From: Parietaria judaica
Lineage: Eukaryota; Streptophyta; Magnoliopsida; Rosales; Urticaceae
Length of the DNA stretch: 64,000 nt
Assembly: GCA_954871525.1 (NCBI GenBank)
Contig: OX940862.1
Coordinates: 46,989,732 to 47,053,731, forward strand
Direction of reading: 5' to 3'
How positions within the stretch are numbered: the stretch's first letter is position 1; every line of letters begins with the position of its first letter. The notes under the pieces are model-generated. The model did not search any database. It had not been told where the DNA came from and was given only the letters and a program-made list of their open reading frames with translations. The position numbers and the translations under genes are program-made. Of the stretch, positions 1 through 64,000 are shown piece after piece.

Positions 1-2077
1 GCAACTTATGAATCGAAACCATAAGTGGGTTACTCATAATATTACTGGCTGAGTCAAGGATGAAAATGCATTGAGGGGCATTACGGTATAAACCGCCTGC
101 TCATGTGTGGGTCATCAAGTAAAAGGACAATAATCGGTATTTGATTGAATCTAATGGACACCCTGCTGTATATAAGGGAATAATATATACCGTATCACTA
201 AATAAAGCAGCATCGGGTCTATAGTAGAATCACTTCGAGGTTTGACGAACACCTAGCAGTTCGTTGGAGCTTAAGTGATACGGGTCCATGGTCCCCAGGA
301 TAGCTCCGTAACGGATGATACGTACGTGATTAAAGTACATTCTGGATAATGTTTAATCATTTGGCTCGACTTATAAAATTGACAAGTCTGTGTCAGACGT
401 CAGATAGTTTTATCGATAGCGTGGCAAAAGTATCATATTTTGGTACACGAAAGTAACTGATAAAAATAAATTAGAATTTAGATTTTCAATCAGCACCATG
501 TTGTTCTAAACTTAATTCTAAGTAACTTTGCTTTTTGAACCAAGTCATTCAGACTTACGGTTTGTGATTTATGAATTTTCTAAGTTTATGACTCGGTTCG
601 ATAAACTATGAAATTAAATCACATGTCACGAATTTAAATGATGGTGTTGCACCATGACATTTAATGTGTGATAAAGAGATCAGGCTTTATTAATATAATT
701 TAATTATTTGGATTTAATTATTAATATCTTATCAATAATTAATTAATAATTAAAGGATTTATATTAATAAATAAATAATATATTTATATATTATTTCATG
801 TGTATATTCGAATTAGGGTTTGGAGATAACAAACCCAAGTTGAGTTCGAATCACTGAATTGGAGATTTATCTTTGCGGCATAAGTACCTGAAGTTTGGTA
901 TCTTGGCAAAAACCTTAAAATCAATTTAATCCATTGGATCGGTTATGATTTAGTATCAACCGTTGGATTGAGATAATTGATTTGAACCCTAATGTAATTT
1001 GAAATTGAAACCTGGTGACCAGGTTTAGGTATTTCGAATTTGCTTAATTAATTCTGTCCGTTGGATCGGTTTTGAGATTTTATCTTTAAACCGTCGGATT
1101 AGGAATTAATTAATATTATATATATGATATTAAAATTCGAATAAATTTGAGATAAAAGTTTGTATTAGGGTTTTGTAAAACCCTAGGGTATTTGACTTTA
1201 TCCCTAATTGATTTGATCCATTAGATTGGTTTAAGATTTAATTTTAACCATTGGATCTAGATAATCATTAACAAATTCGAATTTAAATATATATGTATAA
1301 TATAATTCGAAAATATATAATATGATGATAAGATTAAATGTTTTAATCTTATCTTGTATTATTTAATTGATAAAATCCGTGATTATTTATATCCATTGGA
1401 TCTAGATGAGATTGAATCTGGATCATTGGATTGAAGTAATTACTTATATTTAATTAAAAGAATTCGAAAATTGGGAGGGAAAATCTCCAAATCGGTTACA
1501 GCTTGAGCCTATAAATAGGAAGCTGATTCTACACATTTCACACACCTCTCCCCAGAGAAAAAAACTCGAGCTCTCCCTCTCTCTCTACGGTCTGCGAGTT
1601 TTCTGCTTCTGATCTCTCTTCTGGTTCGGCTTAGGAGATATATTTCTCCGGTAGCTTTAAAAGAACCGTCAGTTAAATTTTGCGACAGAGTCCTGCCAGC
1701 GAAGCCCACGCTTCGGTAGCGAGGAATCCAGGAGAATATCCCGGAAGATCACGGGAGTTCAGCACCGGCGGAGCCCTGCACAAGTCAGAACTCGCAGCCG
1801 GAATCATCAGTTAAGGTACGGCCTTATGCATTGGGTAAATAAATGCAACCATATACTGCTTTCTATTTATTTCCTGTTCGACTAGATTATTAATAATGAA
1901 TATGAATATATTAGATTCGAAATATTTATCAGATCTCGTTTTGTTATTACCCGATATCCGTGTTGTCGGTCCGATAACAAGATTTCCGCTTTAAAATGAA
2001 TTTTTAAATGTTACCGGGACGGCACGGAGGCTATTATCGCGGTAAGGAAGTCGACTTGATACTTTCGATTTCCAAAA
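1..2077 (+). mobile_element. CL1 LTR copy A, 5-prime part outside the window
   Basis: This is a long terminal repeat of the Copia-like family I call CL1, plus orientation. By alignment with the copy starting at 43,611, about 660 bp of its start lies left of the window. A TATA box (TATAAATA) sits at 1510-1517 inside a short region read as the LTR promoter. The LTR ends in TCCAAAA at 2071-2077, where other copies have TCCAACA, so the terminal CA has decayed. It is directly followed by a tRNA-Met-like primer site. It is very similar to the reverse complement of 16,023-18,623. Short open frames inside it, such as 1509-1709, have no support as genes. Confidence 0.85.
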
Positions 2078-2079
2078 AA

Positions 2080-2091
2080 TGGTATCAAGGC
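2080..2091 (+). promoter_or_regulatory. Primer-binding site of copy A (decayed)
   Basis: TGGTATCAAGGC lies two bases after the LTR end and resembles TGGTATCAGAGC, the plant initiator-Met tRNA 3-prime-end complement used by Copia elements. Two positions differ, so it is probably non-functional. Confidence 0.65.
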
Positions 2092-2895
2092 AAGGTTCAA
2101 GGATAAATAATTTTGAAATTTAATTTAATGGTTTAAAGAACGAATTATTTGATGAATAAATTAATAAATTATTTCCTGGATGTCACATCCATATTATTCA
2201 TTCATTATTTCATAATGGTCTGAGTTTGTTTATTTCACTTCACCGGACAATCAATGTAAACAACTAGATAATTTCATAAATAATAATTTCATTATTATCT
2301 ACAATGATAAAACTTTGTTTACATAAGTGGACATTTGAATTTCCACGTAAATCACGGGTATAATAAATATTGTTCTTGAAAACAACAACTTATTATATTT
2401 AAACGACTTGCTCCCACTGAAATAATTATCACCATTACTTTGACTAACACAGTCAACTTATGATTGTCTTCTGAATTATGAATTCAGTCATAGGTTTCAA
2501 CCTTAACCAATCATGGGGATAAATGATTATCTTCTCTTTGTTCATCTTTAGCCATTTCCAAAGTTCTAGAACTTTTGAATTACTCCCTTGTAATGTCGAG
2601 TGGAAATACCAACTAATCACAAAAGATAATCAATAAGTGAATAAAATCACTTCTTCGAACATTTATTGTCTTGACATTAAATACACATCAGATTGTTCTA
2701 TATTTCTTTCGGATAGACATTTTAACTGGCATTGAAAAAGAAACTTATTAAACTTTATTATAGGTAGAATGTTTTGGGTAATTAAGTTGGTTCGAAATAG
2801 TCACATGATGCAAACATGTTCTCGGGAAAACTTTAATAAACCCATTGACTATTTCATGATAATTCAACCGACTGTACACATCGTTGCCGTCCTTA

Positions 2896-3250
2896 AGGCA
2901 TGGTCACTCTAAGGTGACTCGCGGTATCAACTGTGTAGTTTGGTTAAACTAAGTTTTAGTCATAAACATAATTAATACTCAAAATAAGAACCACCACATT
3001 TCTTTATGATTATTAACTATCATCATAGACGGTCGGGAAGTACCAACTTCCGTGCAAGCTTAACCCATTATTTTCGGTTCTCGGAATCCTCTTGAAAACG
3101 TCGTCCTTAAGAAATGGTCACTCTAAGGTGACTCGCGGTCCATTTCCAAGATTCATCCGTCCCCATATTCTTTTGAAACTATCACGGTGCCAAACCTTCC
3201 ACAAGCACACCTTTCCTTAAGAGGAGTGGTCACTCTAGGGTGACTCGAGG
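2896..3250. repeat. Three spaced copies of a GTCAC...GTGAC hairpin repeat
   Basis: A ~30-bp motif occurs three times, near 2896-2928, 3105-3140 and 3212-3248. Each has CCTTAAG upstream and then GTCACTCTAAGGTGACTCG (third copy GTCACTCTAGGGTGACTCG). GTCAC and GTGAC are inverted copies that could pair into a small stem with a 6-base loop. Spacing is about 211 and 110 bp. The function is unknown; the location is the leader of a Copia-like element. Confidence 0.7.
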
Positions 3251-3529
3251 CGGTGTGGTCAGCAGACCTTGTGACAGTAATAATGGAGACCTTTTATCAT
3301 TAATTCTATACTTGCCATTGTTTTTATTAAATAACGTTTTTAACTTCTTCATAAATTAATTAAAACTTATTATAAAATTTCCTTTAATGACACATTAAAA
3401 GTTTATATTTTGGCTTTATTAATTACGACACGTAATTATATATAATGCCTCAATGATTATAGTGTTCATTATTTTATCGGTAGTGATACGTCAATCATAC
3501 TTTCTCCAGGTAGATGGGAGGGGTCCTAA

Positions 3530-3559
3530 CCGGTCACCCAGAAATGGATGGTGAACCGG
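3530..3559 (-). promoter_or_regulatory. Conserved leader hairpin of the CL1/CL2 families
   Basis: CCGGTCACCC and GGTGAACCGG face each other and form a stem with one bulge. The surrounding ~80 bp is recognisably the same as CL2 sequence at 52,245-52,330 (opposite strand), where TTCACC and GGTGAA form the equivalent stem at 52,271-52,293. A packaging or dimerisation role is only a guess. Confidence 0.5.
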
Positions 3560-4086
3560 CCCCACTTTTGATTCCCTCTTCCTCAGACAAGATTGTATGA
3601 TTGAGATTTTTACGATTAATAATGACCACTTTACATTTACTCTTTACTATTCATATCTATCCTTAATTCGACATATTAATAATGATTAAACATAAACACT
3701 ATGTTTACGGGTTATGAAAGTAGGTTATAACAAATTATATCTATGATGAATATATATAATTAGATGTTAATGATTCCCATTCCCTAAGAATAATCATTAA
3801 TTTATACTATGGCTTATAATTAATTATATATGAAATTTTAAAATAAGTCAATGATATTATTCCTAAGAATCATCATCCATATTTTAATATTAAATAAGAC
3901 AATATTATTTATTCACTAAATAATATCCATATTTAATTTTATGAATTATTTAAAATAAGTAAATGTTACTTATCCATAAATAACATCCATATTTTATTAA
4001 TTATTAATTGTTTAATTTCAATTATAATTAATATTTAATTATTCCTAGGGAACCGGGTCGGAATAAATTCTGACCCATAATTAAAA

Positions 4087-4410
4087 TTATGTACGTGGGC
4101 CATCCGGGCCTAAGCCCGGGCCCACGTCCCTCGGAGAAGCCACGCCCAGCCAGCCGGGGAAGCTAGGGCAGCGCCCACCTCGCGCTGGGCCTGCAGGCCC
4201 ATTCCGCTGCCAAGCAGCGTGGGCCGCAGGCCAGTGCGCGAGGCCCAGGCGCTGCTCGCCAGGGCAACCCGCAAGGGTTTCGCCCTGGGCCTCGCCCTGG
4301 CGTGGGCTTTGCCACGGGCCTGGCCCGTGGCACCTAGGGTTTCGACCCTGGGGCTGCAGCGGCAGCCCCTGGTCCCCTCTAGCCACGGGCTGGGCTGCGC
4401 CTAGCATCCC
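4087..4410. other. GC-rich block with long palindromes
   Basis: About 320 bp of very GC-rich sequence inside an AT-rich leader. It holds many GGGCC/GGCCC words. One near-perfect palindrome at 4310-4332 has 11-base arms (TGCCACGGGCC and its complement) around a single T. Open frames exist on both strands (4087-4407 minus, 4219-4404 plus), but they reflect GC richness and have no recognisable domain. The CL2 leader has a shorter comparable stretch at 51,530-51,700. Confidence 0.6.
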
Positions 4411-4578
4411 GCCCTATTTTCCCGTCACGATATCTCGGGTCGGGAAATAATCTAATTTTAAATTAAAAATTAAAATATCTAGAAATAAATTTCAATTTTA
4501 ATTATTAATTTATTCATCAAATAATTCGTTCTTTAAACCTTTAAATTAAATTTCGAAATTATTTATCCTTGAACCATA

Positions 4579-4590
4579 GCTCTGATACCA
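4579..4590 (-). promoter_or_regulatory. Primer-binding site of CL1 copy B (tRNA-Met type)
   Basis: On the minus strand this reads TGGTATCAGAGC, the exact classic initiator-Met primer site of plant Copia elements. It lies two bases beyond the LTR end at 4593, which places copy B's interior to its left. Confidence 0.85.
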
Positions 4591-4592
4591 AT

Positions 4593-4727
4593 TGTTTGAA
4601 ATCGTTGGTATCAAGCCGATTTCTTTACCACGATAATAGCCTCCGGGCCGTCCCGGTAACATTTAAAAATTCATTTTAAAGCGGAAATCTTGTTATCGGA
4701 CCGACGACACGGATATCGGGTAACAAC
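4593..4727 (-). mobile_element. CL1 LTR copy B, distal (U5) end
   Basis: These are the last ~135 bp of the minus-strand CL1 LTR, beginning TGTTTGAAATC on the plus strand. The sequence continues at 16,023 once the Tat-a element and one TSD copy (ACAAC) are removed. It aligns with 44,851-44,985 of the solo LTR. Confidence 0.9.
4723..4727. repeat. TSD of Tat-a, left copy (ACAAC)
   Basis: The 5-bp duplication ACAAC occurs here and again at 16,018-16,022, bracketing the Tat-a element. Confidence 0.9.
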
Positions 4728-5582
4728 TGTTGATGTACAAATTCGTCATTATTTAATATGACATAAAGTGCTAAGGTTGTGAATTAATTAAATTTACAAA
4801 CCATGATAAAAGGCTTTAAAGAAATAAACTGGTATTCGTAAAAGCCCATGTGAGAAGCCCAATGAGATTCTCAATCAGACTAAAAACCAACGGATACAGG
4901 CTACTCGGCCCAATGAATTCTAAGGCCCAAATCCATTCGACAGCAGTCCAGACAGACGAGGGTAGAGTCGTCACATTCTCTACCCGGCATCCCATTTCAA
5001 ATTCAGACGGAAGACCAAGAGCACGGAGTCAAGCCTCCAACAGGCATAATTCAAACACGACGACGAGAACGAAGTCATGGGACACGTGTAGCAAGGTCGT
5101 CCATTCAACCCGGTCAGCACGGAGTGAAGACCCCTCGATTCCTGGAAGTCCAACGGGAAGAATTGAAGCCTATAAATGCCAAGCTCAAGTTCAGATCAAC
5201 ACACACGCATACTTACAACCTCGATAGAATACACTGAAGAGATTCTACCCGGCATTCTTGTCCATTTGAGATCTTATTGTATTCTTTCTCCCCTTCTCTA
5301 TTCCTTTCTATTCTTAGACGTGATCTAGCTGCCTGTAGCTATCCGTCCATGTTCATTGTCGCAATAAACTAACAGAGGAAGTAGTCAACTACCGCTTTGG
5401 GACGAACCTCTATAAAAAACTCCTCGTCTCATTTATATCGCTTATATACGTATATATATATATCGTGAGTGAATCGTGAACTTGCAACGCGAGAGATCGA
5501 ATTCCACCAAATTGTTCCATTCAAAAATATCATACGCTCACAAGTCACACTTGACTGATTGAGGTGGGAAACCACGTCAATA
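4728..5582 (+). repeat. Tat-a 5-prime LTR
   Basis: 855 bp, starting TGTTGATG. The end reads TCAATA where the 3-prime LTR reads TCAACA, so the terminal CA has mutated. A TATA box (TATAAATG) is at 5171-5178. A short TA microsatellite lies near 5450-5465 and is longer in the 3-prime LTR. Confidence 0.93.
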
Positions 5583-5583
5583 G

Positions 5584-5603
5584 TTTGGCGCCGTCTGTGG
5601 GAA
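5584..5603 (+). promoter_or_regulatory. Tat-a primer-binding site
   Basis: TTTGGCGCCGTCTGTGGGAA follows the LTR directly. TGGCGCC plus a GTGGG tail is the usual primer-site form in plant Tat elements. I did not assign the exact tRNA. Confidence 0.75.
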
Positions 5604-5646
5604 ATTGATCTCGCTAACTTCTAAAAGCTCAAAGCACTCTGCAAAC

Positions 5647-6790
5647 ATGAATCGTGAACGAGTCTGAGGTGAACAACCCAGACCCAAACACGGAATCGAG
5701 CAACCTACAGTCTCAGCTAGAGGCTAGCGCTGCTGAGAATCGAGAGTTGTGCCAGCGACTCGAATCTCTGGAAGCCAACCAAGCTCGAAATAAGCGTCGT
5801 CAGAATGCTAACCGGACTAATCCGGGACAAAGCTTTGGGTATCAAGGCCGGACAGGGCTCGACCAGGTTCAAAAAAACCATGGTCAAAAACCTTGCAGCA
5901 AGAGAGAGGAGAGCCCCTTAGAACTTTCATGACCAGGTTCAAAAAAACCATGGTCAAAATCAACGGGATCAGTGACGAAACTGCCATAGCCGCTCTCACG
6001 GTTGGATTATCGTACGACTCGAAGCTCAAAACGGACATCGTCGTGAATGTTACGACTCCATCAGATCATCCAATTGGATCAGACATGACAAAGAACTCGA
6101 AGCCATGTGAAGGATACATGGATCTCAACCCGTCCACCAGCAGAATACCGGACCACCCGGGCAGCAGCCGCCGCCTAGAGCCGGAAATAACAACAACCCT
6201 TTCAGGGGACAAAGGAATTCCCCCCCAATCCAGAAGCACCCAATCCAAGCCCAGAATCCGAGGGCTAATTATGGACCGAACCCACAAAACCCATACGTTT
6301 TCAACGTAAATTCGGAAGCCGCGGAGTTCAAAGAACAGATCGAAGCGGAAGAAACCCCTGGAGAAGTGCTGGTCAGCTCGAGGGACTTCCCACCGTACAA
6401 CAACGAAGGTTTCCCGAAGCACGACCAAAAAGCGTGGTGTAACTTCCAGAAGGTGTTCGGGCATCATCCAAAAAATTGTATGGTACACCGTGCCCGCCTA
6501 GCGGAAAAATACATCAACGGCGAGTTGGGAGAAATAGACTTCGGCAACGAGCTGAAAGGTGGGGAATCAACCAAGCAAAGCCTTCCCCAAAATCAACCTC
6601 CGGCCAGAGAAGAGACGAGCAGCAGAGAACGCCGCGCGAAAACATACAGCCTAGGAAAAGTGGACGGGTACACATGCTCGAAGAACCGGACGAGCAAACG
6701 TACGAAGAAACGGAGAATTTTGGAGAGCAGCTCAGCGACATCCCCGAGCCCATCGGTAGAATCTACACGATTGTGGGAGGTTCCTAACTG
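5647..6790 (+). pseudogene. gag: Tat-a gag, rearranged and frameshifted
   Basis: Gag coats the RNA in the virus-like particle. Coding similarity is split over three frames. An N-terminal piece (5654-5932) contains a coiled-coil-like stretch. A middle piece (5893-6309) carries PLRTFMTRF and the following segment typical of Tat gag. A C-terminal piece (6366-6806) has a zinc-knuckle-like CNFQKVFGHHPKNC near 6440-6480. The region expected before the middle piece is largely missing. At that join a 29-bp sequence starting GACCAGGTTC is present twice, at 5861-5889 and 5931-5959, which suggests a template switch. No complete protein can be made. Confidence 0.8.
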
Positions 6791-6906
6791 CACGGTAACT
6801 CAGTAAACTCCATCAAGGCCCATCAGAGAAGGCTCAAGGCCGGACCGGTGATCATACCGAGGCAAGAGCCGGACTTCGAGATCTCGTTCAAAGATAGTTA
6901 GGCGGC

Positions 6907-7390
6907 CACACTGATTGGTCCACACGACGACGCGCTGGTCGTCACACTCCTAGTTGCCTCGTATACGATGGACAGGATCCTAATCGATAACGGGAGCTCA
7001 GTCGACGTGATCTTCCTGGAGCCGCTGCTAAAGCTGGGAGTGGAAGAGACAGAGATTAACAGAGAGGCCATCCCGCTAACCGGCTTCGATGGAGGAACCA
7101 TCAACGCGGTTGGCACGGTGCGGCTGTCCATCGCAGCAGCGGGGGTCGGAAAGACCAAAAACTTCCTAGTATTGGACTGCCCGTGAGTCTACAACATGAT
7201 ACTAGGAAGACCCCGGTTGCACATGATGAAAGCCGTACCGTCAACCTACCATCAACTAATACGCTTCCCGAATAGGGCAGGAAAAATCGTTGAAATCAAG
7301 GGAAATAAAAAACAATCCAGAATTTGCTACATGAGCGCGTTCCGGAACATCCAGGCCGCTAAGGCCGGGAACGAGCAATCTACCGCATAG
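6907..7390 (+). pseudogene. Tat-a aspartic protease region of pol
   Basis: Retroviral-type aspartic protease that processes Gag-Pol. The catalytic motif appears as LIDNGSSVDVI at about 6983-7015, fitting the D-S/N-G-S/T pattern. The flap-side LGRPRLHMM is at about 7200-7225. One in-frame TGA (7184-7186) interrupts the domain, and a TAG at 7388-7390 separates it from the RT segment in the same frame. All protease and RT segments share one reading frame, so this was a continuous polyprotein. Confidence 0.88.
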
Positions 7391-7396
7391 CAGCTA

Positions 7397-8940
7397 ATGG
7401 CGGTAGATGAAAAAGAGGACGACGGACAGGAAAGGGTCACCGATACGGACGGACCTAACCTGGAAATGACAGTCCAGGTCCAAATCGATCCCGACAACCC
7501 GGACCACTGGGTAGGAATCGGAAAAGGACTAGACAATGACGTCAGAAAAAATCTCCTCAAATTCCTAACCAAAAACCGGGACTGTTTTGCTTGGTCTCAC
7601 AAGGATATGCCCGGAATAAACCCAAGCATTACAACCCACCGCCTAAATGTGGATCCGAGCTACAAGCCGGTGAAACAAAAAAGGCAAAAGCTAGGTCCGG
7701 ATAGGGCCCAAGCTGTGAATGAAGAAGTCACGAAACTGCTGCAGACCGGATCCATCAGGGAATTCAAATACCCGGACTGGTTAGCAAATACAGTAGTCGT
7801 GAAGAAGAAAAATGGGAAGGCTAGAGTCTGCATCGACTTTACCGACCTGAACAAAGCTTGTCCCAAAGACAGTTTCCCAATGCCCCATATCGACCGTCTA
7901 GTCGAAGCAACATGCGTGCACGAACTACTGTCGTTCATGGACGCATTCTCGAGATACAACCAGATCCTAATGCACCCCGAGGACCAAGAAAAAACGGCAT
8001 TCATAACCGATAGAGGAATATACTGCTACAAAGTTATGCCCTTCGGATTGAAAAACGCCGGAGCCACATATCAGAGATTAGTCAACCAGATGTTCGCCAA
8101 ACAACTCGGTAAAACTATGGAAGTCTACATCGACGACATGTTGGTAAATTCCTCCCAAGCAACGGATCACGTTTCCCACCTAGAAGACTGCTTCGCCATA
8201 CTACGAAAGTATTAAATGAAGCTCAACCCGACAAAATGCACCTTTGGAGTAACTTCAGGAAAATTCCTAGGTTATCTGGTCACACAGCGAGGTATAGAAG
8301 CCAATCCCGACCAGATAAATGCCCTCCAGAACATGCCCTCCCCAAGGACTGTTCGAGAGACGCAAAGGCTGACTGGGAGAATCGCCGCTCTTAACCGGTT
8401 CATATCAAGAGCTACGGACAAGTGTTTACCCTTCTACAAGCTATTGAAAGGTAACAAAAAGTTCGAATGGACCGAAGAGTGCGAAGAGGCCTTCCAAAAG
8501 CTGAAAAGGTACCTCTCCACCCCACCAATACTTACCGGACCAATCTTGGGAGAGCCATTGTTTTTATACCTGGCTGTCTCACCATCGGCGGTGAGCGGAG
8601 TAATCGTGAGAGAGGACCGCGTAGAGCAAAAGCCGATCTTCTACATCAGCAAATCTTTGGAAGATGCTGAAACCAGATACCCGGCAATCGAAAAACTCGC
8701 ACTGGCAATGATAACCGCAGCGAGGAAGCTTCGGCCTTATTTCCGATCCCATACCATCATGGTAATGACTACCCAACCTTTGAGAATTATCCTCCATAGC
8801 CCGAATCAATCGGGAAGGCTCACGAAATGGGCCGTCGAGCTAAGTGAATTCGACATAGAATACAAGATTCGAACCTGTGCAAAATCACAAGTATTGGCTG
8901 ACTTTCTCATCGAATTACCAGCCGACGATTCAAAAGAGGG
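7397..8940 (+). pseudogene. pol: Tat-a reverse transcriptase and first RNase H
   Basis: RVT_1-type reverse transcriptase. Visible landmarks are the DWLANTVVVKKKNG entry, RVCIDFTDLN, SFMDAFSRYNQI (first catalytic D), FGLKNAGATYQ and the YIDD catalytic box at about 8125-8140. A TAA at 8213-8215 stops translation just after the palm. The thumb/connection follows, then the first RNase H (about 8530-8930). The first RNase H appears to have lost its leading catalytic aspartate: LYLAVSPSAVSG stands where an aspartate is usual. This is reported for Tat elements, where the second RNase H is thought to take over. Confidence 0.92.
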
Positions 8941-8954
8941 CCAAGAGGACGGGG

Positions 8955-9330
8955 AATGGAAACTCGAAGTCGACGGCGCGTCAAACCAAGGCGGATCCGG
9001 GATCGGAATTCGTTTGATATCCCCCACGGGAGAAGTGTTGGAACAATCGTTTTGATTGAAATTCCACGCGATAAACAATGAGACCGAGTACGAGGCCCTC
9101 ATCGCCGGCCTCAAACTAGCAAAAGCCGTGGGAGCCCGGAAAGTAAGGGCCCACTCCGACTCAAAACTAGTTACCAGTCAGATCAGTGGCGAATACGCTA
9201 CCCAAGATGACAGAATGGAAAAATACCTCACGGTAGTAAAGGGCTTAATTCAACAATTCGAACACGCCGAAATAGTCCAAATACCAAGGAGTGAAACGCG
9301 TCAGCAGACGCATTGGCCGGTTTAGCTTCG
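8955..9330 (+). pseudogene. Tat-a second (archaeal-type) RNase H
   Basis: RVT_3-like RNase H. Its expected acidic residues are visible: D in LEVDGASNQGG (about 8968), E in ETEYEAL, D in HSDSKL, and D in the SADALA segment that appears only after a frameshift. A TGA at 9053-9055 interrupts it, probably a former CGA since related elements have arginine there. A one-base loss in the A-run near 9293-9297 shifts the frame before the last catalytic D. A tandem second RNase H is diagnostic of the Tat lineage. Confidence 0.88.
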
Positions 9331-10671
9331 ACTTTGGACACTGAGGTCAAAAGGATAATCCCGGTCGAAACAATAGACGAACCCAGTGTAACCCGCGAAG
9401 TTTGCAATATCCGAATGGAAGAGGATGATTGGAGGACCCCAATCATTAACTACATCCTAACCGGAGCCAAACCCCGAGATAAGCAAAAACCCAGGAAACT
9501 AAGGATCCAAAGCGCTAGATTTTGCCTGATCGGGGAAAAATTGTACAAACGTAGCTATACCGGACCCTACCTAAGGTGCCTAGGAAAGACCGAGGCTCTA
9601 ATAGTACTTCACGAAATCCATGACGGAGAATGCGGCAACTATTCGGGAGGAAGATCTTTAGCAAACAAAGCAAAAAGGCAAGGCTTTTTCTGGGCAACTA
9701 TGTTAGCGGACAGCGAAACCTATGCCAAAAGGTGCGACAAATGCCAGAGACACTCCCCGTCCATACATAGACCAGCAGAATAACTCTCATCAGTCTCAGT
9801 CCCGTACCCGTTCATGAAATGGTCCATGGACATAGTAGGACCTTTCCCCCCGGCCCCGGCCGGAAAGAGGTTTCTACTCGTCGTAACCGACTACTTCTCA
9901 AAATGAGTGGAGGCAGAATCGTACGCAAACATTAAAGATGTTGATGTAGAAAATTTCCTATGGAAGAACATCATCAGTAGATTCGGCCTCCCAAAAGAGA
10001 TAATAGCTGATAATGGACCACAGTTCATTTCGACGAGATTCCAAAACTTCTGCATAAACTGGAAAATATCCTTGAACACGTCCACTCCGAGATATCCTCA
10101 AGGAAATGGTCAAGCCGAAGTAGCTAACCGGGTAATAGTGGACGGAATCAAGAGACTCCTAGACACTAAAAAGGGACGATGGGCAGACGAGCTCGTAGGA
10201 GTCCTTTGGTCCTACAGAACCACCCCGCGTAGGGCCACCGGGGAAACCCCTTTCTCAATGGTACACGGCACTGAGGCCGTGATACCAGCAGAGATAGAGA
10301 CACCCAGCCTTCGAAGGGAACTCGCCCCTTCGAACGCAGAAATCAATGACGAAATGAGGGAAGACCAGCTCGACTACATCGACGAAAGACGAGAACAAGC
10401 TTTGATAAGAATTGCCAACTATCAAAACTCGATAGCTAGGTACTATAATTCAAAAGTCAAACGTCGAAAATTCATAGTGGGAGAGTTGGTCCTCAGAAAA
10501 GTTTTCCAAAATACCGCCGAGCTGAATGCGGGCAAGCTCGGGGCTAATTGGGAAGGACCTTACATCGTCACCGAAGTAGTAAATCCCGGAGTATACCGGC
10601 TAGCCACTCTGGATGGAACAAGAGTCCTCCACAGCTGGAATTCCATGCACTTAAGGAAATACTACGCCTAA
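9331..10671 (+). pseudogene. Tat-a integrase
   Basis: Integrase inserts the DNA copy into chromosomes. The zinc domain is at about 9605-9760: HEIH with a CDKCQ pair, but the second expected histidine appears as tyrosine (CGNYSGG). The catalytic core shows D in WSMDIVGPF (about 9825), D in IADNGPQF (about 10,010) and E in NGQAEVANR (about 10,110). The C-terminal part ends [14 protein letters not shown] before TAA at 10,669-10,671. TAA at 9781-9783 and TGA at 9904-9906 (expected W) break the frame. The core-to-end segment 9907-10,671 is open. Confidence 0.92.
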
Positions 10672-10696
10672 CCCGACCTACCCGGTCTCCCCTGAA

Positions 10697-10734
10697 CTAC
10701 GTAATGACTTGATCCCCAAATTTTGGGTACGTAG
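10697..10734 (+). promoter_or_regulatory. Post-pol hairpin of Tat elements
   Basis: CTACGTA (10,697-10,703) and TACGTAG (10,728-10,734) are inverted, with CCC and GGG able to extend pairing inside. The same arrangement follows integrase in Tat-b at 48,014-48,052, although most flanking sequence differs. Possible roles are RNA stability or 3-prime-end function; neither is shown. Confidence 0.5.
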
Positions 10735-10858
10735 GAAGCCCATCCTAAACAATGGGCGCAGTCTCAATCCAAACCCAAAACCAAATAGGCCCGAGAACTA
10801 CGAATTGCAAGACTCAATAGAGCCAACCTAAAAGGAAACATGTCCCGAAATTCCCGTC

Positions 10859-11100
10859 AAGGCGACAAGCCTACCCGGGTAACAGACCCATCACCTAAGG
10901 TAACAAACCTAGCCGGGTAACAGACCCATCACATAAGGTAACAAACCTACCCGGGTAACAGACCCATCACATAGGGCAACAAGCCTATCCGGTTAACCAA
11001 CCCGTCGCATAAGGCAACAAGCCTATCCGGGTAACAAACCCACTACAATGGTTGATAAACCTAACCGGGTATCCAAACCGTCCCTTAAGGCGACAAGCCT
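10859..11100. repeat. 38-bp minisatellite in the Tat-a 3-prime region
   Basis: Six complete 38-bp units and part of a seventh begin exactly every 38 bases from 10,859. Each carries CAAGCCTA or CAAACCTA and then CCGGGTAAC with ACCC. Early units differ at only a few bases; later ones are more diverged. The array lies between pol and the antisense gene. Confidence 0.92.
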
Positions 11101-11557
11101 AATCCTTTTGAAAAAACATGTAATTATATATGTCTGGCATTTACAAATGTGTTTTTCAGAAAACACAACTTGCGGGATATTATGATGAACGGGCAGAACA
11201 GGCTAGACGAGAAGTATCAAAGGAGCACAGACCAAAAGGTACCCGTACATTTTTTATACTTAGCAAATTTCAAATTTTCGACCTTTTTATTATCCGAGTA
11301 CACGATAGGACACTCGGAACCTCAAATAGGAAGGTTAATATAGAAAAGTACGATTAGGAAAATAACTTAAAAATACAGACAAGTAGAATATGGCGAGAAA
11401 TAAAGAGCATAATATAAGAACAAAATAGCAAAGGCCCTAACCACGGGCATATCCAAACCTTACAAAAAAAAAAGGGTTCAAGTCGCCGTAGACTTGCCCA
11501 TAGAAATTGTCTTGGCCTTAGGCCTTATTAACTAAAACAAAAAAAATGGGGGACACT
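11101..11557. other. Tat-a spacer between minisatellite and antisense gene
   Basis: AT-rich sequence with no gene I can support. Two overlapping open frames (11,130-11,357 and 11,149-11,343) look like chance. The last ~60 bp would be the 3-prime untranslated region of the antisense gene. Confidence 0.5.
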
Positions 11558-12589
11558 CTATGTGTCAACCCCAGGCACCTCTATGACCTCTCGGTCCTCC
11601 TTCTCCTTCTCCTCTTCTCCTTCTTCACCGGCCTGGCCTCCACGCTCGGTCGGCTCCTCAGTGGCGGTCTCCTCGGCGACGACGGGCTCGTTCAGGGTTA
11701 GCTTTTCGAGGGCGATCTCCTCGGTATCAGCAATGGCAGGCAAGATGGGCTCATCGAGGGTGGTCTCCCCGGCCACAGGATCTTCAACAACGGGCTCGAT
11801 GGCGGGATCTTCAGAGGCGGAATCCTTGGCGGACGACTGCTCACACCGGAGGCTCAAATCTACAAGAGGAACACCGGTCAGCTCGGCATCTGGAGACAGA
11901 GCTGGAGACCCTATCAGCGGTGCCGGAACCACATCCAAGAGAGCTTGGTAACGAGTAGCGTTGCCTTCTAGGACCTCCTTCTCGGCCTCAAAATCTTGGA
12001 CGTTGCTGTCAATGATGTCTTGGATTAGCTCGAGGCAACCTTCGGCTTGATCCAAGAAACTATTTTCGGCGGCCGTACCTTTGTACCATGCGATTAGCGC
12101 GTCCCTTTCCTCCACCTTTCGGCGGTATCGGGCACGGACAGCCTTCTTCTTGGCCTCACGGTCGGCGGATTGTTGCTGTGCTTCAGCCAGCTCAGCAGCA
12201 AGGCGCTGCACGTCCTCCTTCAGGGCTAAGGCCTCCTCCTAGTTCTTCTTGGGCAATTCCTCAGCCCGTCCCTTAGCCGCGTCAGAAGCCAGCATCTGCC
12301 TGGCGGCCACCTCGCTCGCACTCTGAGCCTCCCCGATCGTCCGGGTAGCGTTTGCCAGCTTCTCCCGGAGGTCGACAACAGTATTCCCGAGCCCCTTGAT
12401 CCTAGCATCACAGGCGGCGACCTTCTTGCCCATGACCACGATCTGCTCCGCCTTCACCCGAATGCCATCCACAGCATCAGCTAGCTCTCTCTCCTTCAGC
12501 GCAAGCTTCTCGGAAGCTTGCGCGCCCTTCCTAGCCTCGTATAACTGATCCTCGTAATCGAGGACCATGTCATTGATAGAGGCGACGAG

Positions 12590-12661
12590 CTAAACGTCCA
12601 AAAACCAAAGTTAGAAAAAATCAAAGAATAAAATAGAAACCTGAAAGACAATGATGCTTAC
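12590..12661 (-). other. Intron 3 of the antisense gene
   Basis: GTAAG...GTTTAG, 72 bp. It lies between codons, joining exon 3 (ending VAAATTL) to the coiled-coil exon. Confidence 0.78.
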
Positions 12662-13476
12662 CAAAGTTGTAGCCGCAGCCACGTCCTTGTAAGGCCTCTT
12701 CTCGGCAATACTTCTGGGGACCCTGCCGACCCCGCCGTTCGTTATCTGCCGTAGAAGACCGGCCGCCACCTTAGGCGCCTTGTGGAGACCCTTGTCCCCC
12801 ATCCAAGTGCACCCCGCCTTCCGGGAGATCATCTTCTCCCTGGGCTGCCCCTCGACTGCCGGGGGAATCAATCCCGTCTCCCTCGCTTCACCTCGGGAGG
12901 CCTCCTTAGGGCGCTCGCTCTCCCGAGAAACCCCCTTGCCTTTCTCCAAGGCCCTCGCACCTCCTTTCGGGACCATGTCCCTCCTCACCACCTCCTTCGG
13001 GGCCGAATCCCCCTTCGCCTTCTTCCGGACTCCGGAATCCTCTCCTTCGCGTGGCCTCTTCGCGGCCGCCTCCGAGCCCGTCCTCGATAGAACTTCGTCC
13101 TGAGAAGGACGGATCACGCCCTTGGAAGGACGAGCAGGAGCAGAAGGAGGGACAACCTCCCTCTCCGAAGGCTTCGCCAAAGGCGTAGCCTCCGGGGTGC
13201 TGTCCCCGTCGTCGGAGAGTTCGATAACATCATTCTTCTTGATCGCCCCAGGGGCGACCTCAGCAAGAGACTCCCGAGCACGAGTCTCCTCGTTCCTCAT
13301 ACTCGTCTCCTGACGAGCAGTCTTAGCTGGCGCAGACGCGCCAGGTCCCCTCTTCTCAACCCGCCTGCTCGTCTCCTGACGAGCAGCTCCAGCCGAGGCC
13401 GAACCCCCGGTCTGAACCTCCTGCCTCCGCCTTTGGTGAAGACTCTGACCCTTCGGACGTAGCGCGTCCATATCCT

Positions 13477-13555
13477 CTGCACGTCAAAAATCCACACTTA
13501 GAAAAAAATAAAAAAGATACAAAACAAAACCAAACCACATGTTTAGAAATCATAC
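13477..13555 (-). other. Intron 2 of the antisense gene
   Basis: GTATG...GTGCAG, 79 bp, T-rich. It splits a glutamate codon after its first base. Confidence 0.78.
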
Positions 13556-13717
13556 CCGGAAAGTCGTCCTCGTCCGGCTCACACCAAAGCCCAGTAGCCT
13601 CGAACCTCTCCTACGTGAAATTCGACCACAGCTCCGGGCCAAAAGGAAAAAGCCTCTTCTTCAAAGCCTTCCACTCCTCAGTAATTGGGCGAGACTTAGG
13701 CCTCTCAGTATCCTCGA

Positions 13718-13805
13718 CTGAATTAGAAAGGAAACAAAATTTAGCAAACACACAAAAATAGCCGGATAGAAAAAAATTAGAAAAAAGCCCAACCCGGAAC
13801 CTCAC
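13718..13805 (-). other. Intron 1 of the antisense gene
   Basis: GTGAG...TTCAG on the minus strand, 88 bp, T-rich before the acceptor. Splicing joins the first base of a valine codon to the next exon. Confidence 0.75.
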
Positions 13806-14656
13806 CTATCTCGTGGACCCATTCGTTCCTATAGCTCGGCCAAGAACCAACTGTTTCCTGACCGGCCATGAAGAAGAAATACTTGTGGGTCCAAGCACTC
13901 TCCTTCTTGGGAAGACCGGTTATGATCTCCCCTTCCTTGACGGACAGGAAAAACCTACCCTTGGCCTGACCATTCGCCTTGATGACCAAGCCCGTCAACA
14001 GGCCCCAGATTTTGAGTGAATACAAACACTCGTGGGACCGGACATGCAAGGCCATCAAGATCCAGATAGAATTCGGGCTAAGCTGCCCGATAGAAACCCC
14101 TAGGTAACTAAGATACCTTAAGATAAGCTCAGGAATAGGAAATATAAGCCCCCCGGACTCAAAAAACCTCTGGTATACACAGACCCAGCCGTCCGAATTC
14201 TGCTCGTCGGCATGTTCGTCCGGCCCCGGCAACCTAAGTTCTATCGACTGGGGAATCTTATATTCTACCCGGATCCTAACCAAATCTTTAGGTGTCAGGA
14301 CTGACTTAGGAGAATCTGTAGTCAGAAACTTCGTCTGCCATTTCGAGACCGTCTTCTTAGGACCCATTCTATAATTATCTTAAAAAAATACCGAGGATAA
14401 TCTAGACGAGCACAAAAACCCAGAAAAACCACCCAAAGATCGACCAAAAAATAAACCCGAAAAAATCTCCTAACAAATCCTAAGGAAATAAAAGGCAGGC
14501 AGAAACTAGAACCTTAACTCCCTACGAGTTTGACGAAGAAGACGGCGAAGACAGACCTCAGAGCACCTCCGATGGCGATTCGCAGAGTTTATCTCTCTAA
14601 ATCTCAAAGCTTTTCTCTCTCTAAAAATTCGAAAATGATATTCGAATGCGAAATAA

Positions 14657-14670
14657 AGTATATATATAGA
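14657..14670 (-). promoter_or_regulatory. Candidate TATA box of the antisense gene
   Basis: TCTATATATATACT on the minus strand, about 290 bp upstream of the antisense ATG. The sequence between is purine-rich with TCTC/GAGA tracts, as in many plant 5-prime leaders. It is inferred from position only. Confidence 0.4.
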
Positions 14671-15131
14671 GGAGAGAGAAATAGGTTACCTTCGAAAGAC
14701 GTGCGACGGGCTGAAGCTGAAGAGACGTGCCCATTTAATGCGAATCACTCAAGTATTTATACTCGAAAATTGTCGCTGATCCTACGGTTAAGGTTTCCTC
14801 GAAAAACGCAACAAACCTGATCCTACGGTTGAGATCAGCGAGCTATCCGGTGACACGTCAGCACGACAGCTGTGTCAGGAGAATGTGAAGAGTTTATTCC
14901 CTTCGAACTTCGCAAAATGGGACACGTGTTATAACTGTTCCCGCCCAAAATTTGAAGCGACAGTTACAGCTTCAAGACCCTATCCGTCCATCTTATCTCG
15001 AAATTATCCAAAATCCTGTCCGGATTATGCAGATTTGCGGCAAAAGTCACAAATTTAATAAATCCTATCCGGCACGAATTTTACATGATTTCATCGAGTA
15101 AATACTATAAAATTTACTTCGTATTTTTTAT
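14671..15131. other. Tat-a region between antisense promoter and 3-prime LTR
   Basis: No gene seen. It would hold upstream sequence of the antisense gene. CCTACGGTT occurs twice (near 14,780 and 14,823), and GACACGTGT at 14,921-14,929 contains an ACGT core like plant G-box elements. Confidence 0.4.
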
Positions 15132-15140
15132 AGTAGGGGG
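15132..15140 (+). promoter_or_regulatory. Tat-a polypurine tract
   Basis: AGTAGGGGG lies five bases before the 3-prime LTR and is the likely plus-strand primer. Tat-b has a matching G-run before its 3-prime LTR at 60,647. Confidence 0.75.
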
Positions 15141-15145
15141 CTAAC

Positions 15146-15869
15146 TGTTGATTTACAAATTCGTTATTATTTAATATGACATAAAGTGTTAAGGTTGTGA
15201 ATTAATTAAATTTACAAACCATGATAAAAGGCTTTAAAGAAATAAACTGGTATCTGTAAAAGCCCATGTGAAAAGCCCAATGAGATTCTCAATCAGACTA
15301 AAAACCAACGGATACAGGCTACTCGACCCAATGAGTTCTAAGGCCCAAATCCATTCGACAGCAGTCCAGAAAGACGAGGGTAGAGTCGTCACATTCTCTA
15401 CCCGACATCCCATTTCAAATTCATACGGAAGACTAGGAGCATAGAGTCAAGCCTCCAACGGGCATAATTCAAACACGACGACGAGAACAAAGTCATGGGA
15501 CACGTGTAGCAAGGTCGTCCATTCAACCCGGTCAGCACGGAGTGAAGACCCCTTGATTCTTGGAAGTCCAACGGGAAGAATTGAAGCCTATAAATGCCAA
15601 GCTCAAGTTCAGATCAACACACACCCATACTTACAACCTCGAGAGAATACACTGAAGACATTCTACCCGGCATTCTTGTCCATTTGAGATCTTATTGTAT
15701 TCTTTCTCCCCTTCTCTATTCCTTTTTATTCTTAGACATAATCTAGCTGCCTGTAGCTACCCGTCCATGTTCATTGTCGCAAATAAACTAACAGAGGAAG
15801 TAGTCAACTACCGCTTTGGGACGAACCTCTATAAAAAACTCCTCGTTTCATTTATATCGCTTATATACG

Positions 15870-15900
<31 letters not shown>

Positions 15901-16017
15901 TGAGTGAATCGTGAGCTTGCAACGCGAGAGATCGAATTCCACCAAATTGTTCCATTCAAAAATATCATACGCTCACAAGTCACACTTGACTGATTGAGGT
16001 GGGAAACCACGTCAACA
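15146..16017 (+). repeat. Tat-a 3-prime LTR
   Basis: 872 bp, TGTTGATT...GTCAACA. It matches 4728-5582 apart from about 30 scattered substitutions and a longer TA microsatellite (15,871-15,898). The TATA box is at 15,589-15,595. TSD ACAAC follows at 16,018-16,022. Confidence 0.95.
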
Positions 16018-18623
16018 ACAACAAAACGAGATCTGATAAATATTTCGAATCTAATATTTTCACATTCATTATTAATAATCTAGTCGAACAGGAAATAAAT
16101 CGAAAGCAGTAAATGGTCGCATTTATTTACCCAATGCATAAAGCCGTACCTCAATTGATGATTCCGGCTGCACGTTCTGACTTGGGAAGGGCTCCGCCGG
16201 TGCTGAGGGAAACTCCCGTGATCTTCCGGGATATTCTCCTGGATTCCTCGCTACCGAAGCGTGGGCTTCGCTGGTAGTATTCCGTCGCAAAATTTAACTG
16301 ACGGTTCTTTTAAAGCTACCGGAGAAAAATATCTCCTAAGCCGAACCAGTAAAGAGATCAGAAGCAGAAAACTCGCAGACCCTACAGAGAGAGGGAGAAC
16401 TCGAGTTTTTGCTCTGGGGAGAGGTGTATTAAATGTGTAGAATGAGCTTCCTATTTATAGGCTCAAGCTGGAACCGATTTGGAGATTTTCCCTCCCAATA
16501 TTCGAATTCTCTTAATTAAATATAAATAATTATTTCAATCCAATGATCCAGATTCAATCTCATCTAGATCCAATGGATATAATTAATCAGGGATTTAATT
16601 AATTGAATAATATAAGATAAGATTAAAACTTTTAATCTTATCATCGTATTATATATTTTTCGAATTATATGATACATATATATTTAAATTCAAATTTGTT
16701 AATGATTATCTAGATCCAATGGTTAAAATTAAATCTTTAACCAATCCAATGGATCAAATCAATTAGGGATAAAGTCAAATACCCTAGGGTTATACAAAAC
16801 CCTAATTCGAACTTTTATCTCAAATTTATTAGAATTTTGTATATCATATATATAATATTAATTAATTTCTAATCCGACGGTTTAAAGATAAAATCTCAAA
16901 ACCGATCCACCGGACAGAATAAATTAAGCAAATTCGAAATACCTAAACTTGGTCACCAAGTTTCAATTTCGAATTACATTAGGGTTCAAATCAATTATCT
17001 CAATCCAACGGTCGATACTAAATCATAACCGATCCAATGGATTAAATATATTTTAGGGTTTTTGCCAAGATACCAAACTTCAGGTACTATTGCCGCAAAA
17101 ATAAAATCTTCTATATCAGTGATTCGAATTTAACTAGGGTTTGTTTTCTTCCAAACCCTAATTCGAATATACACATAAAATAACATATAAATATATTATT
17201 TATTTATCAATATAAATCCTTTAATTATTAATTAATTATTAATAAGATATTAATAATTAAATTCAAATAATTAAATTATATTAAGAAAACCTGATCTCTT
17301 TATCATACCTTAAATGTCATGGTGCAACACCATCATTTAAATTCGTGACATGTGATTTAATTTCATAGTTTATCGAACCGAGTCATAAACTTAGAAAATC
17401 CATAAATCACAAACCGTAAGTCAGAATAACTTGGTTCAAAAAGTAAAGTTGCTTAGAATTTAATTTAGAACAACATGGTGCTTTTCAAAAATTTAAATTC
17501 TAAATTTCTTTTTATCAGTTACTTTCGTGTACCAAATATGATACTTTTGCCACGCTATCGATAAAACTATCTAACGTCTGACACAGACTTGTAAGTTTTA
17601 TAAGTCGAGCCAAGTGATTAAACATTATCCAGAATGTATTTTAATCACGTACGTATCATCCGTTACGGAGCTATCCTCGGGACCATGGACCCGTATCACT
17701 TAAGCTCCAACGAACTGCTAGTTGTTCGTCAAACCTCGAAGTGATTCCACTATAGACCCGAGGCTGCACTCTTTAGTGATACGGTATATATTATTACCTT
17801 ATATACAGCAGGGTATCCATTAGATTCAATCAAATATCGATTATTGTCCTTTCACTTGATGACCCACACATGAGCAGGCGGTTTTTACCGTAATGCCCCT
17901 CAATGCATTTTCATCCTTGACTCAGCCAGTAATATTATGAGTAACCCACTTATGGTTTCGATTCATAAGTTGCGCACGGGTACCTCTCACTTCTCACCAC
18001 TGACAACCAAGGGAATCATCATGACTCTGAAGAGAGCTGTGTGATGCCCATGTCTATGATCAAGCAATCCTTACTACTGACTATCATGTTCCCAAAATAA
18101 TAGTGTTGGGAACAGCGGTAATATCTTGTGTTCTTTAGCGGTTAAATCAAAGAACAATCAAGCCAGCAGCTCGGACTCATGACCACTCAGGACTTAGAAC
18201 TAATATCCATTTGATCATCATTTTGCGACTCAACTACAAGTTGTCAGTGACGGTCTTATATGAAAACTTCTCGAGTTTAAGTCAGGTCCAGTCCACTATG
18301 AAGACGCTTCATACTTAATGCACTTCTAGTGAGTGTAGACACACACAAAATCCAGAATAGGATTGTCACTTCAGTCACATTAATGACCTTACCGATTAAT
18401 ATGCTCCCACCCAATTAATCAGGTCACACACATTTTAATCAGAATAGGATTGTCACTTCAATCACATTAATGCATCCTTTATGAACTAAGGAATCAAACA
18501 TTCTATTTTACTCTACAGAAACTATAATAAGATTAACATAATAAGTACCATCTTTATTCAACGACTTGTCATAATCTTTTACAAATGGATAAATATCTTG
18601 TTTAAGGACACATATGTCCAACA
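16018..18623 (-). mobile_element. CL1 LTR copy B, main part
   Basis: This is the rest of the minus-strand CL1 LTR, ending ATATGTCCAACA at 18,623; 16,018-16,022 is the right TSD of Tat-a. Together with 4593-4727 it makes a ~2.74-kb LTR, matching the 2745-bp solo LTR at 44,851. The TATA box reads CCTATAAATAGG on the minus strand near 16,450-16,460. It is very similar to copy A in the opposite orientation. Confidence 0.9.
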
Positions 18624-19330
18624 AATTCATGATCTATCATCGTCATCGACTGATACAAACCCCGTTAAGAATAACGAGACCCGAAGACGAAACGGTTTGG
18701 AATGAGTTTACTTCGATCATATTTGTGGATGGAGAATCTAGAATTCTTGAACCTGAACAAACACGAACCAAAGGAATTGTTATGAAACCTTTAACCCGAT
18801 GCTTTGATGAACTCAACAAAACTCATATTTTGGAAGACGCCACAAGCGAAGATGGAAATTCGCTTGATAAGTCGAAGAACGCCTCGGAAGAATTCCGATA
18901 AGTTCCTAAAGCTCATAAGAGTTGTATAGAGAGTTTAACTCACACAATATATCTGAATAACTTTGTTGATTTCGTTTCTTTCTTTGGTGGCCTTTAAATA
19001 GGCATTACAAAGTGTTTGGCATTGATGACAACCACTCATAAAACCCTAATAAAAGACCAACTTTCAAATTATATCCGTAAACAGTTAAGGATGAATCCGA
19101 CCGGATCCGACCTTAACACGCGCCGTGAACTAGCACACATTTGACCGCAAGGTCGTGTTTTTGTATATGGTGCTTTCATTTATTTCAATATTTATTTTAA
19201 TAATAAATATATATTTCTATTTTCCTGGCTTCTTAAGTTTTGATAAATGGGCATCCCGGGTACGTTTTTGGGTCGAAATTGAATTTAATTAATTAAGAAA
19301 AACACCCAAAACATTAACCCATCCCCTTAG
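18624..19330 (-). mobile_element. Probable degraded LTR of an old minus-strand gypsy element
   Basis: Sequence at about 19,170-19,300 resembles 28,415-28,560 (same orientation, roughly 70% by eye), including TTTCAATATTTAT, AATAATAAATAT and GTTTTGATAAAT. On the minus strand AAGGGGATGGG near 19,317-19,327 looks like a purine tract just before the LTR. An open frame at 18,614-18,901 begins inside CL1, has no recognised domain and is probably chance. Confidence 0.4.
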
Positions 19331-19548
19331 CTAGTTGGTGCTGGGGAAGAGTTTCGAATCTTTAGCCTTAGCCCTTACTCATTTTGGCCTTGATTATGGA
19401 CTTAATATTCGTGCTTTCTGATCGGAATTACTTGACAATGTTTATGCTATTTTTCATGGAAATGTTCTATGGATTTTTATTTTTATTTTGACTCCATTGT
19501 ATCAATGATATCTCATCACAGTACATCTATGGACTCTTTATAATTTGA

Positions 19549-20135
19549 ACGGATTCAATTAATTATCTTTCTGTTGGATTAAATCCATTGATTTTTATTG
19601 AATCTGACCAAGTTCAATAACCGATCTTTCTGTCGGATTAAATCTACATATTTTTATTTTTGAATTTGAACGGATTCAATAATTTTGTGAGATTACATCA
19701 GGAGAGTTTTTTAAATTAGACTGGATTCAACAAACGATATGTTCACAAACTTATTTGACCAGATTCAATAAATGATCTTTTTGCTGGATTAAATCACGGA
19801 CTCTTTGGATGTTTTCTCACAACTATTCCGCGAACTTTTTTATTTCGACCGGATCCAATCAATCATTATTTCAGCCGGATTAAATCCACATATTTTTTTT
19901 GAATTCGACCAGATTAAATCTACTGGAACTATTCAATATACTTATTTATATTTTTTTCACAATAAGTTAGCGGAATTTTTTATTTCTACCGATTTCATAC
20001 AACGATCTTTTCACTAGATTTATATCTACATACTTTTTTGTTTTATTTTTTTTTCCACAATTATTCGAGTGACTTTTTGATGTTTACTGGAATTATTCCA
20101 TGACATTTTTTTTATTTTGATTAGATTGAATAAAC
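19549..20135. repeat. Degenerate tandem repeat, ~55-100-bp units
   Basis: About eight diverged units begin with variants of GACCGGATTCAATAAA and continue with GATCTTT, then GGATTAAATC and a T-rich end. Unit length varies. The array is cut by Athila-d and resumes at about 27,228 (TTCGACCGGATTCAGTCAAC). No coding potential is seen. Confidence 0.65.
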
Positions 20136-20140
20136 ACTGG

Positions 20141-21745
20141 TGATAGGGCCTAATTATTCTAATAAATTAAGGATATTTCTTGATATATTACTTTGATTTA
20201 TTTATTAGAATGGAGCTATTGTGTGGTGTTTATGTGTGCAGGTGGCGAATGTGAAAATAAATCAACAGCAAGGGCCAGATTGCAAAGGACTGTATTGTAA
20301 AAATGGAAAGCATACAATTCCAAGGACCAAAGTTGCAAAAAGAACGAACTTTGAGACTAGCTCATAATCTCCCACGGGCTGCTTCATTTGCACACTCACC
20401 AGCCCCACAAAAAGACGAAAAGCATTTATCAGACTCAAAATAGGAGAGAGCGCCAAAGCTCGAAGTCCCTGATGATTGGAAATAACTCGCCGTTGCTGCT
20501 CTTCGAAGGTCCGTCATCGCCGCTGATCCCTGAGCTTCGCCGCTGTTCGCCGGAGATACGCCGTTGTTCGGGGATAGTCCGCCGTTATTGCAGTTCCGCC
20601 ACCGCCGCTGCTCGTAGGAATTCCGTCGAGGCGGTGCTATGCTGCGATAGGCCAGGCTCAGCAAACAAAGCCCAATAAGAAAGAGAAATACGATTTAAGT
20701 CACGGTATTCTCATAACAGTTAGAGATTTTTATGGAAACATTTATTTTTCTTATTGTGAGAATAAAATCGTGGTTTAGGTCTGTTAGGGTTAGGAGGAGG
20801 ATATAAATAGCTTGATTATTATCAGAAAAAGGAGAGTCGATTTGGGGAGCTGAGAACAGAGTGGAGTATTTTCTTCGTTTGCAGCCATGAATACGATCGG
20901 CTAAAGTCTGTAATTGGTTTGAGTTTCTGACATTATGATTCAATAAATCTGTGAGGCATTATTTTGTTCAATTATCAATCCGTGAATATCGATCTCGTTA
21001 TCTAGAATTATATTATGTTATCAACGATATCTCTTCTCCGATTTATATCAATTTCAATTGTCGGATTACGTTAATTTATCAATTGTTTCATTGTGATCGG
21101 TGATTGTGTATTAATCGTTAGCGTGATATTATTATAGATTTCTTATAAGTACATCGACTGTATTTTTGAAGTTTATATACCGTTAATTAATTGACTCTTC
21201 GTACTTGTCTTTTGATTGTTGAACGCACGTTTGGTTAGTTTGCTATGCGGTTAGTGAAATAGCGAAACAGGTAAAGGAGGTCGGCTGAATTAAATATTAC
21301 CGCGGTGTTTTATTGTTCAGTTTTATTGAAGTGTTCTAAATATTAATGCTGCTTAGATTTTAAATTCAGTTACGTTTGATTGGAATATCTCTGAGTTAGG
21401 TTTGATTTAATTGCGTTTCAATTGAATTAAATAATCTTAAGGAATACGTTAATCGGTAAGATATTCTGTAGGTTGAAGAACAAATTTATGTCGATGATCA
21501 GATGAGTTGAATCATTAGTGAAAGTTACTCATGCCAATTGTTTCTCATATTTTTTTCTCACATTTTTCTCTCTTTTTATTTACTTATTCTCTCAAACCAA
21601 AAATCCCCCTTTTTACTTCGCTTTTATTATTATTGCAACGTTATTAGAAAACTCTTCGTGGGATCGACCCGTACTTACACTACTACATAAGTTTTGCAGG
21701 TTACGGTTTTTATTAGTAATTTGGGTTGCATACGACAGCACACCA
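20141..21745 (+). repeat. Athila-d 5-prime LTR
   Basis: 1605 bp, TGATAGGG...CACACCA. The TATA box (ATATAAATAG) is at 20,801-20,810. A CGCCG-rich stretch spans about 20,488-20,640. Open frames inside recur identically in the other LTR and are not genes. Confidence 0.96.
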
Positions 21746-21750
21746 AATTT

Positions 21751-21768
21751 TGGCGCCGTTGCCGGGGA
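21751..21768 (+). promoter_or_regulatory. Athila-d primer-binding site (tRNA-Asp type)
   Basis: TGGCGCCGTTGCCGGGGA, five bases after the LTR, matches the tRNA-Asp-complementary site typical of Athila elements. Confidence 0.9.
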
Positions 21769-21793
21769 GTTTTTCTAATATTCTTTGCAGTTG

Positions 21794-24339
21794 ATGGTTA
21801 GCACTAGATCTTCAAGCCAGAACGAGTTGCGGAATAATCAAGAAGCTGAGAGCCGATTACAGCAACCAAGCGGAGATAGTCAAAGAGTCGATCAAGCTAC
21901 CGAGCGACAAAGTCACGAAGCTCAAGAGACAATGGCCGATAATCGAACTTTGAGAGAGCTTGCTGCTCCAACATCAAGCCAACAACCCTTATGAATTACG
22001 TTCCCTGCCTTAGATGCTTCCACTACATTTGAATTAAAATCTGGACTAATACATTTACTCCCTACTTTTCATGGTCTTGCAGGTGACGATCCGCACAAAC
22101 ACTTAAAGGAATTACATGTTGTTTGCACCAGCATGAAACCACCTGGAATATTCGAGGAGCAAATTATGCTACGAGCTTTCCCATTTTCTTTGAAAGATAT
22201 GGCGAAAGATTGGCTTTACTACTTGCCTTCAGGAACCGTCACCACATGGAGCGAGATGAGAAGGTTATTCCTTGAGAAATATTTTCCTGCTGCCAGAGCC
22301 GCAAACATGAGAAAAGAAATATGCGGGATCCGTCAGCTCAACAACGAGTCGTTGCACGAGTATTGGGAGCGATTCAAGAAATTGTGCGCAAGCTGCCCCC
22401 ATCATCAAATCAGTGAACCGTTGCTCATTCAATATTTTTACGAAGGACTTTTGTTTGCTGATCGGAGCATGATTGACGCTGCCAGTGGAGGAGTTTTAGT
22501 GGATAAAACCCCAGAAGACGCTAGGAAACTCATTGCCAACAGCGCTGCAAATTCACAGCAGTTCGGAAATCGAGTTGACCATCCGGTCAAACAAGCGAAT
22601 GAGGTAAATGTTTCTTCGTTAGAACAACAAATTACTGGATTAACCGCACTTGTTCGACAAATGGCTGTAGGAAATTTGCAGGCAGTAAAGGCATGCGGAG
22701 TATGCTTAAACGAAGGACATCCAACTGACCAGTGCCCCACAATTCAAGGATCAGCAGAGCAAGCAAATGCGGTCGGTAATTTTCCGAACCAACAGAGACG
22801 ATACGATCCATACTCCAACACATACAATCCTGGTTGGAGAGATCATCCGAACTTCAGCTATGGGAACACCCAAGTGTTGAGTCGACCAAATGGACAAGAT
22901 CATCACCAACCGTCAAGCTCCAACAGGTCATTAGAAGATATCGTTAAGTCTTTAGCTTCTAATACTTTGCAATTTCAGCAGGAAACAAAGGCTAGCATTC
23001 AAAATCTGGAAGGTCAAATGAGTCAAATGGCATCTGCGATAACTCGATTGGAAGCAAAAATTCAGAGAAACTACCGTCTCAAACGGTCGTGAACCCAAAG
23101 GAATTTGTGAATGCTAATCATCTGAGAAGTGGAAAGAAGATTCTGACGGTCGAAGAGGAAACAAGAACACCGCCAGTTGAGAACGAGGATACGAGCAAGG
23201 AGGAGGACAAAATCTCTGAGAAGCCACCTCCACCGATCTACGAACCGGTAGCCCCTTTCCCTGAAGCTTTAAACGAATCGAGAAAATTTGAAAATAATGC
23301 AGAACTTTTTGAAACTTTTCGTAAATGTGAGGTAAATATTCCATTACTCGATGCTATTAAACAAGTACCTCGTTATGCTAAATTTTTAAAAGAGTTGTGT
23401 ACAGTGAAAAGAAAGCAAAAATTGAAGGGAATGGCTAAATTAAAGGTGAGCCAAAATGTTTCAGCAATCTTGCAGAATAGTTTGCCAAAAAAATGCAAGG
23501 ATCCAGGTATATTTACGATACCGTGCACAATCGGTAATTGTAAAATTGAGAAAGCGATGGCCGATTTAGGTGCTTCAATTAATGTCATGCCATTTTCACT
23601 TTTTGAATCGTTAAAAATTGGAACTTTGATGAAAAGCGATGTGGTAATCCAACTAGCGGATCTTTCCAACACGTATCCGAAAGGCAAAGTTGAAGATGTT
23701 CTTGTGCAGGTACATGGGCTTATCTTTCCCGCTGATTTTTATGTGCTTGATATGGAGAACGATGATAATAATTCACGTGTGCTTCTTGGGAGGCCATTCT
23801 TGAAAACGGCAAAAACAAAAATAGATGTCGACACGGGTACTTTAACAATGGAATCAAACGGTGAAGTAGTTAAATTTGATATTTACGGTGACATGATTTC
23901 AAAGCTTGATAATCAAATTTATGCTACTTATGCTATTGATGTTTTACCGCATGATGTTGAGTTGAGCAGGGATGATAAGTTAGAGGTTTCGACGCGAGAA
24001 CCTCCTGAAGACGAAATTGACTCACATGTCATTGAGAATACACAGATTAACAAAGAAGACACGAAGATGGTGCATGAAGAAATAAAAATGGCGAAAAAGT
24101 TTGAAATTGAGCAAGAAGTCTTGCTATATCATTCTAAACGCAGATTTTTGCTAGGTAAGTCACGTTCTCAATGGTTAGGACCCTTTGTGATTACTAACGT
24201 ATTTGGTAATGGTGCAGTAGAGATTCAAAGTCTCACGACCTTAAAGAAATTCAAAGTGAATGAGCATAGGCTCAAACCATCTGAGAACGGATTCAAAAAC
24301 GGAGTGGAAGGCACAATTGCGGACGATAAAATAAAGTGA
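21794..24339 (+). pseudogene. gag: Athila-d gag-protease fused to integrase C-terminus
   Basis: The frame starts MVSTRSSSQ at 21,794. A TGA at 21,992-21,994 interrupts it. The gag core follows, with HLLPTFHGLAGDDPHKHL and then MARDW-like and EYWERFKKLC segments (to ~22,560), and a CGVCLNEGHPTDQCP zinc knuckle near 22,695-22,740. A one-base shift near 23,070 moves the frame; afterwards KLPSQTVVNPKEF and HLRSGKK are typical Athila. Protease follows, with DLGASINVMP as its active site (~23,560-23,590) and LLGRPFLKT (~23,785). At about 24,030-24,060 the frame passes straight into the integrase C-terminal region (QEVLLYHSKRRF, LGPFVITNVF, EHRLKPSE), ending TGA at 24,339. The join is in frame. The stop and shift make it non-coding now. 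Confidence 0.88.
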
Positions 24340-25600
24340 GGCCACTCCAACATTGCGTCGGGCTAACGACACTAAACAAATGCGCTTCTTGGGAGGCAAC
24401 CCAAAAGAGTTTGTTCTTTCTTTCATCGTTCTTTTCAATTTCATTTAAGTTTATTTTTTATTATTTCTTTCATATTTCTTTACATTGAGGGCAATGTCTA
24501 GTTTTAAGTGTGGGGGAAGGGTTATCTTTAACAAATTTCTCCATGCTTATTCACTTTGTTCCTCGTGCACTAGTATTTTTATTATTATTTCAATTTCTTT
24601 CTTAAAAAAAAAACAGATTTTTGCCTCTTGAAATTGATGTTCACAAGTTTTTCGTCGAGATTACCATGAAAACGAGGCTGACCACAATTTGTTGCATTGA
24701 TTGTTATTTTGGGACCAATGAGTAGCATTTTTCTCGCAGTGACTTATGATTAGATTGAGTAAACAAAAGCCGTGAGTTTCTTATAAGCCTTTGATTGACA
24801 CATTTATATCAATCATTACTTTCCCATGAGTGATTCATCCATAGACTTAATCTTCTATAACTTGCATTGATTCTCTTCGAGATTACAAAGGCATTGCTCT
24901 CATAGTCTCTCTATTCCACTAGTGCGATAGTTTACCCATGTTATTATTTGTTCTAAGTCAAAAAAAAAAAAAGTTTCCAATTAAGAAGATCTAGTGGAGT
25001 GAGTTTATTCATTGTTTGCATTCGCCTATTATGAAGTGCTAAAAAAAAACAAAAAAAACAAAACAAAACAAAAGAAAAAAAAAAACAAAAACAAAAAAAA
25101 AACAAAAGAAAAGAAAAGAAAAGAAAAAAAGCACAAAAGGTATTTCATTTGCACTCTCCACTAGTTATAGTATTTTAGCCATCTTTATTGTACATTTTCC
25201 CTTATCATCATTAGTAGTAGTAGTTTTATTATTTATCGAAAACTAGTGGAAGAAAGAGACTTAAGGGTAGATGATCACCGTGAAGGAGAATGAGAAGATA
25301 TGCAAGCCTATGGTAAGATGTTTCTATGAGATTGAAAATGAGCGATACACTACCCTTATCAAACACTTGAGTGAAGTGAGGTTATCCACGAGGTTTTACT
25401 TAATACGAAGTCCTTTGATCATTTACAATGATATCTCTACTTAGAGGTCACTTTTTGACGAAATATGCTATCATATTGTATCCGAGTTTCTAATTAGTGG
25501 TTTGTCTTGATTGAATTGCTATGATCATCATTTTCTGTTTTAAAAGAAAAAAAACCAATACTTTATTCGAGGACGAACAAAAGCTAAGTGTGGGGGAATT
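24340..25600 (+). other. Athila-d 3-prime untranslated region
   Basis: No gene. GCTTCTTGGGAGGCAACCC near 24,384-24,402 is a common Athila landmark. TAAGTGTGGGGGAA occurs at 24,505-24,518 and again as the purine tract at 25,585-25,598. A low-complexity A/C/G run spans about 25,039-25,130. Confidence 0.75.
25585..25598 (+). promoter_or_regulatory. Athila-d polypurine tract
   Basis: TAAGTGTGGGGGAA ends two bases before the 3-prime LTR. An identical 14-bp copy lies 1080 bp upstream. Confidence 0.8.
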
Positions 25601-27205
25601 TGATAGGGCCTAATTATTCTAATAAATTAAGGATATTTCTTGATATATTACTTTGATTTATTTATTAGAATGGAGCTATTGTGTGGTGTTTATGTGTGCA
25701 GGTGGCGAATGTGAAAATAAATCAACAGCAAGGGCCAGATTGCAAAGGACTGTATTGTAAAAATGGAAAGCATACAATTCCAAGGACCAAAGTTGCAAAA
25801 AGAACGAACTTTGAGACTAGCTCATAATCTCCCACGGGCTGCTTCATTTGCACACTCACCAGCCCCACAAAAAGACGAAAAGCATTTATCAGACTCAAAA
25901 TAGGAGAGAGCGCCAAAGCTCGAAGTCCCTGATGATTGGAAATAACTCGCCGTTGCTGCTCTTCGAAGGTCCGTCATCGCCGCTGATCCCTGAGCTTCGC
26001 CGCTGTTCGCCGGAGATACGCCGTTGTTCGGGGATAGTCCGCCGTTATTGCAGTTCCGCCACCGCCGCTGCTCGTAGGAATTCCGTCGAGGCGGTGCTAT
26101 GCTGCGATAGGCCAGGCTCAGCAAACAAAGCCCAATAAGAAAGAGAAATACGATTTAAGTCACGGTATTCTCATAACAGTTAGAGATTTTTATGGAAACA
26201 TTTATTTTTCTTATTGTGAGAATAAAATCGTGGTTTAGGTCTGTTAGGGTTAGGAGGAGGATATAAATAGCTTGATTATTATCAGAAAAAGGAGAGTCGA
26301 TTTGGGGAGCTGAGAACAGAGTGGAGTATTTTCTTCGTTTGCAGCCATGAATACGATCGGCTAAAGTCTGTAATTGGTTTGAGTTTCTGACATTATGATT
26401 CAATAAATCTGTGAGGCATTATTTTGTTCAATTATCAATCCGTGAATATCGATCTCGTTATCTAGAATTATATTATGTTATCAACGATATCTCTTCTCCG
26501 ATTTATATCAATTTCAATTGTCGGATTACGTTAATTTATCAATTGTTTCATTGTGATCGGTGATTGTGTATTAATCGTTAGCGTGATATTATTATAGATT
26601 TCTTATAAGTACATCGACTGTATTTTTGAAGTTTATATACCGTTAATTAATTGACTCGTCGTACTTGTCTTTTGATTGTTGAACGCACGTTTGGTTAGTT
26701 TGCTACGCGGTTAGTGAAATAGCGAAACAGGTAAAGGAGGTCGGCTGAATTAAATATTACCGCGGTGTTTTATTGTTCAGTTTCATTGAAGTGTTCTAAA
26801 TATTAATGCTGCTTAGATTTTAAATTCAGTTACGTTTGATTGGATTATCTCTGAGTTAGGTTTGATTTAATTGCGTTTCAATTGAATTAAATAATCTTAA
26901 GGAATACGTTAATCGGTAAGATATTCTGTAGGTTGAAGAACAAATTTATGTCGATGATCAGATGAGTTGAATCATTAGTGAAAGTTACTCATGCTAATTG
27001 TTTTTCATATTATTTTCTCACATTTTTCTCTCTTTTTATTTACTTATTCTCTCAAACCAAAAATCCCCCTTTTTACTTCGCTTTTATTATTATTGCAACG
27101 TTATTAGAAAACTCTTCGTGAGATCGACCCGTACTTACACTACTACATAAGTTTTGCAGGTTACGGTTTTTATTAGTAATTTGGGTTGCATACGACAGCA
27201 CACCA
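25601..27205 (+). repeat. Athila-d 3-prime LTR
   Basis: 1605 bp, identical to the 5-prime LTR over the first 1057 bp. All 8 differences fall between positions 21,198 and 21,661 of the 5-prime copy (26,658-27,121 here). The TATA box is at 26,261-26,270. TSD ACTGG follows. Confidence 0.96.
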
Positions 27206-27210
27206 ACTGG

Positions 27211-28000
27211 GTTATCCAGATAGTTTTTAAATTCGACCGGATTCAGTCAACTGTCTTTATAGTATTTTTGAAAAAATTGTTTCGCAAACTTTTTTAACAG
27301 AACTCTACACATTTATATATGATTGAAATGTTGACTTTTTATTGGATCAAAAGACGGCAGTTTCAGTATGCGCGACATAAACTAAGTCATGCTGTTAGAT
27401 TTTTTGGAATAGTAAAGAAATAAAAAAAATATAGGCGATTTGAAGTGATCTGTTATGAGAAATTGTCAGTTCCTGCTTTTGGTGGCTTTAGAAGCGTTCG
27501 CTGGATGAAGGTCCATATCGGCTATCCGTTTTTAGACTAATTCTTTGAGTTGGCCGCCTTGGATCAATTTTTTGATCTTCTCTTTCCGGTTCTAACATTT
27601 GGATGTGAGTTACTGGTTCTCTTGGTAGAACTCACAGTATACTTGTTTCACTTGGCGCCCTTTGACATTGGTGGTGGCTACAAAAGATTGTCTTCATGAA
27701 GACTTAGAATTGTCGCTGGGAGCCTGTTAGCAGAGTGACGTTGGCGTCGTTGCAGTATTGATTTTCAATCCGTGGAAGTGGCAAATATTATCGATGTCTC
27801 TTTCTCTATGGGTTGTCGTCGCCGTGCTCATACTATCTCGGTGCTGGCCATCTCGATTGTCCTTTTCCGGTTGCTGAAGTATTTTTCGACCGTGATGTGC
27901 TGAGCTGCTCAAGCTATCAAATCTGCTATATGGAGGTCGGACTCTTATAATGGATGTCAATCTCATAGACCAGGAATTTCACTCAACACTTAGATTGGGC
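27211..28000 (-). pseudogene. Fragment of a minus-strand gypsy gag
   Basis: On the minus strand, 27,480-27,690 reads QVYCEFYQENQ, a stop, then LTSKC and KIKKLIQGGQLKELV. This fits the Tat-type gag zinc-knuckle segment (YCEFH...GH.T..C then LI..G.L). Upstream, 27,727-27,966 has ICHFHG, a second knuckle-like start. Multiple stops are present. Together with LTR-like pieces at 28,000-28,600 and 18,624-19,330 this is the remnant of one older minus-strand element that Athila-d split. Confidence 0.5.
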
Positions 28001-28600
28001 TCAGATCTTGAATCTTTGATTTTTTGGAGCGAGGAAGATTGTTTTGCGCCTTTGCTCTGAGTTTGCGTGCTCCCATGTCTTCGTCTCGGAAAAATTAAAA
28101 GGAGAAATTCAAATTCTAGAGGAGTACGGATGAGGGGCCTCTGTAAACCACTCTAACGCTCAACATTAGTCAGGTCTTTAAGTCAGAAGTAAGATAAACA
28201 GAAAGACAAAGTTTTATGGCTTAGAGAAGTTCTCTGAGTTAGAACGATTTACTTTTTAATACAAATGAGCTTCTTATATATAGGAGGTTCTAAAGACCTT
28301 TAAGTAATTAAATATTACTTTGCATGCCGTGAACGATGCACTAACATGGTGTTTAGCACGCCGTTACACGACGCAGATTTCACCTCGAGGGCGCATTTTT
28401 ATATCCTGAGGGCTAGCTAATTTCTTTCAATATTTATCTAATAATAAATATTTATATTCTAGTTTTTGGGCTTTTTGGTTTTGATAAATTGGCCTCCAAA
28501 GTATGTTTTTAGCCGGAATTGTAGTTAATCAATTGAAAAAGGATATAGTTTCTTTTTTAATTAATAGTTCTAATTCGAAAACACCCACATCAATAACTAA
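28000..28600 (-). mobile_element. Degraded minus-strand LTR upstream of the gag remnant
   Basis: Minus-strand TATA-like CTATATATAAG is near 28,268-28,282. The stretch 28,100-28,200, with CGCTCAACATTAGTC, resembles 31,748-31,800 near another minus-strand TATA. The region 28,415-28,560 resembles 19,170-19,300. Ends are not defined. Confidence 0.4.
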
Positions 28601-28751
28601 ACTCGAAGTCTTTTCACATGATTCATCTCCTAACAATTTATACATATAAAACATTGATCTTGCTTGTGAATTCATATATATGTTTAACGTATATTAATCC
28701 CTATAATTATATTTATTTTTCAGGGGGAAAATATACATACGTGTAACACAT

Positions 28752-30147
28752 AAGATTGAACCAGAGAGGATATCTGGTTTTTTGAACTATCCGTATCCAA
28801 AAATCCGGATAGCCGAAAATCACTATCCGTATCTGTTGATGTACAGATTCGTCATATTTAATATGACATAAAGTGCTAAAGTTGTAAGTAATTAAATTTA
28901 CAAATGAAGATTAAAGGCTTTAAAGGAAGAAATCGATATCACAAAAGCCAAATTGATAAGCCCAATAGAATTCTCAATCAGATGAAGCCCGACAGATACA
29001 AAGCCACTCGACCAAGAAAGCCCAAAAGCCCAACGCTAACCTTCGTCAACCCAGAAAGAAGAGGGTAGAATCGTCATATGTTCTACCCGGCATCCCGATT
29101 CAAAGCTCACCGGAAGACCAGGAGCACGGAGTCAAGTCTTCAACGGGCATAATTCAAACACGACGAAGAGAACGAAGTCATGGGACACGTGTATCAAGGC
29201 AAGCCATTCAACCCGTTCTGCTGGGAGAGAAGACCCCATGATTCTTGGAAATCCAACAGGAAGAATTGAAGTTTATAAATGTCAAGCTCAAGCTCAGATC
29301 TTAGAAAGATCCCTGAGAGAATACATCAAAAGCTCGCTACCCGGCTTACTTTGAGATTTTGTTGTATTCTGTTCATTTCTTCTCATTCATTCTACAGTTC
29401 TGCACCTGATTTTCTGCTTGTAGCTGTCCGTCTATGTCACTTGTAACAATAAACTAACAGAGGACGTAGTCAACTATCGCCTTGGGACGAACTTCTATAA
29501 AAAAAAATCCCCTCGTCTCATTTATATTGCTTATATATACGTATACATATATTGAGAGTGAATCGAGATCTTGCAACGTGAGAGATCGAATTCCACCAAA
29601 TACACAATCTCAAGAATATCAATACGCTCACAAGTCACACTTGACTGTTTGAGGTGGGAAACCACGTCAACAGTATCCGGATCCAAAAATCCAAAATCTG
29701 GAATCTGGATACCTTTTTTCAAAACCCGGTTTTAGTATCCGAATCTGATTTTCAAATATGGATCTCGATATTATCCGAATATCCGGACTTTTATAGGGAA
29801 CCAATTTTTTTATTTTAAAAAATAAAATAAAACCTATGTTGTCTCAACCACCAAAAAATTGTACATATCTAGTACATATTTTGCCATTGTGTCAACCACC
29901 AAAAAACCCTAGAAATGAAAATGAAAATGAAGTGTATCCTAGAAAAATAAAATTAAAAAATTAAAAACACAGGGTTTTAAATCGGATAGCGAATACTTGA
30001 ATTTGAAAATAACAAAGATTGTATCCAGTTTATAATCTGGATTCAAATATCCGTAGTCAGATTCGAATTTGGATTCGTATTCGGATTTTAAAATCGCATA
30101 CGAATAAGGATATTTATCCGGTGTCCCGGTTTTAGTTACAACCCCAG
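28752..30147. mobile_element. hAT-like non-autonomous DNA element, interrupted by a solo LTR
   Basis: The flanks share TAACACAT (28,744-28,751 and 30,148-30,155; a ninth base, G, also matches), as expected for an 8-bp hAT target duplication. Both ends carry many short words of the TATCCGGAT / ATCCGAAT kind in both orientations, like hAT subterminal repeats. The right end read inwards, GGGGTTGTAAC, weakly matches the left, GATTGAAC. There is no transposase frame. Removing the Tat-a solo LTR leaves about 550 bp. Confidence 0.55.
28834..29672 (+). mobile_element. Solo LTR of the Tat-a family
   Basis: 839 bp, TGTTGATG...GTCAACA, clearly the same family as 4728-5582. TSD GTATC is at 28,829-28,833 and 29,673-29,677. 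It sits inside the hAT-like element. A solo LTR forms when recombination between two LTRs removes the interior. Confidence 0.93.
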
Positions 30148-30155
30148 TAACACAT

Positions 30156-30703
30156 GAATCAAGTAAGAAATAACTTGTTTTTTTTTTGTAATATAGGCAT
30201 AGGAAGCCCAAGAGGTGTCAAAATAAAAATATGGCAATTAAATCGAGTGATGTATTTTTTTTTTCATGCGAGTTGGTCGTTTAATTTTTAGTTTACTTTT
30301 TCAATTTCTTAATTTTCAAAACAATTTAAAAATATAATATTTTATACAATATTTATATCACCGAAATACGGAGTTTACATCAAAACTAATATCCGAAAAA
30401 ATTTGTTTGTTTCCTAAAAACTTTTGGAATATACTGGCACAATTGCTTAAGTATTAGACAATTATACCGGAACTATCCTTACATAATTTTTGCCCACATC
30501 TCCAATTTCAATAAAGGTATTTTTAATGCCTAAAAATTGATTAATTTGAATGCGCCCCAAGTCTTGATTTTTAGCCGGGCCCAACGCCTTCATGAGGTGG
30601 AACCGGACTTGAACCTTGATCCTCGGTCTTGATGGGCCAAAAATCTTCCATGTATGACCTATCTCAGTTCCTATAAAAACAGTACAAAACGTGAACTCTA
30701 GAA
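30156..30703. other. Unassigned AT-rich interval
   Basis: No gene. TTGCCCACATCTCCAA near 30,489-30,504 recurs near 32,494-32,509 with matching flanks (about 45 bp in all), bracketing the LTR-like and GC-rich segments between. 30,540-30,703 reads, on the minus strand, as continuation of the LTR-like piece beyond the hAT-like insert. Confidence 0.4.
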
Positions 30704-30711
30704 GGGGAGGG

Positions 30712-31728
30712 GGAGGTTTCAAGTGGGCCGGGGCGGGCCGGGTCGGCCCACTTGTTAAACGGGGCGGGCTTGACCTGCCCCGCTCAATGTGCGGGGCGGG
30801 GCGGAGCGGGTTTTGGAAGAGCCATCAAGGCCCACCCCGACCCATGAACCCAAACCCACAATGTCAGGGGGCGGGGCGGACTTTTTACGAGTCGGAATTT
30901 GTGGGTTTTTATGGGTTGAATTTAGTGGGCTTTTCACAAACCAAAATGGGTTGGAATTTTCCAGGTTGATATGTAATAGTGATTTACATTTTTTAGTGGA
31001 AAGTATAAATAAAATTCAATACAAATTAAAATTAACATAGAAGATAATGATTAGAGTAATGAACAAAAATACGTTTAATATTTTTGTATTTCCTGGATAT
31101 TCAAATTCTCAATTTAAAAGACTATGTAACATAATGCAAATAAGATTCAATCACATACTTGAAAATTCAAACACATTCTTACAAACTATATATATTATAG
31201 TATACAAAACCTCTAGTTATGAAACAAAAATTTTCAAATCGATTAGCGAATTTTGAAATTGATTAATGAAGTTGAAATTGTTTAATTGAAATATTAAAGA
31301 ACTATATAGAATATATACAATAAATAAAGTTATGAAATGTCAAATATAACGATAATTTTTATATTCTACAATAATAAAATATTTAGAGTAGTTTTTTCAT
31401 ATTTTCATTAATATTAATATCACAACTTAATATTATTTTTTTTATATATAAATATGTGATTTATGTTGGCTTTTAAATGGGCCGAGGCGGTTGGTCACGG
31501 GGTGGGTTTATGTGGGATTCGGAGCAGGGCGGGGCAGGGCGGGCTTTTAGAAGGGGCGGAGCGGGTTTGGGACGGGCCTAGGAAAACATAACCCAGCCTG
31601 ACCCTTTTGATAGGGGCGGGCCTACCCGTGCCTACAAAAAAAAAAAGGCGGGGCGGGGCAAACCCACTTTTTTTACGAGTAGGGGCGGGTGGGCTTGGGC
31701 CAGCCCTACCTAATTGACACCTCTCCGG
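30712..31728. mobile_element. GC-rich-ended hAT-like element (~1 kb)
   Basis: Both ends are dense in GGGCGGG/GCCCGCC words; the middle (30,970-31,450) is AT-rich and empty. The ends read inwards as AGGTTTCAAGTGGGCCGG and AGGTGTCAATTAGG, matching the GGTGTCAA start of plant hAT-type elements. GGGGAGGG occurs at 30,704-30,711 and 31,729-31,736, a possible 8-bp TSD, though low complexity weakens it. Open frames in the G-rich ends are not genes. Confidence 0.6.
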
Positions 31729-31736
31729 GGGGAGGG

Positions 31737-32480
31737 GGGTTCCTCCGACGCTCAACATTAAACATTAGTCGAGTATTTGAGTCATAAATTATGAATAAAC
31801 AAGAAACAAATATTTTTTTGGCTTCGGAAGTGCTTATCGATTGTGGTGGGGGTGTCCTCATATTTATAGAGGGCCGGAACATCAATTTCATGCCTTTGGG
31901 CGCGCCGCGCACCCCGAAGGCATGTTTTTTTTTTTACTTCGGGTCACGCGGCGCACGCCCTGAAGACATGTTTTTTTCTTCGGGGCGTGATGCGCGCCTT
32001 GAAGGCATTTTTTTAAAACGAGTCGATCTGACATTTCCTGAGCGAGCCCAGGTTGACTTTTTTGGTTGTCTTTTGTGATTTGGCACATTGGCTTTTCTGC
32101 TTAACCTTTTAAGTCAACCCATTGACTCTTTGGATTGACTTTTCGAGTCGGACCCGTTGACTTTTTTTTTACTGACTTTTTTGGGTCGAGTCTATTGACC
32201 TTTTCGGGTCGGCACATTGACTTTTTGGTTGGCTTATCCTTGTTGGGTCCGTTGACTTTTTGGCCCGAGCCATTGACTATTTTGGTTGACTTTTCGGGTC
32301 GGGTCGTTGAATTTTTAGTTGTCTTTTTTCAAGATGAGCCCAATCGACTTTTTTAACGTCTTCTGGTTGATTTTCCAAAGCAAGTCAAAGTTGATTTACT
32401 GGGCTTTATTTGTTTTGGGTGATTTTTCTGGTTTGAGCCTTAATTTTTCTAGGCTCTGAAAATTACGCATACAAATATTA
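31737..32480 (-). mobile_element. Minus-strand LTR fragment with repeat-rich U3
   Basis: On the minus strand CTCTATAAATATGAGG (about 31,855-31,870) is a TATA box, and TTGAGCGTCGGAGGAACC (about 31,740-31,758) is a common LTR U5 sequence in plant gypsy elements. Upstream of the TATA are three GC-rich units (31,897-32,012, each with GCGC and CGAAGGCATG-like words) and then a TTGAC-rich array. The hAT-like element at 30,712 lies in its U5. Confidence 0.5.
32053..32290 (+). repeat. Array of nine TTGAC (W-box core) motifs
   Basis: TTGAC occurs at 32,053, 32,122, 32,135, 32,157, 32,195, 32,217, 32,252, 32,273 and 32,286, always followed by C or T and mostly as TTGACTTTT. They sit in loosely repeated units with GGGTCGG or GGACCCG. 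TTGAC[CT] is the binding core of WRKY factors. The array lies 190-430 bp upstream of the minus-strand LTR TATA box. Confidence 0.6.
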
Positions 32481-32556
32481 TCTTACGTAAAGTTTTGCCC
32501 ACATCTCCAACTTCAATATAAGTATTAGTCAAATAAATCAATAAGGTCAGGTATCT

Positions 32557-32608
32557 AGGCCAATATTTTCTAACAAAATACGGTGAAACCATTACTAAAT
32601 ATTGGCCT
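32557..32608. repeat. 12-bp perfect inverted repeat
   Basis: AGGCCAATATTT (32,557-32,568) and AAATATTGGCCT (32,597-32,608), with 28 bases between, could form a hairpin. No flanking duplication is obvious. Confidence 0.7.
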
Positions 32609-32683
32609 TAACCACAGGCGAAATAATGATTTATATTTTGGGGGATTGGTTTAAATTTTTTGTGTAAAAAAGAGGGTGTTAAC

Positions 32684-32885
32684 TTATAATACTTAAAAAT
32701 TTAGTACTAAAAGTGATCAATTTTATTTTGGGGGTTGAAACCCCAATACACCATAAAGTGGTTCCACCTGTGCTTTAGACCATTTTATAATACTTAAAAA
32801 TTTAGTACTAAAAGTGATCAATTTTATTTTGGGGGTTGAAACCCCAATACACCATAAAGTGGTTCCACCTGTGCTTTAGACCATT
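32684..32885. repeat. Perfect 101-bp tandem duplication
   Basis: Units 32,684-32,784 and 32,785-32,885 look identical throughout, so the duplication is recent. Each contains the small palindrome GGGGTTGAAACCCC. It has no coding content. Confidence 0.92.
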
Positions 32886-33621
32886 TTCAGACGTTTTAGC
32901 AACGAGAATCGGCTCGATCTGGTGTACGAAAAATTCCGTTCTCTGCTCTTGTTTATTTCATATAAAATTATAGGCCACACATTTGATACAATTAAAAAAA
33001 TTGAACCATTGTCCATTATCTATGTGTATAATTATTAATTTATTAGTGATACATATCGTCACTATAATACATCTACCAGCCATAAAAATAAATCATATCT
33101 CTATGACTTTATTATATATGAAACTGAAATCTGACAAAGTTATTTTAGATTCTTTTGAGTCACAAAAACGAGACAATTTAATTATTTTCAAATATTAAAC
33201 TAAACATACATTACAATTAGTAATAAGTCATAATTAAGATCTAGCTCAAGTCACATTAAAGATTCTTCAAGCTTATGCACTATGAGCCAAATAATAATTG
33301 GTAGGAATAAGAATAATATTGGTGGTGTATAATTTTTGTTTGGTATTGAAAAGGAGGTTGTAATTAATAATGATGTTTGGTGCCTAAATTCGTTGAAAAA
33401 CGTGGTGAATCATTAAGCGGCACGTTTGCTAAAATTAGTCAATCTTGCTTTAAAATCAATCTTCTTTCGACGTGCGAACAAAGTCCTCAATATAATAACG
33501 ATGAATGAACATATACATTTTATTATCATTTACTTGTCCTATTTTATCGGATCTCTCTGTCGGAATGAACGTTTTAAGCATGAGATGTAAATAGTATAGT
33601 AGATCACTGAAATTATGATAT
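32886..33621. other. Unassigned AT-rich interval
   Basis: No gene, LTR end or clear repeat found. Short open frames such as 32,983-33,198 are uninformative. Confidence 0.4.
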
Positions 33622-33767
33622 CGGGCATCATTAGATTTATGATATAATTGCAAAACAATTAGATTCTCAGGCGTCATTCGATTTATGATATAATTGCAAA
33701 CAATTAGATTCTCGGGCATCAATCGATTTATGATGTAATATATTCTCGGGCATCATTCAATTCATGG
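33622..33767. repeat. Tandem repeat, 45-46-bp units, ~3.3 copies
   Basis: Units start CGGGCATCATT or CAGGCGTCATT at 33,622, 33,668, 33,713 and 33,747, followed by GATTTATGATATAATTG. The third unit is shortened to 34 bp. Confidence 0.8.
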
Positions 33768-34330
33768 ACACTTCGGCGGTGAGGTGTCCCTGAAAAAGAG
33801 ATCTACTTACGTACTCAGCTTATAGGGATCATGTCATCATATAGTTTAATGTTAATGATTGACGACGTGTCTTGATTGTGGTGCCCAATGGTAAATTGCC
33901 AGTATTCATGGGAAGCGTGGAAAGATGAGACCCTAGCAAGTAGAGAATCGGATATCTGGTGGGCGTAGAAATGGTGCCTTGGCCAGCTTCGAAGATGATC
34001 CCTAGTGAGCGGGAGAGCGACTTCCTGGCAAGCAGGGTAAGTAGCTTCCTGGAAAGTTGAGAAAATTAGCGTACAAGGTAGTAGACGAGTTTAAGAGAGA
34101 GAAGCTCCGTTCTAAAGAGAGTAAGTGTGAAAAATAATTGTGGCTCTAATGAAGGAGGAAGCCCTCCTATTTATTTATAGGAAAGGGGAACTAATTTTCC
34201 TTGATTTGGAGGGAATAAAAAGAGAATATTATCCATTACACCCCTAGGTAATGGGACTAAACCTTGTCGGGGGGACGTCGGCGAGCTCCCTTGCCATGTG
34301 TGTTGGCCGTCAAGCGAGCTTGGTTGTCAA
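33768..34330 (-). mobile_element. Possible minus-strand LTR piece of unknown family
   Basis: CCTATAAATAAATAGG on the minus strand at about 34,165-34,182 looks like an LTR TATA box, followed downstream by a TCTC-rich stretch. CTTCCTGG repeats near 34,021 and 34,046. No partner copy is in the window and the ends are unclear. Confidence 0.3.
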
Positions 34331-34942
34331 TGTTGTCATAAATTAGCCGTCAATCTGTTCAGGTAGCATTTAAAAATTATTTAAATGGAAAACAGTTAAC
34401 TGTAACACAGATAGACTATTAGATCGTATGAAAACAAGATCGGGTAATTAATTATGAATTTAAATTCAACTATTAATTTCATAATGATATTATTAATTTC
34501 ATTGTTAATAAGAAACAAATAAAACAATAAATAAAGTGGTTGCATTTATTGACGTATTGCATAAGGCTGTACCTCAGTTTAGATGATTCCGATTGCGTGT
34601 TCTGACTTTGGCAGGGCTCCGTTGATGCTGGGGAAACTCACGTGATATTCTAGGATATTATCTTAGCCTCCATGTACCGAAGTGTGGGCTTCACTGACAG
34701 TACTCCAACAAATAAGTAAACATTAAGTACTCATGTTGCAATTTGGGATAGTTCAAAACAAGTAAACGTGTGTCTCGCTCTTCCACTTTCTTTGCATTTC
34801 GATTTACACACGTGTGTATATATATATATCTACATATTTAATTATAATATAAATATTTTAATTATATATCCAAATACATAGATTATACTATCAATACCCG
34901 ATCTCAATATCACACATTAAATGTCATGGTGCAACACTATTG
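34331..34942 (-). mobile_element. Truncated and internally deleted CL1 LTR
   Basis: This matches CL1 from its U5 end (GCATTTAAAAATT, then the TGCATAAGGCTGTACCTCAG and GTGTGGGCTTC landmarks), then skips to AATATCACACATTAAATGTCATGGTGCAACAC. It is cut off at 34,942 by the Tat-b 5-prime LTR. Confidence 0.7.
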
Positions 34943-35655
34943 TTGAGCTACGATTTCGTCTACGACAATTTATATTGTAAACAACGAAATTCATCTCTAT
35001 TGTTCAGAGATTCAAAGACCTAACACCAACAAAAGTCCTTCTAACCAAGTCAAAGGGGTTCACGTTTCAAAGAGCGAGGAGGAGAACCAGAAAGAAGGAG
35101 AGCGATGAAGATCCTCAACGACGAGGAAACCTACCATGATGATCTCTATCGATGAGGATCATCTCCGACAAACAATAAGAGCAATAACAAAATCGGCGAA
35201 GACGCGCACCCTCGCCGACGAGGGCCACGTAATACGAACGACAAAGGCCAGAGGCGTGATTGAAGCAATCAGCGTGGCACAAGCGATGCTCCAACTGATT
35301 GACAACGACGCTTACACCCACGGTTATAGCCATGTAATTATGGCCATTATGAGGGAATCAAACACAACTGTAACATCCCATTTTATTAGGACTGATTTAA
35401 ATCATTCAGCTGACTATAAATAGAGACCTAATGCCCATGTACAAGGTATCACAAATTTTTGCACCACCGATACACACGCAAAAGGTTTTACATTGAGGCC
35501 CGGTCACTCAAATCACCCGACGCATTCTGTTGGACAATCATATCTTTCAATGTGATCTAGTTTATAAGAAAATACCCGATCTCTAAGGTAATCTAAGCTT
35601 AGAATTACACCTACTATAATTACGTGATTGCATAGGTTATTTTTTCACCTCAACA
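34943..35655 (+). repeat. Tat-b 5-prime LTR (probable)
   Basis: 713 bp from TGTTGAGC to CTCAACA, directly followed by a Tat-type primer site. The TATA box (ACTATAAATAGAG) is at about 35,414-35,426. Its likeness to the 3-prime candidate at 60,647 is weak, limited to patches such as ACGACAAT...AAACAAC near the start. The pair is therefore old, or the ends come from different copies. Confidence 0.55.
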
Positions 35656-35656
35656 G

Positions 35657-35676
35657 TTCGGCACCCACCGTGGGGC
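35657..35676 (+). promoter_or_regulatory. Tat-b primer-binding site
   Basis: TTCGGCACCCACCGTGGGGC follows the LTR and differs from the usual TTTGGCGCCCACCGTGGGG by two substitutions. Confidence 0.7.
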
Positions 35677-35722
35677 AGAGGTGCTTTTCAACTCGTAGCT
35701 AAATCATTAAGTTGTTTGAGAA

Positions 35723-36120
35723 TGACGACGGAGAACGAGTAGGACACAAACAGTCGGGAGGAAGAGCGGCAGCGGCAGCAGGAGTTGGCAGCCTTGAGAC
35801 GTGAACACATGGAGAATTCCTTACCGATTCAACATTCGGGGAATTCCTCTATGGTACAGACAAATTTCCCAACGCTGGAGGACTATCAGCGTAGGATGGC
35901 AACACTGGAGCATAGGGACCGACAGTTTTGTGGAGCTACAACACAGGAAGGCAACGCGAGGACAACAACTAGGAAAAATAACGAATGACACAGGAGAATC
36001 AGCAGAAGGCGGATCCTCAAGAGCAGAAGCAGTGATGAATGGAGGGAACACGGTTCCTTCACCCATGCACAAAGGCCAGGGAAATCTCCCGCCATGGTTC
36101 CATACGCCAATGGTAACAGT
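35723..36120 (+). pseudogene. gag: Tat-b gag, part 1
   Basis: It begins MTTENE then TAG (35,741), and continues REERQRQQELAALRREHMEN, a charged coiled-coil-like start typical of Tat gag, and TLEDYQRRMATLEHRD. Frame changes follow. It is cut at 36,120 by a CL1 solo LTR. Confidence 0.6.
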
Positions 36121-39039
36121 TGTTGGAAATCGGGGTTTGATTCCCGACTTCATTACGCCGAAATATCCCTCCGAGCCATCCCAGTAACATTTAAAAATAT
36201 ATTTTAAAGCGGAAAACTTGTTATCGAACCGACGGCATGTATATCTGGTAATAACCATTTTAACAAGATCCGATAAATATTACGAATTTAATATTTCATA
36301 ATCATTATTAATAAACTAGTCGAATAGGAAATAAATAGAAAGCGGTAAATGATTGCATTTATTAACCCAATGCATAAGGTTGTACCTCGGTTGACCTTTT
36401 TGACTGCGGACTATGACGTTCGGCAGGGCTCTGCCGGGGCTGAGGGAAACACCCGTGATCTTCCGGGATATTCTACTGGATTCCTCGTACCGAAGCGTGG
36501 GCTTCGCCGGCAGAACTTCGTCGCAAAACTTTAACTGAGTTTGTTTTTAAGCTAACAGATAAACAACGTTCTCACTAAGCCTAACTGAAAATGAGATCAG
36601 AGGCAAAAAACTCGCAGACCCTAGAGAGAGAGATGGAGAGCTCGATTTTTTGCTCTGGAGAGAGGTGTGAAAAATATGTAGAATGACTCCTCTATTTATA
36701 GGCTTAAGACTGTAACCGAATTAGAGGTTTTCACTCCAAAATTCGAATTTTATATATAATTAAATCCTTATATTATTTCAATACAATGGCTGAGATTTAA
36801 TCTCATCTAGATCCAATGGTTATAATTAAACTTGTATTAATTAAATAAGAAAGAAATGGTAAAATAAAAAACAAATCTTATCCTCTTATTTAAATATAAT
36901 TTGAATTTATATATATATTTAATTTCAAAAATAATTATTAACTACAATTAATTATCCTAATCCAAATATTTAGATTCAATCTCATCTAAATCCAACGGAT
37001 ATAATTAATTAGGGATTTAATTAAATAAGAAAGAACTGGCAAAATCAAAAACCAATCTTATCTACTTACTTAATAATTTCGAATATATATATAATAATAG
37101 TAATAATTTCGAAATTATATTAATTATCTAGATCCAACGACTTAGATTAATCTTGGAGCGATCTAATGGATCAAATTAATTTAGAATAGAGTCAAATATC
37201 GTAAAACTTGGTAAAAGCCCTAATTCGATTTATCCTCATCATTATTTTGAAAATTATATATTATATATTCAATCAATTAATTTCGAATCCGACGGTAAAT
37301 ATTAAATCTTAAACCGATCTAACGGATACAATTAATTAGGTCATATTCGAAAATCCTAAGCTTGGTCATCAAGCTTCTATTTTTGAATTAGGGTTAGGTC
37401 AAAAATCAATTATCTTAATCCAACGGTTGATATTAAATAATTTCCTATCCAATGGATTAAAATGATTTTAAGGTTTTGCTAAAATACCATACTTTAGGTA
37501 CTTATGCCACAAATGTTGAAATTCTAAACCAAGTAAAAACCGTGTGGATGTAGTTCCACTTTATTTGCTGCCCATTATCGATTTACATATATTATATATA
37601 ATTAAATATATATTATTATTATAAATATAAATCTATTAATTATTAATAAGATATTAATAATTAAATTTAAATAATTAAATTATATTAATAATTCGTTATC
37701 TCAATATCACACATCAAAATGCCATGGTGTCACACTATCATTTAGATTCGTGACACGTGATTTAATTTCATAGTTTATCGAATCGAGCACAAACTTTGAA
37801 AATCTATGAATCACAAACTGTTAAGTCGAAATGACTTCGTTCAAAAAGAAAAATTGCTTAGAATTTAATTTCCAATAAAATGGTGCTGATAGAAAATCTA
37901 AATTATAACTTTCTTTTTATCAGTTAATTTCGTGTACCAAGATATGGTACTTTTGCCACGCTCACGATAAAACTATCCGACGTCTGCCACAGACCTTTCA
38001 GTTTTATAAGTCCAGCCAAATTATTAAACATTATCCAGAATGTATTTTAATCATGTACGTATCATCCGTTACGGAGCTATCCTGGGGACCATGGACCCGT
38101 ATTACTTAAGCTCCAACGAACTGCTAGTTGTTCGTCATACCTCGAAGCGATTCCACTATAGACCCGAGGCTGCACTCTTTATTGATACGGTCTATATTAC
38201 CTTTATAACAACAGGGTGTCCATTGATACAATCCAATTCCGTTTATTGTTCTTTCACTTGATGATTCACACATAAGCATGCGGTGTTTACCGTAATGCCT
38301 CTCATTGCATTTTCCTCCTTGACTCAATCAGTAATATTATGAGTAACCCACTTATGGTTTCGATTCATGAAATGTGCACGAGTACCTCTCACTTGTCACC
38401 ACGAACAATCAAGGGATCTGTGTGATGCCCATGTCTATGATCAAGCTACCCTTACTAGTGACTATCATGTTCCCAAAATAATAGTATTAGGAATAGCGGT
38501 AATATCTTGTGTTCTTTAACGGTTAAATCAAAGAACAATCAAGCCAGTAGCTCGGACGCAAGACCACTCAGGACTTAGAACTAATATCCATTTGATCATC
38601 TATTTGTGACTCAACTACAAGTTATCAGTGACGGTCTTATATGATAACTTCTTGAGTTTAAGTCAGGTCTAGTCTAGTATGAAGACACTTAACACTTAAT
38701 GCACTTCGAGTGAGTGTCACACACACACATAATCCAGAATAGGATTGTCACTTAGTCACATTAATGCCCTTATACGATTAATGGGATCCCACCTAGTTAA
38801 TCAAGTCACGGACGTTTTAAGTTTATTTATTATGATTATTAATTCTTCTTCACATTGACTGTGTTGTGATAATAATAACATAATTTCATCCTTTATGATC
38901 TAAGGAAACAAACATTCTATTTTACTCTACCAGAAACTATAATAAGATTAACATAATAAGTATTATCTTTATTCAATGACATGTCATAATCTTTTACAAA
39001 TGGATAAAATATCTTGTTTAACGACACATATGTCCAACA
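36121..39039 (-). mobile_element. CL1 solo LTR in Tat-b gag
   Basis: 2919 bp, TGTTGGAAATC...TGTCCAACA. Flanks are ACAGT (36,116-36,120) and ACACT (39,040-39,044), a 5-bp duplication with one mismatch. Minus-strand TATA box (CCTATAAATAGAGG) near 36,694-36,707. It is more diverged than the copy at 44,851, so it is older. Confidence 0.85.
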
Positions 39040-39630
39040 ACACTCTCCATAATGGTAACATGAGTGAGACTTCTCAACAACTCATTTACCGAGGAATCCA
39101 TTTTCCTCCACTCAACATACCACAATGACAGGAGCAGAACTCAGGAATGCTGTAGCCACTACCACCAATGGTTATGCCGACGAACCAGGAAATAGAAGGA
39201 AAATACTAGGTTAACAAAGCGATCAGGGAATTAAACTCCATAATGGGATACGTCACATACCAAATGCAGAAAGCGACGCGCGTGGCCCAAGAGATTGACC
39301 GGCTCGTGGTGGATACGAGGAGCACCCTTTCTCGACGATGATCTCCAACGTCTGTGTGCATGATATTCCAAAGATCAAGCTCTCGTATTACAAAGGGGTG
39401 ACAGACCCAAAGGCACATTTGAAAGAATTCCGCATAGCGATGGGAAGAATCAATGTATGTGGACCAGAGAGGGAGACGGTGTTATGTCTTCCATTCGTGG
39501 ATAGCTAGGAGGGAACAAATTTAAAGCGGTTTAAGACTCCCGCCAAACTCCGTCCATTGTTTCGACGACCTGGTGTCTCACTTCCTAAATCACTTCGTGG
39601 AAAGCACTACGTGGAAACATGGGTGAACAT
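39040..39630 (+). pseudogene. Tat-b gag, part 2
   Basis: Reads ISNVCVHDIPKIKLSYYKGV then TDPKAHLKEFRIAMGR at about 39,340-39,450, the Retrotrans_gag entry region (Y.G..DP..HL..F). Stops and shifts are present. It ends at the CL2 solo LTR. Confidence 0.7.
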
Positions 39631-41708
39631 TGTTGGACATACGTTTTTAATGCCACTTGTATAAGATCATGGTTTTTCCTTAGTTAAATATTAGGTTTAT
39701 ATTTTATCGATGAAAATCTTGTTTCAGTTTTTCTTATCAATATAATGAATGTTTTGAAATAGTTGTTATGTTTTGCAATTGTGTATTGTGTTATCACACT
39801 GGGTCTGAGTGAGGAGGTTGAACATACACAATATAATAACTAAAAATTTGTTCATAGTTCATATAGTTAATGGGAATTAATAATTGTGAAAAATTATTGA
39901 TAAACTCAATCCAATTTTGTGGTGATCTGTTACCCAATCATGGTGCTGGTCCGCGACGTTGAGATAAAGTTAAGTATGAAGTGTCTTCATATTGGATGGA
40001 CGAGACTTCATTTGAATGCATTAATCCGTCAATGATAGTTATTAAAGAAGTCGAATCGATGATTAGATTGAATCAGTTGAAGTCCTGAAGTAGTATGCTT
40101 TTGTACGGTTTAACTTAAATGATCTTTGATTAAATCCTTTCAGTTTACAATCAAGTATTCCCAACACTTTTATATTGGGATCACAAGGTTGATCGTAGCA
40201 AACTGCACGACTACATGTATGGATAATAACTTTATTATTTTCTTTTTGTGATTTGTGGGAAGAAAACGAGTACTCATCCAGAGCCTAACGACTTCATAAA
40301 CCGTTAGGTTATTAATTTTCCAATAATCATGGAACAATGGTAGTGTCGTCTAAAAGGGTATACGAAAATTGTAATAATACGAATATTTGGATTAAGATAA
40401 TTTGATTGTATAAATGGACTCCTGAGTAAGGAAATTATATTCATCACGTACTAAAGAGTTCAACTTCGGGCTATTGTGGATGTAACCGAAGTTGGTGAAA
40501 GCTCTTCACTTTCATCGAAGCTTAAGTACGTGTGTCCATTTGTACCCTTTGCGGCTCCATAAGTTCGCAACCGCAAATTATTATGTTTAAGAACATAGAA
40601 TGGAACTGATCAGATATTATTTGTGACTTGGTTACATAAAATCATGATCAACCTAAAGTGGCAAAAGTACCAAAATTTATAGAAATTGGAAAAAGGATAA
40701 TGAATTTATTCCGTGAAAAACATCAAAGTTATAGGAAATTAAATTCTAGTTTGACATCAACACTCATGGAAAAAGAATTATTTTTTTTAATCGTTTAAAT
40801 TGAACAGACGGGTTGAGATTTATTATAATAACGGTTTTTAGCTAAAGGTTGAATATAATATGGTTATTTAAATCTAAAATTAGAGAAATTAAATATTCAC
40901 ATTTATACCTGAATATTTAATAGAGAGAATTAATTATAAAATTCGAGATATATTGATATATGCAAATTTTAGACAATGAATCATGAAAATATAAAAGAGA
41001 TTATTTATTAAATCTTTAAGGGTATTTTGTGAAAAATATTTGATTTTGATATATTATTTCATTGATTTAATAGTTAAATCAATTCTTAGAGTGAATATCT
41101 CCAAGTGGTTTTGAGGTTATCTTAAAATGGTTGGGTTAGTTCCTTATAAATAGGAGAGCCCTGAAACTCGAAACAATACACAATTCTCTTCATATTTCAA
41201 AATATCTCTCTAGAGTTTATGCGATATTCGCTAGGTTAATTATATCAGAGAAATTCAAGTGTAAGGTTCTATTCATTAGGAGCCCACACAACCCGGCGGT
41301 TCAAATCCGGAGAATACGTCGAATGACAAGTGGGAGCTATCTTTGAAGATTCAATCAAGAAGACTTTTCACAAGCAAATTTGCAAGAGCACAAGAACACG
41401 AAGAATGAAGATCAAGAGAAGATTAGAATTGCGCAGTAGAATCGTTGGTCAAAAAAGGTACGCAATTCTATTTATTGTTTATGATAATTATTTATTAATA
41501 CTCAATGGCTCATTTAATCGTGAATACGTGAGAAATAAATATCACGATCAGGATGCTTAATTTCGAACCTTATGAGTCGAATATGGTAACGAGAATTATC
41601 GGTATGGAACTCTAACTCCTGCAAAAATATTTTTTGAGGTTACCCTACGCATAGCTAAGGTGATCGGTTATTAATAAATGGTGATTGGCGAGAGTCTGTC
41701 ACCCAACA
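39631..41708 (+). mobile_element. CL2 solo LTR in Tat-b gag
   Basis: 2078 bp, TGTTGGACAT...ACCCAACA, with exact TSD AACAT at 39,626-39,630 and 41,709-41,713. The TATA box (TATAAATA) is at 41,145-41,152. It is the same family as the LTRs at 49,108 and 55,816. Confidence 0.9.
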
Positions 41709-42590
41709 AACATTACAGACCTCTGGAATTTGGAGCAGGGAAGGGATGAGGGACGACAAAAATTTATTGGGAGATTCAACGAGGTGTTGGAGAAAATCTC
41801 GGAAGCTGAGGATTCAACCGCCATCTTGGCTCTAAAGTGCGGCTTATGGTATCAAGCCCCTCCACTGAGGAGCTTACCAAAAGTTGCCCGACGAATATCG
41901 AGGATACTCTACAGAAGGCCACGATCTACATGACTCTAGAGGAGGAGAGAGCAACCTTAGCTAAGAAATACCGAGTAGAACAGAAGAAGGTCCCAACGAT
42001 GAGAGAGGTTGTTCTGTGAAGAAGCCAAGAATGAACGAACGATACAGGGGACGTTACCTGGTGGCCCCCACCTATCACTATTGTAGGAAGACACAAGCCT
42101 ACAATGTCGGCAGTACGGAGGAGGAGCGACCAACCAAGCAGGAGAAATCACTGGGTTACAATCGAGCGCCTAGAGACCAGAACAAATATTGTGATTTCCA
42201 CAAGAATAAGGAAACGCGAAGGACGAATGTTATACTCAGAAAAGTAATCTCATGGAGAAATTGATACAAGGAGAGATGAAGAACGTTGAATCGGAAGAGC
42301 CCTACGATACTCCCTTACAGAATAGTGCCGATGGTAATAACAGAGAAGGCAGCCAATAATGAGGAAGATTGGAACCTTGGAAAGGATAGGGGCGACGGGA
42401 TCCCACCTTTAAGAAGAAGGTCCAGGAGGTAGAGCAGTATAAATACCACAAGGAACCTCCAGCGACGAGGAGCTGAATCCATATGATCATTATGAGAGGA
42501 TCATCACTTTGCGAGGATTCGGTAAACAACATCATGGCTTATTAACGATGAGCAAAACATTGTGAGAAATATTTCGAGGCAAGCAGGGAA
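41709..42590 (+). pseudogene. Tat-b gag, part 3
   Basis: ITDLWNLEQGRDEGRQKFI continues the gag core (41,716-41,790), then EDSTAILALKCGL, and TLQKATIYMTLEEERATLAKKY in another frame. A zinc-knuckle-like KYCDFHKNK lies at about 42,186-42,212, lacking its final Cys. Several frameshifts are present. Confidence 0.75.
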
Positions 42591-42990
42591 GGATTCTTGG
42601 GAGACGAGACTCTCATAGCCTCCTTGAGAGAGGGCATAATTCCCGGTGAGCATGACGACGCTCTTATAATATGGCTCATCTTCATGGAGATATTAAGAAA
42701 AATGGACGTCGATGAAGACGAGATTTACGGAGGACCCAAAGGCCTCACCAGATTCAACGATGATACCTCATATTCCATGGCAATAATTTGACTGGCGGTA
42801 TACGCTAAAGGAGTAAACAAGGTGGTAAAATTTGTCGTCATGGATTTCTCATCGAGTTTCAACATCATTATGGGGCGACCAAGGATATATATTATGAGGG
42901 CAGTTCCATCGACTTACCATCGGTCCATTAAGATCCCTGGGCCAAATTAAGGAATTGTGGAGATAAGGGGGAGCATGGATGAGTATCGCA
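42591..42990 (+). pseudogene. Tat-b protease remnant
   Basis: DDALIIWLIF and FNIIMGRPRIYIMRAVPST correspond to HDDALVV and the GRPR segment of the Tat-a protease. The catalytic D-S-G-S stretch is missing or unrecognisable between them. Confidence 0.65.
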
Positions 42991-43194
42991 CATGTCATAT
43001 GAACAACAACTGGATGACTCTAAAGAAGGGTGAATCCAAAGATGCCAAGAGAATCAAATAGCAATCAACAGGGGAAGGGTCTAGCGCGATGACGCTGGAC
43101 GTTTAGGAAGACCCTGAGTAAGTAGTTGAAAAAGAGGCGAGAGACAAAGCAGGAGGAAGCAAAGAAAAAAAGGAGGATAAAGACCCTGAGTTCC

Positions 43195-43610
43195 AAGAAT
43201 CTGAATGTGGGCCCGAGTTGGAAATGGTGGAGCAAGTATATATAGACCTGTCAGATCGAACAAGGACTGTTAGCATAGGAGTCGGCCTGGTCTACGAGCT
43301 GAAAAGCAAACTCATCGACACACTCTTGGTAACGCGAGCAATTTGAAAAGTTACATACCTAGAGTGGTTGGCAAATACAGTCATCATCAAGAAGAAAAAT
43401 GGGAGATAGCGAGTTTGTATAGATTTCACTTATCTTAACAAATATTTCTCACTTGATAGTTTTCCCATGCCACATATCGAGCGGCCCGTTGATGCCACAT
43501 GCAGACACGAACTTCTGAGCTTTATGGACGCATACTCAAAGTACAACCAGATCATGATTCTCCTGGACGATGAAGAAAAGACAACCTTCATCAGCGAGAG
43601 ACGTATTTAC
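43195..43610 (+). pseudogene. Tat-b reverse transcriptase remnant
   Basis: ELEMVEQVYIDLSDRTRT (43,215-43,270), then a deletion of roughly 75 residues compared with Tat-a, then EWLANTVIIKKKNG, a stop, RVCIDFTYLNKY and SFMDAYSKYNQI. It is cut at 43,610, before the YxDD box, by a CL1 LTR. Confidence 0.82.
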
Positions 43611-44633
43611 TGTTGGACATGTGTCCTTAAACAAGCTGTTTTTATCCATTTGTAAATGATTATGACAAGTGATTGAATGAAATATGGTGCTTATTATGTT
43701 AATCTTATTATAGTTTGTGGTAGAGTAAAATAGAATGTTTGTTCCTTAGTTGATAAAGGATGCAATTATGTTTATTATCACAACAGAGTAAATGTGAGGA
43801 AGAAATAATAATCATAGTAAATGAACTTAAAATGTTCGTTAATTGATTAACTTGGTGGGAGCCCATTAATCGTATAAGGTCATTAATGTGACTAAACTAT
43901 TTTGGATTTTGTGTGTTCAGTAGAAGTGCATTAAGTATGAAGTGTCTTAATACTGGACTTGACCTGACTTAAACTCTGGAAGTTATCATATAAGACCGTC
44001 ACTGATAACTTGGAGTTAAGTAACTAGTATGCTGATAAAATGGATATTTGATCTAAGTCCTGAGTGATCTTGAGTCTGAACTGGTTGCCTGATTGTCCTT
44101 TTGATTTAATCGTTTAAGAGCACAAAATATTACCACTGTTCCCAACACTATTATTTTGGGAACATGATGGTCAACAATAAGGGCAGCTTGGTCATAGACA
44201 TGGCCATCACACAACTCTCTTCAGAGTCATGATGATTCTCTTAGTTTTCGGTGGTGAGAAATGAGAAATATCCATGCGCAACTTATGAATCGAAACAATG
44301 ATTGGGTCACTCATGATATTACTGATTGAGTTAAGGATAAAAATGTAGTGAGGGGATAAACGGTAAAAACCGCATGCTCATGTGTGAATCATCAAGTGAA
44401 AGATCAATAACCCGAATTGGATTGTATCAATGGACATCCTACTATAATTAAGGGAATAATATATGTTGTATAACTAAAGAGTGTAGCCTCGGGTTTATAA
44501 TGAATTTATACCGATGTTTGACAAACACCCTAGCAGTTCGTTGGACTTTCAGTGATACGGGTCAATGGTCCCCAGTATAGCTTTGTAAAGAATAATACAT
44601 ATGTGATGAATTTTTTTTGATATGTTTAATCAA
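43611..44633 (+). mobile_element. Truncated CL1 LTR replacing the RT-integrase interval
   Basis: It starts TGTTGGACATG exactly at the RT break and matches the first ~1 kb of CL1 (region 43,611-44,270 is the part missing left of copy A). It stops at TGTTTAATCA near 44,632. The next base is integrase, so the LTR end and about 1.4 kb of pol were lost together. Confidence 0.8.
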
Positions 44634-44850
44634 GCCTAGAAATATCCTTAAATACCTCGACATCGAGATACCCACATGGGAATAGTCATTCTGAGGTGGA
44701 AAATAGAACGATCATCGACGAAATCAAAAAAATACTTGACGCGAAAAAAGGAACGTAGCCAGAGGAGCTCCTCGGGGTACTATGGGCATATCGTACCACA
44801 CCTCGGAGAGTAATTCCGCGAAGACCTTTCAGGATGGTCCATAGAATATA
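44634..44850 (+). pseudogene. Tat-b integrase, part 1
   Basis: NTSTSRYPHGN-like, IIDEIKKILDAKKGT and EELLGVLWAYRTTPRR correspond to the end of the integrase core in Tat-a (10,075-10,230). It is interrupted at 44,850 by the solo LTR. Confidence 0.8.
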
Positions 44851-47595
44851 TGTTGGAAATCGTAGGTATCAAGACGACTTCCTTGCCACAATAATAGGCT
44901 CCAAGCTGTCCCGGTAACATTTAAAAATTCATTTTAAAGCGGAAATCTTGTTATCGGACCGACGACACGGATATCGGGCAACAAAAATTTAACCAAGATC
45001 TGATAAATATTTCGAATCTAATATTTTCATATTCATTATTAATAATCTAGTCAAATAGGAAATAAATAGAAAGCAGTAAATGGTTGCATTTATTTACCCA
45101 ATGCATACGGCCGTACCTCAACTGGTGATTCTGGCTGCGCGTTCTGACTTAGGCAGGGCTCCGCCGGTGCTGAGGGAAACTCCCGTGATCTTCTGGGATA
45201 TTCTCCTGGATTCCTTGCTACCGAAGCGTGGGCTTCGCTGGAAGGATTCCGTCGCAAAATTTAACAGACATTTCTTTAAAGCTACCCGAGAAAAATATCT
45301 CCTAAGCCAAACCAGAAGAGAGATCAGAAGCAAAAAACTCGCAGACCCTAAAGAGAGAGGGAGAGCTCGAGTTTTTGCTTTGGGGAAAGGTGTGAAAAAT
45401 GTGTAGAATGAGCCTCCTATTTATAGGCTCAAGCTGTAACCGATTTGGAGATTTTCCCTCCCATTATTCGAATTCTATTAATTAAATATAATTAATTATT
45501 TCAATCCAATGGTCCACATTCAATCTCATCTAAATTCAATGGATATAATTAATAAGGGATTTAATTAAATAATAGTACAAGATAAGATCAAATATTTAAT
45601 CTTATCATCATGTTATAAATTTTTGAATTATATTATATATACATATTTAAATTGTAATTTGATGACGATTATCTAGATCCAATGGTTAAAAATAAATCTT
45701 AAACCAATCCAATGGATTAAAATCAATTAGGGATAAAGTCAAATACCCTAGGGTTTTACAAAACCGTTATTCGAACTCTTATCCACAAAATTATTCGAAT
45801 TTTATATCATATATATAATACTAATTAATTTCTAATCCGACGGTTAAAGATTAAATCTCAAAACCGATCCAACAGACATAATTAATTAGGAAAATTCGAA
45901 ATACCTAAACTTGATCACCAAGTTTCAATTTCGAATTACATTAGAGTTCAAATCAATTATCTTAATCCAACAGTTGACATTAACTTACAACCGATCTAAT
46001 GGATTAAATTTATTTTAGGGTTTTTGCCAAAATACCAAACAATAGGTACATATGCCGCAAAAATAAAATCTTTAATTCATAGATTCGAATTTAGCTAGGG
46101 TTTGATATTTCCAAACCTAATTCGAATTTACACATATAACAATATGTAAAAATATATTTTTATTTATTAATATAAATCTTTTAATTATTAATGAATTATT
46201 AATCAGATATTAATAATTAAATCCAAATAATTGAATTATATTAATAAAACCTGATCTCAATATCACACATTAAATGTTATGATGCAACACCATCTTTTAA
46301 ATTCGTGACATGTGATTTAATTTCATAAATTATCGAACCGAGTCATAAACTTCAAAAATCCATAAATCACAAACCGTAAGTCAGAATGACTTGGTTCAAA
46401 AAGCAAAGTTTCTTATAATTTAATTTAAAAAAACATGGCGCTGTTCGAAAATATAAATTCTAACTTTATTTTTGTCAGTTAATTCCGTGTACAAAAATAT
46501 GATACTTTTGCCACGCTGACGATAAAACTATCTGACGTCTGATATAAGTCGAGCCAAATGATTAAAAGTTATCCAGAATTTATTTTAATCACGTATGTAT
46601 CATCCGTTACGGAGCTATCCTGGGGACCATGGACCTGTATCACTTAAGCTCTAACGAACGGCTAGTTGTTCGTCAAACCTCGAAGTGAGTCCACTATAGA
46701 CACTAGGCTGCACTCTTTAGTGATACGGTATATATTATTCCTTTATAATAGCAGGGTGTCCATTAGATTCAAGCAAATACCGATTATTATCCTTTCACTT
46801 GATGACTCACACGTGAGCAGGCGGTTATTACCGTAATGCCCCTCAATGCATTTTCATCCTTGACTCATCCAGTAATTTTATGAGCAACCCACTTATGGTT
46901 TCGATTCATAAGTTGCGCACGGGTACCTCTCACTTCTCACCACTGACAATTAAGGGAATCATCATGACTCTGAAGAGATTTGTGTGATGCCCATGTCTAT
47001 GATCAAGTTATCCTTATTACTGACTATCATGTTCCCAAAATAATAGTGTTGGAAACAGCGGTAATATCTTGTGTTCTTTAACGGTTAAATCAAAGAACAA
47101 TCAAGTCAGTAGCTCGGACTCATGATCACTTTGGACTTAGAACTAATATCCATTTGATCATCATTTTGTGACTTAACTACAAGTTATCAGTGACGGTCTT
47201 ATATGACAACTTCTCGAGTTTAAGTCAGGTCCGGTCCAGTATGAAGACTCTTCATACTTAATTCACTTCTAGTGAGTGTGACACACACATAATCCAGAAT
47301 AGGATTGTCACTTAGTCACATTAATGACCTTACCGATTAATGGGCTCCCACCCAGTTAATCAGGTCACGGACGTTTTAAGTTCATTTATTATGCTCATTA
47401 ATTCTTCCTCACATGACTCTGTTGTGATAATAATAACATAATTGCATCTTTTATGAACTAAGGAATCAAGCATTCTATTTTACTCTACAGAAACTATAAT
47501 AAGATTAACATAATAAGTACCATCTTTATTCAACGACTTGTCATAATCTTTTACAAATGGATAAATATTTTGTTTAAGGACACACATGTCCAACA
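44851..47595 (-). mobile_element. CL1 solo LTR in Tat-b integrase
   Basis: 2745 bp, TGTTGGAAATC...TGTCCAACA, with exact TSD ATATA at 44,846-44,850 and 47,596-47,600. It is the best-defined CL1 LTR in the window. The TATA box is CCTATAAATAGG on the minus strand near 45,416-45,427. Confidence 0.95.
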
Positions 47596-47992
47596 ATATA
47601 AGCAATGGTCCAATTAGACGCGGAATCACTAAGTTTACAATGAGAATACTGTCTGGAAAAAATGGAAGAAAACGATGAAATGCAGCTCGACGAGCTCGAC
47701 TACATCGAAGAACGCAGGGATCATGCACTACATAGAATAAAAAATTACCAATAGGTAATTGGGAGATACTACAATGCGAGAGTCCGACCATGTTCCTTCG
47801 AGGTGGGAGACCTAGTACTATGCAAAGTATTCCAAGTTACAGCGGAACCAAACTCTGCAAAACTCGGGATAAACTAGGAAACCCTACATAGTGTGTGAGA
47901 TAGTCAAACCGGAGTGTACACACTAATGAATTTGGAAGGGCTAAAATTACTCCAAAGTTGGAACATCCACCACCTCAAAAGGTATTGCACCT
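47596..47992 (+). pseudogene. Tat-b integrase, part 2
   Basis: MQLDELDYIEERRDHALHRI, a stop, VIGRYYNARVRP, VGDLVLCKVFQ and LQSWNIHHLKRYCT match the integrase C-terminus of Tat-a (10,355-10,671). Stops are present. Confidence 0.85.
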
Positions 47993-47999
47993 AAAGGGA

Positions 48000-48708
48000 G
48001 GTACCCCCCAGAACTACGTAGTGGCTGGATCCCAGTAAACATGGGTACGTAGGCAGCCCGACAAAGGCATAGCCCCCAATCCTATATTTTCATAAGAAAT
48101 CCAGGTCGTGCAATAATAACCTCGAAGACCAATGTTCATCTCATTGCAGTTTCCCCTGTGTTGAAGTAAATAAAAACCACTTTGTTTTCTTAAGCTCTCA
48201 CCGTGCATTGACATATATAAAGTATATTCATTCCGTATACATCTTGCTAAAGTGATAAGCCACCTTCCTCAAAATAGAAATACGATTTCCCGAAGCGAAA
48301 CTCGATCTTGATCAAAGGATAGCCTAATCCAAGAACAACCTAGAAAGAGAACATTTCCCAAGGAAAACAGCTCGTTTGGCACATTCGGCCAATAACATCG
48401 AGGATAAAACAAAGTAGAGTTGAATCACGGAAATCATACAATGCGCGACAAGATCAAGTGAAGTTAGCACGGAAGTAGCAAAGGAAACCTAGAGTATTAT
48501 TTATAACCGTAAAGGCCCAGCAAAAGGAAAATCAGTTGGACTACGAACTGCAAAAGTACACCTCAAATAAACGAGGTTGAAATCGAAACATGACAAAAAT
48601 AAAATGCCCAAGTTGGACTCCCAACCAAAAAAGGTGTAGTTTACTTAACAAAATAAACTTGGGGTACCAACGCCCCTAGAAAAAAGCAAAAAAAAAAAAG
48701 ATTGTTGA
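48000..48708. other. Tat-b 3-prime region after pol
   Basis: No gene. The post-pol hairpin arms CTACGTA/TACGTAG are at 48,014-48,020 and 48,046-48,052. No minisatellite like that of Tat-a is seen. Confidence 0.6.
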
Positions 48709-49107
48709 AACTAGAAATCTTCTTCCTCGATATCCTCTTCGCGCGCGTTGTCGTCCCAATCCTCTTTCTCCCCGATGCCGACCTCGCCCTTGATATTTTC
48801 GCCCTGACCCTCTTCCTCTAGGGTATCTTCTAGCTCGAGGACCTAGCCTGTACGCGCTTGACCTCGGAGGAGCCAAGCAGAGCGGCACCTGCGGCATCGG
48901 CAACATGAGTAGCAGAGGGGACGGAGACCGTATGACCACTAAGGAGATGAAACCCAGCACGCTCAGACCTACAATGACTCTGTCAACGAAACTAATCTTA
49001 CAAAACCACACGAGACAGTTTGAATGCTTACCTCGGGAAGTATCGGAGGCAGTCTGTTTTTTAGTTGGGCCCCTAACTTCTCGATAGTCTCACCATGATG
49101 ACCGACC
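48709..49107 (-). pseudogene. Tat-b antisense gene, C-terminal part
   Basis: The minus strand ends in an acidic tail, GEKEDWDDNAREEDIEEEDF and then a stop near 48,711, comparable to the Glu-rich end of the Tat-a antisense protein. At the other end, GHHGETIEKLGAQLKN sits beside the CL2 insertion and is followed by a GTAAGC donor-like site. The gene continues at 57,965. Confidence 0.6.
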
Positions 49108-50734
49108 TGTTGGAAATATTTTCGTATGCCCTCTATTAAGATATTGATCTCACCAAAATAAGATTTTGGTACTTCCTAAGAATGAACAAAGTTTATTAAG
49201 GTTATCCTATATAGTTATCTTCTGATTATAGGTAGTGAATACTAAATGAATGTTTATCCATATACTTTTATATTGTTGTCGTGTTTAGTCATCATAACTA
49301 GTCTATTGTGACGAGGTTTGACTATCACTGTTAAAGAACTTAAACAGTCCATGACCTAGATTGAAAATGGAAATTTTCAAGGCATGAAAGATCATTGATG
49401 AACTTAACCACTATATGTGATGATGTATTACCAGATCATAGTGCGGTCCATGCATTGTTAAGTTTATCAAGTATGAAGCGTCTTCATATTGGACGAACAA
49501 GACTTGATTCAAAAATCATCAATTAAGACCGTCATTGATGATAGTACGATAGATTCACTCCTGAGCATTATAAATATGTACGGTTCAGTTTATATAATCT
49601 TTGAAATAATAGTTACAGAGTACTTGTAGTACTCCCATAACCGTTATTTTGGGATTACACGATTGACCGGGATAAGTTGCATAATGGCAAACATGGACAA
49701 TATCTTTATGATATTCTTATTGTGTTTCTAGAGAAACAAACAATCACTCGTGATCAGCTCATTAGATTCATCGTCTACTTGAGTGAGTGGTTTGTATGAA
49801 TCATAAGAATACAATGGTGTCATGAGGAGGGCAGTACGGAAACATTGATACCCTCTTGATGAGTATCATAATAACACGAAAACCTAGTATACCGGATTTC
49901 TGATTGAATCGATGGAAACCTGTGTTCAAGAAGATAAATATCATACACACTTGAGAGTTCAGCCGAGAGCTACACTGGAATGTAATCGAGGTTGGAAAAA
50001 GCCTACACTTTTACTAAAGCTCAAGTGTGTACGTCCATTAGTCCCATTTGTAGCTCCATCAGGATGAAATCGCAAATAATATTCAAATGTGTCATTTTAA
50101 TAGGATAAAATCAAATTAGGTTTAATTTGTGATGGCATAGTCACAAATTACTAATTACCCTAAATTATGGCATAAGTACCAAAGTTTGGTAATGCCAGGA
50201 TAAACCATAAAATATGAATGAATTTTATCCTAATACATTCCTAGGAATGTGGGAAATTAAATTCTGATACATATATCTTTTTTAATCGTGATAATCGGGA
50301 TTACAGTTTACGTTTTATGATAATAACAGTTTTGGTCTCCGACTGAAATTGACACTGTTATATAAACCGAAAATAGAGAAATTAAATATAGGTATTTATA
50401 TTTTATACCATGTATATTTAATAAGATCAAAATAAGGAAATCTATTTATATACTAATATAGTTTTCAATTTCAACAATTATATTCTTGAAAAATAAGATT
50501 TGAATCTTTTCAAATCTTTTAGGATATTTTAGAAAAGATTTATTTGGATTTATTATTTATTTGATTTATAATTTTTTTAAATCAAATCATAGAGTGAATA
50601 TCTCCAAAGTAGTTGGAATAAATCTCTCTAGTTGGTTTAGAGATTTTCTCTATGTTGGTTATTATTTTTCCTCTAAATAGGGAACCATGAAACCTAAAAC
50701 TACACATTCTTTCTCATTGACAATTTCGAAACCT

Positions 50735-50795
<61 letters not shown>

Positions 50796-51363
50796 GGCGA
50801 TTTACTCTTAGGTTTTTTCCTTCAGGGTTTTTTATTAGGGTTTTGTTATTTGCTCTCTCGGTTTTAGGCGATTTGCTCTTAGGTTTTTTCCTTCAGGGTT
50901 TTTCCATTAGGGTTTGGTTATTTTATTTAGTGGAATCCGACACATCCCTGCGACGTTGTTCCGGAGAATACATGAAAAGGCTTCTGGATATTTTTCCTCT
51001 CACAAAATCAAAATTTTGTTGGAGCTTAGAGTAGAAGAATTCCAGAATTAAGAATTGTGTCAAGAATCCTCCAAGAATAAGGTACACGATTTTGTTATGT
51101 TTATTGGTGGATTTTTATTTACTTATACTCATCGCTCAGAATTAAAATAAATATTGTTTGAAAAATTAAAACAATTAATTCATCGTCAATCAGGGATAAT
51201 TAATTCGATTGAACTATATAAGACGGCTTTGACAGGATTACTTGTATGTGACTTTAATCTAGAAAAAAATTTAAGGGTCAAACCGTGTACTCTTCTGTTA
51301 CTCGTGTTAATTAGAAGTCGACGGTGATCTTTGAGATCAAGATCCACAGATATACGACTTACA
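49108..51363 (+). repeat. CL2 5-prime LTR
   Basis: 2256 bp, TGTTGGAAAT...GACTTACA. A (CT)n microsatellite of about 26 repeats (50,738-50,789) lies about 60 bp after a weak TATA (CCTCTAAATAGG, 50,671). An imperfect duplication around GGTTTTTTCCTTCAGGG follows it (50,811 and 50,882). Confidence 0.9.
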
Positions 51364-51365
51364 AT

Positions 51366-51377
51366 TGTTATCAGAGC
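51366..51377 (+). promoter_or_regulatory. CL2 primer-binding site
   Basis: TGTTATCAGAGC, one base different from the initiator-Met site, two bases after the LTR. Confidence 0.8.
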
Positions 51378-53131
51378 CCGTAAATATTGATGAATAATTA
51401 ATTTTGTTTAATGAATTAATTTTTCGAAAATTATTATGAAGCTTAAAAGAGAATCGTTTTTAAATAATTATGATGAATAAATTATTTTCTAATTTATTTT
51501 TATTTCAAAATATATATTTTTTAATTATGACGGCTAGAGTTTTCGGCCAATGCCGAAACCCTTACCGCCTATTTTTTAGGTATCGGGAAACCAATCGGTT
51601 TCTCGAATAAAAAAGAAGGAATCCGAGGTCCCTCCCGTGCCTGCTAACTAGGGAAGCCGAAGCCCTAGTTAGGGTTTTGGTCCGGTTTTGGGCCGGACCA
51701 GATAAAACCCACACGTTTAAAAAAAATTATGATTAATAAATTGGGCTTTGAAATTTAATTTGAAAACTGAATATTATTAAATTCAGGTTATTCATTTAGT
51801 TTTAATTTTATATTGATTTTCTTTTCATTTTGAATTCGATTAAATTAAATTTAAACCCGAATAAATAAGAAACGTGTTCCTAATTTGATATGTCCTCTAA
51901 GATAGAATAAAATAAGTTTATTTATTTTACTATTCCCGTTTACTAACATTTAATTAACAATAAGTGATTAATTTTGAATTTGTCATTCATTTATTAATTT
52001 ATTAAAATAAATAATTTATTCCTTTTATAAAGATAGATTTGATTATTGATATTTTAATCAAACCTATTCTTGTTTTGTAATTTAATTATTCATTCATAAA
52101 ACGATTATGTTACATAGTGGGCTATATAACATTGGGATTTTTAATGAGCGTTTCATGATTGAGTATTAGATTGTAAATAATTAATCAATAATTAACTTCA
52201 TTATTGATCACGGAAAAATTCTCGAGACTTGTGTTTCTGTCAAAAATTAGGGAATCAAAAGTGAGGGCTGTTCACCATCCACTTTTGGGTGAATGTTTAG
52301 GACTCCTCCCATCTTCCTGGGAAACACAACTCGGTTATTACTACCGTGATTAATAGTTTATTTATTCTAGGTTCTTAGTATACCCAGTATATTATAATAA
52401 CATAGGAATAAGCTAATTAACGGGTTGTTAATGGGATCTTATTCAATAAGCTATAAATCGATAAGATTTATTTTTTATCCCAGATAATTAAACTGTAAGT
52501 TCCTAGTTTATTAGCTTAAACCTAGATAATAGGTATTATCTTAGATGGTGAAAAACATAGTTACTTCTTAAGATAGCAAGAGTTAGCTTAGAAGATCTCC
52601 ACCTGTTTCCACTACAACAACCAGTTACATAACACCTCGTGTTAACTAGATCTGACCTCGTTCAGAGGTTTAAAAGTTATGTAACCAATATGTCACCGTA
52701 CCTGTCTTACTATGGATTAAGGCGAGCAGACGTATTTCAACGGCCGTGTGTCAGCTAGATGTGATCTTTTAAGGGCAGTGACTGTTTGAATTAAATCAGT
52801 AAACCGTAAAAATGGTGGGTCACGCTTGAATGTGATAATTAAATTATTGCATGATCTTTCTAAAGAAGGTATTTAATTCACAAGGAATTCGGTTTAAGAA
52901 TTTAGTGAATTAATTGAGTTGAGACTAAACTCAGTTTAGCTAAATACTCGATTAGTATGCTGGAGAACCTGCAGCCAGTATCAGTCGCTAAATTACATTC
53001 AAAGAGTATAAGGTTTTAATCTATGTTTATTGTTGAAACCTTCCAATATTCATTATTTCTAAATGATACTCAATATGTGTAAAAACATTCTATTATAGAG
53101 GTTTTAATAAATGTTTCATTCATGTCATTTA
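51378..53131 (+). other. CL2 long leader
   Basis: No gene seen. 51,530-51,700 is the GC-richer part, with inverted words such as GGTCCGG/CCGGACC. 52,245-52,330 contains the hairpin shared with CL1 (TTCACC at 52,271-52,276, GGTGAA at 52,288-52,293). An unusually long untranslated region for a Copia element. Confidence 0.6.
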
Positions 53132-53960
53132 GCTATGTCGCACCCAATAATGTCGTTTTTGTCAAATAACACTCTGGATGAAAGGAAATTTCCCAAGTGG
53201 AAATCTAACATCATTATCGTCCTGATCAGCGAGAACATTCGGTATGTTGAACAATGTCCTCTGATTCCTAGTTCTTCTAGTTCAAGAGGAACAACGGAAC
53301 CGTATGACAGCTGAATCTAAGCCAACAATCACGCAATGGGCTATATTCTAGCCACCACAACCGATACGTTGAGGGTAAAACTTGAGGTTCTTAAGACTGC
53401 AAATGAGATGTTGGCACTTCTCAAAGGTTTCTTAGGGAACTCAGTCGGTGCAAGCTCAACATGATGGAACTCGTCTATATATGAATGCCAAAATGAAACA
53501 TGGGACTAGTGTCCGGTATCACGTTATGGATATGAGGAATTACTTCAATGAAGCTGAACTTCATGGTGTAAAGGTGTACAAAACGTCCCAAGTGCATATC
53601 ATCTTGAACTCACTATCATCGGACTTTGTACCTTTCACCAATAACTACATTATGAATAAGTTGAATTACGGCATCACTCAACTTATTAATGAGTTACATA
53701 CTTTCAAGAACATCTCGAGATTGACTAAGAAATCCGAAGCGCACGTTGCGTTTCAGATAGGAAATTCTTGGTCAGGTAATCCTAAGAAGAAGAAGAAAGT
53801 GCACCAGAAGGATAAGAAAAGGGACTTCTCGAAAAGAACCAAGAATTCGAAAGAGAACGTTACTGGAAAATGTTTCTACTGCAAAGAGAAGGATAATTGG
53901 AAAAATCCGTGTCCCAAGCTCAGACACAAGAATAAAGAAACCGGTGAGTGTCTCACCTAG
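53132..53960 (+). pseudogene. gag: CL2 Copia-type gag
   Basis: It opens near MSHPIMSFLSNNTLDE with FPKWKSNI, the usual Copia gag start. A stop at about 53,312 and frame changes separate this from 53,448-53,960, which carries YHVMDMRNYFNEAELHG and the zinc knuckle CFYCKEKDNWKNPC. The knuckle has Asn where the metal-binding His is expected. A Lys-rich stretch precedes the knuckle. The frame ends TAG at 53,958-53,960. Confidence 0.8.
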
Positions 53961-55815
53961 ATGTTTCTTAATTTTTTTAAATATATTTTCTATAAAGGAC
54001 ATTTATGCTCTTTTTCTTGTGAATCTTTGATTCCATAAGAAAACTAAGATATGTTTCAAATGTTTCATGTTTCAGAGAAAGTTTCGAAGGAATGATTCTT
54101 GAAGGGATTGACCCGAGCGCCTTGGAGTCAAAGGATGTTTTTAACTTTGATAGTTAATTTTAAGTGTGAGACAATGTATGTTTTTATTTTTAGTTAAGTT
54201 TATTTCATTCACCTTATTTTGGAAGAATGGATACGATGAGAAGTTTTTCTCATTCATTCCGCAAACCTTGATGCATCAATAAAGATGATGCATAAAGATA
54301 TTCAATTTTTAATTTATCGATGTGTGACAAGTATTATCCATTATATGAAAGAATGAATAACCAATATGATAATAAAAACATAAACGATTAAAAAGATATT
54401 AAATAACTACTAAATAATTAAGGTAGTTATAGTTATGAAAAACAAAATATTTGTTTATCCATTAAAAATCAAAATCGATCTTATTAAGATCTGTTTGATA
54501 TCCAAAATTAAAACCATTTAATGCTTCGAGTTACTTAGAGTGCTCAGATGTTGTGGGAACCGTGTCGGCAGAACCAAATACTACGAGTAATTGCTAAGAT
54601 AAACGTATATTGAAATACGTTTAACTTCAATAAGATACTGAAGAATTCTATTTACATTATGAAAGTAGGAAAGATTAAAAATAGTTGACTATAAGTCACA
54701 TCTAGAACTATAATACTCGCTGAACGGTTAATATTACCGGATCTTTGAAGAGAGAAAAGATGGTGTAGGATCTTTGAAGCTCTCTGATTACTATGCTATC
54801 TATCTATGGTCTCTTATTCATGCTCAATCAACTAAATGATCGATGGCAGACAAAAGTAATATGCCTCTCTCGATGACATAGTCTATAAGCGTTTTCCATA
54901 TGAATAAGTTCAGGTTTATTTTGAATAATGGAAAGATTTTATGATAAAGTTTACATGACAATTTAATCCATGTCAGATTAATGTAAATTTTAAAATCTTA
55001 CTTGAATTTGAAAGTTTTTACGAAAAACATTAAAGCGGAAGCGTTTACGTTAATGACCCTGCGTGAAGGATAATTATTAACTCACCTTCGTCCTGGTTTT
55101 ATAGGTTTGATTAATAATTACCATACGAAATAATTATTATTCGACATGATACAATTAATTTACGATATACTATATTCATAGTGCGCACCATAAGAATAAT
55201 ATGGAAACATGGTATAAATTAATAAATCCTTGAACACGTTTACGTCAGTAAAACGTTATGATTCTTGTTTTATTGAAAAACAATAAGGAATTTGAATGCT
55301 TTAACAGAAAGAGTTAGGCATAACTCCTAAATGTTACATTCACATGACTTAAAGTCATAATGAGACATCTAGCATTATAGATACCAGAAAGAATTGTCTT
55401 ACTTTATATAAAGTCTGATACGAGTGTTATGATTAACAACTTAACTCTATGACAGATACTTTACGGTATTTACATTTAATGTCATCGACATTAGTTTAAC
55501 CCGAGCTCAATGTATCTTGACAGATATAACATGCAAATTCGAAATTGCTGATTCAGAACTAATAAACGAACATACCATAGTGCGTTGAGCGTTTAAGTGG
55601 GAGCTCTTTAAACCGAATAAGGAGAAGAAATTCAAAGAATATAATCTTTCGAATAAGATTATAGGCGACATATAAAACATAATATAAATTATGGCTAAAG
55701 TGACTACTCTTGATTTTTAGTGAACAAAAAAAGAGATATACTCTCGAGAAAAACATTGATAGATATACAAGTTTCATAGGAACGATGCATCTTCTTAAAA
55801 GTGCAACTGAGAGAT
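53961..55815 (+). other. CL2 interior without recognisable pol
   Basis: AT-rich sequence where Copia pol (about 3.5-4 kb) should be. I see no GKGS-type protease, integrase DDE, YVDD or RNase H motif in any frame. Origin unknown. No strong purine tract is visible before 55,816; CAACTGAGAGA is the only candidate. Confidence 0.55.
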
Positions 55816-57421
55816 TGTTGAACATATTTTTGTATGCCCTCTATTCAGATGGTAATCTCACTTGTATAAGATTTTGGTCGAACCTAAGAATTAACAAAGT
55901 TTATTAAAGTTATCATCGGATTATAAGTAGCCAATACTAAAGGAATGTGTATCCATAGTTCATTTATATTAATGTCATGTTTCGTCATCACAAGTAGTCT
56001 AATGTGATGAGGTTAAACTATTACGGTTAAAGAACTTAAACGGTCCATGAACTTAATCACTATATATGTTGATGTATTACTGGATCATAGCGCGGTCCGT
56101 GCACTGTTAAGTATATCAAGTATGAAGCATCTTCATATTGGACGAACAAGACTTGATTCAAAAATCATCAATTGAGACCGTCACTAATGATAGTACGATT
56201 GAGTCACTAGATGATCGAATACCAGTAGGTTGAATTCCCAAGCGTTATGTGTTTGTACAGTTCGGTTTATATAATCTTTGAAATAATGGTTACAGAGTAC
56301 TTGTAGTACTCCTACAACCGTTATTTTGGGATTAGACGATTGACCGGGATAAGTTGCATAATGGCAGACGTGGACAATATCTTTATGATATTCTTATTGT
56401 ATTTCTAGAGAAACAAACAAGAACTCATGATCAGCTCATTAGATTCATCGTCTACTTGAGTGAGTGGTTTGTATGAATCATAAGAATATGATGGTGTCAT
56501 TAAGAGGGCAGTACGGAAACATTGATACCCTCTTGATAAGTATCACAATAACACGAAAACCTAGTATAACAGATATCTGATTGAATCGATAGACACCTGT
56601 GTTCAAGAAGATAAATATCATACACACTTGAGAGCTCAGCCGAGAGCTATAGTGGAATGTAATCGAGGTTGGTAAAAAGCCTACACTTTTACCGTAGCTC
56701 GAGTGTGTACATCCGTTAGTCCCATTTTCAGCTCCATCAAGATGAAATCACAAATAATATTCAAATTTTTTATTTGAATAGGATAATATCAAATTAGGTT
56801 TAATTTGTGATGGAATAGTCACAAATTACTGATTACACTAAATTATGGCATAAGTACAAAATTTTGGTAATGCCAGAATAAACCTTAAAATATGTATTAA
56901 TTTTATCTTAATACATTCCTAAGAATGTGGGAAATTAAATTCTGATACATATATCTTTTTGAATCGTGTTAATCGGGCTGACAGTTTACGTTTTATGATA
57001 ATAACAGTTTTGGTCCTCGACTGAAATTGACACTGTTATTTAAATCGAAAATAGAGAAATTCAATATAGGTATTTACACCATGTATATTTAGTAAGAGAA
57101 AAATAAGGAAATCGATTTATATACTAATATAGTTTACAATTTAGTGAATTATATTCTTGAAAAATAAACATTTGAATCTTTTTAAATCTTTTAGGGTTTT
57201 TCTAGAAAAAAAATTTATTTGGATTTATTCTTTATTTGATTTATAATCATTTAAATCAATTCTTAGAGTATATATCTCCAAAGTGTTTTGAGTAAATCTC
57301 TCTAGGTTGTTGAGAGATTTTCCTTAAGCTCATTATGGTTTTATCCTATAAATAAGGAACCATGAAACCTAAAACTACCCACTCATTCTCATTGAGAATC
57401 TCGAAATATCTCTCTTTTCTC

Positions 57422-57467
<46 letters not shown>

Positions 57468-57964
57468 GGTTTTAGGCCATTTGCGAATCAAGGTTTTTCC
57501 CTCCGGGTTTTCGATTTGGGTTTAGTTATTTTATTCAGTGGGAGACCACGCATACCCGGGTCTTAGTCCCGAAGAAAACATCAGAAGACTTATGGATATT
57601 ATTCCTCTCACAAAACCGCAATTTATTGGAGCTCAGAGTCAGAAGAATTCAAGAATCAAGAATCGTGTCAAGAAACATCCAAGAATAAGGTACACGATTT
57701 GTTATGTTTATTGATGGATTTTTATTTACCTATACTCATCGCTGAGAATTAAAATCAATATCGTTTGAAAAATTGAAACAGTTAATTCATCATCAACCAG
57801 ATATTATTAATTCGATTGAAATGTACAAGACGTCTTTGACAGAATTACTGAAGTTTAATCTAGAAAAAATTTTAAAGGTCAAACTGTGTACTTTTTTGTA
57901 ACTCGTGTTAATTATAAGTCGACGGTGATCTTTGAGATCAAGATCTGCAGATATGCGACTTACA
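55816..57964 (+). repeat. CL2 3-prime LTR
   Basis: 2149 bp, TGTTGAACAT...GACTTACA, similar to 49,108-51,363 with many substitutions and indels. The TATA box (CCTATAAATAAGG) is at 57,344-57,356. The CT tract at about 57,409-57,463 is interrupted. Local high similarity spans 55,980-57,100. Confidence 0.88.
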
Positions 57965-60250
57965 CGATCCTCGTTTAAAGCTTCTCTGAGGACTTCTTCA
58001 CAACAAGACAAGAGGCAATGATGACTTCGTTGCGTGCCTCCTGGAGCTTGGCAGAAGTAGTAACGAGGTGGCTACGAACTTTTTCGAGATTCTATTGGAA
58101 AATTCCCCTCTGGGCGACATCAACTTGGAGGCCAGATGCCTCCTCGGCAAGAGTCCCTAAATGCTGGTGTTCCTCATGGAGTTGACCTCGTAGGCCTATC
58201 TTGGTTTGCCTGAGGTGCTCGATCATCATCTTGGCGCCAAAGACCTTTTCTTCGGCCATCTTGAGCCGGCCCGTCAGCTCGACGAGCTCCTTGGTATTCT
58301 CGCTTAGGTCGGCTTCGAGCCCCTTTACGAGGTCCCCAGGCCACGACGTGGCCGCCTTGGCATGTTCCGATTTCAGCCTTCCTAGATCATTCTCGTATGA
58401 GAGGACCGTCTCGTTCATATACGTCTGGAAATGAGAACGACGAACAAATTTCTACAGGCATATAGTCCTAGAAAAGTCAAACAATGAGAACCCGAAAGGT
58501 AAAATTACTTACCCGAACGCACGCTTGGGCCATGCGCTCATACTACTTGCCGTGGGCGAGCTGCAGGGGGTCCAGAAGGCGGTTGAGATACGTCGAATTG
58601 GCAATGTATCAAGAAGAGGCACGCACGGAGTCCACGAGGGACCTTTAAGCGGATAACTTGACCTTGACGTATTCTACGTTCTTCTCGCCTGAGACGGAAT
58701 ACCTGCTGATCCCGTCGGCTACCATCGGCGCTTTCCTTTTCTCATTGGAGTGTCTGCACGCTACAGGGTACCCGTGGGGGTTCGACCTCAGACGAGGTGC
58801 GGATCGCTCTGGGACCACCATTGTCTTCTTAGCAGGCACGGGAGGGACCTCGGATCGCTTAGCGGAGCGGCTACGTATCTCAGCACGCGCTGGCGCGACG
58901 TCCGGCGCGTCAGACATTTCCACCTCCCCCTCAGTAGTAAATTCAACGCATGGCTTCACAGTACCCGACAGCTCACCCTCAATCTTGACAAAGTGAGCGG
59001 ACTGCGCCTCCCGAGCCTTATCAACAATAGTCTCGAGAGAGGCATCCTCGGGGTCTTATCGCTGGGAGAGGAGAACACCTCCACGACAGGAAATGATGAG
59101 TCACCTCGCTGGATTGGGGTATCACTCGTCCCGCTCGACGACTTCATGGACTTTTCTAGACCTGCGTAACACGCCGGCATATACTTCAAATTCAAGAACA
59201 AGGTGAAATCACCTCCCAGCTATCTTTCAACACTTTGTTTAGAGGCATACCTGACACGTTTAACAAAACTTCTGCGACCAAATGTCCCTTCCCAGTGTAG
59301 TATTTCTAGTACCCCGAGTTCTCGATCCTATCAACCGGGAAATTGGCCCAGCGGAGCCCGTCTTTGGGGATAAGCTTCTTTTTGATGGCCCGAAACCTCG
59401 AATCCTCCTCGAGATAAGAAGCCCTACCTAGAAAGCAACAGAAAACAAAACAAGGTCATACATTGGTTCTTATACCTTGCAATATATAATAATAAGCCTG
59501 ATAACAGAGGCCCGAAGCCCATCACCGGTGGAGTTCCATTCGGGCGACCTCACTGCCCCGGCCTGATTATCCGAGAACAAAAATTATCTCTCTATCCAGC
59601 CACCCCGAACATTTGGAGTACCGTGGAGGATCTTCCCCCTCCTCCTGTCGAGATAGTGTTCCCGGATGCTTTCCCCGAGCCCTTCTGATGGTATAGACGA
59701 GCTAGATTGTCGTTGGTGAGGACCACCTCGTGCTCTCTTGCCACGACACCCTGGGGCACCAAGTTGTGGTAGGCATTTAGGCCAAGTTGACCCAAGGCCA
59801 GGTGCAGGTGACGGAGATACTCCACAATGACCTCCGGGAAAGGCAGCTCAATCCCGGCCTCAAGAAAAGCCTCATAAGCGACTGTCGACCCATCATTCGC
59901 CACGAATGGGTGATCCTTCCTCTCAGGGGCTTCAAGTTCGATGAATTCTTAAAAGTTGTAGACGGCGCAAAGTTCCCTCACATAATCGGGAGTGAGCACC
60001 GAAGACGGAGGAAATTTGAGCAACCAAGGCGCTTTGGAAGAAGAAGTGATTATCACGATATCAGAAAAAATGAGAAGAAAAAAATGCAGAGAAGAAAGAA
60101 GGAAAGAGATGGTTCAGAGGCAATTGGAGAAAACTGCGAACGAAATACAAAGGTTATAAAGGAACCTCACCTCAACACGCCTCCCACTTCTTCTCTCATG
60201 ATCTTCGATGGTGTACAAGGAAATGATGGTGACCGCATGGTTAGTGAGTT
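57965..60250 (-). pseudogene. Tat-b antisense gene, N-terminal and middle parts
   Basis: On the minus strand, 59,592-59,930 reads PERKDHPFVANDGSTVAYEA then FPEVIVEYLRHLHLALGQLG, the same Transposase_28-like domain as Tat-a exon 1. 58,956-59,190 and 58,645-58,959 give charged middle segments with a TACGCAG acceptor-like site near 59,160. 58,092-58,418 is a coiled coil (MNETVLSYENDLGRL...). Stops and shifts occur. With 48,709-49,107 this is one gene split by CL2, in the same order as in Tat-a. Confidence 0.65.
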
Positions 60251-60646
60251 TAGTAAACCCCATCACATCCAATAAAACCTTGGCAGCTGGAAATAAAAGA
60301 AGTTTTCACCGTTGTCAAATCAACCTCCCTATTGGCCCACTACAAAGCGTGAGAGATTGAGGAGAAACTACTACAGGCAACACCAATCCTCTGCCTCCAA
60401 GTGTACCTGCCATGCACAAGAGAGAATCCCACTCAAACCAATTCAATTAAAGGGTGATGAGAATATTTCCCATGTTGCGAAATTTAAAAACCTTTCCCAT
60501 CAAATTTTGTTCATCCTCATTTCAAAATTCTGAGAATGATGAAAAACATTATCTAAGAAAAAAGAAATAATTCGGGCAATAGATTTCGATCATCAACATG
60601 CTAAAGTCCATCAAGGGACATTCACTTAGTGCACTGGGGGGCTCAC
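60251..60646. other. Tat-b segment before the 3-prime LTR
   Basis: No gene. GTACCTGCCATGCACAAGAG near 60,402-60,421 recurs at 61,305-61,324 as part of a ~35-bp repeat. A G-run (GGGGGG, 60,636-60,641) is the likely purine tract. Confidence 0.5.
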
Positions 60647-61196
60647 TGTTAATGTGGGACTTAGTCCCCTCAAAAACGACAATAATATGTCAAACAACAT
60701 ACAAAGATAAGCCAACGACTCCATGAAAAAATGATATCAAGAAAAAATTAACATGATGCACAACATGGGCTTTAAATCAATAAAGGCCCACCACGAGGAT
60801 TAAGGCCCATTTGTAATATGAACTCCTAAACCCCATAGATCAGTTCACGAAGACCAAGCAACCCATAAGACCAATCACATCTCCTGCATGCTGACCAGCT
60901 TGAGCTACTACCACGTCGATGAGGACCTAGTATTTTGGAATTACTCTTACACGTGGTGTCCCGTAAAATCTCCAGGAATAAGGAGCTCAATCATATAGTC
61001 GTTACATAGAAATAGGACATATACATTGTATCTTAGCCTATAAATAGAGGGAAAATGTAATAGCATGGGATGGATTCCTTTGCACACAATCCTTAGCAAT
61101 TACATTTTGTAATCAACTCGTGATCAGTCAATAACAATATCTTTCTTTTATTACCTATATTTCTACTGATTCCTTGCCCGAGCTATTTTCATCAAA
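60647..61196 (+). repeat. Probable Tat-b 3-prime LTR
   Basis: It starts TGTTAATGTGGG just after a G-run plus CTCAC, the same layout as Tat-a (GGGGG CTAAC TGTTG). The TATA box (CCTATAAATAGAGG) is at about 61,032-61,045. The end is placed near 61,196 (TTTTCATCAAA) by likeness to the 5-prime LTR end; no clean TSD was found. Confidence 0.5.
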
Positions 61197-61497
61197 GTGG
61201 ATACACTACGGATAGATTGAGACCCATCATCTTGTACATCGTTTCAAAGTACAATCACTTTCTGACAATTTTTAATGATTTCAACAAACACCTCCCATTT
61301 AAAGTGTACCTGCCATGCACAAGAGAGAATTCCCACGCCATTAAGAGGTTCACCATCGGTGCTCTTCCAAGAAACAAACTCCAGTTATCCCCCTCTTCGA
61401 AGGATGACCAAAAGTGGTCGCAACATGTAAAAAATCCATTGACAGGGCAATATCAGGCACACCGCCAAAAAGTTGGGCGGCACCTTGGTCTACAAGG
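61197..61497 (-). pseudogene. Remnant flanking the CL2 solo LTR, left side
   Basis: An open frame at 61,217-61,513 has no recognised domain. It shares a ~35-bp repeat with 60,395-60,430 in Tat-b. It connects directly to 63,657 once the solo LTR and one TSD are removed, and is probably another antisense-gene copy. Confidence 0.3.
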
Positions 61498-63651
61498 TGT
61501 TAGATGTACCTGATAAGTATGCCTTTTTAAATTCAGATGTCAATGCCACTTATATAAGATCGTGACGTTTTTCTTTATTCAAAGATTAAGTTTTCAATTT
61601 ATCAATGACCATTTTGTTCGAGTTTTTCTTAAATGAATGTGATGAAAGTTTTGATTCCATACTTATTATATAACCTGGAAAATCGTGTACTCGTTATCAC
61701 AGTGGTAACTGTGAGGAGGTTTAACACAGAATATATAAATAATAACGAAAAGTAATCCATAGTTTAGATTATTAAACGGAATATAATAATCATGAAAAAC
61801 TATTGATTAACTCAACCACTGTAGAGTGATGATCTATTACCGAGTCATGGTGCCGGTCCGCATCATTAGATTAAATCAAGTATGAAGTGTCTTCATATTG
61901 GACGCACATGACTTTTTTTTTGAAAGCATCAAGCCGTCAATGATAGCGAATAGATAAGTCAACAAAAAACGGTCAGATAGAATCAGTTGTATCCTGACGT
62001 AATATAAGTCTATACAGTTTAATTTATACGATCTTTGATTTAAGAGTTTCGGTTTACAACTATGTTTTCCAGATACTTTTATTTTGGGATCGAAAAGATT
62101 AAACTGTAGTAGAGTTATGATTATAGATACGGATAATAACTCTATGATTTCCTATGTTATGATTTCGATGGTAAACATGTACTCATCCGGATCGTAACAA
62201 CTTCATAAACCGTTAGGTGAGTAACTTAACAATAATCATAGAAACATTGGTAGCACCGTCTGAACGGGTATACGGAGATCAGCCCTAGTAGAGACAAGAA
62301 TCATAATAATACAAAAACAGGATTATGATAGTTTGACTGTATCAATGGATACCTGAGTCAAGAAGATATATCTAACACATACTAAAGACTCCATCTTCGA
62401 GCTATAGCGGAATGTATCCGAAGTTGATGAAAGCTCTTCATTTTCATTCTTAAGTATGTGTCTCCATTTTTACCCTTTTGTAGCTCCATAAGTTCGAAAC
62501 CGCAAATCTAAATATGTTATTCTAAATAACATAGAATAAACTAATCACATAAGATTTTATGACTTGGTCATTTGATAAATCTTGATTTACCAAAAATGGC
62601 AAAAGTACTTAAACTTTATGTCAATACAGAAACTATGTAAAAGATTATGATTTTTTTTCTAGATCAACTCCAGGGTTGTAGAAAATTAAATTCTAATAGG
62701 AATATCTTTTTGAATCGTGTCATTCTCAGTTATGGTTACAGATTTATGATAATATCAGTTTTCAACTCGGTTGAATGTGATACTGGTATTTAAATCGAAA
62801 TTTAGAGAAACTAAATATCGGTGTTTATACCATAAATATTTAAAGAGAAAATAGAATGATGAAATCGATTTTGAATATATATTTGTATATATTTTCGATT
62901 TCAAATTTTTGGAAATATAAGGATTTAATTAATTAAATATTTTAGGGTATTTTCAAGAAAATATTTAAATCTTGAATTTATTCATTATTTGAATCAAATC
63001 AAATCTTAGAGTTAATATCTCCAAGTGGTTGAGTAAATCTCTCACAAGTGGTTGAGAGATTTTCTCTAAGTTGGTTACACTTTTTCCTCTAAATAGGAAA
63101 GGGTAAAACCTAAATCATTCACACTCCACTTCATTATAGAAATCGTTTTCTCTCTCTAGCTTAAGGTTTCTGCGACTTTCTCTGCGCCATTATTCAAGGA
63201 AAATCGATTTAGGGTTTTAGAGTTGATTCAGTAGGAGCCCACACATCCCCGCGGTCAAGCTCCAAAGAATACATCGAAAGACACGTGGGAGATATCTTTA
63301 GACTCTACAAACTGGCAAGAAGCTGAAAGTACGGAGAGCACCGAATTCTGAGATCACGTAGCAGAAGAAAAATCGAAAAAGGTATGTGATTTTTGTGCTT
63401 CGTGAATTATAATTATTTATTAATACTCATGGATGCTCGAATCTAATTATGGGATTTTTCATTTTTAAAATCGAAAATTGAATATCAACGATAGGGTGAT
63501 TAATATTCTAAAGTTCGTTGAGTCGGATAGGGTATTGAGATTATTGGTTTGGGACTTTAATCTCATAATTTTTTTTTAAAGAATAATTTACGCACTCATC
63601 GGATTTTTGTTTATTAGTCAGAGGGGATTCGGGCGAATCAGACCTTTAACA
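61498..63651 (+). mobile_element. CL2 solo LTR
   Basis: 2154 bp, TGTTAGATGTACC...CTTTAACA, with exact TSD CAAGG at 61,493-61,497 and 63,652-63,656. Internal sequence from 61,540 on matches the CL2 LTR at 39,631, including the TATA-like CCTCTAAATAGG (63,087) and the U5 segment. Confidence 0.82.
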
Positions 63652-63656
63652 CAAGG

Positions 63657-64000
63657 CTCTGATTAGATAGATGCGCAACGGGAACACAAGGATCTGCCAA
63701 GATTAATTATTCTTGAGGATTGGCGACGAGATTTGTGGGGAGGAATTTGAAGAAACGACCGAAGGCAGGCTTATCCACCTTCACGAAGAAGTACCGCCTT
63801 ATCCATCCAGACTCCAACCTGGAAGTTTATAGAGGATCTTTTCTATCGAACGTAGAGGGAACGTAAACTTCAATTGATTGTCGGACGATCAGGCAGTGAC
63901 AAACAACCTCATCAAATCTACTAACAAAAGCGACTTATTGCATTTAGCCACCAACGTCGTAATAGCGATGAAGAAGCAGAGGAAGTAGGGATCGATTTGA
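63657..64000 (-). pseudogene. Antisense-gene remnant at the window end
   Basis: The minus strand at about 63,695-63,815 reads SGWIRRYFFVKVDKPAFGRF and then FLPTNLVANPQE. This resembles the Tat-a exon 1 end (SAWTHKYFFFMAGQ) and the W..RYFFV pattern common after Transposase_28. It is truncated by the window edge. Confidence 0.4.

What the first reader, a model, noticed from the sequence alone, without database searches (positions are those of the whole stretch)
11558..14670. A four-exon spliced gene lies antisense inside Tat-a
Seen: three short GT...AG introns (88, 79, 72 bp) whose removal keeps a single frame through 2571 bp, with phases 1, 1 and 0 all agreeing. That agreement is unlikely by chance. 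Both interruptions are TAG codons that one C-to-T change would restore to CAG. A TATA-like site lies ~290 bp upstream. Known: extra ORFs occur in plant Tat elements, and Transposase_28 is annotated in plant gypsy-type repeats. Inference: the gene has its own promoter and nuclear splicing, so it makes an mRNA separate from the genomic RNA, which cannot be spliced at these sites.
Basis: partly seen in the sequence, partly recalled or inferred. Interest (0 to 1): 0.75.

Follow-up and report, generated by a model that had tools for sequence, protein, structure and literature searches.

The report
Spliced antisense gene inside plant retrotransposon
A plant jumping element of the Retand type seems to carry, on its back strand, a gene split into four pieces by three short introns; back-strand genes are a known hallmark of these elements, but we found no report of introns in them.

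Summary
On the minus strand of Tat-a (4728-16014) four exons (14367-13806, 13717-13556, 13476-12662, 12589-11558) join into one 856-codon frame with two in-frame TAG codons; the strand's other frames hold 33 and 45 stops. Frame joining alone is weak: 17 of 60, 9 of 30 and 5 of 22 GT-AG pairs, the proposed ones included, do it. Intron quality is stronger: T 52-54% against 16-27% in exons; a post-hoc filter passes 5 of 666 pairs, all at these introns. A diverged relative (28-39% identity by exon) lies antisense in another, decayed Tat-type element at 60.0-57.97 kb. It supports intron 3 well, intron 1 roughly, intron 2 only by compatibility. An antisense TRP28 gene there is the published hallmark of Retand elements (PMC11963269); both copies score below Pfam's cut-off for it. 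The multi-exon structure looks new: the word intron is absent from that survey and from a 2020 review, though key original papers are not held. Transcription, splicing and function could not be tested. This copy is decayed.

The parts
4728..5579 (+). 5' LTR of Tat-a (TG...CA), preceded by ACAAC target duplication 4723-4727; TGGCGCC, primer-binding-site-like, follows
15146..16014 (+). 3' LTR of Tat-a, followed by ACAAC; K2P 0.034 to the 5' LTR over 854 sites
5821..6306 (+). gag fragment (Retrotrans_gag, E 0.0015, 19.2 bits, below cut-off 24.1)
7391..9052 (+). reverse transcriptase (RVT_1 2e-24) and RNase H (RT_RNaseH_2 1.9e-24), two ORFs of one frame split by a stop
9056..9322 (+). additional RNase H-like domain (RVT_3, 9.2e-12) between RNase H and integrase, the Retand/Ogre position
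   Evidence: position rule from PMC6317226 passages
9295..10668 (+). integrase (H2C2 2.2e-7; rve 3.2e-9), two ORFs
10859..11102 (+). 38-bp tandem repeat array, 6.4 copies, between pol and the antisense gene
14754..14761 (-). TATAAATA, candidate core promoter of the antisense gene (394 bp before the ATG); alternative TATATATATA at 14668-14659
   Evidence: function not tested
13806..14367 (-). exon 1 (562 nt): N-terminus with TRP28-like region, aa 62-105
13718..13805 (-). intron 1, 88 nt, phase 1, 52% T, CTAAA before the acceptor
13556..13717 (-). exon 2 (162 nt); TAG at 13613-13611; no in-frame ATG
13477..13555 (-). intron 2, 79 nt, phase 1, 54% T, CTAAG before the acceptor
12662..13476 (-). 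exon 3 (815 nt): charged region with bipartite NLS-like cluster at aa 381-394
12590..12661 (-). intron 3, 72 nt, phase 0, 54% T, CTAAC before the acceptor
11558..12589 (-). exon 4 (1032 nt): coiled-coil-like part and acidic tail; TAG at 12241-12239; final stop 11560-11558
57965..60032 (-). diverged, decayed relative of the antisense gene in a second Tat-type element ('B'), cut off at about 57964 by another element's LTR
58425..58512 (-). intron 3 equivalent in B: 88 nt, GTAAGT...TTTCCAG, phase 0, recovered by a focused spliced alignment at Tat-a residue 515 (Tat-a's own: 513)
   Evidence: not recovered without the splice-signal bonus

Best explanation
The feature is the antisense accessory gene that Retand (Tat) Ty3/gypsy elements carry between pol and the 3' LTR, here resolved as a four-exon gene with three short plant-type introns. 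Shown by sequence: one open frame across four exons, three T-rich GT-AG gaps with intron signals, a TRP28-like N-terminus, a basic NLS-like middle, a coiled-coil-like part and an acidic tail; and a diverged relative that fits at least intron 3. Inferred: RNA polymerase II starts at an internal TATA box, the pre-mRNA is spliced and exported like a host mRNA, and a nuclear, probably DNA- or chromatin-associated oligomer is made that regulates or assists the element, loosely as the antisense proteins of HTLV do. The introns survive retrotransposition because the sense genomic RNA carries them only as their complements. This copy probably inserted with the gene intact and has decayed since.
For: Frame and introns. 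Openness, 2 stops of 856 against 33 and 45. Intron signals: 5 of 666 GT-AG pairs (60-110 nt) pass on this strand, the three introns and two neighbouring acceptors; 0 of 311 on the opposite strand; 1 of 981 and 0 of 852 on the two strands of 5584-11557; none in 300 shuffles; CTAAN 21-23 nt (script's count) before all three acceptors. Relative B: exon 1 scores 135 against a shuffle maximum of 54, exon 2 scores 60 against 43, 0 of 1000 shuffles each. Intron 3 of B: GTAAGT donor, phase 0, within 2 residues. Codon-position identity in 156 aligned codons of exons 1+2: 75, 97 and 61 at positions 1, 2 and 3. Tat clade: RVT_3 between RNase H and integrase. Intact at insertion: 1.23 nonsense changes expected from LTR divergence, 2 seen. 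Precedents: antisense TRP28 in all but two of 63 Retand clusters (PMC11963269, section 11 part 1); Grande gene23 with own promoter and nuclear product (PMC7264820, passages).
Against: No RNA was available. PF04195 is below its cut-off in both copies. In B exon 3 (14 of 1000 shuffles reach the score in one frame, 976 of 1000 in the other) and exon 4 (43 of 1000) are weakly similar. Unguided spliced alignments placed spurious introns; intron 3 of B came back only in a focused run with a bonus for splice-like signals, beside one extra gap, and not in the run without the bonus. B's putative intron 1 is 48 nt or has a lost donor; none of 440 GT-AG pairs in B passes the filter, and B's introns lack CTAAN near the acceptor. 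The filter was set after seeing Tat-a. Exons 3 and 4 have ATGs near their starts, so separate ORFs are not excluded by lack of starts. No homologues in searched databases, which by their descriptions are mostly microbial and viral. The same genome could not be searched.
Confidence: 0.8

Rival explanations
1. Several separate, unspliced antisense ORFs (a TRP28 ORF, a middle ORF and a coiled-coil ORF), as ORF-length surveys would list them; the T-rich gaps are spacers.
For: The survey counts antisense ORFs separately, 104, of which 57 carry TRP28 (PMC11963269, section 11 part 1). Frame joining by some GT-AG pair is easy. Exon 3's open frame has an ATG at 13471 and exon 4's at 12568, close to their starts.
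Against: Exon 2 has no in-frame ATG yet is conserved in B, in a frame other than exon 1's; each of three gaps carries donor, CTAAN, pyrimidine-rich stretch and acceptor.
Confidence: 0.1
2. The antisense transcript works as RNA (dsRNA or siRNA control of the element), and coding is incidental.
For: Raised for this class of genes in PMC7264820 (passages).
Against: An 856-codon frame with 2 stops, lowest identity at codon position 3, and protein similarity between two diverged elements. An added RNA role is not excluded.
Confidence: 0.07
3. A one-off host gene fragment captured by Tat-a alone.
For: Introns are what a host gene captured in antisense orientation would bring (inference).
Against: A diverged relative lies antisense in another Tat-type element, and such genes are lineage-wide (PMC11963269).
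Confidence: 0.03

Closest known systems
Antisense TRP28 (PF04195) ORFs of Retand Ty3/gypsy elements (PMC11963269)
   Same: Position between pol and 3' LTR, antisense orientation, TRP28-like N-terminus; some clusters have Smc-like antisense ORFs and tandem repeats in that region
   Different: Described as ORFs of 600 bp or more; the word intron does not occur in the held text. Here one four-exon gene; PF04195 score is below cut-off
gene23 of maize Grande (PMC7264820 passages; original 2013 paper not held)
   Same: Antisense accessory gene with reported own promoter and nuclear protein; an NLS-like cluster here
   Different: No sequence comparison could be made here; the word intron does not occur in the review
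Spliced antisense genes of deltaretroviruses, HBZ and APH-2 (PMC10186651, passages)
   Same: Antisense to gag-pol, spliced, nuclear proteins
   Different: No homology claimed; those start in the 3' LTR, whereas here the candidate promoter is internal and three small introns lie inside the coding region
Ogre gag-pol intron (PMC6317226, passages)
   Same: An intron in a Tat-clade element

Membership tests
Retand lineage of Ty3/gypsy | aRH domain between RNase H and integrase (shared with Ogre) | tested here: met
   RVT_3 E 9.2e-12 at 9056-9322, between RNase H (8216-9052) and integrase
Retand lineage of Ty3/gypsy | pol-3'LTR region of 2.9-6.6 kb with antisense ORF | tested here: met
   About 4.5 kb from 10671 to 15146, with the antisense gene (range)
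Retand lineage of Ty3/gypsy | Placement in the Retand branch of a reverse transcriptase tree | not tested
   No reference reverse transcriptases were fetched
TRP28 (PF04195) proteins | Pfam gathering score 26.2 bits | tested here: not met
   16.2 bits (E 0.013) for exon 1 and 14.5 bits (E 0.044) for the B piece; 13.1 bits for the joined protein. Called TRP28-like only
Spliced gene | Processed mRNA joining the exons | not testable with these tools
   No RNA data
Spliced gene | Intron positions shared with a diverged relative | tested here: inconclusive
   Intron 3 matched (phase 0, within 2 residues) in a focused, signal-weighted run only; intron 1 approximately; intron 2 only compatible

The most novel reading that the evidence does not exclude
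The antisense TRP28 genes of Retand elements are in general multi-exon spliced genes, and the short TRP28 ORFs and separate Smc-like ORFs of the published survey are exons of one gene. An intron-bearing accessory gene would then have passed through an RNA intermediate since early flowering plants, by virtue of its antisense orientation, making Retand a plant parallel to retroviruses with spliced antisense regulators.
Probability: 0.45. Interest if true: 0.65.

Novelty: new variant of a known kind. Interest (0 to 1): 0.5.

Why it matters
The function and origin of these antisense genes are called unknown in the 2020 review and the 2025 survey (passages), and the review asks for a look at antisense and spliced transcripts. 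A multi-exon model gives the full protein (TRP28-like head, NLS-like middle, coiled-coil-like part, acidic tail) instead of fragments. It speaks against capture from a processed mRNA (inference). It may also explain why ORF-length cut-offs miss the gene: Tat-a's exon-1 ORF from its ATG is 591 nt, 197 codons with the stop, under both the 600-bp and the 250-codon cut-offs used.

Tried and rejected
Structure of exon 1: the single-sequence fold failed (mean pLDDT 31.6), so no fold search was made. Homologue searches in proteins, plasmids, viral contigs (reverse transcriptase) and prokaryote genome contigs (reverse transcriptase) found none; by their descriptions these collections are mostly microbial and viral, so this says little. 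The first frame-joining test used wrong anchors for introns 1 and 2 and was redone. A crude heptad scan gives a moderate coiled-coil signal over about aa 500-730; Pfam's weak LRS4 and HAUS6_N matches, both below cut-off, are not taken as families. A leader intron before the ATG (42% T, AG just before the ATG) was considered and left open. Checkpoint note 1 gives the second stop as codon 681; one search gives 630. Literature searches for introns in such genes; in the listings (some capped: 20 of 647, 10 of 12) I saw no paper reporting them. The 2013 Grande and 2012 extra-ORF papers are not held; the 2006 Retand paper was not looked up.

Full report
Setting. Tat-a is an 11.3-kb Ty3/gypsy element at 4728-16014: TG...CA LTRs, ACAAC target duplication, LTR divergence K2P 0.034 over 854 sites. 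Its sense strand holds gag, reverse transcriptase, RNase H, an additional RVT_3-type RNase H and integrase, broken into several ORFs. The aRH between RNase H and integrase places it in the Retand/Ogre part of the Tat clade as described in PMC6317226 (passages); no tree was built. Between pol and the 3' LTR lie a 38-bp tandem array and the antisense gene.

The joined frame has 2 stops in 856 codons, the two other frames of the strand 33 and 45. The introns have 52-54% T, the exons 16-27%. Frame joining is not itself strong evidence: 17 of 60, 9 of 30 and 5 of 22 GT-AG pairs, the proposed ones included, do it. A filter on donor match, T content and pyrimidines before the acceptor, set after seeing the introns, passes 5 of 666 pairs on the gene strand (the three introns and two neighbouring acceptors), 0 of 311 on the opposite strand, 1 of 981 and 0 of 852 on the two strands of 5584-11557, and none in 300 shuffles that do not keep local composition. 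Each intron has a CTAAN motif 21-23 nt before its acceptor by the script's count; that this resembles a plant branch point is recalled knowledge.

The relative. A tblastn of the joined protein found a second antisense copy in the window, about 60.03-57.97 kb, in an element B whose reverse transcriptase fragments are 36% and 62%, and integrase fragments 50%, identical to Tat-a's. Identity of the gene itself is 36% in 128 codons of exon 1, 39% in 28 of exon 2 and 28% in 105 of exon 4. Exons 1 and 2 are clearly homologous (scores 135 and 60, 0 of 1000 shuffles each); exon 3 (14 of 1000 in one frame, 976 of 1000 in the other) and exon 4 (43 of 1000) only weakly. Reading frames at the candidate junctions of B give phases 1, 1, 0 as in Tat-a, but these sites were picked by eye, and the 48-nt intron 1 so obtained is doubtful. 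A spliced alignment with a bonus for splice-like signals recovers all three introns on Tat-a itself (positive control). On B its focused run returned intron 3 (donor 58512, acceptor 58425, phase 0, residue 515 against 513) with one extra gap, and an intron-sized break near intron 1 with uncertain ends; unguided runs added spurious introns, and runs without the bonus did not return intron 3. None of 440 GT-AG pairs in B passes the Tat-a filter. So B supports intron 3 well, intron 1 in rough position, and intron 2 only by compatibility.

Selection and decay. In 156 aligned codons of exons 1 and 2, identity is 0.48, 0.62 and 0.39 at positions 1, 2 and 3, as under protein-level constraint. From the LTR divergence 43.3 changes and 1.23 nonsense changes are expected in the frame since insertion; 2 are seen. 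The simplest reading is that the gene was intact when this copy inserted.

Separate ORFs? Exon 2 has no in-frame ATG, but the open frames of exons 3 and 4 have ATGs at 13471 and 12568, near their starts. Separate ORFs are therefore not excluded by lack of starts; exon 2 and the intron signals are what speak against them.

What is known. PMC11963269 (abstract, passages, first part of section 11) reports antisense TRP28 ORFs in all but two of 63 Retand clusters, predicts DNA binding, and counts 104 antisense ORFs, with TRP28 in ORFs under 600 nt in five table rows; the word intron does not occur in its held text. PMC7264820 (passages) reports own promoter and nuclear location for Grande gene23 and asks for a look at antisense and spliced transcripts; the word intron does not occur. 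PMC12786077 (passages) says plant LTR elements generally lack introns, naming Ogre and EVADE as exceptions. PMC10186651 (passages) describes spliced antisense genes with nuclear products in HTLV. Searches in which I saw no report of introns in these genes: in an open-licence library only; the original Grande and extra-ORF papers are not held.

Mechanism, marked. Shown: gene anatomy and candidate introns. Inferred: transcription from an internal TATA box (14761 or 14668), splicing, nuclear entry through the cluster at aa 381-394, oligomerisation through exon 4, and action on element DNA or chromatin. Antisense orientation explains how introns persist: the genomic RNA holds CT...AC, which the spliceosome does not use (established knowledge). 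Introns also argue that the gene was not captured from a processed mRNA (inference).

Verdict. Confirmed observation; interpretation partly supported; a new structural variant of a known accessory gene, with splicing still to be shown.

Noticed in passing
39649-63299: Decayed Tat-type element B; its LTRs are probably 39649-41344 and 61542-63299 (70% identical), though the LTRs of a neighbouring element (49108-51363, 55816-57964) are also about 67% like them. Its integrase lies in two pieces, 44552-44842 and 47602-47985, parted by other repeats.
   Followed up: partly
20141-27206: Gypsy-type element with 1.6-kb LTRs 99.5% identical; gag (21995-23089) and aspartyl protease (22996-24336) ORFs and no other ORF of 150 aa or more: perhaps a young non-autonomous element.
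   Followed up: no
28833-29674: LTR-like stretch 79% identical to the Tat-a 5' LTR, perhaps a solo LTR.
   Followed up: no
14368-14690: Leader of the antisense gene is 42% T with an AG just before the ATG: possible leader intron.
   Followed up: no
48711-48842: Minus-strand acidic stretch left of the element that cuts B, possibly the displaced tail of B's antisense gene.
   Followed up: no
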